Source: an uncultured Clostridia bacterium
GTDB taxonomy: Bacteria > Bacillota > Clostridia > Christensenellales > Borkfalkiaceae
NCBI GenBank assembly: GCA_947631195.1
Contig: CANRKK010000024.1
Span: 1 to 39,433 of the forward strand
DNA length: 39,433 nt
Reading direction: 5' to 3'
Shown here: positions 1 through 39,433 of the stretch, piece by piece
How the letters are laid out: every line of letters begins with the position of its first letter
How positions within the stretch are numbered: position 1 is the first letter of the stretch
Notes under the pieces: generated by a model
The model's database searches: none
What the model was told of the DNA's origin: nothing
What the model saw: only the letters and a program-made list of their open reading frames with translations
Program-made: the position numbers and the translations under genes

Positions 1-183
1 GAACGCCTCGAAATTAGGAACGTTCTCGCGCAGGAAATGAGTATCGGAAAGTCGAGGTCAACGGCGACCTTCCACATTGAGTACGCGATCGACGGCGACT
101 ACTCCGAGAGCGACAAGCACCCGAAGTATGTTTCCGTAAAGGCACACGGAAATCAGCTTGACGCCGAATGGGTGACGTTTTGA
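1..183 (+). CDS. small early protein, 5'-truncated by window edge
   Basis: The reading frame is open from base 1 and stops with TGA at 181-183, leaving 60 C-terminal residues ending in DAEWVTF. It is a diverged copy of the complete 86-residue protein encoded near the other end of the window (39135-39395). The last 13 codons are identical in DNA, and upstream the two copies differ at scattered positions. If the genome is circular these are one gene seen twice, as two strain alleles; otherwise they are paralogues. The core phrase AQEMSIGxSRSTATF looks like a small helical DNA-binding or regulatory protein, but no family is recognised. It overlaps nothing and is followed after 10 nt by the next gene. 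Confidence 0.7.
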   Translation, partial: ERLEIRNVLAQEMSIGKSRSTATFHIEYAIDGDYSESDKHPKYVSVKAHGNQLDAEWVTF

Positions 184-221
184 GAGGTGCGCTATGAAGT
201 GGGAAGTCTTTTCAAACTATA
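145..221. repeat. 77-bp exact terminal-overlap repeat, left copy
   Basis: This segment is identical to 39357-39433, the last 77 bases of the window. Upstream of it the similarity continues with mismatches to base 1. The exact length of 77 and the position at the very end of the window fit an assembly-graph overlap on a circular or permuted molecule rather than a biological repeat. Confidence 0.85.
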
Positions 222-370
222 TCGGAGACAAGAAGTTTTATCACGTCGGGCGCAGGCTCCGCGAGAATGAACCGCTGCACAGCGGCAACGTCGAATATGC
301 CGGGGAACTGACAGACGACAAGGACGCGGCGGAAGCGCTCGCCAAGGAACTTAACGAAAAAGAGGAATAA
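194..370 (+). CDS. small acidic/basic mixed protein of 58 residues
   Basis: Starts at ATG 194, 10 nt after the previous stop, with a GAGAGGTG ribosome site. It ends in an acidic, lysine-rich helix (AKELNEKEE). The start MKWEVFSNYIGDKKFYHV resembles small phage proteins that modify or sense host factors, but no family can be assigned. Its first 28 bases recur at the right end of the window, supporting circular closure. It lies in the early transcription unit that begins beyond the right end. Confidence 0.6.
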   Translation: MKWEVFSNYIGDKKFYHVGRRLRENEPLHSGNVEYAGELTDDKDAAEALAKELNEKEE

Positions 371-376
371 GCCGAA

Positions 377-412
377 ACGCCGAAAGGCGTCCGCGGGAGC
401 CGACCTACCCGC
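377..412 (+). other. two adjacent short RNA hairpins upstream of the RHH gene
   Basis: The first hairpin is ACGCC (377-381) with a GAAA tetraloop closed by GGCGT (386-390), a GNRA-type loop. The second is GCGGG (393-397) with CCCGC (408-412). No U-tract follows, so it is not an ordinary terminator. It could be an mRNA-processing, stability or protein-binding element ahead of the regulator genes. Confidence 0.3.
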
Positions 413-453
413 GCCGATGAGGCAGGTCAAATATCGAAAGGAGGTGTAACAGA

Positions 454-627
454 ATGGGAAACGTTCACGGTGGTAAACAGTTCGGTGGCGAGAACAGAAA
501 GCGCATTACGGTTGTCGTTTCAAGCGCTATGCACGAGAAGCTGCTTGACTTTGCGAAAGCGGAGGAAAAGTCGGTCAGCGATATTGTGCGAGATTTGTTA
601 AAGGCGCATTTGGCGCAAAGGAGGTAA
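454..627 (+). CDS. ribbon-helix-helix (CopG/Arc-like) regulator
   Basis: 57 residues. Start ATG 454 is chosen because GAAAGGAGGTG lies 7 to 10 nt upstream. Residues 17-54 have the RHH pattern: a short strand (KRITVVVS), helix A (AMHEKLLDFAKAEEK), a serine turn (SVS) and helix B (DIVRDLLKAHLAQ). RHH proteins bind operator DNA as dimers through the paired strands. It sits directly before the XRE gene (1 nt gap), so the pair looks like the phage early regulatory pair. Its target operators could be the palindromes at 38601-38626 or 38763-38785; that is inference. Confidence 0.6.
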   Translation: MGNVHGGKQFGGENRKRITVVVSSAMHEKLLDFAKAEEKSVSDIVRDLLKAHLAQRR

Positions 628-628
628 T

Positions 629-1141
629 ATGGCAAATTTTCGAGAAATTCGAGAGGCGAAAGGTCTGCAAGCTCGGCAGGTGGCAGAAGCAGCGGGGATA
701 GATCCGTCTATGCTTTCGCGGTATGAAAACTATCGCGTCTTGCCTATCCCCGACGACTTCCGCAAGGTCTTGCAAGTTCTCGGGTGTGCTGCCTCGGACA
801 TTTATTCGCCCAACGAAGTGATTTTGCTTCCGGGAACGGTTGAAGTCAAGATGACAGGCGGGGCAAGGGTACACGCGGAGCCTTCCGAGTACAAAATGAC
901 CGTCCGCTTGGACAATGAGTGTCGCGCTACTCTCACAAGAGAGGTCTTACAGAAGTGCGGCTACAAGAGTATCGGCGCGTGGATCACCGCCTGCATTCGG
1001 CAGCTCAAAGAACGCTACGACGAGCTGCTGAAAGATGAGAAAAGAATTCCCACCGTACCTTGCGATAACGGCGGGACGTCAAAGAGTCAGTTAAACCACT
1101 ATGAAAGTTTAACTACTAATAGTATATCGCAAAAAATCTAA
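629..1141 (+). CDS. XRE-family (Cro/CI-like) transcriptional regulator
   Basis: 170 residues. Residues 1-60 form a helix-turn-helix domain: FREIREAKGLQARQVAEAAG, then a recognition helix IDPSMLSRYENYRVLPIPDDF. The C-terminal part (about 70-145) contains a second compact region with MTVRLDNECRATLTREVLQK and a basic helix, and lacks the SOS-cleavage LexA/CI peptidase signature. It is encoded inside the early operon rather than divergently, so it is more like an early autoregulator (Cro-like) than a classic CI repressor. Start ATG 629 has AAAGGAGG at 617-624. The last 60 bases turn A/T-rich. Confidence 0.75.
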   Translation: MANFREIREAKGLQARQVAEAAGIDPSMLSRYENYRVLPIPDDFRKVLQVLGCAASDIYSPNEVILLPGTVEVKMTGGARVHAEPSEYKMTVRLDNECRATLTREVLQKCGYKSIGAWITACIRQLKERYDELLKDEKRIPTVPCDNGGTSKSQLNHYESLTTNSISQKI

Positions 1142-1164
1142 AAAGTCAAGGAGAATTAAACACT

Positions 1165-1416
1165 ATGGAAAATTCACGTATCAGCTATTACAGACACGAT
1201 TTGAAAATCGCGGAACTCAAAAAGGAACTCATAGGCGAGGCTATCTCGGCAAGGCTTCAGTCCGGTGCCGTAACCTCGGACCAGCTCGTTACTCTCGCAG
1301 AGGTGTTGAAGGACGCCGAGGGCGCAGTCGAGTATAAGAGGGACAACCTCGAAAAGGCGCTTGCCGAAGAACGCGGCGAGGAGGGCGGCGAACCCGACGG
1401 TAAGGAGGGCAAATAA
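1165..1416 (+). CDS. small charged helical protein, function unknown
   Basis: 83 residues, highly charged and predicted helical throughout (LKKELIGEAISARLQ, EYKRDNLEKALAEERGEEGGE). Preceded by AAGGAG, and its stop overlaps the ATG of the Erf-like gene (TAATGG), so the two are translationally coupled. Proteins in this slot in Firmicutes phages are often accessory to recombination, but the sequence itself gives no family. Confidence 0.55.
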   Translation: MENSRISYYRHDLKIAELKKELIGEAISARLQSGAVTSDQLVTLAEVLKDAEGAVEYKRDNLEKALAEERGEEGGEPDGKEGK

Positions 1417-2042
1417 TGGAAGGGCAGAAGGTATGTCTTTACGAGAAGATACAGAACGTCCGCGCCGGGCTTGTCGAAGCGACTATCAAAAAGAGCGGAG
1501 TTATGGAAGGGCGCAGGGATAAACTCTATCTTGAACTCGCGGACTTCGTCGGTCAGCTCAATACCCTTATGAAGCGAGAGCGCATGACCGCGATCGTCAA
1601 CTTTACCGACGAGAACGCCACGCTTACGGCTTACGACTTCGACAGCGAGCAGACCTTGTCGATAACAAGTCCTATGCGCCAAGTGACAGTGAAGGGCTGC
1701 AACGAAATGCAGAACCTCGGGGCGGCCGAAACTTATCAGCGCCGCTATCTGTATATGGCTATGTTCGATATAGCGGAGAGCGATTTGCTGGACGGCGGAA
1801 AGCCGAGCGAGGACGACAGCGACGAAATTACGCCACCCACCGACGAACAGCTCAAAGAGGCGAAGGACCTCGGCATAGAGTTTGGACGCCTCGCTGCGTA
1901 CCTCAAAAAGAGCGTCGAGGATATATCCGGCGACGACTTAACAAAAGCCATTAAGGTCAAAAAAGAAGCCTTGGCGCGTAAGGCGGCAAAAGCCGAAGCC
2001 GAAAACGGAGGTCAAAATGAAAGTACAGTTCAACCCGAATAA
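1416..2042 (+). CDS. erf: Erf-like single-strand annealing protein
   Basis: 208 residues. The diagnostic stretch is residues 102-127: GAAETYQRRYLYMAMFDIAE followed by the acidic SDLLDGG. This is the conserved ERF-superfamily block, where GSA.TY..RY.L...F.IAE precedes D.D. The C-terminus is lysine/glutamate-rich and flexible. ERF proteins anneal complementary single strands during phage recombination and replication. The next gene is a PD-(D/E)XK exonuclease starting 26 nt before this stop, the classic exonuclease/annealase pairing, here in the order annealase then nuclease. Confidence 0.75.
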   Translation: MEGQKVCLYEKIQNVRAGLVEATIKKSGVMEGRRDKLYLELADFVGQLNTLMKRERMTAIVNFTDENATLTAYDFDSEQTLSITSPMRQVTVKGCNEMQNLGAAETYQRRYLYMAMFDIAESDLLDGGKPSEDDSDEITPPTDEQLKEAKDLGIEFGRLAAYLKKSVEDISGDDLTKAIKVKKEALARKAAKAEAENGGQNESTVQPE

Positions 2043-2916
2043 CCACACCTATACGATAGGTGACAGGCGCCTCATAAGCGTTACGACGCTGCTTAAAAAG
2101 CACGGTCTTACTCCCGACTACTCGGCGGTAAGCGACGAGGTGCTGAAGCGCGCGGCGGACAAAGGCGTCGCTATCCACGAGGAAATCGAGGACTATATCA
2201 AGCGCGGCTATTCCGGCTTCACACAAGAGTTCTTGGACTTTTTGGGTATTTGCGACAGCCTCGGCTTCGAGCCTCTCGAGAGCGAGGTCATCCTGCCCGA
2301 CGGCGATCTGACGGAGGAAGAAGCGGACGCGCTCTTGTATGCGGGAACGGCGGACATTATCGGCAAGATAGGCGACGAGAGCGTTCTCGTGGACGTCAAG
2401 AGCACGGCAAAGGTGGACAGGCGTTCCTACGCTTGGCAGCTGTCCCTTTACGAGAGAGCAAGCGGGCGCAAGTTCGACCGCCTCTACATATTCCACCTTG
2501 GCGCAAAGTCCGAGGCTATCCCCATTGAGCGTATTCCCGCCGAAAATATCGACCGTCTGCTCGAGTGCGAGAGAAAGGGCGAGATCTACTCCGAGCCGGG
2601 GCTTGTTGTTCCGTCGGAGTTGCTCGCAAGGGCGCAGGAAGCGGAGAACGAACTCATCCGCGCCGAGCAGGCGAAGAAGGAAGCCGAGATCACCGCGAAA
2701 GAGTATCGCGCCAAGCTCTATGAGATTATGGATAAGCAGATGATAAAGAGTTTTGAAACGCCGGACAAGCGTATGCTCATTACCTGTGTCGCTCCGTCTA
2801 CGAAGCAAACTCTCGACACCACGCGTCTGAAGGCAGAGTTGCCCGACGTCGCAGAAAAATATACAAAAACGACCACGACTGCGGGCTACGTCAAGGTAAC
2901 CATTCGGGAGGGATAG
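2017..2916 (+). CDS. PD-(D/E)XK exonuclease (RecB/Cas4-like)
   Basis: 299 residues. Visible nuclease motifs are E90 in the helix before GTADII (D113 as the first metal ligand), VDVKS (D126-x-K128) and QLSLYE (Q141-x3-Y145), which is the RecB/Cas4-type ordering. An N-terminal helical region with GVAIHEEIEDYI (residues 50-61) supplies the His often seen in this family. A coiled coil follows at about 205-235 (EAENELIRAEQAKKEAEI), then a small beta-rich tail. It should degrade dsDNA ends to generate single strands for the Erf-like partner encoded immediately upstream. It overlaps that gene by 26 nt. Confidence 0.75.
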   Translation: MKVQFNPNNHTYTIGDRRLISVTTLLKKHGLTPDYSAVSDEVLKRAADKGVAIHEEIEDYIKRGYSGFTQEFLDFLGICDSLGFEPLESEVILPDGDLTEEEADALLYAGTADIIGKIGDESVLVDVKSTAKVDRRSYAWQLSLYERASGRKFDRLYIFHLGAKSEAIPIERIPAENIDRLLECERKGEIYSEPGLVVPSELLARAQEAENELIRAEQAKKEAEITAKEYRAKLYEIMDKQMIKSFETPDKRMLITCVAPSTKQTLDTTRLKAELPDVAEKYTKTTTTAGYVKVTIREG

Positions 2917-2917
2917 A

Positions 2918-3502
2918 ATGGCGAGCGTTATAGGCGAATTTGAATGTAAGTTTGAAAACTGCTTGGCGGACGCCGACGGTTCGCTCGTCCTCTCTGTTCG
3001 CGTTCCCAACGGCGAAACATTCGCCGCAAGGCAAACGGTCGCTGCGATACGAACAGGGCTTGCAAGTGGCAAAGAACGGCTCAAAATGGCGTTCGGTTGG
3101 CATACGGAGAAGCGGAGCCTTAACGCAAACAGCTATTTCCACGTTCTTGTCGATAAAATCGCAAAGGCGCTGAATATCGGCGCGGACGAGGCTAAAGTCA
3201 AAATGGTCCTCGAATACGGCACGATCGCTACGGAGGGCGGCGAGCAACTCATTGTCGCTCTTCCGAAAAGCGCCAAGGTCGAGGCGTATTACCCATACGC
3301 AAAATGGATAGGCGATTTCGTCGCCAAGAACGGACAAAAGTACAGTCAATATCTCTTTTACAAACAAACACACACCCTCGACAAAGCCGAAATGAAGCGG
3401 CTCATCGACGGTGTGATCTACGAGGCAAAGGAACTCGGTATCGAAACAAGGACACCCGACGAACTTGCAAGCCTCATTGAAAATTGGGAGGGCGCTCAAT
3501 GA
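2918..3502 (+). CDS. NinB-like phage recombination protein
   Basis: 194 residues. Two blocks match a widespread phage family usually found between annealase and HNH/SSB genes: TEKRSLNANSYFHVLVDKIA (residues 63-82) and the C-terminal TLDKAEMKRLIDGVIYEAKE with LGIETRTPDEL. This resembles the NinB group of the lambda nin region, whose members bind ssDNA and act as recombination mediators; the assignment is by pattern only. It begins 1 nt after the exonuclease stop, and its own stop overlaps the HNH start (ATGA). Annotations of similar proteins also use 'putative HNHc nuclease', but no HNH residues are visible here. Confidence 0.5.
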   Translation: MASVIGEFECKFENCLADADGSLVLSVRVPNGETFAARQTVAAIRTGLASGKERLKMAFGWHTEKRSLNANSYFHVLVDKIAKALNIGADEAKVKMVLEYGTIATEGGEQLIVALPKSAKVEAYYPYAKWIGDFVAKNGQKYSQYLFYKQTHTLDKAEMKRLIDGVIYEAKELGIETRTPDELASLIENWEGAQ

Positions 3503-3795
3503 ACAAACGAACAAAGGCTTGCGCCATAAGCCACGAGGTCAAGTGTGCTGTCTACAAGCGCGACTGGGGACTGTGTATTTTTTGCGGGAACCCGGGACTG
3601 CCCGAAGCGCATTATATTCCGCGCTCGCACGGCGGACTTGGTATCGAGCAGAACATTCTCACAGTCTGCCCGCGCTGCCACCGAAGGCTCGACCAAACGC
3701 CCGAAAGGGGCAAGCTCTTGCAGTTTGCCAAGGAGCACCTCGAATTGTGGTATCCGGGCTTTCCGGACGCCGAAAGAATTTATCACAAGGAGTAA
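3499..3795 (+). CDS. HNH endonuclease
   Basis: 98 residues from ATG 3499, overlapping the preceding stop in an ATGA. Two CxxC pairs (CIFC and CPRC) would hold a structural zinc. AHYIPRSHGGLG carries the catalytic His, NILTVCPRCHRRLDQ completes the HNH fold with Asn and the third His, and the trailing helix is PERGKLLQFAKEHLE. Small free-standing HNH proteins in phages act in packaging (near terminase), recombination or homing. The replication/recombination context here favours DNA repair or recombination, but nothing in the sequence proves the substrate. Confidence 0.8.
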   Translation: MNKRTKACAISHEVKCAVYKRDWGLCIFCGNPGLPEAHYIPRSHGGLGIEQNILTVCPRCHRRLDQTPERGKLLQFAKEHLELWYPGFPDAERIYHKE

Positions 3796-3801
3796 AAAAC
3801 T

Positions 3802-4224
3802 ATGAACAAGATATTTTTAATCGGGAACCTTACGCGGGACCCCGAAATGGCGAGCACGTCAAGCGGGAAAGGGGTGTGCAAATTCTCCCTCGCAGTGAAC
3901 CGTGCCTTTGCGAACGCGAACGGCGAGAGGGAGTGCGACTTCTTCGACGTTGTCGTATGGGGCGCCCTTGGCGATAACTGCGGCAAGTATTTAGAGAAGG
4001 GCAAGAAGGTAGGTATTGTCGGCAGGCTGCAAACGCGCACCTATCAGACCGAACGCGGCGAGAACAGGAAAGTAACGGAAATCGTCGCGGACGAGGTCGA
4101 GTTTTTAAGTCCGCGCGATCAGACTCCGGCAGAGCCAAAAGCAGCGCCGCAACAGGCAAAAAAGAACGGTGGAAAGTCGCTTCTTGAATTGGAGCCTGTC
4201 GACGATGACGACTTGCCGTTTTGA
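3802..4224 (+). CDS. ssb: single-stranded DNA-binding protein
   Basis: 140 residues. The OB fold is recognisable from MNKIFLIGNLTRDPEM, CKFSLAVNRAF, CDFFDVVVWGALGDNC, KYLEKGKKVGIVGRLQTRTY and the VADEVEFL strand. A flexible Ala/Gln/Pro linker and the acidic C-terminal tip DDDDLPF, which docks host replication partners, complete a normal-length bacterial-type SSB. Preceded by AAGGAG. Works with the annealase, exonuclease and initiator encoded around it. Confidence 0.95.
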   Translation: MNKIFLIGNLTRDPEMASTSSGKGVCKFSLAVNRAFANANGERECDFFDVVVWGALGDNCGKYLEKGKKVGIVGRLQTRTYQTERGENRKVTEIVADEVEFLSPRDQTPAEPKAAPQQAKKNGGKSLLELEPVDDDDLPF

Positions 4225-4235
4225 GGGGGTGGGGT

Positions 4236-4436
4236 ATGAAAAGTACAATGACGACCGAGGAAATAACAGCCGAAATAGAGCGGCTTAAAGCCTCGCCTTA
4301 CGTCAAACTCGCAAAGAGCGTCGAGAACAAGGCTTTGCGCCAGAAGCTGTATAATCTCCGCTCTCTCGATAAGCGCGGGCGCGCTATCGCGGCAGTTATG
4401 GGGCTGAAGTTCGACGAGGTCCCGAAGGAGGGGTGA
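4236..4436 (+). CDS. small helical protein between SSB and initiator
   Basis: 66 residues starting at ATG 4236. An in-frame TTG at 4221 overlaps the ssb stop, but GGGGGTGGGG just before the ATG is the better ribosome site. The protein is helical and basic (EITAEIERLKASPYVKLAKS, RQKLYNLRSLDKRGRAIAAV) with no recognised family. Tight spacing (1 nt) to the replication gene suggests an accessory replication role, by context only. Confidence 0.6.
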   Translation: MKSTMTTEEITAEIERLKASPYVKLAKSVENKALRQKLYNLRSLDKRGRAIAAVMGLKFDEVPKEG

Positions 4437-4437
4437 T

Positions 4438-5169
4438 ATGGCAGAGCGCAGAATGTTTGCAAAGTCGATAATCGACAGCGACGCGTTCCTCGATATGCCG
4501 CTCTCGGCGCAGGCGCTTTACTTCCACCTTTCAATGCGCGCGGACGATGAGGGCTTCGTAGGAAACCCGAAACGCATTCGGTCTATGATAGGTGCGTCCG
4601 AGGACGATCTGAAACTCTTAATCGCCAAGCGGTTCCTGCTGACGTTTGAAAGCGGCGTGGTGGTTATCAAGCACTGGCGGATACACAATTACATTCAAAA
4701 CGACCGCTGCAAGCCGACGACCTACGTCGAGGAAAAATTGACGCTCGGGCTTGACGACAAGAAGGCTTACACCGAAATCGAAAGAGCCTCTCAACCGCTG
4801 GATACAAAATGTATCCAAAGTGGAAGCAAAATGTATCCACAGGTTAGTATAGGTAAGGTTAGTATAGCAGAGAGTAGTTTAGTAGAAGAAGTAAGTAAGA
4901 AAGAAAGTAAAGAAAGAGATATTAACTCTACACAGGCGCGCGTGCGCGAGAGTTACGAGGACATAATGAACGATATGTGCGTCGCAGATATTGTCCGTCC
5001 GAAACTGTGGGAGTTTATCCAACATTGCCAGCTCAACGGCAAGACGCTTACCAACAGTAAGCTGGCGGACATTCTCATTCGCTTGGACTTTCAGAGCGGC
5101 GACGACGATATGGCGAAAATCGAAACGCTTAACAACGCCATAAACGGCGGTTATTACGACATTCGGTAA
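4438..5169 (+). CDS. replication initiator / replisome organizer
   Basis: 243 residues. Residues 1-100 match the winged-helix N-terminal domain of Firmicutes phage replisome organizers: RRMFAKSIIDSDAFLDMPLS, AQALYFHLSMRADDEGFVGN, PKRIRSMIGASEDDLKLLI, then VVVIKHWRIHNYIQNDRCKP. A low-complexity Ser/Glu/Lys linker (about 135-165) follows, encoded by A/T-rich repeated DNA. The C-terminal domain (about 170-243) could contact the helicase loader. Proteins of this type bind iterons inside their own gene and recruit the host helicase. No phage helicase or loader gene is visible, so host DnaB/DnaC-type proteins are probably recruited. Confidence 0.75.
   Translation: MAERRMFAKSIIDSDAFLDMPLSAQALYFHLSMRADDEGFVGNPKRIRSMIGASEDDLKLLIAKRFLLTFESGVVVIKHWRIHNYIQNDRCKPTTYVEEKLTLGLDDKKAYTEIERASQPLDTKCIQSGSKMYPQVSIGKVSIAESSLVEEVSKKESKERDINSTQARVRESYEDIMNDMCVADIVRPKLWEFIQHCQLNGKTLTNSKLADILIRLDFQSGDDDMAKIETLNNAINGGYYDIR
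4800..4935. other. candidate replication origin inside the initiator gene
   Basis: This A/T-rich stretch contains two copies of CAAAATGTATCCA (4805-4817, 4827-4839; period 22) and two copies of GGTTAGTATA (4842-4851, 4857-4866; period 15), then purine-rich GTAAGTAAGAAAGAAAGTAA. The first repeat also lies in the dyad GATAC-AAAAT-GTATC. Origins within the initiator gene are established for lambda O and several Firmicutes phages. That these are iterons is inference from base composition and repetition. Confidence 0.45.
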
Positions 5170-5184
5170 AGGAGCGAAATCACT

Positions 5185-5874
5185 ATGAAAGCAACAAAGA
5201 TAGACTGGTGCGACTGCACCGTGAACCCGGTTGTGGGCTGCCCGAATAGCTGCGAGTATTGTTACGGACGAGTGCTTAACGATCGCTTCCATTTCGTCCC
5301 CGACTGGGACAAGCCGGAGTTCTTCCCGGATAGGCTCGGGCAATTCGAGGGTGTAACGACAAGAGCAAAGAGCATTTTTATCGACAGTATGTCTGATATA
5401 GGCTGCTGGAACTACGAGTGGTTTAAGGCGACTATGGACGCGTCGCAGGGAAACTTGAAACACAATTACATAGCGCTTACCAAGCGCCCGGAACGCCTTT
5501 TGAAAATGCGCAACAAATATGCGTTCGATATCGGCAAAACGCTTAAAAACACGTTCCTCGGCGCGACAGTAACAAGCGGCGTGTTGCTCAACGAAGCCTA
5601 TTACCTTATGGACTTTTTGAGTATCGAGCCGCTGCTTGGTCCGCTGAACCCCGACGCGCTTTACGAGCTGCTCCGCCAAAGTTACATTAAGGTGCTTATC
5701 GTGGGCGCGGAAACAGGGCGACGCGCGGGTAAGGTCATTCCGGAGCGCAAATGGGTGGACGACATAGTATGTGCCGCGGATAGGTACGGAACTCCGATAT
5801 TTATGAAGGGCAGCCTTCGCGCGCTTATGGGCGACGACTTCCGGCAGGACAGGCTGCCGTGGGAGGTGAAGTGA
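5185..5874 (+). CDS. Gp37/Gp68-family (DUF5131) radical-SAM-like protein
   Basis: 229 residues. The N-terminus IDWCDCTVNPVVGCPNSCEY then CYGR contains C-x3-C-x2-C, the usual radical-SAM cluster-binding spacing. Other family features are the SIFIDSMSDIG block, the ALTKRPERLLKM strand-helix, LGATVTSG, LSIEPLLGPL and LIVGAETGRRAGKV near the C-terminus. These match the phage Gp37/Gp68 family, whose reaction is not established to my knowledge. It stands 15 nt after the replication gene with its own AAAGGAG site and could modify a nucleic-acid base or a host metabolite; that is speculation. Confidence 0.75.
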   Translation: MKATKIDWCDCTVNPVVGCPNSCEYCYGRVLNDRFHFVPDWDKPEFFPDRLGQFEGVTTRAKSIFIDSMSDIGCWNYEWFKATMDASQGNLKHNYIALTKRPERLLKMRNKYAFDIGKTLKNTFLGATVTSGVLLNEAYYLMDFLSIEPLLGPLNPDALYELLRQSYIKVLIVGAETGRRAGKVIPERKWVDDIVCAADRYGTPIFMKGSLRALMGDDFRQDRLPWEVK

Positions 5875-5876
5875 AA

Positions 5877-6242
5877 ATGGACGTAATCAAAACAACCGAC
5901 GAGTATATGAAATCAAGGCTCCGCAAATTCAGCAAGGACGAGCTTATAGAAGCTCTGCTTGCCTTGGGATATGGGACCGTAGACAGTATTGTCAACAAGT
6001 GCGAATTTGACCGTATGGCAAAAGAGCACAAGCAAAGAGAACAGAGCGAGCAACAATTCCTCGCAGAGAAGGAAGAGCTGAATAAGTGTATTGCGTCTTA
6101 TAATTCGCTGGCAAAAAAGGCGCGCGAGGAAGGCTTAACCGCGCTATCCTTGGAGGACGTAAACAAAATGCGCGCTCTGTTGGATAAGATAGATAAAATT
6201 CAAAAAAGGTGGCGAGAGGATGAAAGACTATACCTTAAGTGA
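5877..6242 (+). CDS. coiled-coil protein of unknown function
   Basis: 121 residues from ATG 5877. In-frame GTG codons at 5859 and 5871 exist, but GGGAGGTGA (5861-5869) sits at the right distance only for the ATG. Mostly helical: SRLRKFSKDELIEALLALG, then EREQSEQQFLAEKEELNK-like heptads and a final KIDKIQKRW helix. No family recognised. It overlaps the next gene by 23 nt. Confidence 0.6.
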   Translation: MDVIKTTDEYMKSRLRKFSKDELIEALLALGYGTVDSIVNKCEFDRMAKEHKQREQSEQQFLAEKEELNKCIASYNSLAKKAREEGLTALSLEDVNKMRALLDKIDKIQKRWREDERLYLK

Positions 6243-6561
6243 GGTTATGGCGCGCTGCTCAAAGTTGATAGAGAAGTACGGCGCGGAGAACGCCTGCGAT
6301 TATTGCAGAGATGACGAAGAATTGTACGATTTTTGCAACGAGAAACTTTCCGACATTCCTTGCGAATGGAAGCTGACGTTTGACCCCGAGCCGCGCGACA
6401 TTATGGAGCTTCCGTGCAAGCAAACTATGAAAGTAGACGATAGTCCGACATTTTGGAATGTTTTCTTTCGTAGCAAATACGGCGTCGATTTTCAGTTTTT
6501 TATGGACGAAGCCAAGGCGGACGAGTTCTTGGCAGAATTAAAGGAGGATAAATCAAATTGA
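6220..6561 (+). CDS. small cysteine-containing phage protein
   Basis: 113 residues with GAERGEG-type ribosome site (GGCGAGAGG). Contains CDYC and a further Cys at DFCNE, which could hold a metal but do not form a standard zinc finger. The C-terminus (VFFRSKYGVDFQFFMDEAKA) is a beta-alpha element. The stop overlaps the TTG start of the next gene. Function unknown. Confidence 0.6.
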   Translation: MKDYTLSEVMARCSKLIEKYGAENACDYCRDDEELYDFCNEKLSDIPCEWKLTFDPEPRDIMELPCKQTMKVDDSPTFWNVFFRSKYGVDFQFFMDEAKADEFLAELKEDKSN

Positions 6562-6848
6562 GGCAGAAATGCATATTTAACAAATTTAACGGTATTCGCT
6601 TGCGAGAATTACCCGAACTTATAAATCATTATATGCAAGCGAAAAAGCTTGATGAGCTTTATTTAAGGTTTAACACAGCAGCGCTATCCGAAACAGACGT
6701 AGAGTATTTTGCGGAAGGAGGACGCGCGAACGGCAATGGGCGGTTTTTTATAGGGGACCAAGAGGTTTCAAAAGAGGTGTATGAGGAGTATTTGCGCCGA
6801 GATTGCAGGCTACTGATAATGGAATTTGGAGAGGAGGAACAGCAATGA
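6558..6848 (+). CDS. small unknown protein, TTG start
   Basis: 96 residues. Start TTG 6558 overlaps the previous stop TGA and is served by AAGGAGG at 6541-6547; no in-frame ATG lies near. The sequence LRELPELINHYMQAKKLDEL is a helical pair; the rest mixes strands with an acidic tail. Local DNA is A/T-richer than the structural region. Its stop overlaps the AbrB-like start. Confidence 0.5.
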   Translation: MRQKCIFNKFNGIRLRELPELINHYMQAKKLDELYLRFNTAALSETDVEYFAEGGRANGNGRFFIGDQEVSKEVYEEYLRRDCRLLIMEFGEEEQQ

Positions 6849-7054
6849 GCGCGGGAATAGGAACGGTTACGAAGATAGATCCGCAGGGTCGGCTGCACAT
6901 ACCGAAAGACGTTATGGGTGTGCTGGGGCTGAATAAAAATTCGCCTGTAATAGTTACGCTCGACCTCGAGGAGGGCGGCTTTATCAAGATTTACCCGGCG
7001 GGAGAGTTTTTGGATGCACAAACAATAGAAACCTTAAAGGAGTTAAAAGAATGA
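6845..7054 (+). CDS. AbrB/SpoVT-like swapped-hairpin DNA-binding protein
   Basis: 69 residues from ATG 6845, overlapping the preceding TGA. GTVTKIDPQGRLHIPKDVMG with VLGLNKNSPVIVTL is the canonical AbrB motif: strand, D-x-x-GR-x-x-IP, a helix, then a second strand. Such proteins bind A/T-rich DNA as dimers; a host AbrB homologue governs transition-state genes in Bacillus. Here it is a probable phage transcription regulator in the early region. Its stop overlaps the next start by 4 nt. Confidence 0.8.
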   Translation: MSAGIGTVTKIDPQGRLHIPKDVMGVLGLNKNSPVIVTLDLEEGGFIKIYPAGEFLDAQTIETLKELKE

Positions 7055-7428
7055 TAATTCATACATCAATGTCAGTCGTGGGCGGAATGAGAAATGCGGA
7101 GGACTTTGCGGGCTGTATCGAGCAGGACGGAAAGATACTTGAAACCGCCGCGGAAGTTCGAGCGTTCTTCAAAAAAAATCTTGCCGCGGAGCGGCGTGTT
7201 ATTCCTATGGGTGACTGCCTCGGCTTTGATTTTCAAAAGGGCTGTCCGGGACACAGCAAGGAAGAGGCGGAGCGCCACTCCAAGATAATGCAGATCGCCC
7301 GAACTATTTGCGAGGAAGAAAAGACCTGCGAGCGGTGGTGTGGAACCACTGACGACTGCGAGGCTTACCGGAAAGCCACTCGGCTTTATGAGGCGTTAAA
7401 AGATGAGAAGGCAGCAGCGGACAAATGA
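7051..7428 (+). CDS. cysteine-rich small protein of unknown function
   Basis: 125 residues. Six cysteines occur in pairs and singles (GDCLGFDFQKGCPGHS, TICEEEKTCERWCGTTDDCE), suggesting metal binding. Residues 50-75 resemble a family often met in Clostridia phage early regions, but I cannot name it. Coupled to the AbrB-like gene (ATGA) and overlapping the next by 26 nt. Confidence 0.55.
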   Translation: MIIHTSMSVVGGMRNAEDFAGCIEQDGKILETAAEVRAFFKKNLAAERRVIPMGDCLGFDFQKGCPGHSKEEAERHSKIMQIARTICEEEKTCERWCGTTDDCEAYRKATRLYEALKDEKAAADK

Positions 7429-7678
7429 GCGCGAGAGGCTGAAGCGCTACAAGCCGTTTACGGAGTGGGAGAAGCAAGTTATCGAGAAAACCCCGGACGA
7501 CGATGCGGCGATCTCCATTATCCTGCGGCACCGCGAATATCTGCGGGAAAACAAACGATACATATCGAGCCTTGAAAAGATACAGTATCGCGCGCGGTTC
7601 TCGCCGCGTAACGAGAAGGACACGGCGACAATGGATACATACTACCGGGACGACTTCTTGAACGGCGACAGGGAGTAG
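7403..7678 (+). CDS. basic small protein, function unknown
   Basis: 91 residues, arginine/lysine-rich (MRRQQRTNERERLKRYKPFT). A helical segment with ISIILRHREYLRENKRYISS is reminiscent of HTH helices but lacks a clear turn. Its start lies 26 nt inside the previous gene. Likely nucleic-acid-binding on charge alone. Confidence 0.5.
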   Translation: MRRQQRTNERERLKRYKPFTEWEKQVIEKTPDDDAAISIILRHREYLRENKRYISSLEKIQYRARFSPRNEKDTATMDTYYRDDFLNGDRE

Positions 7679-7702
7679 GCGCTATGTTGAGGAGATAGAA
7701 GA

Positions 7703-7969
7703 ATGAAATTAAATATTCAAAGAAATCGATGGGTTATTCTCAAGGACAGAAAAAAAATATTTTGCGGTCTTGCCCGAGATTATCAATTCAAGAACATTGA
7801 TGATATTGGCGGCACCGCAATCAAAACGTATCAAAGCGAAAGCAAAGCGAGAGCAAGTTTTATTCGTAGCTGGTGGACTGCCGAAGAACTTATCGAGGCA
7901 AACAGAATCGAATTTGTCGAAGTCATTGAGTCGATTAGTACAAGAAAGCTTGCTAATTTAAAGGAGTAA
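7703..7969 (+). CDS. small unknown protein
   Basis: 88 residues. Start ATG 7703 follows GAGGAGATAG. Begins MKLNIQRNRWVILKDRKKIF, predicted beta-rich, then KTYQSESKARASFIRSWWTA and a helical end. Local composition is more A/T-rich than neighbours, suggesting a separate origin. No recognised domain. Confidence 0.55.
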   Translation: MKLNIQRNRWVILKDRKKIFCGLARDYQFKNIDDIGGTAIKTYQSESKARASFIRSWWTAEELIEANRIEFVEVIESISTRKLANLKE

Positions 7970-7974
7970 AAACA

Positions 7975-8334
7975 ATGGACAACACGAACGTAAAAGAGTT
8001 TTTAGAGCTTGTCAAGGAGAACCCCGACTTGCCCATTCTGCCTTTCGTTGACTACGAGGTGGTCCCGAGCGACGATTATCATTGGTGGCTCGGGTCCTTC
8101 GGCGGCGCAAGGCTCGGCAAGTGCGTAGACTTTGCCGCGCACGGTTCGGAAAGGGTGTTTACCGACGACGAGCAGGACGATATAGAGGAGTATATCGCGG
8201 ATGACCTGTGCGACGACGTCGACTGTGTAAATATGACCGATGAGGAAATCGAGAAGCTCGCGCACGAGAAGGCAGAGGCGCTGCCGTGGGTAAAGTGTAT
8301 AATCGTGTATATAGGCTTGCCCGAGGTGGTATGA
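7975..8334 (+). CDS. acidic small protein
   Basis: 119 residues, strongly acidic (DDEQDDIEEYIADDLCDDVD). An alternating strand/helix start (VDYEVVPSDDYHWWLGSFGG) precedes a helical half and a final strand CIIVYIGLPEVV. Such acidic phage proteins can mimic DNA, but no family is recognised. ATGA overlap with the following membrane gene. Confidence 0.55.
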   Translation: MDNTNVKEFLELVKENPDLPILPFVDYEVVPSDDYHWWLGSFGGARLGKCVDFAAHGSERVFTDDEQDDIEEYIADDLCDDVDCVNMTDEEIEKLAHEKAEALPWVKCIIVYIGLPEVV

Positions 8335-8633
8335 AGGAGCGCCTCAAGAGGTTGTGGCGGTGGCTGCGGCGGGAAGTCCTCAACAGACAAATGCTGCTGT
8401 GGTTTACGATCGCGGAGCTTATCTTTTGGGCACCCTGTATCGCCGGGATAATTCTTGCCGCGCTCATAGACCCTTGGTTTTGGGCTGTCTGCACGGCTTA
8501 TGTGGCGTTTTGGGCGCTTCCGCTGACACCTGCTATCCCGCTGCAAATCGGGCTTGCAATCGGCTTAAAAAAGGCGGCGGAGGCTATCCGGAAGCGCAGA
8601 AATAAAAAAGGAGGTAAGACTGATGACAAATAG
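8331..8633 (+). CDS. small membrane protein with two predicted TM segments
   Basis: 100 residues from ATG 8331, overlapping the previous stop, with GAGGTGG at 8323-8329. A basic amphipathic N-terminus (KERLKRLWRWLRREVL) is followed by two hydrophobic stretches (about residues 22-45 and 48-74) and a basic tail (KRRNKKGGK). The charge pattern would suit a holin, but it lies in the early region far from the late genes. A host-membrane-targeted early protein is equally possible. Confidence 0.55.
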   Translation: MKERLKRLWRWLRREVLNRQMLLWFTIAELIFWAPCIAGIILAALIDPWFWAVCTAYVAFWALPLTPAIPLQIGLAIGLKKAAEAIRKRRNKKGGKTDDK

Positions 8634-8811
8634 AGAGTGGCTCGAAAGTTTGAGCGATGAGGAGTTCGCAAAGTTTATGATGAGAGCAGATAGGTGCAAT
8701 TATTGTGTTGGCGACGATGGCGAATGTTTTACATACAACAAGCCTTGCTATAAAGGCAAATATATGTGGCTTCAAGCCGAGCATAAGGAGCAAGAGAATG
8801 CTGACAAATAG
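8623..8811 (+). CDS. small Cys-rich protein, possible zinc binder
   Basis: 62 residues. Four cysteines (RCNYCVGDDGECFTYNKPCY) sit in C-x2-C...C-x6-C spacing, suggesting a minimal zinc knuckle. Begins with TNREWLESLSDEEFAKFM, a helical opening common in tiny Firmicutes phage proteins. Overlaps the preceding gene by 11 nt and the next by 14 nt. Confidence 0.55.
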   Translation: MTNREWLESLSDEEFAKFMMRADRCNYCVGDDGECFTYNKPCYKGKYMWLQAEHKEQENADK

Positions 8812-9202
8812 GATACGGAAAGAGATAGAGTGGCACTTTTATAACTACCAAGCCGATTTATCGTTATACAACGCCAAGGTTGAGGACATTGTCTACGGCG
8901 GTTTGACCGCCCGATATGATCGTGTCGGCGGCGGTGGCGGCGAACCTTCCAGCCCGACCGAGAGCAAGGCGTTCAAGCTCGAATATCTCGACCGGGAGAA
9001 AAACTGGGCGACAGTGGTCCGCAACACCTTTACGGTTTTTCGCTTTGAGCCGGAATACGACATAATGGTCGAGTTATACATAAAGAGGCGGAGCCGAAAG
9101 GAACTTTTGAGCGACGGACTGTGGGAAACGACCTTCTTCCGGTGGCGCGAAAAGTGGCTCATGTGCGCCTACAAGTGGGCGCGGGAGTTCCGGCTGCTGT
9201 AA
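8798..9202 (+). CDS. probable late-transcription regulator (RinA/ArpU-type position)
   Basis: 134 residues from ATG 8798. A basic helical N-terminus (TNRIRKEIEWHFYNYQADLS), a Gly/Pro/Ser-rich flexible loop (about 45-57), a long central region, and a C-terminus LWETTFFRWREKWLMCAYKW with AREFRLL that resembles the DNA-binding helix at the end of RinA/ArpU/sigma-like late activators. It is the last early gene, immediately before the dyad, promoter and terminator at 9213-9306. Role assigned mostly from position and this weak resemblance. Confidence 0.5.
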   Translation: MLTNRIRKEIEWHFYNYQADLSLYNAKVEDIVYGGLTARYDRVGGGGGEPSSPTESKAFKLEYLDREKNWATVVRNTFTVFRFEPEYDIMVELYIKRRSRKELLSDGLWETTFFRWREKWLMCAYKWAREFRLL

Positions 9203-9212
9203 AAAAGTTTGG

Positions 9213-9259
9213 TTACACACCAAAGTCGTGTGTAAATTCTCGATTTTTTATGTTATAAT
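9213..9259 (+). promoter_or_regulatory. late promoter with activator-type dyad
   Basis: An extended -10, TGTTATAAT (TATAAT at 9254-9259), has no good -35. Instead the perfect dyad TTACACAC (9213-9220) / GTGTGTAA (9228-9235), with a 7-nt centre, covers the -35 region. That layout fits an activator-dependent promoter firing into the ParB/terminase/head genes. Confidence 0.65.
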
Positions 9260-9279
9260 ATTATCGTCAAAAATTTTAG

Positions 9280-9306
9280 ACCTCGCCAAAAGTGCGAGGT
9301 TTTTTC
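9280..9306 (+). terminator. leader terminator just after the late promoter
   Basis: ACCTCGC (9280-9286) pairs with GCGAGGT (9294-9300) across a 7-nt loop and runs straight into a T-tract. It lies about 14-40 nt downstream of the predicted transcription start, so the late transcript must pass it. It could also end early-region transcription. Confidence 0.7.
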
Positions 9307-9322
9307 GTTGGGAGGTGAAAGT

Positions 9323-9922
9323 TTGCAAATCATCAACATTAAGATAGACGACCTCAAACCGTACAAGCGCAACCCACGCAAGAACGACCAAGCGGTGGAC
9401 GCGGTAGCGCAGAGCATTAAGGAGTTCGGCTTCAAGGTTCCGGTCATAATCGACAAGAACAATGAGATCGTCGCCGGGCACACGCGCTTGAAAGCCGCGC
9501 AGAAACTCGGGCTTACCGAGGTGCCTTGCATTGTAGCCGACGACCTTACGCCGGAGCAGATAAAAGCCTTTCGCCTCGTAGACAACAAAACCGCCGAGCT
9601 TGCAGAGTGGGATATGGACCTTTTGGTGGGTGAGCCTGAGGACTTGGACCTCAGCGAATTTAACCTCGACTGGGGCATAGACCAAGACGAAATCGACGCG
9701 GAGGAAAAGGCGGACGCGGCAGAGGAACAGCTCGCCGTGGACAGTTTGCCCGACAGCCGAATAATGGGCTTCTCGGTTTCGGCGTTCGGGACAAAGTCCG
9801 AGTGCTTCGTGGAAGCGACACTCGAACCCAACAAGGCGGAGCGGCTGCTTGAGTATATTCAAGCGAACGGCGCCGACAAGGTCGCGGAGCTTATAAAAGG
9901 AGCGCTTGAAAATGCAATATGA
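9323..9922 (+). CDS. ParB/Srx-fold N-terminal domain protein
   Basis: 199 residues. Start TTG 9323 is favoured by GGAGGTG at 9311-9317; an earlier in-frame TTG at 9308 lies inside the terminator T-tract. Residues 1-90 carry the ParB-like fold: IKIDDLKPYKRNPRKND, SIKEFGFKVPVIID, then EIVAGHTRLKAAQKLG (the GHTR box) and VPCIVADDLT. In phages this domain is commonly fused to DNA methylases or sits near terminase; here it stands alone with an acidic C-terminal extension. It could act as a DNA-binding or nuclease/CTPase-like factor. The downstream neighbour is a GNAT/Mom-like protein, suggesting a two-gene DNA-modification unit. Confidence 0.75.
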   Translation: MQIINIKIDDLKPYKRNPRKNDQAVDAVAQSIKEFGFKVPVIIDKNNEIVAGHTRLKAAQKLGLTEVPCIVADDLTPEQIKAFRLVDNKTAELAEWDMDLLVGEPEDLDLSEFNLDWGIDQDEIDAEEKADAAEEQLAVDSLPDSRIMGFSVSAFGTKSECFVEATLEPNKAERLLEYIQANGADKVAELIKGALENAI

Positions 9923-10766
9923 CGCTACCGACCGAGTAAAGGAAGCGCGCGCATACTTCGATAGTCTGCTCGATGAGCGTATCGACAAGATAGCCGAACT
10001 CGCGGGAGTCCCGCGCGACTGCTTCGTCAAAATCAACCCCGCCGACTTCCTCGAGAAGAACAAGTATCAACTCATCCGCGGCTACGAGTATCAAGACCTC
10101 GGCAAGTGGATAGCGGCAAACAAGAAGGACGACCACACCTTCCTCATCTCGCCGTGCGACGCCATTGTGGAAACCGCCGCTCAATGCTCTTACAAATCGA
10201 ACGTCGAAATATGGCGCACACTCCGCGCCTCGAAATGTGACTGTGTTCCGGTGCCGAGCGAACTCGCGCTCGACTTCTTCATCCGCAACCACCGCCAAAG
10301 CCTGCCGCCAGTGCGGCGATCTGCTGTCTGCTTCGGGCTTGTCTACAAGAACGAACTTGTCGCCGTAATGCTCTACGACATTACGAACGGCGCGGTTCGC
10401 GGAGGTAAGACGAACTACGAACTTCTCCGCCTCTCGATAGCAAAGGGCACAAAGATACAGGGCGGCGCAAGCAAACTGCAAGCGGCGTGCGAGGAGACTC
10501 TGCGGCAAATGGGAATAAACGAGATATACAGTTATTCCAACGCCACGATAAATTCGGGCGCCGTATATGGAAAGCTCGGCTTCGCCTGTAAGGGAATGGA
10601 AGCGGGTCAGCCTTTCGTCATCTTGAAAAGCAACAAGATAACGCGGCTGATAAATCTTTTCCCTATATCCACGGATAAGAAGCTCGCGGAGCACGGCTGG
10701 CTGAAATGCCATATCGGCGGGAATAAAATGTGGGTAAAAAAGATAGGAGGTGTAAAGCGTGAATGA
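9912..10766 (+). CDS. GNAT-fold protein, possibly Mom-like DNA modification factor
   Basis: 284 residues from ATG 9912 (AAAGGAG upstream), overlapping the ParB-like gene by 11 nt. The central/C-terminal half has GNAT-type elements: AVCFGLVYKNELVAVMLYD, ELLRLSIAKGTKIQGGASKL (an acyl-CoA-loop-like Gly-rich turn), YSYSNATINSGAVYGKLGF (the N..S..Y.k.GF element), and a final WLKCHIGGNKMWV. This arrangement is shared by Mu Mom-type proteins and by domains attached to phage homing nucleases. Mom carbamoylmethylates adenine to block restriction. Either reading is tentative; the N-terminal 100 residues are unassigned. Confidence 0.5.
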   Translation: MQYDATDRVKEARAYFDSLLDERIDKIAELAGVPRDCFVKINPADFLEKNKYQLIRGYEYQDLGKWIAANKKDDHTFLISPCDAIVETAAQCSYKSNVEIWRTLRASKCDCVPVPSELALDFFIRNHRQSLPPVRRSAVCFGLVYKNELVAVMLYDITNGAVRGGKTNYELLRLSIAKGTKIQGGASKLQAACEETLRQMGINEIYSYSNATINSGAVYGKLGFACKGMEAGQPFVILKSNKITRLINLFPISTDKKLAEHGWLKCHIGGNKMWVKKIGGVKRE

Positions 10767-11157
10767 TGAAAACTTAATTTCGAACGAGCAGCGAACCCCG
10801 AGTGAACGCCGAGAAAATGCGCGTAAGGCTGGCAAGGCAAGCGGTGAGGCTCGCAGGCACAAAAGAACCGTGCGGGAAATCTGCGAAATTCTCGACACTC
10901 TGCCTGTCACAGGCAAGAACAAAGACAAGCTCGTAGAACTCGGCGTGCCCGACGATATGCAGACGCAGGACGTGCTTCGGCTCGTGGCGCTGCAAGGCAA
11001 GGCAGTAAGGGGCGACGTGCAGGCGGTCAAATTGTGGCTTGAAATCACAGGCGAGGCACCGACGCAGAAGGTGGAAGTGTGCGCCTCGGACGACAAGACC
11101 CGGGAAGCATACGAGCGAGCGGCTGCTGCTATTCGGGCGAAGAAAGACGACCTATGA
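10759..11157 (+). CDS. terS: terminase small subunit
   Basis: 132 residues, GTG start at 10759 served by TAGGAGG (10744-10750) and overlapping the previous stop. The N-terminal basic stretch (RRENARKAGKASGEARRHKR) and helical core (REICEILDTLPV, TQDVLRLVALQGKAVRGDVQ, AVKLWLEITGEAP) match small-terminase proteins encoded directly upstream of terL. It would bind pac/cos DNA and control ATPase activity of the large subunit. The ATG of terL overlaps its end. Confidence 0.75.
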   Translation: MNDENLISNEQRTPSERRENARKAGKASGEARRHKRTVREICEILDTLPVTGKNKDKLVELGVPDDMQTQDVLRLVALQGKAVRGDVQAVKLWLEITGEAPTQKVEVCASDDKTREAYERAAAAIRAKKDDL

Positions 11158-12572
11158 CGTTTGACAGCGTTATATGGACGCCGAAAATGCGGGCTATCTT
11201 CTCGGACACCGCTCCTGTTATCCACCTTTGCGGGAGTATGGGAACGAGTAAGACGCTTGTCGCCGGGCTGCTGTTCTTCGACCGCATAATGAACGCGCCC
11301 GCCAACGTCAACCAGTTTGCGATCATCGGCGTTTCCTCGGTGCTGGTAAAGAGGAACTTCGTCGACAAGGCAGACAGCCTCTATAATATCCACCGCGGGC
11401 TTTGTACGGAGTTCTCCGACGGCAACAAGGACGCGGCAGGCTCTCACTTTTGTATCAACGGCAAGACCGGGAAGAAAATCGTGTATATCGCCGGGGCAGA
11501 CAACAAGTCGAGTTATACGAACATTCTGTCGCTCGACCTCGGAGGGATACTGCTTGACGAGCTATCGGTGCTTCATCCGGACGTATGGCGTGAAGCCTAC
11601 GGACGTGTCCAGCGTCTTGCTTATCCCGGGTGGCTCATTACGACCACCAACGGCGGGAACCCGACGCAGGAGTTCTACACGGAACTTGTCAACCACGCGA
11701 CCGTACAGTTCCGAGAAACGGTCCCGAAAATCGAGCTTGACGAGATGATAGAGGACAGACCGGACGAGCATTACTATCACTTCAACCTGCGGGACGACTG
11801 CCCGCACAAGACGCAAGAGCAAACGGAAAGGCTCCTCAACAGCTACCCTGTCGGGAGCTTTTATTATTGCTCCAAAATCCTTGGCTGTCGTGGCTTCTCC
11901 GAGGGCGCTATGTATGCGCCGCTGCTGACCGACGTGGAGCCTGTCAGCTTCGGGGACTTGAACCTCAACGCGTTTGAGGAAGTCGTCGCCACGGTGGACG
12001 TCGGAGCAAGCGTGAACGGCGACGACACCTCGCGCTCCCACACGATAGTGGCTCTCGGCGGCTATACTCGCGGCTATCACCGAGTGGTGGCGATCGCCTC
12101 AAAGAAGATAGCAAGTATCGAGCACAGGGATATTATCGAGGAAGCCGAAACTTGGCTCTATCCGTATTGGCTCAAGTTCTACGGCAAGTTCCGGACAATT
12201 CTCATCGACAACGCCGACTACAAGCTGGTGTCCACTTGGCAGAACCACAGTCGGTGGCGCGGCAAGGTGAGCGTCCTCGGGTGCGTCAAGTCGCACAAGA
12301 CTTTATGCCCGGACTTACCCACGAGGGCGGCGGTCAAGTGCCAGCTTATGATGACGAGCAAGCAGTATCCGACGAGCCGTGTTGTGTGGGTGGACGAGGA
12401 TATGCTGAAAGCACACCGACAAATCTTGCAGGACAAGGACGGCTCCGAACTCGACCAAGCGGACGTATGGCAGGACTATGCGGACTGCTTTTCTTATCTG
12501 ATATTGTGGCGTATTGCTCGGCTGCTTGCGGACGAGAACGACCGCATAAACAACAAAATTCAATTCTTTTAG
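11154..12572 (+). CDS. terL: terminase large subunit
   Basis: 472 residues from ATG 11154. Walker A CGSMGTSKT (residues 26-34), a hydrophobic Walker B ending LLDE (about 133-137) with catalytic Glu, and a coupling motif TTTNGG near 160. The C-terminal RNase-H-like nuclease shows TVDVGA (first Asp near 282), LIDNADY in the middle, and DQADVWQDYADCFSYL near the end. This is the ATP-driven motor and headful or cos nuclease. It is preceded by the small subunit and followed after 8 nt by a small gene with AGGAGG. Confidence 0.9.
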   Translation: MTFDSVIWTPKMRAIFSDTAPVIHLCGSMGTSKTLVAGLLFFDRIMNAPANVNQFAIIGVSSVLVKRNFVDKADSLYNIHRGLCTEFSDGNKDAAGSHFCINGKTGKKIVYIAGADNKSSYTNILSLDLGGILLDELSVLHPDVWREAYGRVQRLAYPGWLITTTNGGNPTQEFYTELVNHATVQFRETVPKIELDEMIEDRPDEHYYHFNLRDDCPHKTQEQTERLLNSYPVGSFYYCSKILGCRGFSEGAMYAPLLTDVEPVSFGDLNLNAFEEVVATVDVGASVNGDDTSRSHTIVALGGYTRGYHRVVAIASKKIASIEHRDIIEEAETWLYPYWLKFYGKFRTILIDNADYKLVSTWQNHSRWRGKVSVLGCVKSHKTLCPDLPTRAAVKCQLMMTSKQYPTSRVVWVDEDMLKAHRQILQDKDGSELDQADVWQDYADCFSYLILWRIARLLADENDRINNKIQFF

Positions 12573-12580
12573 GAGGTTAC

Positions 12581-12883
12581 ATGGCAAAAAAGAAGCAGCG
12601 GTTCGAGCTATCGGACAACGCAAAAAAGACGCTCGAAAAGTATCTTCGGGAGATACGCAAGAGCATTACGATCGTGTGCGAAATGCACACTCACGACAGC
12701 GCGCCCTCTCTCAAACAAAAGGACTTTGAGGAAGCGTATATCGAAAAAATACTCGGTCAGACTGCTACCGTCGTAAGGTTGAGCATAAAGGGTATGACCG
12801 AGGGGCTTGCCGCCCAAAAGGCAAAAGAACTACAAGAGGCATTACAGGGTGAAAACCCCGAAATAAAAAAGGAGGACAAGTAA
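12581..12883 (+). CDS. small helical protein between terminase and portal
   Basis: 100 residues from ATG 12581 with AGGAGG 5 nt upstream. Lysine-rich N-terminus (AKKKQRFELSDNAKKTLEKY), long helices, and a C-terminus rich in Lys/Glu. No family recognised. Position in the head operon suggests a structural or packaging accessory. Confidence 0.6.
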   Translation: MAKKKQRFELSDNAKKTLEKYLREIRKSITIVCEMHTHDSAPSLKQKDFEEAYIEKILGQTATVVRLSIKGMTEGLAAQKAKELQEALQGENPEIKKEDK

Positions 12884-12884
12884 A

Positions 12885-13172
12885 ATGAAAAAGTTTGTAA
12901 AGGGCAACCTCGAAACCATTGTCGAGGACGACGACCGCCGCATTCCTGCCTATCTCAAAAACGGCTGGAAGGAAGCAGAGTATACGCCGAAGCCGCAGAC
13001 CGAGGCTGAACAACGTATGGACAAGGCTATGGAAGAGGTATTGGAGCGCCGCGGCAAAAAGTCGAAGCGCCCGGTCGAGGACAAGAAGGTCAACGACGCA
13101 ATAGCTGCGACCGAGGCTGCACACACCGAGGGCGAGCCTGTGGACGACGGACTTATCAAAGGAGGCAAGTAA
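12885..13172 (+). CDS. small head-operon protein with GWKEAE motif
   Basis: 95 residues. Starts with a strand-rich KKFVKGNLETIVEDDDRRIP followed by LKNGWKEAEYTPKPQTEAEQ and a charged helical tail. The next gene has a comparable module (YKAKGWKVVTSDW). Together these look like two related short modules of the type x-x-GWKxx that seed small beta domains in head genes. Function unknown. Confidence 0.6.
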   Translation: MKKFVKGNLETIVEDDDRRIPAYLKNGWKEAEYTPKPQTEAEQRMDKAMEEVLERRGKKSKRPVEDKKVNDAIAATEAAHTEGEPVDDGLIKGGK

Positions 13173-13173
13173 A

Positions 13174-13392
13174 ATGGCAGAAGTAAGAGGCGACAGTTAT
13201 ATCTGCATAGTAGACGCCACAGGCAAGATAAAGACCGTCATTTTGGAAAAAGACTTCCCGCGCTACAAGGCGAAGGGCTGGAAAGTCGTAACGTCCGACT
13301 GGACGAAGGACAGGCAGGTCCGCAAGCCTGTTAACGCGGCAATGGAGCAGGGTATTCAGAGCCTTGCTTCGGGAGAGCGGGTGAGTAAGTAG
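13174..13392 (+). CDS. small head-operon protein, related module to its upstream neighbour
   Basis: 72 residues. SYICIVDATGKIKTVILEKD then FPRYKAKGWKVVTSDWTKDR: beta strands followed by the GWK element seen in the previous gene. Starts 1 nt after that gene's stop with AAAGGAGG. Portal follows after 14 nt. Confidence 0.55.
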   Translation: MAEVRGDSYICIVDATGKIKTVILEKDFPRYKAKGWKVVTSDWTKDRQVRKPVNAAMEQGIQSLASGERVSK

Positions 13393-13406
13393 CAGGAGAT
13401 AAACGT

Positions 13407-15158
13407 ATGGCAAAGGACAAGAACCCGTACCAAATGAATTTGATTACAGCGAACAAGACGAAGCTGTATAATCAGAACGAGTTTTGGGCTTTCAATGTCG
13501 CCAAGTATCGAGCCTTGCTTACCAACGACCCCGCTGTCATCAAATACTTCTATCGGCGCGAAGCGGCGACCTTCTTTCCGGACGTTTATAACTTGCTCGA
13601 ACTGAAACGGTCCTTTTACTACGGCGACGAACATCCGGAGAACGCCGAGGAGTTCTTCGGCATTATCCCGATGATTTGCGAGAGCGTGGCGAAAATGGTT
13701 TGCGGCGCCGGGTACGAGTTCGATATGTCTATTCGTCCCGAGATAAAGGCGCGGCTCCGGGCTATCCTCGACGACAACGAGTTCGACACGGCTATGCTGC
13801 TGCCGAGCATGATCGACAGCATAGGCATTGGCGACGGTGCTTATCACGTCAGATTTGACCCCGAAGTGAGCGACTACCCGATAATCGAGTTCGTCACAGC
13901 CGAGCGCCTGTTTCTCGTCAAGAAAGGCGGGCGCACCGTAAGCTACGGCATTAAGCAGCAAGTCATTATCAACGACGAGGAGCAGCCTTTCGAACTGCAC
14001 ACGATCTACTCCAAGCGCCGAAAGAAGTACACCAAGGGCGGGGCGGTTCGCTACCGCGACGACGGTGTGCTGCAAGAGTTCCGTATTTGGGACGGCTCGC
14101 GTTACCACGACCGCGACACCGAACTGAAAAAGACGGTGTTCGAGGCTTATGGCATAAAGCAGGAGAAGAGCGTTTTGCCTCTCGCGGACATTCCGGTCAT
14201 CTACCTACCCTGCACGCTCAACAACACGCAGGGTGCGGGTGCTTTCGGTGACGCGCGTCCTTACGGCATTGTGTTCGGGCTTGAAAGCGTTTCGTCGGCT
14301 CTCGATGAGATTTTGTCATCCTGCACCGACACCGTCCGAAAGTGCTTTCCGTTTCTACTCATCGACGAGCAGATGATACCGAGCAACCTCGAGGGCGACA
14401 AGGACAAGGGCGCGTTCTCTACACGCAAACATTCGTTCGTGCTTCCGAGGAACGCCAAGGAAGCCGAGAAGCTGCTGCAAATGATACAGTCCAAACTCAA
14501 CACCACGGAGTATGTCGAGGCGGCGAAGTTCCAAATCAACATAGCCCTCAACAAGGCAGGCATAAACGCGGCGACTCTTGGGCTGCAACTGTCCGGGCAC
14601 GTCGAAGCAGAGGCAACGCAGAACGCCAAGGAGAGAAACAGCATAAGGACCCGAAACGCCCTTGCGGCAGATTTCGAGCGCTACCTCTCCAAGCTCTTTG
14701 CGGTGCTGTTGCAATACGAGGACTACATAAACGGTAACGTCGTAGCCCGCGACCGCGCCACAGGGAATGAGGCGTTTGTCGTGGACGACTACAACGGTAT
14801 CAAAGTGTCGTTCCGTAAGTACATTGTCGACACGCCCGAAGAGGTTTCGGCAGTTCTCGCGCAGAAGGTGCAAAGCAACCTTATGAGCGTGTTTGCGGCG
14901 GTGGCAGAGCAACACCCCGAGTGGGACGAGGAAACCATTTACAAGGAAGCGAACCTCATTTATGCTCAAATGGGCGGCGGCGTTATTCAAGTCAGTGACC
15001 CGAGCAAGCCACCCGAAGAAAGCGTCGTTATGACCGAGGAAAATGCGGACGAGGGCGGCGAAGAACCCACGGACGATAAACAAGCCGAGGACGACGACAA
15101 GAGCGACGACAGCGGCTTGCAAGGCGGCGAAAAGGGCAAGGACAAGGACGATGAGTAA
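13407..15158 (+). CDS. portal protein
   Basis: 583 residues; ribosome site CAGGAG upstream. Size, position (after terminase, before scaffold/capsid) and features (an N-terminal segment, a long beta-alpha core with IWDGSRYHDRDTELKKTVFE, IPVIYLPCTLNNTQGAGAFG, and a helical stem region with VEAEATQNAKERNSIRTRNA) match phage portals. The C-terminus is very acidic and repetitive (EEPTDDKQAEDDDKSDDSG). It forms the dodecameric DNA gate for packaging and ejection. Assigned by context and size more than by a strict motif. Confidence 0.8.
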   Translation: MAKDKNPYQMNLITANKTKLYNQNEFWAFNVAKYRALLTNDPAVIKYFYRREAATFFPDVYNLLELKRSFYYGDEHPENAEEFFGIIPMICESVAKMVCGAGYEFDMSIRPEIKARLRAILDDNEFDTAMLLPSMIDSIGIGDGAYHVRFDPEVSDYPIIEFVTAERLFLVKKGGRTVSYGIKQQVIINDEEQPFELHTIYSKRRKKYTKGGAVRYRDDGVLQEFRIWDGSRYHDRDTELKKTVFEAYGIKQEKSVLPLADIPVIYLPCTLNNTQGAGAFGDARPYGIVFGLESVSSALDEILSSCTDTVRKCFPFLLIDEQMIPSNLEGDKDKGAFSTRKHSFVLPRNAKEAEKLLQMIQSKLNTTEYVEAAKFQINIALNKAGINAATLGLQLSGHVEAEATQNAKERNSIRTRNALAADFERYLSKLFAVLLQYEDYINGNVVARDRATGNEAFVVDDYNGIKVSFRKYIVDTPEEVSAVLAQKVQSNLMSVFAAVAEQHPEWDEETIYKEANLIYAQMGGGVIQVSDPSKPPEESVVMTEENADEGGEEPTDDKQAEDDDKSDDSGLQGGEKGKDKDDE

Positions 15159-15795
15159 TATCGGCTGGGTATATGGTATTCTGCAAGGCAACGGCATAGA
15201 CACAACCGGTATGGAACCGCGCGAGGCGTTTGCCGAATTGGAGAAGCTCCGGCAGAGCGGCAAGGTGACGGACAATCAGATAAAATTCAGCAAGAGCCAC
15301 AGCGACGCTCCGAGCAAGACCGGAAACACCCGAAAGACAAACGCCTCGGCAGAGGACAAAACCACGATAAAAGAGCAGGTCGCTGCCCATAAGGACGATT
15401 TTAAGGGCAAAAAGCCTATTGCCGAAATATCCGGCAAGGCGTCTACCGATTTTAAGACAGCCGTAACAAGCCTCAAGGTCCAGCTTCAAAAAAGCGGCGG
15501 CGTAGTAACTCGCAAAGGCTTTGGGGATATACAGGTCAGTTCGAGGCTTCTTGACGCAAAGAAATACCTTGAGGGGCAAGACGACGTCGAGGCAATAGCC
15601 GCTATCCCCGCAGTAATAAAAAAAGGCAAAGTAATTGCCGAACACGAGAACCACAAAGGACGTGGTTATTCGACAGTTACTTTTGCCGGAAAAATCAAAA
15701 TCGGAGATAAGGTCGCCATTATGGGTGTCGTGGTCAAGCACACTACCAAGCATTTTTATGACGTACATCGGGTATTCACGCTCGACGACAAATAA
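15151..15795 (+). CDS. LPD3-like (polyvalent-protein/barnase-EndoU-like) protein
   Basis: 214 residues from ATG 15151, overlapping the portal stop. The C-terminal half (about 115-214) reads VVTRKGFGDIQVSSRLLDAK, AIPAVIKKGKVIAEHENHKG, RGYSTVTFAGKIKIGDKVAI, MGVVVKHTTKHFYDVHRVFT: the pattern of the Large Polyvalent Protein-associated Domain 3 group (fungal/barnase-EndoU-type nuclease-like). The conserved H-x-NHKGRG and KHFYDVHR segments could be catalytic. Head-position proteins carrying such domains are known as MuF-type effector or toxin carriers; here no MuF domain is present. Function inferred only. Confidence 0.6.
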   Translation: MSNIGWVYGILQGNGIDTTGMEPREAFAELEKLRQSGKVTDNQIKFSKSHSDAPSKTGNTRKTNASAEDKTTIKEQVAAHKDDFKGKKPIAEISGKASTDFKTAVTSLKVQLQKSGGVVTRKGFGDIQVSSRLLDAKKYLEGQDDVEAIAAIPAVIKKGKVIAEHENHKGRGYSTVTFAGKIKIGDKVAIMGVVVKHTTKHFYDVHRVFTLDDK

Positions 15796-15866
15796 AAAAA
15801 GCCACCGATTAGTAAGAATGCTATTGGGTGCGAAATCTTCGAATAGCGATTACCTTATCGGTGACC
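15793..15866 (-). ncRNA. compact structured RNA of about 74 nt on the minus strand
   Basis: Driven by the consensus promoter at 15873-15901 (start near 15866). The 5' end GUCACCGAU (15865-15857) pairs with AUCGGUGGC (15809-15801; one G-U), directly followed by seven U (15800-15794), so the outer stem doubles as a terminator. Inside, GUAA pairs UUAC, GCUAUU pairs AAUAGC (15847-15842 with 15825-15820), and CGAA-GAU-UUCG forms an inner hairpin. No protein frame fills it. It ends at the stop of the LPD3-like gene. A 74-nt structured gene is well supported; function unknown. Confidence 0.7.
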
Positions 15867-15872
15867 ACTATT

Positions 15873-15901
15873 ATTATACGTCATTTTTTTGCGCTTGTCA
15901 A
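15873..15901 (-). promoter_or_regulatory. perfect consensus sigma-A/70 promoter (minus strand)
   Basis: Minus strand TTGACA (15896-15901), 17-nt spacer, TATAAT (15873-15878). Both hexamers are exact consensus, unlike the late phage promoters in this window. It faces the structured RNA and would also transcribe antisense toward the LPD3-like and portal genes if the terminator leaks. Confidence 0.8.
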
Positions 15902-15928
15902 TACTTTTGCGAGGAATAGGAGTTTTTT

Positions 15929-16810
15929 ATGGATATTATTTTAGGCAACAAGGACGACGAAGAACAGGACGACGATTACGAAACCGAAGTCATAGACGGT
16001 ATTTTGACCTTTGATGAACTTCTCGAGGACGAGTATTACAAGTCGGAGTTCGAGAAGCGGGTACAGCAGAGGTTGGAAGAATATAACAATCACTCAAAAG
16101 GAGGAGTAGAACAAATGGACGTAGACGTTCAGACCCAAAACAAGGGGGAAGAAACAAAGCAGGAACCCGAAAGCAAAGTGCAGACGGAACAGCCTGCGCC
16201 CGACGTGAACCCCGACGTCGGACAAACGGAACAGGCAAAGGACAAGGAAGAGACGGAGCAGAAACCCGCCGCAAAGGAAATGACAGCCGAGCAGTTCGCG
16301 CTGTATAACGAAACCTTGCGGCTCGTGTCCAAAACGGCAAAGGCGGGCATACCCGACCGCTATAACGCCTTTGAGGACGCCGAGGTCAAGGCTACCGTCA
16401 AGCAGCAGATAATGGAGGGAACCGCTCCCGACGTTAAGGCTATCGCGGAGAGCGTCATCGAACGCCATAAACCCGCGCCCGCTCCAAACCCCGAGCCGAA
16501 ACCGGAAAAGAACGCCGAAACGGAAATACTTTCGTTAAAGGCAGAGAACGCGCTGCTCAAGGCGGGCATTACGCCCGAAAGAGTAGACGCGGCGACCAAG
16601 CTATTCATAGCCGAGGGAGGCAACCTCGATAAGATAAACGAGTTTGTCGCTTCCTATCCCGAATGGCAGAGGAAAGAAAGCGCGGTGGAGTATTCAAAGG
16701 CTCCGCCTGTGGGCGGCAAAACGGCTCCGGATCCTGATAAGCCGCCTGTACTTAACGACTTTCAAAAGAAGGTCGCACAGCTGCGAAAGCAGAGAGGATA
16801 CGACAATTAA
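15929..16810 (+). CDS. scaffolding protein
   Basis: 293 residues. Acidic N-terminus (DDEEQDDDYETEVIDG), low-complexity Lys/Glu/Gln/Pro stretches (residues 55-115 and 180-200), a helical central part (AEILSLKAENALLKA-type coiled coil around 198-212) and a basic tail (FQKKVAQLRKQRGYDN) that could bind the capsid interior. Composition and position directly before major capsid fit a scaffold, which guides procapsid assembly and is then expelled. A GAATAGGAG ribosome site precedes ATG 15929; GGAGG before a second in-frame ATG at 16115 could allow an internal start, as in several phage scaffolds. Confidence 0.75.
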   Translation: MDIILGNKDDEEQDDDYETEVIDGILTFDELLEDEYYKSEFEKRVQQRLEEYNNHSKGGVEQMDVDVQTQNKGEETKQEPESKVQTEQPAPDVNPDVGQTEQAKDKEETEQKPAAKEMTAEQFALYNETLRLVSKTAKAGIPDRYNAFEDAEVKATVKQQIMEGTAPDVKAIAESVIERHKPAPAPNPEPKPEKNAETEILSLKAENALLKAGITPERVDAATKLFIAEGGNLDKINEFVASYPEWQRKESAVEYSKAPPVGGKTAPDPDKPPVLNDFQKKVAQLRKQRGYDN

Positions 16811-16836
16811 ATTTTTCTATAAAGGAGTAATTCAAA

Positions 16837-17829
16837 ATGGCAATAACATTAGGTGACGCGTTCCAGAACTGGAACAAAGACACGAACCTTCCCTCTAACG
16901 GTGCAACCGTTGACGGTGGCGTAATCTCTATGCTCGAGCCGAACCTTTTCCGAAACAAGGTTATGATCCCGGGCGTTACTTATTCCACCGACGTAGAGAG
17001 CCTTATGGTAGACGAGCGCTTCGCGGTCGCTTTCATCCGTAAGCTTGACAAAATCAAAGTAACAATGTGCAAGGCAAGCGACGACAAGGCTTTCCGTGTC
17101 GTTCCCACGCAGACCGACGGCGAGTTTATCGAGGTCGCGTGCAACGACGTGCTGAAAGTCGCGGAAGTCGTAAACGAGCCTATCGACGCGGCAAGGGTAA
17201 GCGGCAGAACCGCCGACCGTGTGGCGCTCGCTTCCGAGAGCTACGACGAAATCAAGGAGCTGCAGTATCTCTCTTACCTCATCAACGGCGGCGGCTCGAA
17301 AGACGCTACCGACGTGGGCGCTCCGGCTTCGGCAAACACCACGCAGTGCACGAAGGAAACCATTTACGACAGCATTGTCGACGACAGGACCGTTCTTCGC
17401 AAGGCTGGCGCAGACCCCGACACCCTCATCATCTCCGAGGACACCGACGCGGTGCTTTTGAAGTATATCGGCGCGCGCTCGTATTACCGTCCGGCAAGCG
17501 AGGCGGAGGTCGCCGTGTTCGGTCAGCAGTTCGCAGGTTCGATTTTCTCCGGCAAGGTGAAAATCTTTACCTCGAACGCAGTCGGGCAGGACAACTCGAC
17601 GCTCGTCGGGAAGGAAGCAGAGAACGAAACGTGGGACTGGTCGAAAATCGAGTACATTCTCTACGACCACAGGACCCTCTGCATTGTTAATGTCGCTCGC
17701 TTCATCGGGCTTGTCGACTACCGCGCGATAATTCACAACAGCACGCTCATCTCCATTTTCACCGTCTGCGGCGGTCGCATTCGCAACACGCAGAAAGCGA
17801 TCTGCAAGAAGTACGCGGAAGCCGTATAA
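16837..17829 (+). CDS. major capsid protein
   Basis: 330 residues; AAAGGAG before ATG 16837. HK97-type features: an N-terminal arm (ITLGDAFQNWNKDTNLPS), KVMIPGVTYSTDVESL, a long helix (ADRVALASESYDEIKELQYL, SYLINGG) and TLIISEDTDAVLLKYIGARS in the P/A-domain order. The codon use is the most optimised of the region (few rare codons), fitting high expression. Directly downstream of the scaffold. A hairpin between this gene and the next would let capsid be expressed above its neighbours. Confidence 0.85.
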   Translation: MAITLGDAFQNWNKDTNLPSNGATVDGGVISMLEPNLFRNKVMIPGVTYSTDVESLMVDERFAVAFIRKLDKIKVTMCKASDDKAFRVVPTQTDGEFIEVACNDVLKVAEVVNEPIDAARVSGRTADRVALASESYDEIKELQYLSYLINGGGSKDATDVGAPASANTTQCTKETIYDSIVDDRTVLRKAGADPDTLIISEDTDAVLLKYIGARSYYRPASEAEVAVFGQQFAGSIFSGKVKIFTSNAVGQDNSTLVGKEAENETWDWSKIEYILYDHRTLCIVNVARFIGLVDYRAIIHNSTLISIFTVCGGRIRNTQKAICKKYAEAV

Positions 17830-17838
17830 TCAAAAACA

Positions 17839-17878
17839 GGATACGAGAGCGGGGAGCAGTCCTCGCTCTCTGTTATCC
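17839..17878 (+). terminator. hairpin after major capsid gene (leaky terminator or processing site)
   Basis: GGATA-C-GAGAGCG (17839-17851) pairs with CGCTCTC-TGT-TATCC (17864-17878), 12 base pairs with a small bulge. Only a short T run (GTTTAG) follows, so termination would be partial. It probably protects the capsid mRNA 3' end. Confidence 0.5.
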
Positions 17879-17892
17879 GTTTAGGAGGTAAC

Positions 17893-18201
17893 ATGAGAAG
17901 CATAGACAGTTATATGAGCAGGCTCTGCGGGCGGCTTATGTCCACCGCGCAGAACGCCCTCGACGCGATGAACTACGCGCTCGAGGAAATGGAAGAAATC
18001 GCCGCCGAAAACCCCGAACGCGAAGATATACGCGCTTGTATCGACGAGGTGAAAAAGCAGAACAAAGCCTCGGAGAGCGCGAACTGGGCGGCTGCGAACC
18101 ATTGGAGCGACCACTTCGACGGTATCGCGGGCACCGAGGGCGAAGCGCCCGACGAGGATAACGAAGGCTCCGCCGAAGAGGACCAAGCCTCAATAACATA
18201 A
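17893..18201 (+). CDS. small acidic head protein
   Basis: 102 residues. TTAGGAGG before ATG. Helical N-terminus (SIDSYMSRLCGRLMSTAQNA, LDAMNYALEEMEEIAAENPE) and acidic C-terminal third (GTEGEAPDEDNEGSAEEDQA). Could decorate or line the head or act in assembly; no family recognised. Confidence 0.6.
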   Translation: MRSIDSYMSRLCGRLMSTAQNALDAMNYALEEMEEIAAENPEREDIRACIDEVKKQNKASESANWAAANHWSDHFDGIAGTEGEAPDEDNEGSAEEDQASIT

Positions 18202-18222
18202 CAAAAAGGAGGTGCCGCAGAA

Positions 18223-18663
18223 ATGGCATACAGAATAATCAGCGTTTCGTATGGTCACGGCACCAAGAACAGCGAAGGCAACTATACCGCCAGCGGCAAG
18301 CTGTACGACTACGCGACCGACAAGGAGTACAGGACAGGCGACACGGTAGTGGTCCCTGTCGAACACCCGGTCAGTCACAAGCTGTACAATACGCTTGCCG
18401 TTGTGCGCCTTACGCATAAGTTCGACGCTCCGGCAGGACAAAAAGTAGCCGAGCACCTGACCGACCCGAATAACGACATAAAGCCCAAGGAAGTAGGCTT
18501 TCGCCTCGCTGTCGCCAAAATGCAGGGGCTTAACGTGGAAAGCGACAGGGACGTCAACATTACCACGCTACCCGGATACAATACTCGCGGCACGGATAGA
18601 AAGTGGTCGGAGGAACCGCCGACAAAGAACAATTCGAGCCGTTTCATAAGTAGAGGAGAGTAA
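18223..18663 (+). CDS. beta-rich head/connector-region protein
   Basis: 146 residues. Beta-rich N-half (YRIISVSYGHGTKNSEGNYT, ASGKLYDYATDKEYRTGDTV, VVPVEHPVSHKLYNTLAVVR) with a short linear tail (NNSSRFISRGE). A fold such as a connector or decoration is likely from context, but no family can be named. AAAAGGAGGTG upstream. Confidence 0.55.
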   Translation: MAYRIISVSYGHGTKNSEGNYTASGKLYDYATDKEYRTGDTVVVPVEHPVSHKLYNTLAVVRLTHKFDAPAGQKVAEHLTDPNNDIKPKEVGFRLAVAKMQGLNVESDRDVNITTLPGYNTRGTDRKWSEEPPTKNNSSRFISRGE

Positions 18664-18667
18664 AACA

Positions 18668-19216
18668 ATGTACCATAAAATCGACAATTCCGACCTCGTG
18701 GTTCCGTATTATGACGAAATCACGACGGACGCAAAATATCCGTGTTCGACCGCTCGTATGCGCTACGACAAGGAAGATCATCGCTACTACCTTACCGAGG
18801 AGGCGCTGTCATTCTACGGCATTGACTGCGCTCCGGGCGAGGTCAAGCGCCTTATACGCACGGCGACCGAGCACATTTACAGCTACATAGCGGTTATGGC
18901 GCAGACCGCCTACAACGTTATGTGCTACCGCATAGCAAAAAGCAAGTTCGGGAGCACCAAGACCCCGAAGGAGGGGCGGCGCGAGTTCGAGCGTATGCTT
19001 GCCAAGCAGGCGGAGTATATCAACGACTACGGCGACGCAAAGAAGGCGCCGAAAATGGTTGTCAGTCCCGAAACAGGGCGAATAAAGGACAACGACGTGG
19101 ATCTGTCAACAGGCTTTTGGCTCGACGACGAGGTCCTTATATGGCTGCGCACCAACTACCTTTTGGACCCGAATATATGCTACTCGCCGTTCGCGGTCAA
19201 CTGGGACGAGTATTAA
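18668..19216 (+). CDS. probable head-tail connector (adaptor) protein
   Basis: 182 residues. Begins YHKIDNSDLVVPYYDEITTD; a helical core (KRLIRTATEHIYSYIAVMAQ with TAYNVMCYRIAKSKF) suits the all-helix adaptor that attaches to the portal. The C-terminus reads DVDLSTGFWLDDEVLIWLRT. It lies where adaptor genes normally sit, two genes after capsid. Assignment rests on order and helicity. Confidence 0.55.
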   Translation: MYHKIDNSDLVVPYYDEITTDAKYPCSTARMRYDKEDHRYYLTEEALSFYGIDCAPGEVKRLIRTATEHIYSYIAVMAQTAYNVMCYRIAKSKFGSTKTPKEGRREFERMLAKQAEYINDYGDAKKAPKMVVSPETGRIKDNDVDLSTGFWLDDEVLIWLRTNYLLDPNICYSPFAVNWDEY

Positions 19217-19228
19217 GGAGGGCGCGCT

Positions 19229-19624
19229 ATGCAAAAATTCGAGTACCCTATGTTTAGCCCGCACCCGAAGGCGAAACTCTACAAGAAATTCACAGGCGAC
19301 GTTCCGGTGGAGCTGAAAAACAACGAGGTCATCACGGTGCAGCAAAACCGCTATGTGTTCTCGCGCTCCATTAAGTGGGTCGAGGAAACAGCAAAGGACA
19401 GTTACGACGAGCAACCTATCGAGGGACTGCTTATAGGCAATAGTTATATCACTATCAAGACCAACACCCTTGCCGAAATCACCGACGGTGATTTGATAGA
19501 ACTCCCGCACGACACGTCGCTCGGCGGAATGTGGATAGTCCAAGACGGAGCGTCGGTAGAGCACACCTACACGCCGAAAGCCGTGCAGACCTTCCGGCAC
19601 GTTCCTCTGTCGAGCTTGGGATGA
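19229..19624 (+). CDS. probable head-closure or neck protein
   Basis: 131 residues, mostly beta: KAKLYKKFTGDVPVELKNNE, VITVQQNRYVFSRSIKWVEE, LLIGNSYITIKTNTLAEITD, GGMWIVQDGASVEHTYTPKA. This is the length and texture of stopper/head-closure proteins (SPP1 gp16-like), which follow the adaptor. Stop overlaps the next ATG. Not confirmed by a motif. Confidence 0.5.
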   Translation: MQKFEYPMFSPHPKAKLYKKFTGDVPVELKNNEVITVQQNRYVFSRSIKWVEETAKDSYDEQPIEGLLIGNSYITIKTNTLAEITDGDLIELPHDTSLGGMWIVQDGASVEHTYTPKAVQTFRHVPLSSLG

Positions 19625-20136
19625 GATATAACAACAGGCTCCGAATGCAGGACCTCTTTATGAACCCCGAACTCGCGGGTGTGTTTCCGCAGTTCGAGCG
19701 CGGCGAAAAATTGCAGACCGTCTACTCGTATGCCGAGGTGGAACGCAAGGTGGCGCAGTACCTCGCAGGCGCTCTGAACGGCTCCGTGTCGGGCGACGGT
19801 GAAATTACGGTCAGAGGGAAACAAAAGGACGTTCTCGCCCGCGTAAGGCAATTGCAAGCGCTTATCGAGGGCTTTTTTAATAATATGCCGAGCGTGGTCG
19901 CAGGGCTGAAACGCAACGTCCCGCTGTATCTGCCTTATGCCACGTTAAAGCAGCTCGGGCAGCTTCAAACCACCGAGGACAAGATAAAGGCAATGCAAGC
20001 CGTTATGGATAACTTTCAATACAACACCGACCTGTGCGCCCTCAACAGCGTTAAACACGAGAGGACGGACACCTTCGCGCAAAACAAGCGCGAGTGGGAG
20101 GGAAAGGTCGGATACAGGAGGCTCAAAAAAGTATGA
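19621..20136 (+). CDS. connector/neck-region helical protein
   Basis: 171 residues from ATG 19621 overlapping the previous stop. Helical (SYAEVERKVAQYLAGALNGS, RQLQALIEGFFNNMPSVVAG, LKQLGQLQTTEDKIKAMQAV) with a basic C-terminus. Position suggests a tail completion or neck protein. Stop overlaps the next ATG. Confidence 0.5.
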   Translation: MRYNNRLRMQDLFMNPELAGVFPQFERGEKLQTVYSYAEVERKVAQYLAGALNGSVSGDGEITVRGKQKDVLARVRQLQALIEGFFNNMPSVVAGLKRNVPLYLPYATLKQLGQLQTTEDKIKAMQAVMDNFQYNTDLCALNSVKHERTDTFAQNKREWEGKVGYRRLKKV

Positions 20137-21086
20137 ACAAAGTAAAAATCACCGCCGACGCGGTGCTGAAAATAATTCAAGCTGTATTCGGGGACGAGGA
20201 CGTGAACCTCGCGGTGGACGACGCGTCCGCGCCCGAGGAGTGGCAAGGCAAGAAGATAAACGACATACTCAACGTCGAATACTACACTTTCAAGCACCGC
20301 CCGAGGGACACTTGGAAGGTGGTCGACAGCATTCTCGAAAGCACCGGGGCAACAAACCACCTCGCGGCTCTGAACCGTTCGTTCTGCCTCTTGTCGCTGG
20401 GCGACATTGAGCGCCTGTTCTCCAAGGACGTTGATATGGTAACTCTGCCCGGCTCCCTCGAATACGTCGTGCAGACCGAAAAGGTAAAGCTCATCGAGAG
20501 CCTTATCGAGGACAGCAACAGGGCGACATGCGGGCTGCGCATTCCTGTTTCGTTCGGAGAGGAAGAACGCAAAGTCGTTATGTTCTTCGGGCGCCCGGTA
20601 GTGAGCGACATTCGCTCGACGACGCCGTTCGGGGAGATCGCCGTGGTCACTGTCGCCGTTACCCTTATCGTCTTACCGAACGTAACCTCGTACAGCGATT
20701 ACACGGTCAAAATAAAGTATCCCGGCTGCACGGAGGCGGACGGTGTGGCGGTGCCGCTGTCGAGCTTCTCGACGCCGAACACAATGACGCAGCAGGCTAT
20801 CCCGCGCCTCAACAAGCCGCAGGACACCGACAATCTGAATTTGTCCCGGGCGCGTTCGTTCGTCCTCGTATTCGAGGGCTACGACAACCCTTTCATAAAT
20901 TGGCTCGCGGACTGGGCGCTCTCGGTCGACGTCGCAAACAACAACAACGAGGTGCTGACGCTCAACATTACGCGCGGCGAAAAGACATACTCGCACGCGG
21001 TGATCATCAAAGATCACCAGCTCATAGTCAACTCGGACACAGGCAACGAAACGCACACTTTGACGCTTGTAAGAGGAGGAATATAA
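20133..21086 (+). CDS. tail/neck structural protein, beta-rich
   Basis: 317 residues from ATG 20133. N-terminal helix-rich region, a middle with VVMFFGRPVVSDIRSTTPFG and EIAVVTVAVTLIVLPNV, then a C-terminal beta-sandwich-like part (SRARSFVLVFEGYDNPFINW, NNNEVLTLNITRGEKTYSHA, VIIKDHQLIVNSDTGNETHT). Could be a tube, collar or tail-knob protein. Only about 320 residues, and no tape-measure gene follows, which favours a short-tailed morphology. Confidence 0.5.
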   Translation: MNKVKITADAVLKIIQAVFGDEDVNLAVDDASAPEEWQGKKINDILNVEYYTFKHRPRDTWKVVDSILESTGATNHLAALNRSFCLLSLGDIERLFSKDVDMVTLPGSLEYVVQTEKVKLIESLIEDSNRATCGLRIPVSFGEEERKVVMFFGRPVVSDIRSTTPFGEIAVVTVAVTLIVLPNVTSYSDYTVKIKYPGCTEADGVAVPLSSFSTPNTMTQQAIPRLNKPQDTDNLNLSRARSFVLVFEGYDNPFINWLADWALSVDVANNNNEVLTLNITRGEKTYSHAVIIKDHQLIVNSDTGNETHTLTLVRGGI

Positions 21087-21087
21087 T

Positions 21088-21651
21088 ATGGCGCTGCATA
21101 ATCTCAAAATAACCGTCATCGACGGTGGCAAGGCAAGCTCGGGACTTCCGGGCGGCGGTGGCGGTGGTGACGACGAAGAGGGCGGCGGAAACAAGAAGTC
21201 CACGCTCTCCAAGTGGCTGAATTATAATCAGACTATCCGCGACAAGATAAAACAGTCCACCTCTCCGACAACGTTCTTTGCCATTCAGCAGGGTATCTCC
21301 CTTGCTACGCAAGTAGGCAGGGAGTTTATAAACTACTACGTCAGCGACATAGGACGGTCGAGCGGCGACAGCAACTACCAAGCAATTGTGAACCGCAAAA
21401 TAGAGAAGGTAACCGACATACTCGGTATCGGGCAGAGCGCGCTCTCGGGTGCGGCTATGGGGTCGGTGGCGGGTCCTATCGGCGCGGCTATCGGCGCAGT
21501 CGTCGGTGCTGCCTCGCAGGGAATAAGCCTCGGCTTCAAATACGCCGAAAGGGAGCGGTCCTACGCTCACGAAATGTTCCAGCAGTCAAACTCGCAGGCG
21601 TATCAACTCGCGCGGGCAAACTATACGGCGCTTACAGGGAGGGTAAGGTAA
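21088..21651 (+). CDS. Gly-rich protein with hydrophobic membrane-active stretch
   Basis: 187 residues. A glycine hinge (GLPGGGGGGDDEEGGGNKKS) separates a short N-terminus from a helical domain. Residues about 130-155 form a long uncharged Ala/Gly-rich helix (SGAAMGSVAGPIGAAIGAVV) typical of membrane-inserting or ejection proteins. As the third gene from the 1170-residue tail protein it is a candidate ejected or pilot protein in place of a tape measure. Inference only. Confidence 0.5.
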   Translation: MALHNLKITVIDGGKASSGLPGGGGGGDDEEGGGNKKSTLSKWLNYNQTIRDKIKQSTSPTTFFAIQQGISLATQVGREFINYYVSDIGRSSGDSNYQAIVNRKIEKVTDILGIGQSALSGAAMGSVAGPIGAAIGAVVGAASQGISLGFKYAERERSYAHEMFQQSNSQAYQLARANYTALTGRVR

Positions 21652-24600
21652 ATGTACTATTGGAAAATGTTTCTATGGGAGGGCGGGCGAAAGTCCACAG
21701 AATACAGCCGTTATATGGACGCTCCGCTTTTCCTCGAAGATAAGCTCGACGAAACCCTCGACAGCGGCGAGGTCATCCTTACCGGAATGCCTATCGCCTC
21801 AAAGTCGGCTTTTCCGCCGAAAACGAAGTTCCGCCTCGAACGCTACCTTACGGCGAACTTCTCCGACGAGCCGCGGCATTGGGATATGATCGTCGAGCAC
21901 GACGACGTCGAGGAGTACGCGGGCTGTCCGGAACTCTGCACGCACCGCGTCTATCTTATAGAGGCGTCGGCGGTGGCGCAGGGTATGCACGTCGATAATA
22001 TAGCGCTGACGTATAAGTTGCAAGACGTTACTCTAAACTACAAAACGCTCGTAAGCAAAACCGACACCCTCGAGGATATGGGAAAAATTGATATACGCGA
22101 CAACGGATATGGCAATCTGCCCACTCACGAAAACCCGAGAATTGAAATACCGAGCGGCGAGCAGTCGCACACCTACTATTTTATAAACACCTATTATTAC
22201 AGGTGGAGCACCGCAAGCGACTTGAAAGCGCTGTTGTACGAGCAGGACGGAAGAGAAGCCCATACTATTTCTTTCAATATCCCGGCGCTGTGGTTTCAAG
22301 GCTGCCGTTATTCGGGTAGGTGGGAAAACCTCACGCAAATGGCAACGCAAACAAAAATAGTGAGGAGACTGTGCAACAAAGACGGCTCTGTCGAAAGCGA
22401 AGAAACCGTCGACGAAAGAATTTGTGGTCCCAAAAGTTTTAGCGAACAAATTGACGAGCTGTGGGGAACCGCAAAGGAGAACGTTTGGGTAAACCCCGGG
22501 TCGCCCACTCCCGACACGCCGTATATAGCAAGAGGAACTCAAATAATGGGCTACGATAATAACGATGACAGCCTTATTGTTGGCATTAAAAAGCAGTTCT
22601 CCGACCTTTATACTGCCGGGCAAGGTTTGGACATAACAAAAGAAAATCCGGACGCACAGGACGAAGCGGTGGTCATTACGACGCCTGTAATGTCAGAGGC
22701 GCAGCTGAGCGCGGGAATGTACTATGAGTACGAAATTACTTGCACGCCGTATCCGAACTCGGACAGCAGAAAATTGCCGATATATTACTCGCGCGCGTGC
22801 TATGTTCTTTATAACTCGTATGGGCTGCACCAAAATATGACCACACAGCAAACGGATACAATAAATTCAAATACACTCTATGTTAGCGCGAAATTCCGCA
22901 TTCGGGACTTATCGCAGAGTGTGGACGGCGACAGGTTCCTTGCAAGCGGAAAACAGTATACTTGCCTCGAACTACTCCGCAAGGCTTTGCTGACCTGCGA
23001 CACGCGCGTTTTTGATAATAACTCGGTCGGGCTTGATACGTTGGAGTACCCGATAATCATTGACCCTTTTTGGGAGAAACGCCTCGGCAATGTCAAAATG
23101 CACGAAACCACTTTCGAACAGAAGAACCTTTGGGAGGTGCTTATTCAGATCGGCTATTATCACCACGCTATTCCTTACCTCGAATTTGCGGATGACGGAA
23201 CCGATCGTTTCGTGCTGCGCTTCCACCAACTCGGGGACACCGAAATCAAGAAAAAGGACACAAGCGCAAAAATCACGGTTTTTAACTCGCGGAACCTTTC
23301 GGAGTATTTCGCGCAGTACGACAGCTACGTCACAAACCTATTTTCTCCGCAGTCCGAGGTCGAGGAGTGGGGAGTAGTAAAGACGAGCGACAGCAGCTAC
23401 CTCGTGTCAAACAATACAGCAGACATTCACACAAAATATCCCATACAGGAAATCGTGGAGTTTGACATATCGTATGGCAACGGCACGCAGTCAGCGCTCG
23501 ATATGATTTTTGAGGAGTCGATATACTCGATATTAACGCCGGAGGAGAACGTCCGTCCTTCAAAGGCGTGTGCGCTTTTCTACAAGCTGGGCGATACAAA
23601 AATAAGCGGCTTAAACTATACTCCGCCGAGCACGAACAACGACGCGCCTTACGCCCTCAAAACGATTTTGAGCGCTCTGTTTGGCGTCAACCCAAAAGAC
23701 CCTAAAAACAATTTACAGTTTAACGACATTCGGTATCATATAAAATATCGAACGCAGGACAGTTTACGGCTCTCGCAAGTGCGCCCGAATTTGCAGGACT
23801 TTATGAAAAACAGCTCGTATGAAGTCTATCCGCACCACGAGCAATATTTCGGACAGCAGGACAAAATCATCGACAGCGAGCGCTTCTCTGCGAACCTTTT
23901 CGGCAAGCTCATCCGCGTAGGTAATGCCGTTTATCAGCGGCAGGAATACGTCCGCGTTCCGGGCGACGAGAGGGAGAGCGGCGACCTTGTCGAAATCGGC
24001 GGCGAGGCGTATTACGTCACCGCTACCGAAAACGAGTATTACCCCGACGTTATCCTGCAAAAGGTTACTTACTCGCGGAACTTTAACCAGCTCTCAAATA
24101 TCGTAACCATACCGAGCGAGCCGCGGTTCTACGAGGTAAGCGAGAGGTCGCAGGTGCGCCGCGAGGTCCGCATTATGGAGTTTCTGCTTTTAACCACGAA
24201 GGAGAACGCCGCAACGATAAACCCCGCTTTTATGAATAACAGCAAGTGGCGCTCTATAATTCGGAGCCTTTTGTTTGCGGATAGCAGCTACGATATGCCG
24301 AACTTTGCGTTTGTTCGCTTCAAAGGCGACAAAAAGAGAGCACACGAAGGGATACCATTAAACAAGCTGTTTCCGAGTACGGAAATATCCCGCGCGAGCG
24401 ACAATTCAGTGCGACCGAAAGACAGCAGCGATCACCGCGACGTAATAGTCCCTCTTATGCATTTTCCGCTCAAAAACGCGATAGTGTTTGAGTGGGATAT
24501 GGACGACAATTTTAAGGCAGGCGACAGTATCGACACGAGCATAAGCGGCAAGGGAGGAACGGACGACGCCTATTATTCTATGCAGCCTGTCCGATATTGC

Positions 24601-25164
24601 GACATAATGGGGCGAGCCGACCTGTTTAATTTTAGGCTTTTTCGTAAAACAAATTGGACGCTCGCGCAAGCGCGGCGCCTTCCGTTCGCTGAAAGTATCG
24701 ACTTCGTCCCCACCGAAGCAGCGAGCGATTTTTATCTGCCGGACAGCTTGTCAATAGGCTTGGATAAAGACAACCGCGAGGCGCTATCGTTTGACTATCA
24801 GATCAACCTTTTGCAGGAGGACGAAACCTTTGTTACATACTCAAATCTTTTCGGCACAAAAGGCAGTCGGCTGCAAATGTGCTTTCTCAATGTCGAGGCG
24901 TCGCTGTTTGACGACGGAGTTCCCATAACGTCGGGGACTATTATTGCAGACGCGGTTACTTGGACTCCTGTCGACACAAGCAGGGGCGCTATCGAAATAA
25001 GAATAACGCGCCCGCAGAATATTGACGCGGACGCGGTGAAGTCGATAGTGCTGTACGAAAAGGACGGAGCCTCTAAATATGCATATATTGCAAAAAACGT
25101 GAGCAAAATGGCAAACGACAGGAAGTTCAACAGCTGGTATATTTATCCGGTATTTACTCGATAA
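21652..25164 (+). CDS. large tail hub/knob protein, 1170 residues
   Basis: One continuous frame of 1170 residues starting 1 nt after the previous stop, overlapping the reverse-strand lipoprotein gene by 11 nt at its end. The N-terminal quarter (YYWKMFLWEGGRKSTEYSRY, VYLIEASAVAQGMHVDNIAL) and the region TCLELLRKALLTCDTRVFDN resemble tail-hub (Dit/Tal-type) segments that contact the adhesin. No peptidoglycan-hydrolase motif was found. Numerous beta-strand stretches suggest several sandwich domains. It is followed by the adhesin gene, which fits a hub-and-fibre pair. Confidence 0.55.
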   Translation: MYYWKMFLWEGGRKSTEYSRYMDAPLFLEDKLDETLDSGEVILTGMPIASKSAFPPKTKFRLERYLTANFSDEPRHWDMIVEHDDVEEYAGCPELCTHRVYLIEASAVAQGMHVDNIALTYKLQDVTLNYKTLVSKTDTLEDMGKIDIRDNGYGNLPTHENPRIEIPSGEQSHTYYFINTYYYRWSTASDLKALLYEQDGREAHTISFNIPALWFQGCRYSGRWENLTQMATQTKIVRRLCNKDGSVESEETVDERICGPKSFSEQIDELWGTAKENVWVNPGSPTPDTPYIARGTQIMGYDNNDDSLIVGIKKQFSDLYTAGQGLDITKENPDAQDEAVVITTPVMSEAQLSAGMYYEYEITCTPYPNSDSRKLPIYYSRACYVLYNSYGLHQNMTTQQTDTINSNTLYVSAKFRIRDLSQSVDGDRFLASGKQYTCLELLRKALLTCDTRVFDNNSVGLDTLEYPIIIDPFWEKRLGNVKMHETTFEQKNLWEVLIQIGYYHHAIPYLEFADDGTDRFVLRFHQLGDTEIKKKDTSAKITVFNSRNLSEYFAQYDSYVTNLFSPQSEVEEWGVVKTSDSSYLVSNNTADIHTKYPIQEIVEFDISYGNGTQSALDMIFEESIYSILTPEENVRPSKACALFYKLGDTKISGLNYTPPSTNNDAPYALKTILSALFGVNPKDPKNNLQFNDIRYHIKYRTQDSLRLSQVRPNLQDFMKNSSYEVYPHHEQYFGQQDKIIDSERFSANLFGKLIRVGNAVYQRQEYVRVPGDERESGDLVEIGGEAYYVTATENEYYPDVILQKVTYSRNFNQLSNIVTIPSEPRFYEVSERSQVRREVRIMEFLLLTTKENAATINPAFMNNSKWRSIIRSLLFADSSYDMPNFAFVRFKGDKKRAHEGIPLNKLFPSTEISRASDNSVRPKDSSDHRDVIVPLMHFPLKNAIVFEWDMDDNFKAGDSIDTSISGKGGTDDAYYSMQPVRYCDIMGRADLFNFRLFRKTNWTLAQARRLPFAESIDFVPTEAASDFYLPDSLSIGLDKDNREALSFDYQINLLQEDETFVTYSNLFGTKGSRLQMCFLNVEASLFDDGVPITSGTIIADAVTWTPVDTSRGAIEIRITRPQNIDADAVKSIVLYEKDGASKYAYIAKNVSKMANDRKFNSWYIYPVFTR

Positions 25165-25942
25165 AACCCGCTGCCGCTGCTTTTGCCAAATATCCGGACA
25201 CATCGTCAAATGTTGGCTCCGTGGCGAGCGAAGCGGGCAGATACTCGGGGAAAGAAGTTCGAGTGGCATTCTCTGACGCTTTATCATTATAGGCTATGGC
25301 ATTGCGTTTAACGCTTCTTTCGGCTGCTTGCCCGGTGATATGAACTAATACATAGTTTGCGGTTTCTTCCGTATATTCACCGTTTATCTGAACGCTTTTG
25401 CCGGTGATTTCGCTGCTTATGCTTGGGGAGGCAATTAAAGACGATTGACCGTTTAACGTTTCTTCAATCTCAATACTTTTGCCGATATTATTGGCGGTTA
25501 TATCTGCGAAAATCGCGGCACCGATTTCATCAAAGGTAATTTCGACGTAATAATCGCCTTGCTCGTTCTTCCCGACCTGAATAAGAGTAATGTGTTCGTC
25601 CGTCAGAAAGGTTTCGCCTTCCAAGACAAACGAAATCGTGATCGCGCCCTCGGTCGGGAGAGAGTATTTTGTTTTTTCTTTATAATCAGCGTACCACTTA
25701 TACACTACGTCATATTCACGAAGCAAGCCGATAAGTTCTTTTTCAGCTGCGTATCGCGCTTGCCACTGAACAAAATTCGCGTAACCTTCCTCATCCGAGC
25801 GAGCGTTATTTCCGCAACCGCAAAGGGTGAGAGCGAGCAAACAACAAAGCAACCCCAAGCCTACCAGCCGAATTACTGAATGTGATAGTTTTCTAAAATT
25901 TGGCTCGGGGGGGGGGCAATTCACATACTTGTCACAATTCAT
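25154..25942 (-). CDS. SecD P1-head-like lipoprotein (moron)
   Basis: 262 residues, the only confident minus-strand protein gene. Residues 17-43: basic RK, a hydrophobic run VIRLVGLGLLCCLLALT, then lipobox LCGC with Cys43 as the likely lipidated residue. Residues 105-205 resemble the SecD periplasmic P1-head domain: YVEITFDEIGAAIFADITAN, then SLIASPSISSEITGKSVQIN and GEYTEETANYVLVHITG. Phages use surface lipoproteins for superinfection exclusion; that role is inferred. It has its own promoter, is inserted convergently between two tail genes and differs in base composition from them. A ten-base C run spans codons 9-12 (phase-variation candidate). Confidence 0.75.
   Translation of the reverse strand: MNCDKYVNCPPPEPNFRKLSHSVIRLVGLGLLCCLLALTLCGCGNNARSDEEGYANFVQWQARYAAEKELIGLLREYDVVYKWYADYKEKTKYSLPTEGAITISFVLEGETFLTDEHITLIQVGKNEQGDYYVEITFDEIGAAIFADITANNIGKSIEIEETLNGQSSLIASPSISSEITGKSVQINGEYTEETANYVLVHITGQAAERSVKRNAIAYNDKASENATRTSFPEYLPASLATEPTFDDVSGYLAKAAAAGFIE
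25907..25916. repeat. poly-G/poly-C tract of 10 in lipoprotein start region
   Basis: Ten G on the + strand, i.e. ten C on the coding strand, covering the last base of codon 9 and codons 10-12 (TGC CCC CCC CCC) of the lipoprotein. A one-base change would put the signal peptide and lipobox out of frame. No ATG lies between the tract and the signal peptide. Confidence 0.85.
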
Positions 25943-25966
25943 AGTGCACCTCCAAAGGGTGTAATA

Positions 25967-25996
25967 ATTATATCAAATCGTACACAAAAAAGTCAA
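25967..25996 (-). promoter_or_regulatory. promoter of the lipoprotein gene
   Basis: Minus strand TTGACT (25991-25996), 18-nt spacer, TGATATAAT with extended -10 (TATAAT 25967-25972). A GGAGGTG ribosome site (25947-25953) follows before ATG 25942. Host-type, so the gene could be expressed in a lysogen. Confidence 0.75.
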
Positions 25997-26018
25997 GCAA
26001 AAAAAGGAGGACTTATAA

Positions 26019-29000
26019 ATGGAAAAAAGGCAGCACGCGCTCCGGAACATAGCCTTGAAGCTGAACGTCAGCGGCACGGTTGAGGTTTTGGAGGAGCAAA
26101 GGCTCTACAAAGGCTCGTATGGCTTCGTCAAGCTACAAGTCTACGTTCCCAAGACGCAAAACACCGCGGGTCCGCTGCTCACGGCGTTTTGCACGACGGT
26201 GGACGAACTCGGGCGCGAAGTCATAAGTAGCGAGAACCACCGCCTGTGGTACGTCGACGAGTACGAACTCGGCGGCTTCGTCTACTTGCTTTTCGAGAGC
26301 CTGTTACCGCGAGAGTTTACAGAGAAGGCAACGCAGCCGGACGGCTTGAAAATCACGTTCAACTACTGCGACAGCGTCCCGATCTACGGCGACGGTGGCG
26401 AACCGTTGCTCGACACGAACGGCGTCCCGAAGCGCAAGGCGACGGACGTCCTTATATCGAGCCGATACGTCACCACGGTGTATCCGGGCGGCTGGAACGA
26501 GGACAGCAAGGAACTTGATATAAACTCGGCAGAGGCGGCGCAGATAGGGCAGAACACCCGCGACATAGCCGAATTGCAAGCCGATTTACACGGCTTTTTG
26601 AACTCGGTCGAGGAATACAGGACAGACGCCGAAAAAGCCGCGGAAGAGGCAAAGAAGGCGCAGGGTGCGGCGGAAACCGCTCGGCAGGAAACCCTCGACG
26701 CGAAGGCAGAAGTCGACAAGGCAAAGCAGGCGACAGCCGACGCGCAGAAGGCAGCTGAGAGCGCTCGGGACACCGCGGGCGGTTTTGCCTCGGACGCACA
26801 GGCGGCGCAGAGGCTTGCCGAGCAAGCGGCGAACTCTATCAACGAGCTGAATATCACGACCAAAGAGGACGCGGAGCGAGCAGAGAAGGCGCGAGAGGGC
26901 GCCGAACAAGCGGCGTCCGACGCTATAACGACCGTCGAGAGGGTGCAGACCGAATTTGAGAGTTTCCGCGAGCAGCTCGAAGGAAAGGCAGATAATCTTT
27001 ACTTCAACCCCGAGGACAACAAGCTCTACCTTATGGCGGGCGAGGAAATTATCGGGGACGGTGTCATCGTCGCAACAGGCGGCGGTGGCGGCGGTGGTAG
27101 CGGTTCGCTTACATACACCATAACGCTGAAAAACTTACTCCCCGACCGCTCGTTCTCTATTTCGGATAGCGGCGACGCGGTGCTGCGTTTCTCTTACGCC
27201 TCGGTAGACGAGGACGGAATGGACGACGGAGCGGGTGTCGGTACGGTCACGGTCGGCGGCGTGAATGTCGCAACTATAAGCGTGGCGCAGGGCGAAAACT
27301 CGTTCGACGTGCGGGAGTATCTCTCAAACGGCAGCAACACCGTGCGTATTCGCGTCGAGAACTCGGAGGGAATGACGAAGGTCCTTTCGTACACCATAAC
27401 GGTTATCGCGCTTACTATGTCCACCACGCTTGACGCTTTCGCAACTTACAGCGGCAGCGTCGTGTTCTACTATACGCCGACCGGAACAGGCACAAAGACG
27501 GTCCACTTCATTATGGACGGTAACGAGATAGGAACGCAGACGGTCGCGGCGAGCGGCAGGACGCAGTCCTTTACTATTCCCGAGCAGTCGCACGGCGGGC
27601 ATAAGTTCGAGGCATACGCCGAACTCACCGTCAATGGCGTTACGGTCAAGTCCAACACCGTTACCCTCGGTATGATTTGGGTAAGTCAGAGCACCGACCC
27701 GATATTGCAGGCGCTCTGCGAGGTTACGAAGGTAACGCAGGGCGAGGTGATCTCCATTTCGTACTTTGCCTATGACCCCACGTCCGAAACCGCGGAGGTA
27801 ACGCTTTCCATTATCGAGGAGGGCGGCGAAACCTACTTCGAGCAGAAGCTGCTCGTCGACAGAACCGAGAAGGTGTGGAACGTCGAGAACTATCCTGTCG
27901 GGAATGTTACATTCCGTATCGCGCTGGGCGACGTTCAAGAAGATATACAAATCGAGGTCGAGGACAGCGGCATAAATATCGGGCACGCGGAGGACGACCT
28001 CGTGCTGTACTTTGACCCGAGCGGCAGAAGCAACGCCGAAGCGGACCCCGCACAATGGACGGACGGAACCACTACGGCGACGTTCGAGAACGTGGGCTTT
28101 ACCGACGCCGACGGCTGGCTCAACGACGCCGACGGAAACTCCATTTTGAGGCTGCTTCCGGGCGGCAAGGTAACGCTCAACTACAAGCTGTTTGCGGGTG
28201 ATAAACGTACCAACGGCGTAACGGTCGAGGTCGAAATGGCGACGCACAATGTGCGCGACTACGACAGCATTGTTATGTCGTGCCTGTCCGGTTCTTCGGG
28301 CTACGAGCGCGGCTTCATCATTGCCTCGCAGTACGCGCAGATCGACAGCGAGCAGTCGTCGCTCTCTATGCAGTTCCGCGAGGACGAGCGCGTCCGCATA
28401 TCGTTCGTGGTCGAGCCGAGAAACCTCAACCGCCTTATTTACGTTTACGTCAACGGCATTATGTGCGGCGCTATACAGTATCCCGAGAACGACAACTTTG
28501 CGCAGAGCACGCCTGTGGACTTGACGATAGGCGCACAGTCAAGCGGTATCGACGTGTATCGCGTCTACTACTACGACCGAGGGCTTACCCGCGGCGAGGT
28601 GCTGGCAAACTTTATCGCAGACCGCCCGACGCTCCGCGAGCGTATGGACGCCTACGTCCGAAACGACATTCTCGACGAAAGCGAGGATGTAACCATTCCG
28701 AGGCTGCCTGTCACCGTGCCGTATATGATTATAGCCTGTCCGGCGCTGCCCGACTACAAGGGCGACAAAAAGACTTGCTCCATTACTTACGTCGACCAGT
28801 CCGACCCGACAAAGAGCTTTACGGCTTCGGGTGTCGAGATAGACGTACAAGGTACTTCCTCGGCGGGCTATAAGAAGAAAAATTTCAAAATTAAGCTCAA
28901 AGAGGGCTTGACATACACTTCGTCCGGAAGCAAGGACGACAAGTACAAGCTGCGCTCGAACTCCATTCCGGTGTCGACGTTCTGCATGAAGGCGGACGTC

Positions 29001-32000
29001 GCTTCTTCGGAGAGCGCGAACAACGTCGAGCTGGTGCGCCTGTATAACGACACTTGTCCTTACAAGACCCCGCCGCAAGAGGAGAACCCGCTCGTCCGCG
29101 TTGGTATCGACGGACTTCCGTGTGTGATTTTTTGGCAAAATACCGCGACGAGGCAGACGCGTTTTTGGGGCAAGTACAACTTCAACAACGACAAGTCGAC
29201 CGAGGAGGTTTACGGCTTGACCGAGGGCTGCGAGAGCTGGGAGATACTGAACAACACTTCCGAGCGCGCCCTGTTTAAGAGTTCGGACTTCTCGACCGAG
29301 GAGTGGAAAAGCGACTTCGAGGCGCGCTATCCCGACGGCTCCACCGACTATACCAACCTCAAAAAGATGATGGACTGGGTAGTGTCCACCGACCGCTCGA
29401 AAGTAAGCGGCGAGGAACAAAAGGCGGAAAGGCTGCAAAAATTCAAGAACGAGTTCGAGGAGCATTTCGTCAAAGGTCCTATGCTGTATTACTACCTCTT
29501 TACCGAGGTATTCCTTATGGTGGACAGCCGCGCGAAAAACTTCTTTCCGTCAACCTACGACGGTACGCACTGGCTCCCGCTTCCGTATGATATGGACACG
29601 GCGATCGGCATAAACAACGAAGGACAGCTCGTTTTCGATTACGACCTCGAGGACACTGACAAGGTTTCCGGCGCGAATGTGTTTAACGGACAGGACAGCG
29701 TCCTTTGGTCGAATATCCGCGACGCATTCCCCGACGAGCTGAAAGCGCTTTACCAACAGTTAAGGACGCAAACGGTATTCTCGGACGAGGAAACCGTGAA
29801 GCGCTTCGACGAACACCAAAAGGTATGGTGCGAGGCGATTTGGGACGAGGATATGTACGAGAAGTACATAGAGCCGCTCGTAAGCGACCGTGACAGTTCC
29901 TACCTCACTATGCTGCAAGGCAACAAGGCGTCGCAGCGCGAGTGGTGGCTGTTTAACGGCTTCCGCTACCGCGACAGCAAGTATCAGACCGGAAACGCCA
30001 CGAGCAACTATATAACGCTCCGTTGCTACAACAAGGGCGACATTACCATTACGCCATACTCGCACCTGTGGGCTTGGATAAAGTACGGCTCGTACAACGT
30101 AACGCAGCGCGCGAAGCGCAACACGCAGGTGACGCTTGTTTGCCCTGCGGACCAACTTTCCGACACCGAGGTGTATATCTATTCGGCGGACAGAATTGCG
30201 CAGATAGGCGACCTCTCGGGCTTGCAAGTGGGCTACGCGAACTTCTCAATGGCGACCAAACTGCAAAAGCTGAAACTTGGCGACTTCTCGCCCGAATACG
30301 AGAATACGCACCTCAACGCGCTTTACGTCGGTAACAACGACCTTTTGAACGAACTTGACATTCAGAACTGCACGGCGCTGCAAATGGCGGTCGACTTGTC
30401 CGGCTGTGCCGGGCTTGAAAAAGTCTACGCGAAGGGCAGCGCGATCGCGGGCTTGAACCTCTCGGTCGGCGGCAAGATAAAAATTCTCGAACTGCCCGAC
30501 ACGGTGACGAACTTCACCATACGCGACCAAAAGGAACTTGAACTCGTAACTTTTGAGGGCTATGACAACATAGCGACCCTGCGCGTGGAGAACACCCCGA
30601 ACGTTCCCATTGAGGAGATCGTCAACAACAGCTCGGCGCTCAACCGTGTGCGCCTTGTCGGCGTGGACTGGACGGCGACGAACGAGGAAACTTTGAGGGC
30701 GACCTTGACGAAGCTCAAATCTTGCGGCGGCTTGGACGCCACCGGAGATAACGCCGACGCTCCGGTAGTAGTCGGCACCGTTCGTGTGGAAAGCCTCGAC
30801 AGCGACGACTTCTTCACCGAAATTGCCAACGACTTCCCCGACCTCGTAGTCATAGTAAACAGTGTGGCGAACTACCTTGTCCGCTACCTCAACCACGACG
30901 GAACGCTGCTTTACTCGTACAGGGTAACGGCTGGCGCGGACGCTATCGACCCGGTATCGCAGAGGCTTATATCTGCACCAACGCGCGAGCAGACGCCGCA
31001 GGAAGCGGAGTACGGACAAAAGTTTACATACGCTGGCTTTGGGACGCTCCCGAAGAATATCCGCAGCAACACCACGATAGTGGCGCAGTACACGAGCAGC
31101 TTCCGCGTTCGCTTCTACTCGGGCGACGTGGTGTTCCAAGAAACGTGGGTAACGGAAGGCGGGCGCGTAACGCTCCCGAGCAGCGAGCCGAAGCGCGACC
31201 CCGACGTGCAGTGGACTTACACCTTCGACAGGTGGGGCGACGTTCCGCCGCGTGTCTTTGCTCCGGTGGACATTCAAGCCATATTCACGCAGGAAATCAG
31301 AAAGTATCCGGTGCACTTCTACAACTACGACCAGCTTGTTAAGACGGTGGAGGAGGTGCCCTACGGTAGCGACGTCCAAGAAGCGGATATGCCGGAAACC
31401 CCGAAAATACTTACGAGGGACAACCCCGACGACTTCCCATTCATTGGCTGGTCGCCCGAACCGAAGAATATCCAAGGCGAAACGTCGTGTTATGCGCGAT
31501 ACGACATGCACCGTGGAACTTCCGACACCCCGATTTACGGCGTCGAGTGGGATAACACAACGAGCCGCGAGATGAGGCGTACGGACGACGCTGTCGACCT
31601 CGGCTTCGCTATTGACCCCTCGACCGGACAAATCGTTTCCGACTTCGATAATCTCGCACCGTGGAACGGCGAAATCGTTACCGACGTCTACGACAATGTT
31701 TTCAAGAAGTTCCCCGCGCACTATATGCGCGTAACCTACGACAAGGACGGAAACCTCGACAGCGTGGCAGTATCGCAGGGTCCTGTCCACGGCTCCGACT
31801 GGGTCCACGTCGACGAGTTTTGGTACGCAGTTTACGGTGCTTCTACGTCCTTGCAGAACGCAAAAGAGCTTGCGAGCATATCGGGTGTGGCGCGAAAGGC
31901 AAACACGACGCGCGCGGGCTTCCGTACAGCGGCAGCGGCTATCGGGGCGGGGTATCAACAGCTTGACCTCAAACACAAGATGATTACCGTGTTCCTGTGG

Positions 32001-32567
32001 TGGATAGAATACGCCACGAAGGACGCGGACTCCATAATGAAAGGACGCAGATCGAGAAGCGGCACAGGAAAGACCGAGGAAGCCTGCACGACAGGCAATA
32101 CGGACAGTATCCCGACGCCGAGCGGCTATGTCCTTGAAACGGAGCAGATGAAGTGGCACAATATCGAGGACTTTGTCGGTAATTACTTGGAGTGGATAGA
32201 CGGTGTAACTTATGCCGGAACCTCGGGCAAGATACGCGTTTGCGACGACCCGACGAAATTCTCCGACAGTACGTCCGACGCGAACTACAAGGTGCCGAGC
32301 TATACCATACCGAGCAGCACGAACTATATCACCGCTTTCGGTTGGGACCCCGACAATCCGTTTATGTGCTATCCGACAAAGACGGTCAGCGGCGAAAACG
32401 GCTTCTGCGACTATTGCTATCCTGTAAGTTCGTCGTACCCTGTCGTTTGCTCGGGTGCTGTCTGGAACGGCTCGAGCTCGTACCTCGGCTTGGTGTACTT
32501 CAACGGCAGCTCGGCGTCGTACTCGTACTCGGATCTCGGCGGTCGCCTTCTAAAAATTCCCCTTTGA
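26019..32567 (+). CDS. giant tail adhesin, DGR target (C-type-lectin/FGE fold tip)
   Basis: 2182 residues; AAAAGGAGG before ATG. Domain order seen: 1-165 beta-rich baseplate-attachment head (BppU-like); 180-320 Ala-rich coiled coil; Gly hinge near 354; Ig/cadherin-like repeats 360-640; lectin/LamG-like 660-880; a CotH-kinase-like domain about 900-1310 (DVQGTSSAGYKKKNFKIKL near 942, LPLPYDMDTAIG near 1188); leucine-rich region about 1408-1560; three B-repeat-like units (about 1618-1830), and a C-terminal formylglycine-enzyme/C-type-lectin fold (about 1830-2182). The last 45 residues contain the DGR variable repeat. It most likely binds the receptor on the host surface. Confidence 0.85.
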   Translation: MEKRQHALRNIALKLNVSGTVEVLEEQRLYKGSYGFVKLQVYVPKTQNTAGPLLTAFCTTVDELGREVISSENHRLWYVDEYELGGFVYLLFESLLPREFTEKATQPDGLKITFNYCDSVPIYGDGGEPLLDTNGVPKRKATDVLISSRYVTTVYPGGWNEDSKELDINSAEAAQIGQNTRDIAELQADLHGFLNSVEEYRTDAEKAAEEAKKAQGAAETARQETLDAKAEVDKAKQATADAQKAAESARDTAGGFASDAQAAQRLAEQAANSINELNITTKEDAERAEKAREGAEQAASDAITTVERVQTEFESFREQLEGKADNLYFNPEDNKLYLMAGEEIIGDGVIVATGGGGGGGSGSLTYTITLKNLLPDRSFSISDSGDAVLRFSYASVDEDGMDDGAGVGTVTVGGVNVATISVAQGENSFDVREYLSNGSNTVRIRVENSEGMTKVLSYTITVIALTMSTTLDAFATYSGSVVFYYTPTGTGTKTVHFIMDGNEIGTQTVAASGRTQSFTIPEQSHGGHKFEAYAELTVNGVTVKSNTVTLGMIWVSQSTDPILQALCEVTKVTQGEVISISYFAYDPTSETAEVTLSIIEEGGETYFEQKLLVDRTEKVWNVENYPVGNVTFRIALGDVQEDIQIEVEDSGINIGHAEDDLVLYFDPSGRSNAEADPAQWTDGTTTATFENVGFTDADGWLNDADGNSILRLLPGGKVTLNYKLFAGDKRTNGVTVEVEMATHNVRDYDSIVMSCLSGSSGYERGFIIASQYAQIDSEQSSLSMQFREDERVRISFVVEPRNLNRLIYVYVNGIMCGAIQYPENDNFAQSTPVDLTIGAQSSGIDVYRVYYYDRGLTRGEVLANFIADRPTLRERMDAYVRNDILDESEDVTIPRLPVTVPYMIIACPALPDYKGDKKTCSITYVDQSDPTKSFTASGVEIDVQGTSSAGYKKKNFKIKLKEGLTYTSSGSKDDKYKLRSNSIPVSTFCMKADVASSESANNVELVRLYNDTCPYKTPPQEENPLVRVGIDGLPCVIFWQNTATRQTRFWGKYNFNNDKSTEEVYGLTEGCESWEILNNTSERALFKSSDFSTEEWKSDFEARYPDGSTDYTNLKKMMDWVVSTDRSKVSGEEQKAERLQKFKNEFEEHFVKGPMLYYYLFTEVFLMVDSRAKNFFPSTYDGTHWLPLPYDMDTAIGINNEGQLVFDYDLEDTDKVSGANVFNGQDSVLWSNIRDAFPDELKALYQQLRTQTVFSDEETVKRFDEHQKVWCEAIWDEDMYEKYIEPLVSDRDSSYLTMLQGNKASQREWWLFNGFRYRDSKYQTGNATSNYITLRCYNKGDITITPYSHLWAWIKYGSYNVTQRAKRNTQVTLVCPADQLSDTEVYIYSADRIAQIGDLSGLQVGYANFSMATKLQKLKLGDFSPEYENTHLNALYVGNNDLLNELDIQNCTALQMAVDLSGCAGLEKVYAKGSAIAGLNLSVGGKIKILELPDTVTNFTIRDQKELELVTFEGYDNIATLRVENTPNVPIEEIVNNSSALNRVRLVGVDWTATNEETLRATLTKLKSCGGLDATGDNADAPVVVGTVRVESLDSDDFFTEIANDFPDLVVIVNSVANYLVRYLNHDGTLLYSYRVTAGADAIDPVSQRLISAPTREQTPQEAEYGQKFTYAGFGTLPKNIRSNTTIVAQYTSSFRVRFYSGDVVFQETWVTEGGRVTLPSSEPKRDPDVQWTYTFDRWGDVPPRVFAPVDIQAIFTQEIRKYPVHFYNYDQLVKTVEEVPYGSDVQEADMPETPKILTRDNPDDFPFIGWSPEPKNIQGETSCYARYDMHRGTSDTPIYGVEWDNTTSREMRRTDDAVDLGFAIDPSTGQIVSDFDNLAPWNGEIVTDVYDNVFKKFPAHYMRVTYDKDGNLDSVAVSQGPVHGSDWVHVDEFWYAVYGASTSLQNAKELASISGVARKANTTRAGFRTAAAAIGAGYQQLDLKHKMITVFLWWIEYATKDADSIMKGRRSRSGTGKTEEACTTGNTDSIPTPSGYVLETEQMKWHNIEDFVGNYLEWIDGVTYAGTSGKIRVCDDPTKFSDSTSDANYKVPSYTIPSSTNYITAFGWDPDNPFMCYPTKTVSGENGFCDYCYPVSSSYPVVCSGAVWNGSSSYLGLVYFNGSSASYSYSDLGGRLLKIPL
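32431..32547 (+). repeat. DGR variable repeat (VR)
   Basis: 117 bp at the 3' end of the adhesin gene, aligned without gaps to the template repeat 210 bp downstream. There are 18 mismatches, 17 of them at template A (to G, T or C) and one at a C. They change 14 residues (for example N to Y, G, S, V, D; H to L). The invariant 3' end CTCGGCGGTCGCC is the likely initiation-of-mutagenic-homing (IMH) element. Confidence 0.95.
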
Positions 32568-32597
32568 GGGGGTGAGGGGGATACTTCCCCCTCAAAA
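32563..32597 (+). other. hairpin/cruciform just after the VR
   Basis: TTTGAGGGGG (32563-32572) can pair with CCCCCTCAAA (32587-32596). Alternatively TGAGGGGG (32573-32580) pairs CCCCCTCA (32587-32594) over a 6-nt loop. Similar hairpins after VR raise DGR homing efficiency in Bordetella phage BPP-1. No good U-tract is seen, so a terminator role is less likely. Confidence 0.65.
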
Positions 32598-32622
32598 ATA
32601 ACAACTGAATAACTTTTAGGGA

Positions 32623-32792
32623 CTTGGGGTCCAGACCGCTCGTCGAACCCTGTCGTTTACTCGGGTGCTAACTGGAACAACTCGAACTCGAACCACGGCT
32701 TGGTGTACTTCAACAACAACTCGACGTCGAACTCGAACTCGAACATCGGCGGTCGCCAATCTATCCGATTATAAATTCTTTCGGACCCCAAG
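32623..32792 (+). repeat. 10-bp inverted repeat enclosing the template repeat
   Basis: CTTGGGGTCC (32623-32632) and GGACCCCAAG (32783-32792) are perfect inverted repeats lying 8 nt before and 25 nt after the TR. In RNA they would close a loop around the template region. Possible role: folding the TR transcript or protecting it for the reverse transcriptase; this is inference. Confidence 0.75.
32641..32757 (+). repeat. DGR template repeat (TR)
   Basis: 117-bp non-coding template, no start or ribosome site. In the adhesin frame it is packed with AAC codons (10 or so Asn), the codon type that adenine mutagenesis diversifies most. It lies between the target gene and the reverse transcriptase. 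The 3' end ATCGGCGGTCGCC differs from the VR end by ATC/CTC only, the expected IMH*/IMH relation. Confidence 0.95.
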
Positions 32793-32875
32793 CTCCTTAC
32801 CACTTGGTAAAAAATAACTCGTAAAGGGTATGGTTTAGTAGGTCGCTTCTCGAAACACCATAAGAGGTATTAGAA

Positions 32876-33967
32876 ATGAAAAGAGTAGGCTTTCTTTACG
32901 AAAAGCTATACGAAATGGAAACCCTTGCCGAAGCCTTGAAACAGGCTTGCAAAGGCAAAAAGAAAACAAAGAGCGTGTGTTACGCGCTCGCGCACAAGGA
33001 GGAGTTTTTGATATGGCTTGCCGATCTCCTTAAACAGCATAAGTTCGTCCCCGGGCAGAACAGGATAAAGACTGTATTTGAACCCGCAAGCGGCAAGGTG
33101 CGTCAAATCGAAATTCCGCCCTTCCTGCCCGACAGGGTAGTACACTGGGCGGTGTGTATCGTTTTGAAACCTATCTTTATGAAAGGAATGTACCCTTACT
33201 GTATCGGCTCCGTGCCCGGGCGCGGCGGCGACAAAGGGCGCAGATACATAAAGAACATTTTGCGCCGTGACAAGAAAATCAAGTACGTTATGAAGCTCGA
33301 CATTCGGAAATTCTTTCAGTCCGTGTCGCAGGACAAGATGAAGGCGCTTTTCCGCGACAAAATCAAGGACAAGGAAATGCTCGACCTTCTCGATATGATA
33401 ATTGACGCGGGCAGTCAAGGCTTGCCGATCGGCTTCTATACGTCGCAGTGGTTCTCGAACTTCTACCTCGAAAAGGTAGACCACTTCATTAAGGAGCGGC
33501 TGCGCATTCGGTATTATGTCCGGAACGTTGACGATATGGTTATGCTTGACACGAACAAGCGCAAGCTCCACAGGGTGCTCGACGCGCTTCGGGAGTATTT
33601 GCGGGCGAACGACTACGCCGTGGAGATAAAGGACAACTGGCAGATATGGAAACTCAATTCGCGTCCTCTCGACTTCCTCGGCTTTGTTTTCTACAAGGAA
33701 AAGACGCAAATTCGCAAGCGGAACTTTTTTCGGTTCATGCGACGAGTGACCCGCGTCCGTAAGCGAGGGTATTGCACCTTGCGCGCGGCTCGCGGGATAA
33801 CGAGCGGTATCGGCTGGCTCAAACACTTGCCGCACGGACGACATTATTATCTCAACTACATTAAGCCGATAATCTCGAAAGGCGAACTCCGACGGATAAT
33901 CTCCGCGGCAGCCAAGAGGGAGAACGCCCTCAAAAAATCTATGTTAAAAGGAGCAGTAGCAGTATGA
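32876..33967 (+). CDS. DGR reverse transcriptase
   Basis: 363 residues, retroviral-type RT fold. Motif A MKLDIRKFFQSV (D142), SQGLPIGFYTSQWFSNFYL around 180-198 matching the DGR-characteristic GLPIG...SQ element, and the catalytic YVRNVDDMVML with D219-D220. Unusual Asn-Val before DD where DGR RTs usually have Tyr/Met. A C-terminal maturase-like or thumb region is basic. It copies TR RNA with misincorporation opposite A and integrates the product into the VR. Stop overlaps the next ATG. Confidence 0.9.
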   Translation: MKRVGFLYEKLYEMETLAEALKQACKGKKKTKSVCYALAHKEEFLIWLADLLKQHKFVPGQNRIKTVFEPASGKVRQIEIPPFLPDRVVHWAVCIVLKPIFMKGMYPYCIGSVPGRGGDKGRRYIKNILRRDKKIKYVMKLDIRKFFQSVSQDKMKALFRDKIKDKEMLDLLDMIIDAGSQGLPIGFYTSQWFSNFYLEKVDHFIKERLRIRYYVRNVDDMVMLDTNKRKLHRVLDALREYLRANDYAVEIKDNWQIWKLNSRPLDFLGFVFYKEKTQIRKRNFFRFMRRVTRVRKRGYCTLRAARGITSGIGWLKHLPHGRHYYLNYIKPIISKGELRRIISAAAKRENALKKSMLKGAVAV

Positions 33968-34269
33968 TCTACAAAGACGGAACAAATGAAACCATTGAGC
34001 GGCTGAAAAAGCGGCTCAATATGTCGGGCGACGTTTATATGGTCGAGGGGCAAATGGCGAACCTCGCCTCACATAAGCGGCTCTATCCCGAAAGCACGGC
34101 GACGAATATCGCGGCGGCGGAGGTTGAGAAGCTCGAATTTATGCAGCGCGAGGAAGAACAGCGTCGGCTCGAAGCCGAAAAGGCGGAAGCGGCGCGCCAA
34201 GCCGAGCATAACGAGAAAGAGGACTTGCCCGAAATCAACCCTTTTTGGGTCCCGCCCGATGAAGGGTAA
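33964..34269 (+). CDS. small coiled-coil protein coupled to the RT
   Basis: 101 residues, ATGA-coupled to the RT stop. Helical N-half (TNETIERLKKRLNMSGDVYM) and a long charged coiled coil (EVEKLEFMQREEEQRRLEAE, KAEAARQAEHNEKED) ending in WVPPDEG. DGRs usually encode an Avd four-helix protein near the RT; this does not match Avd in charge (it is acidic) but is the only candidate accessory. It may equally be a structural protein (tail fibre chaperone). Uncertain. Confidence 0.5.
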   Translation: MIYKDGTNETIERLKKRLNMSGDVYMVEGQMANLASHKRLYPESTATNIAAAEVEKLEFMQREEEQRRLEAEKAEAARQAEHNEKEDLPEINPFWVPPDEG

Positions 34270-34281
34270 GGAGGTGGGGTG

Positions 34282-34914
34282 ATGAAGTACGAACTTATAA
34301 AGAACTCGCACGCGGGGGTCATTGTCGACCCTACGCCTGTGCTGCTTGACGTAAAGGACACTTTCAAGGTGTCTTTTGTTTTGCCTCAAAGTGGCTCGTA
34401 TATCGCGCTATTTAAGGGCGAGGACGGAGTGGAACATAAGGCGGTGGTCTACGGCAGCGACGTTATCGTCCCTCGGGAGATCATCGGCAAGGAGCAACTC
34501 GTCGCTCTGACCGTGTGCCTCATCGACGAGGACAAGGTTTTGTGGGCTTGGGAGTGTCACCCGCTCAAGGTCGGCGCGTTCCTTATAATGCGCCAGCAGC
34601 AGCGGCAACTCACCGCCGGGCTTTCCGACGAACAACTGTTCGCGCGGCTTGCCGAAATCGAGCGCGTCCACGCCGAAACGCTCGCGGCGTTTGACGTGCT
34701 AAAAAGCGACTACGGCGCGCGGTGCGACGAACTCGCCCAATTTACCGAGCAAACCGTTAAGGCGCTCCAACAGCGCGAAAACGAGCTTGCAAGCCTAAAA
34801 AAGGCAAACGAGCTACTTGTCAAACACGCCAACGAGGCGACAGAGGTTATAAATACCCTTTCCAAGAAGGTATTTAACCTTGAGAAAAACTACGACCCGA
34901 CCATTATCGAATAA
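34282..34914 (+). CDS. beta-sandwich plus coiled-coil structural protein
   Basis: 210 residues; ATG 34282 preferred (GGAGGTGG 5-8 nt before; a GTG is 3 nt upstream). N-terminal beta region (KVSFVLPQSGSYIALFKGED, VVYGSDVIVPREIIGKEQLV, VCLIDEDKVLWAWECHPLKV) resembles BppU-type baseplate domains, followed by long helices (LARLAEIERVHAETLAAF-like and ELASLKKANELLVKHANEAT) suited for trimeric coiled coil. A second fibre or whisker is plausible. Confidence 0.5.
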   Translation: MKYELIKNSHAGVIVDPTPVLLDVKDTFKVSFVLPQSGSYIALFKGEDGVEHKAVVYGSDVIVPREIIGKEQLVALTVCLIDEDKVLWAWECHPLKVGAFLIMRQQQRQLTAGLSDEQLFARLAEIERVHAETLAAFDVLKSDYGARCDELAQFTEQTVKALQQRENELASLKKANELLVKHANEATEVINTLSKKVFNLEKNYDPTIIE

Positions 34915-34932
34915 AAAAGGAGGATATAAAAA

Positions 34933-35460
34933 ATGGATCAAGTTTGGGAACTCATAGCACCGTGGGTCGCCGCTCTCGGCGGCGTCACCGGCTGCGGCAC
35001 GATAATCTACGCTATCGTGCGCCTTTGCATAACGCGCATAATCAACAAGAACAGCGCCCTCATCGACAGCAAATTCAACATAAACGACTTTGCAAACGCG
35101 GTCGCCAAGGCTCTTGCGGGCAAGACGCTTAATATCGACGTTACCGCGGTTACGGAGAAAGCACTCAAAAAGACCGCGAACGCGCTCGACGACAGAGTGG
35201 AGAAGGTGGAGAAAAATGTCGCTCTGCTTGTCCCGATATTGCTTGCTATCGCAAAGGCAATACTCCGACTGAAAGCGCTGTCCGATGACGAGCGCAAGGA
35301 ACTTTCCGGCGCTATTACGGCGCTGTCCGGGGAGAAGCTCAAACCGAGGGACGACGAAGTAATGACTGTGCTGCTGGATCCTGTGTCGCTCCCGGAGGAG
35401 CCGACCGACGAGGAGAACGGCGACAACGTCGGAGTAAACTTCGGAGGGCTTGATGAATGA
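34933..35460 (+). CDS. membrane-anchored protein, possible holin partner
   Basis: 175 residues. One clear TM near residues 8-32 (APWVAALGGVTGCGTIIYAI), then a soluble helical domain and a second hydrophobic segment (VALLVPILLAIAKAILRLK). Acidic C-terminal tail. AAAGGAGG upstream. Position after fibre genes fits lysis genes or a membrane component. Confidence 0.5.
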   Translation: MDQVWELIAPWVAALGGVTGCGTIIYAIVRLCITRIINKNSALIDSKFNINDFANAVAKALAGKTLNIDVTAVTEKALKKTANALDDRVEKVEKNVALLVPILLAIAKAILRLKALSDDERKELSGAITALSGEKLKPRDDEVMTVLLDPVSLPEEPTDEENGDNVGVNFGGLDE

Positions 35461-35945
35461 AACTTACTAAAAAGCGGGTGATATTCTTCATCCTGCACTG
35501 CCTTTTTTCCGCAGTCGTGCCTATCGCGCTTGTAATAGCGCGATATAGCACGATCGGGAACACCGGACAAGCGGTCGGCTTCAAGGTGTCGATTACCGGT
35601 ATCTTGCTTTTGATATTCGTCTTTTGGGTGATTAAGAAGCTGTTTATCGACAGGCGCCTCGACGATCTGAAGCAGCAAGGCAATGTTATGCTTGCAGAAC
35701 TCAAAACGGAAACCGACCCCGCCAAGCTCGCCAACATTGAAAAGGCGTTGAAGTCCGTAAAAACTATTGAGGCGATTTTCAGCAGTGTTATACCTATGCT
35801 GTTTATCGTGGCGGGCATTGTGGCGTTTAAGGCGCTCGAAGCGCAACTTATCAAGTTATCCGCGACGCTCGGCTTTATCGCTGTGAGCTACTTTATCGGG
35901 CTTATCTTCGATATTCTCTACTCACGCGAGATACACCATAAATAA
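35457..35945 (+). CDS. multi-span membrane protein (holin-like)
   Basis: 162 residues overlapping the previous stop. Four hydrophobic segments: FFILHCLFSAVVPIALVIAR, TGILLLIFVFWVIKKLF, FSSVIPMLFIVAGIVAFKAL and LGFIAVSYFIGLIFDILYSR. Short charged loops. Holin role is suggested by length and place in the genome, but topology with a long soluble loop in the middle is unusual for a holin. Confidence 0.5.
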   Translation: MKLTKKRVIFFILHCLFSAVVPIALVIARYSTIGNTGQAVGFKVSITGILLLIFVFWVIKKLFIDRRLDDLKQQGNVMLAELKTETDPAKLANIEKALKSVKTIEAIFSSVIPMLFIVAGIVAFKALEAQLIKLSATLGFIAVSYFIGLIFDILYSREIHHK

Positions 35946-35954
35946 GGAGGTACT

Positions 35955-36917
35955 ATGGAAACGGACAAAAAAGAAACCTTGGCTGCATTGACGAACGTCA
36001 GAAGCCGCTTCAACTTCCGACAGTTCTTTATGGTCAGCGTGGTGCTGTTCGCCACTGCTGCCGACGTGCTTATCGACTATGTCACCGCGGGCTTTGACCC
36101 CGCTATCTTTTCGCAGGCGAGCTACTGGATAACCCTTGCGATCACCTGCCTTTCGGTGGTCTTTGTGGTCCTCTCGGTGCGCGACTTCTTCCGCGAGAAG
36201 GAACTGCGGGAGAACTCCGACATATTCGGCACGCAAAAGAAGATAGACGGAGCGCACACCGAGCTGATAAATCACGACCTTGCGACGCGCTTCGAGGACT
36301 ATGTCAACGAGATAAACGCCGCGCGGAAGCTGAAAGCCTACACGGAGTATCTACAATTCAAGCTCTCGAAAATCACGAAAGAGCAGAAGCGGGCGAAGTG
36401 GCAGAAGCTGCTCGACAACGCGGCGACCGACATTTCGTTTCTCCCGGTCAAAGGGAACTTTATTCGGCTGTCGCCGTTCAAGCGCATACACTTTTCGCGC
36501 GTCCGCATAGCGACGATATTCTCCCGAATGGAGCACGTCTACGGCGATGACGACGATATGGAAGCGCACGAGCAGCGCCACGTCAGCGGGCTGCTGTTTA
36601 AGAAGGTGGCAATGCTTATGGCGTTCTCTATGGCGTTTTCGACGCTGTTCTTCCAGCCGGGCGCGTTCTCCGTGGCTATCCTCGTAAACACCTTCACGAA
36701 GCTGTTCCGCACGGCGATGAGCGTAATGCTCGGCGCCACGGACGGTCAAGACTTCGCGCGCGGCACCTTGCTCTCGAAGATGAAGCTGCGCCTCGACTTT
36801 ATTCAGAAATTCCTCGAGGCGGAGAAGTCCAAGCGAGCGACGGTCGAGGAACAGCCGCAAGAGAGTAGGCTTCCGGCGGTCATCTCTCCGCGCCCTATGG
36901 GCTTTGGCGATAGGTGA
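35955..36917 (+). CDS. membrane protein of 320 residues
   Basis: Two TM near the N-terminus (FFMVSVVLFATAADVLIDYV; WITLAITCLSVVFVVLSVRD), a long helical soluble part (KIDGAHTELINHDLATRFED, KAYTEYLQFKLSKITKEQKR), and two TM toward the C-terminus (MLMAFSMAFSTLFFQPGAFS). Resembles no named family that I can identify. Coupled to the two preceding membrane genes as a three-gene membrane set; could form a pore or a host-envelope contact. Confidence 0.55.
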   Translation: METDKKETLAALTNVRSRFNFRQFFMVSVVLFATAADVLIDYVTAGFDPAIFSQASYWITLAITCLSVVFVVLSVRDFFREKELRENSDIFGTQKKIDGAHTELINHDLATRFEDYVNEINAARKLKAYTEYLQFKLSKITKEQKRAKWQKLLDNAATDISFLPVKGNFIRLSPFKRIHFSRVRIATIFSRMEHVYGDDDDMEAHEQRHVSGLLFKKVAMLMAFSMAFSTLFFQPGAFSVAILVNTFTKLFRTAMSVMLGATDGQDFARGTLLSKMKLRLDFIQKFLEAEKSKRATVEEQPQESRLPAVISPRPMGFGDR

Positions 36918-36980
36918 TTATGCGCGGTCCACTCGCCCGAAAAAAATTATAAAATATTTAGAAAAAGGATAGAAAAACGC

Positions 36981-37009
36981 TTGACAAAGGTTTTTCATTG
37001 TGGTATAAT
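36981..37009 (+). promoter_or_regulatory. strong promoter with dyad around -10
   Basis: TTGACA (36981-36986), 17 nt, TATAAT (37004-37009), consensus on both. CATTGTG (36996-37002) and CACAATG (37015-37021) form a perfect dyad flanking the -10, an operator layout. It drives the two-gene unit ending in the terminator at 37491-37521. Confidence 0.8.
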
Positions 37010-37054
37010 TAACTCACAATGAATGAGGGAGCACCCCTCAAAGGAGAGCTAAAA

Positions 37055-37318
37055 ATGGAAAAACTTTATTATATGACCGTAACTACCTGTTCGAGACCAA
37101 ATGTATTCGATGAATGGGTACAGTACGAGGGCTACGACAAAGACGAGGCAATCAAGATGCGCGACTACAGAAATCTTCACGAATGCGACAAAGAATTTCA
37201 CACCGAAACGCGCGTACACAAGCTCCTCGACGATCGCCTGTACGAAGATTTGAGCGACGACGAGCAGTGTGCTGTATTGAGCTGCTACGATATTCTTCCG
37301 GAAGAAGAGGAGGAATAA
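37055..37318 (+). CDS. small acidic protein, first gene of promoter-operator unit
   Basis: 87 residues; ATG 37055 (AAAGGAG 8 nt before) preferred over 37019, which would lie at the transcription start. MEKLYYMTVTTCSRPNVFDE, a charged middle, and an acidic end (DILPEEEEE). Under the dyad-containing promoter. Unknown. Confidence 0.55.
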   Translation: MEKLYYMTVTTCSRPNVFDEWVQYEGYDKDEAIKMRDYRNLHECDKEFHTETRVHKLLDDRLYEDLSDDEQCAVLSCYDILPEEEEE

Positions 37319-37319
37319 T

Positions 37320-37481
37320 ATGGACAAGGGCAAAGCACCGGCAGAGGTCAGAGCACTTGCCGCTGAAGCGGGAGTGTCGGTGGCGACGGTATATAACTAC
37401 GCGAAGCGCCTCGGGCGGCTACCCACCGTCGAGGAACTGAAAGCGGGTGTTAAGATCGGGCGACCGAGGAAGTACAAGTAA
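37320..37481 (+). CDS. tiny helix-turn-helix protein
   Basis: 53 residues. VRALAAEAGVSVATVYNYAK with RLGRLPTVEELK reads as an HTH (LAAEAGVSVATVYNYAKRLG), and a basic tail GRPRKYK. Such minimal HTH proteins can autoregulate. It overlaps the upstream TAA by 1 nt. Plausible binding to the dyad at 36996-37021, inferred only. Confidence 0.6.
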   Translation: MDKGKAPAEVRALAAEAGVSVATVYNYAKRLGRLPTVEELKAGVKIGRPRKYK

Positions 37482-37490
37482 TCAAAATTT

Positions 37491-37521
37491 GAGGGCGGCT
37501 GCCAAGCCGCTCTCTTTTTTT
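37491..37521 (+). terminator. intrinsic terminator
   Basis: GAGGGCGGCT (37491-37500) pairs AGCCGCTCTC (37505-37514; one G-T pair) over GCCA, followed by seven T. Strong. Ends the HTH unit just before the transposase. Confidence 0.9.
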
Positions 37522-37537
37522 ATGGAGGAATAAAACT

Positions 37538-38545
37538 ATGAAAGGCGTAAAATTTACGGCAAAAGAAAAGAAGCGCGCCCTTGAAATGTGGCTCGTCGAA
37601 AAGAAGCACTGGCTTTACGTTTGCAAGAAAATGCGCTGCACTCGCGTGAGCCTGTGGCGGTGGAAAACGCAGTACGACGGAACGCTCGACAGCTTGACGA
37701 ACCGTTCGAGCCGACCGCTGACGCCGCACCCGAACTCGCAGACCGAGCAGGAGAAAAACGACATTATGCGGCTGTACGCCGAGGACCCGACGCGGAGCTA
37801 TACCGAACTGTACGGCGAACTCCGCGCCCGCTGCGCATACTCGCGCCACTATATGACTATGTATAAGTTTATACGTCGGCAGAACTTCCAGCCCGCCGAA
37901 ATCATCCGGCGCGTTTCGCAGCCTTATGATACACCCGAAATGCTCGGGCAGAAATGGCAAATGGACGTTAAGTTTGTCCCGCGCGAGTGTTATGTGGGCG
38001 CCGAGCCTTACAGGCGATCGTTCCAATACACAATGATAGACGAGGCGACGCGGGAGCGGTTCATCCGCGCTTATTCCGAGCACAACGGAAACGCGACCAA
38101 GGACTTCATTATGCGCGCGATCGTTTACTTCGGCTATCTCCCGGTCACTATTCAGACCGACAACGGCGCGGAGTTTACCTATCCGCGCGGCGAGGCGGAG
38201 AAGATACATATCGTCGACGAAACGCTGCAACAGTTCGGCATACGCCACCAACTCATCAAGCCGAGGACCCCGCGGCACAACGGCAAGGTGGAGCGGTCCC
38301 ACCGAACCGACCAAGAGCGCTTTTATAACTTCCTGCAATTCTCGACCTTTGACGAGCTTCAAGAGAAAATGTCACAGTGGCTCGTCCGGTACAACAGCAC
38401 GCCCTCGACGGCGCTCCGGGACAAGGACGGTCGCCGGGCAATGCAAAGTCCGCTCGATAAGCGCGCCGAGCTTTTGGAACTGCTACAAAAGAGAACGGAC
38501 GTTCAAGTTCGCTTTTTGGAAAAGAGCAAGCGGTCGGCTGCATAA
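37538..38545 (+). CDS. DDE transposase/integrase (IS481-like rve core)
   Basis: 335 residues; AGGAATAA upstream of ATG. N-terminal HTH (FTAKEKKRALEMWLVEKKHW, RVSLWRWKTQYDGTL). Catalytic core: D143 in WQMDVKF, D208 in TDNGAEF, E252 in PRHNGKVERSH, spacing 64 and 43 residues, with the IS481 hallmark RTPRHNGKVER. No ATPase (MuB-type) partner is seen. It may be an inserted IS or the phage's own integrase; no tyrosine or serine integrase is visible elsewhere. Confidence 0.85.
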   Translation: MKGVKFTAKEKKRALEMWLVEKKHWLYVCKKMRCTRVSLWRWKTQYDGTLDSLTNRSSRPLTPHPNSQTEQEKNDIMRLYAEDPTRSYTELYGELRARCAYSRHYMTMYKFIRRQNFQPAEIIRRVSQPYDTPEMLGQKWQMDVKFVPRECYVGAEPYRRSFQYTMIDEATRERFIRAYSEHNGNATKDFIMRAIVYFGYLPVTIQTDNGAEFTYPRGEAEKIHIVDETLQQFGIRHQLIKPRTPRHNGKVERSHRTDQERFYNFLQFSTFDELQEKMSQWLVRYNSTPSTALRDKDGRRAMQSPLDKRAELLELLQKRTDVQVRFLEKSKRSAA

Positions 38546-38568
38546 CTGAATAAAGGGAGCGGTTCGGG

Positions 38569-38594
38569 GCTTCGTAATGGCGAGGCTTTTTTTT
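38569..38594 (+). terminator. intrinsic terminator after transposase
   Basis: GCTTCG (38569-38574) pairs CGAGGC (38581-38586; one T-G) over 6 nt, then eight T (38587-38594). Isolates the transposase from the early promoters that follow. Confidence 0.8.
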
Positions 38595-38600
38595 CGCTGC

Positions 38601-38646
38601 TCTCGGTCAAATATATTTGACCGAGAAGGGCATTTTGTGCTATAAT
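38601..38646 (+). promoter_or_regulatory. 26-bp perfect palindrome overlapping a promoter
   Basis: The palindrome 38601-38626 reads TCTCGGTCAAATA followed by its exact mirror. The right half supplies -35 TTGACC (38617-38622); after 18 nt comes -10 TATAAT (38641-38646). A dimeric repressor site over -35 is the obvious reading; the RHH or XRE gene in the early operon are candidates for its ligand. Confidence 0.75.
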
Positions 38647-38647
38647 T

Positions 38648-38671
38648 ACAGGGTCAAGCGCCCTGTTTTTC
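38648..38671 (+). other. dyad at transcription start
   Basis: ACAGGG (38648-38653) / CCCTGT (38661-38666) with a 7-nt centre, then TTTTTCTTT. It straddles the predicted start of the promoter at 38617-38646, so as RNA from that promoter it would be incomplete. It could be an operator, or a terminator for readthrough from upstream. Confidence 0.5.
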
Positions 38672-38732
38672 TTTGCGAAAAGGGGCTGTCTAAAATTTTT
38701 ATAAATTTTTTCTCAAAACGTGCTAAAAACGC

Positions 38733-38761
38733 TTGACTAATTTGCAATGTTGTTTTATAAT
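38733..38761 (+). promoter_or_regulatory. early promoter
   Basis: TTGACT (38733-38738), 17 nt, TATAAT (38756-38761). Leads into the early genes that run across the genome closure into the left end of the window. Confidence 0.8.
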
Positions 38762-38762
38762 A

Positions 38763-38793
38763 GGTCTGTAACATGATTACAGACCATTTTTTT
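38763..38793 (+). other. 9-bp dyad at early transcription start with T-tract
   Basis: GGTCTGTAA (38763-38771) / TTACAGACC (38777-38785), loop CATGA, then seven T. The predicted start (about 38768) is inside the first arm. So it cannot be a full terminator for its own promoter: an operator or a terminator for the upstream promoter. Confidence 0.6.
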
Positions 38794-38795
38794 GA

Positions 38796-38826
38796 GGGTT
38801 CGTAGTTATGCTACGGACCCATTTTT
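38796..38826 (+). terminator. leader terminator of early operon
   Basis: GGGTTCGTAG (38796-38805) pairs fully with CTACGGACCC (38811-38820; one T-G) over TTATG, followed by ATTTTTATT. Lies at about +28 to +60 of the early transcript, before its first gene. Suggests attenuation or antitermination. Confidence 0.7.
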
Positions 38827-38848
38827 ATTATAAGGAGTTATAACCACT

Positions 38849-39130
38849 ATGAAACTGAAAGACTTTTTGAAGAAGGACGTCGACGTCGACTTCGAGAGCT
38901 TCTTCACTGACGACTGGGCTATGGCATACGTCGGACCCACCACACTGACCGAGGAAGGGGAAACGAAGTTCGCGGCTATCCTCGACAAGGACGTGAACTT
39001 CATCGACAAAGACCACGCCCAGCTTATGGTCGACACAGAGGAAGAGGACGAGCTTGCGCGGAAGTTCTTCCGCTGCGCTGCGGGATATTGCACCTGCGAA
39101 ACCTACGATGAGCTTTTCAAGGAGGTGTAA
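38849..39130 (+). CDS. first early gene, small acidic protein
   Basis: 93 residues; AAGGAG before ATG (TATAAGGAGTTATAACCACTATG). KLKDFLKKDVDVDFESFFTD, then DWAMAYVGPTTLTEEGETKF, and a Cys-containing end (FFRCAAGYCTCETYDELFKE). Conserved-looking in phage early regions of Clostridia, but no family known. Directly under the early promoter and leader terminator. Confidence 0.6.
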   Translation: MKLKDFLKKDVDVDFESFFTDDWAMAYVGPTTLTEEGETKFAAILDKDVNFIDKDHAQLMVDTEEEDELARKFFRCAAGYCTCETYDELFKEV

Positions 39131-39134
39131 AGAT

Positions 39135-39395
39135 ATGACACTCGGAACTATGATGAAAAAGGCAATAACCTTTTTCGAGCAAGAGGCAAAGGAACACTAC
39201 AAGAAGTCGGGCGAGTATCCCGAAATTAGAAACGTGTTTGCGCAGGAAATGAGTATCGGACAGTCAAGGTCGACGGCAACCTTCCTTATGGAGTACGCTA
39301 TCGACGGTGATTACACCGAGAGCGACAAGCACCCGAAGTATGTTTATGTAAAGGCGCACGGAAATCAGCTTGACGCCGAATGGGTGACGTTTTGA
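39135..39395 (+). CDS. small early protein, complete copy
   Basis: 86 residues, stop at 39395. MTLGTMMKKAITFFEQEAKE then HYKKSGEYPEIRNVFAQEMS, IGQSRSTATFLMEYAIDGDY: helical start and a helix with Ser/Arg-rich turn suggest DNA binding, not proven. The last part matches 1-183. On a circular genome this is the gene whose other allele appears at the left end. Confidence 0.65.
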   Translation: MTLGTMMKKAITFFEQEAKEHYKKSGEYPEIRNVFAQEMSIGQSRSTATFLMEYAIDGDYTESDKHPKYVYVKAHGNQLDAEWVTF

Positions 39396-39433
39396 GAGGT
39401 GCGCTATGAAGTGGGAAGTCTTTTCAAACTATA
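39357..39433. repeat. 77-bp exact terminal-overlap repeat, right copy
   Basis: Identical to 145-221. Supports circular closure; unique length would be about 39.2 kb. Confidence 0.85.
39406..39433 (+). CDS. start of the 58-residue gene, cut by window end
   Basis: Same ATG, ribosome site and first codons (MKWEVFSNY) as the gene at 194-370. Confidence 0.7.

What the first reader, a model, noticed from the sequence alone, without database searches (positions are those of the whole stretch)
32431..33967. Complete diversity-generating retroelement at the tail adhesin tip
VR (32431-32547) and TR (32641-32757) align over 117 bp with 18 differences, 17 at template adenines, giving 14 amino-acid changes. 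An RT with DGR-type GLPIG...SQ follows. This is direct evidence for adenine-specific mutagenic retrohoming into the receptor-binding end of a 2182-residue fibre.
Basis: seen in the sequence. Interest (0 to 1): 0.85.

Follow-up and report, generated by a model that had tools for sequence, protein, structure and literature searches.

The report
Phage receptor-diversifying retroelement, accessory gene undetected
A phage of a gut-type bacterium carries an ordinary diversity-generating retroelement that rewrites the tip of its long fibre protein; comparing it with relatives shows a base-paired RNA clasp around its template copy and an unusual residue in the catalytic centre of its reverse transcriptase.

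Summary

Tools added four things. (1) The TR-RT spacer is Rfam RT-18; all 32 viral relatives checked carry it in that place. (2) A long-range helix (32618-32632 / 32783-32797) closes the template. It covaries across 136 lineages (z 31.8), and its 5' strand typically ends a few nt before the TR. (3) No Avd was detected. (4) The catalytic box is NVDD, not YxDD. Asn appears three separate times on the tree, and there A-to-C changes are rare (3 of 79 against 23%). That last point is post hoc and only suggestive. Whether the helix is already published could not be checked.

The parts
26019..32567 (+). target gene, 2182-aa fibre-like protein; the VR is at its 3' end
   Evidence: ORF; PHROG matches, five of unknown function and one weak 'tail fiber protein' match, E 0.00014
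31506..32564 (+). C-terminal variable-protein domain (C-type-lectin / FGE-like fold)
32430..32547 (+). variable repeat (VR)
32536..32547 (+). 12-nt GC-rich run identical in VR and TR at their 3' ends, in the place of the IMH (name recalled)
32573..32594 (+). perfect 9-bp hairpin with 4-nt loop, 25 nt after the VR, just past the stop codon
   Evidence: 86 of 136 relatives have a stem of 7 bp or more there
32618..32632 (+). 5' strand of the TR-closing helix, AGGGACTTGGGGTCC, ending 7 nt before the TR
32640..32757 (+). template repeat (TR)
32783..32797 (+). 3' strand of the TR-closing helix, GGACCCCAAGCTCCT
32798..32876 (+). structured RNA, Rfam RF03021 RT-18 (59.9 bits, cut-off 41.3), starting at the base after the helix
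32876..33967 (+). DGR reverse transcriptase, 363 aa
   Evidence: RVT_1, phrog_1423, best PDB match 8ub7, tree
33419..33448 (+). GLPIGFYTSQ motif (residues 182-191)
33524..33535 (+). NVDD catalytic box (residues 217-220); YxDD in 159 of the 169 RTs looked at

Best explanation
This is a phage diversity-generating retroelement. Steps shown by sequence: a TR with its VR copied at adenines, a DGR RT, a C-Lec-like target end, an RT-18 RNA and a covarying helix around the TR. Steps inferred from the known mechanism and from relatives: the non-coding stretch from about 32618 to the RT start is transcribed; the RNA folds so that the helix brings the ends of the TR together beside the RT-18 domain; the RT binds this RNA without any detected Avd, primes near the 3' spacer and copies the TR, misincorporating at adenines; the helix 5' strand, close to the TR start, limits how far the copy runs; the cDNA replaces the VR, guided by the identical GC-rich 3' end and the downstream hairpin. 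The fibre tip thus varies at up to about 14 seen residues, most simply to change which receptor the phage binds.
For: 17 of 18 VR/TR differences at TR A. In relatives, 139 of 168 loci gave an adenine-tolerant repeat near the RT, and 131 of them passed a stricter filter (132 with BPP-1). In 7 pairs with no RT difference in 900 nt and differing VRs, 88 of 90 differences are at TR A; over all 23 pairs with near-identical TRs it is 221 of 229 (the pairs share loci, and the scan favours A mismatches). The fold matches solved DGR variable proteins. The best PDB match of the RT is 8ub7 at 107.6 bits, against 48.6 for the next, a group II RT; 8ub7 is the BPP-1 RT (full-length match of 1-328 at 765.5 bits). 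Helix: 136 lineages, own-partner mean 25.4 against 16.4, 0 of 20,000 permutations; VR flanks as control z 0.7; independent set of 48, z 12.8. RT-18 between TR and RT in 32 of 32.
Against: No reads of this sample, so no variation was seen in this phage itself. No Avd. NVDD instead of YxDD could mean altered or lost activity; the existing VR shows past copying only. The predicted fold of the whole RNA is not unusually stable (z -1.65; 13 of 200 shuffles as good). In BPP-1 the helix alone is not significant (19.5, below the 95% null of 23.5), and 35 of 136 lineages do not fit the GGG/TCC register.
Confidence: 0.95

Rival explanations
1. A DGR that worked in the past but is now inactive: the RT carries Asn in place of the catalytic-box Tyr and the VR is a frozen footprint.
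For: NVDD box; no close relative with a different VR was found for this phage.
Against: The RT ORF and both catalytic Asp are intact. Other N-box lineages also have TR/VR pairs with 7-19 A changes. L049 and L116, both NIDD, have near-identical TRs and 16 of 16 VR differences at TR A, so the N box does not stop diversification there.
Confidence: 0.12
2. The TR-flanking inverted repeat is a DNA element (for example a cruciform or a transcription terminator/antiterminator) and not part of the template RNA.
For: Covariation shows pairing but cannot tell DNA from RNA; G-U pairs would be tolerated in either.
Against: G-T/T-G cells are common at several pairs (for example 15 G-T of 101 at pair 10), and pair 3 is G-T in 101 of 101, though the register forces that. 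It adjoins an Rfam RNA family at fixed spacing.
Confidence: 0.12
3. Chance or ordinary gene duplication with drift: the repeat is a decayed duplicate, not a DGR.
For: None beyond the existence of one non-A difference.
Against: P about 6e-12 for the A bias; DGR RT and variable-protein fold alongside.
Confidence: 0.01

Closest known systems
Levilactobacillus phage LBR48 and related Bacillota phage/prophage DGRs
   Same: RT 43% identical; RT-18 RNA before the RT; N-box RT; prophage relatives L115-L117 have TR/VR pairs
   Different: Asn arose separately on the tree; in LBR48 itself no TR/VR pair was found in the stretch fetched
Bordetella phage BPP-1 DGR
   Same: VR at the 3' end of the receptor-binding gene, TR then RT on one strand, adenine-only mismatches (19 A, 0 other), an Rfam RNA in the TR-RT spacer (RF03022)
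   Different: BPP-1 has Avd between target and TR and YMDD; RT 29% identical; different Rfam family; helix not significant there by itself
Acholeplasmatales MAG locus L112
   Same: nearest RT found (52%) and target C-terminus 38% identical; TR/VR pair 15 A / 1 other
   Different: YIDD box
Rfam RT-18 (RF03021)
   Same: window matches the full model above cut-off
   Different: the Rfam match starts after the 3' strand and includes neither strand of the TR-closing helix
TaqVP (5vf4), TvpA (2y3c), Mtd (1yu3)
   Same: fold of the target C-terminus
   Different: 15-16% identity over the aligned residues; here it caps a 2182-residue protein

Membership tests
Diversity-generating retroelement | TR/VR pair whose mismatches lie at TR adenines | tested here: met
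   17 of 18, P about 6e-12
Diversity-generating retroelement | RT of the DGR class, (I/L)GxxxSQ motif (motif recalled) | tested here: met
   GLPIGFYTSQ; phrog_1423 RT 323.7 bits; grouped with RTs that have TR/VR pairs, 100/99 support for a 5-row set
Diversity-generating retroelement | VR at the 3' end of a target gene, C-Lec fold | tested here: met
   VR ends 20 nt before the end of the ORF; fold
Diversity-generating retroelement | GC-rich initiation-of-mutagenic-homing end and hairpin after the VR (recalled from BPP-1 work) | tested here: met
   12 identical nt; 9-bp hairpin. Relatives: 90 of 136 with at most 1 of 30 shuffles reaching the observed hairpin
Diversity-generating retroelement | Avd or other accessory protein (common, not universal; recalled) | tested here: not met
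   No Avd in the window ORFs by BPP-1 Avd, none in G000 by PF22296 with BPP-1 ringing in the same call. Models found Avd only in BPP-1, so they may be too narrow
Diversity-generating retroelement | present activity in this phage | not testable with these tools
   needs reads of the sample
Rfam RT-18 (RF03021) | score above the gathering cut-off | tested here: met
   59.9 against 41.3 bits
Group II intron | intron RNA domains around the RT | tested here: not met
   the only Rfam match at the gathering score in the window is RT-18; NCBIfam group II RT model 96.8 bits, far below its cut-off of 300
Retron | RT of a named retron family with its ncRNA | tested here: inconclusive
   retron St85 model 57.6 bits against cut-off 235; no Rfam retron RNA at the gathering score; no retron was put on a tree

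The most novel reading that the evidence does not exclude
In DGRs of this kind the extent of the template is set by RNA architecture: a covarying helix closes the template RNA, ends within a few nt of the TR start and stops cDNA synthesis there, while the RT-18 domain next to its 3' strand positions the RT in place of Avd. In addition, a Tyr-to-Asn change in the catalytic box, made three times, narrows the mutation spectrum by suppressing dG opposite template A (A-to-C changes 3 of 79 against 23%).
Probability: 0.35. Interest if true: 0.65.

Novelty: new member of a known kind. Interest (0 to 1): 0.42.

Why it matters
The DGR itself is one of many; Roux et al. 2021 report over 30,000 (PMC8144416, abstract and part of Results seen). 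What could matter is general: Rfam RT-18 can be read as the 3' part of DGR template RNAs; a helix supported by covariation predicts where the mutagenised copy ends and can help find TRs without using the VR; and natural Y-to-N variants offer a comparison for how a DGR polymerase chooses the wrong base.

Tried and rejected
Rejected: decayed duplicate (A bias); group II intron; remote second VR in the assembly (none).

Led nowhere: RT as a single query found no relatives in viral contigs or genome contigs. No phage record is similar at DNA level to window 26000-36000. PDB sequence search of the fibre end gave only antibody chains and an RNase at E 0.015-0.4, taken as chance. No direct terminal repeat at the six lengths tested. 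Whole-RNA folding energy is not striking. No further N-box lineage came from two more viral scans. A search of 398 genomes of the phylum found RT-18 in 4 of 398, 3 over the cut-off. A tree with other RTs of the same host genus was of little use: several 'other' rows are themselves DGR-like or misread frames, and BPP-1 fell among them.

Spectrum claim, points against it: it was noticed after the fact. Per-locus A-to-C fractions are overdispersed (chi2/df 1.46), and 5 deduplicated Y loci with at least 7 changes also have none. The window alone (1 of 17) is not significant. L244, one of the three lineages, is a long branch. Lineage tests: Mann-Whitney p 0.012, resampling p 0.001.

Literature: the only paper read was Roux 2021 (PMC8144416): outline and abstract, part 1 of 3 of Results, the section on activity, and passages by term; its main text holds no match for 'Avd', 'Rfam', 'secondary structure', 'structured RNA', 'accessory', 'YxDD', 'hairpin', 'stem' or 'inverted repeat'. 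One paper search was answered (a listing only). PMC8155183 was a wrong guess at an identifier. The BPP-1 RNA-protein structure paper (recalled: Handa et al., Nature 2025) and the RT-n RNA paper (recalled: Weinberg et al. 2017) could not be read, so I do not claim that the helix or the RT-18/DGR link is unpublished.

Full report
Observation. Window 32430-32547 (VR) and 32640-32757 (TR) are found as a 118-nt repeat without any adenine assumption. They differ at 18 positions: 17 are adenines in the TR, one is TR C / VR T at 32534, and no difference falls at a VR adenine. With 29 A in the 118 TR positions the chance is about 6e-12. The differences give 14 amino-acid changes. One repeat pair was found in the host assembly.

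Reverse transcriptase. 32876-33967, RVT_1, phrog_1423, GLPIGFYTSQ. Its nearest solved sequence is 8ub7, which is the BPP-1 RT. Relatives: 80 viral loci and 80 genome loci (both lists were capped at 80), then 38, 45, 9 and 80 loci from later viral scans, with overlaps. Of the first 168 loci (160 plus 8 from the window, phages and one host-genus genome), 139 gave an adenine-tolerant repeat pair near the RT; many of the rest are cut off at a contig end upstream of the RT. On the tree the window is with L112 (52%) and L040 in a starred set of 3.

Activity in relatives. Among loci with near-identical TRs there are 23 pairs; their VRs differ at 229 positions, 221 of them at TR adenines. In 7 pairs with no difference in 900 nt of RT and differing VRs it is 88 of 90. 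Pairs share loci and the scan tolerates A mismatches more than others, so these are not clean rates. Over 105 deduplicated loci, 1696 of 2835 TR adenines are changed to G, T or C, against 79 of 8819 other positions (same caveat).

Spacer RNA. 32798-32876 is Rfam RT-18, 59.9 bits against a cut-off of 41.3. In relatives RT-18 is found in 35 of 38 records, 33 over the cut-off, and in 21 of 36 of a second, broader set, 15 over it (one record is shared with the first set). For the 32 viral records of the first set, all of which matched, the hit lies on the RT strand between TR and RT in 32 of 32. BPP-1 has RF03022 there instead. The 14 control genomes of those searches gave none.

TR-closing helix. 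AGGGACTTGGGGTCC (32618-32632) pairs with GGACCCCAAGCTCCT (32783-32797). Test: for 136 lineages (193 eligible loci, deduplicated) the best stem between the 45 nt before and the 60 nt after the TR scores 25.4 on average, against 16.4 when partners are exchanged (z 31.8; 0 of 20,000). The same test on the VR flanks gives z 0.7. Own partner is the best of 136 in 43 lineages and in the top 5% in 84; the window's rank is 1. In those 84 the 5' strand ends a median 4 nt before the TR (64 within 10 nt; 7 nt in the window), and the 3' strand starts a median 22 nt after the TR. Pair by pair, 101 of 136 fit a GGG/TCC register, which fixes pairs 1-3. Pairs 4 and 7-14 are paired in 82-92%, against 43-60% for exchanged partners; G-C, C-G, A-T and T-A all appear among the listed types at pairs 4 and 7-11 and at 12 and 13. 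Pairs 5 and 6 are weak, 53-54%. An independent, more distant set of 48 lineages gives z 12.8, own partner best in 14. The helix is in both the minimum-energy and the centroid fold of the window RNA, but the overall energy is unremarkable.

No Avd. The spacers between VR, TR and RT leave no room for one. BPP-1 Avd finds nothing in window ORFs of 40-400 aa. The curated Avd models find only BPP-1 in 39, 36 and 40 records searched, the last including the host assembly (the sets overlap and many records are fragments). As these models also find none in more distant DGRs, they may be too narrow; 'no detectable Avd' is the safe wording.

Catalytic box. NVDD in the window. Of 169 RTs first examined, 159 have YxDD, 7 NxDD, 1 IIDD and 2 could not be read. 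Asn needs three changes on a tree of 140 RTs, all three forced by starred branches (quick method, L244 a long branch). Among distinct TR/VR pairs, A-to-C is 3 of 79 A changes for 6 N-box loci and 760 of 3359 (22.6%) for 214 Y-box loci. By lineage: 1 of 17, 0 of 43 and 2 of 19, against a mean of 0.229 (Mann-Whitney p 0.012, resampling p 0.001). This is post hoc, overdispersed and rests on three lineages; IIDD and FMDD loci look normal (9 of 42 and 4 of 13). I treat it as a lead.

Mechanism and odds. DGR: 0.95. That the helix is an RNA element that bounds the copied stretch: inferred from its place and covariation, not shown. That Asn alters the spectrum: suggestive only.

Comparison with print. 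Roux et al. 2021 (PMC8144416; parts seen are listed under Tried and rejected) describe six DGR lineages, three of them mostly in phages, the near-universal adenine bias and C-Lec targets; the present locus fits that picture. I could not reach the BPP-1 RNA structure paper, and from recall it may already describe pairing around the TR.

Noticed in passing
window 25154-25942, - strand: Minus-strand ORF between two long plus-strand ORFs (ending 25164 and starting 26019): 262 aa, a hydrophobic N-terminal stretch with a cysteine that looks like a lipoprotein signal (by eye), and a SecDF P1 head subdomain match (PF22599, 62.9 bits). Possibly a phage-carried lipoprotein gene.
   Followed up: partly
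window 37538-38545: rve-family integrase/transposase ORF near the end of the contig; phage-borne or inserted not resolved.
   Followed up: no
window 629-4224 and 13407-15158: HTH_3 regulator (629-1141), ERF-like recombinase (1416-2042, just above cut-off), SSB (3802-4224) and portal protein (13407-15158): a phage or prophage setting.
   Followed up: partly
L025:3858-3974 and L006:793-1018: Rfam RT-4 and RT-2 RNAs lie between TR and RT in these DGRs, and RF03022 lies there in BPP-1, so several Rfam RT-n families may be DGR spacer RNAs.
   Followed up: partly
loci (105 deduplicated): Non-adenine TR/VR differences gather near the TR 3' end: 31 of 79 lie within the last 9 nt, many C-to-T, as expected if the VR keeps its own 3' end; the window's one such difference is 14 nt from the end.
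   Followed up: partly
L022:1-821 (LBR48): No TR/VR pair was found although RT and RT-18 are present; the VR may be missing or lie at the other end of the linear record.
   Followed up: no
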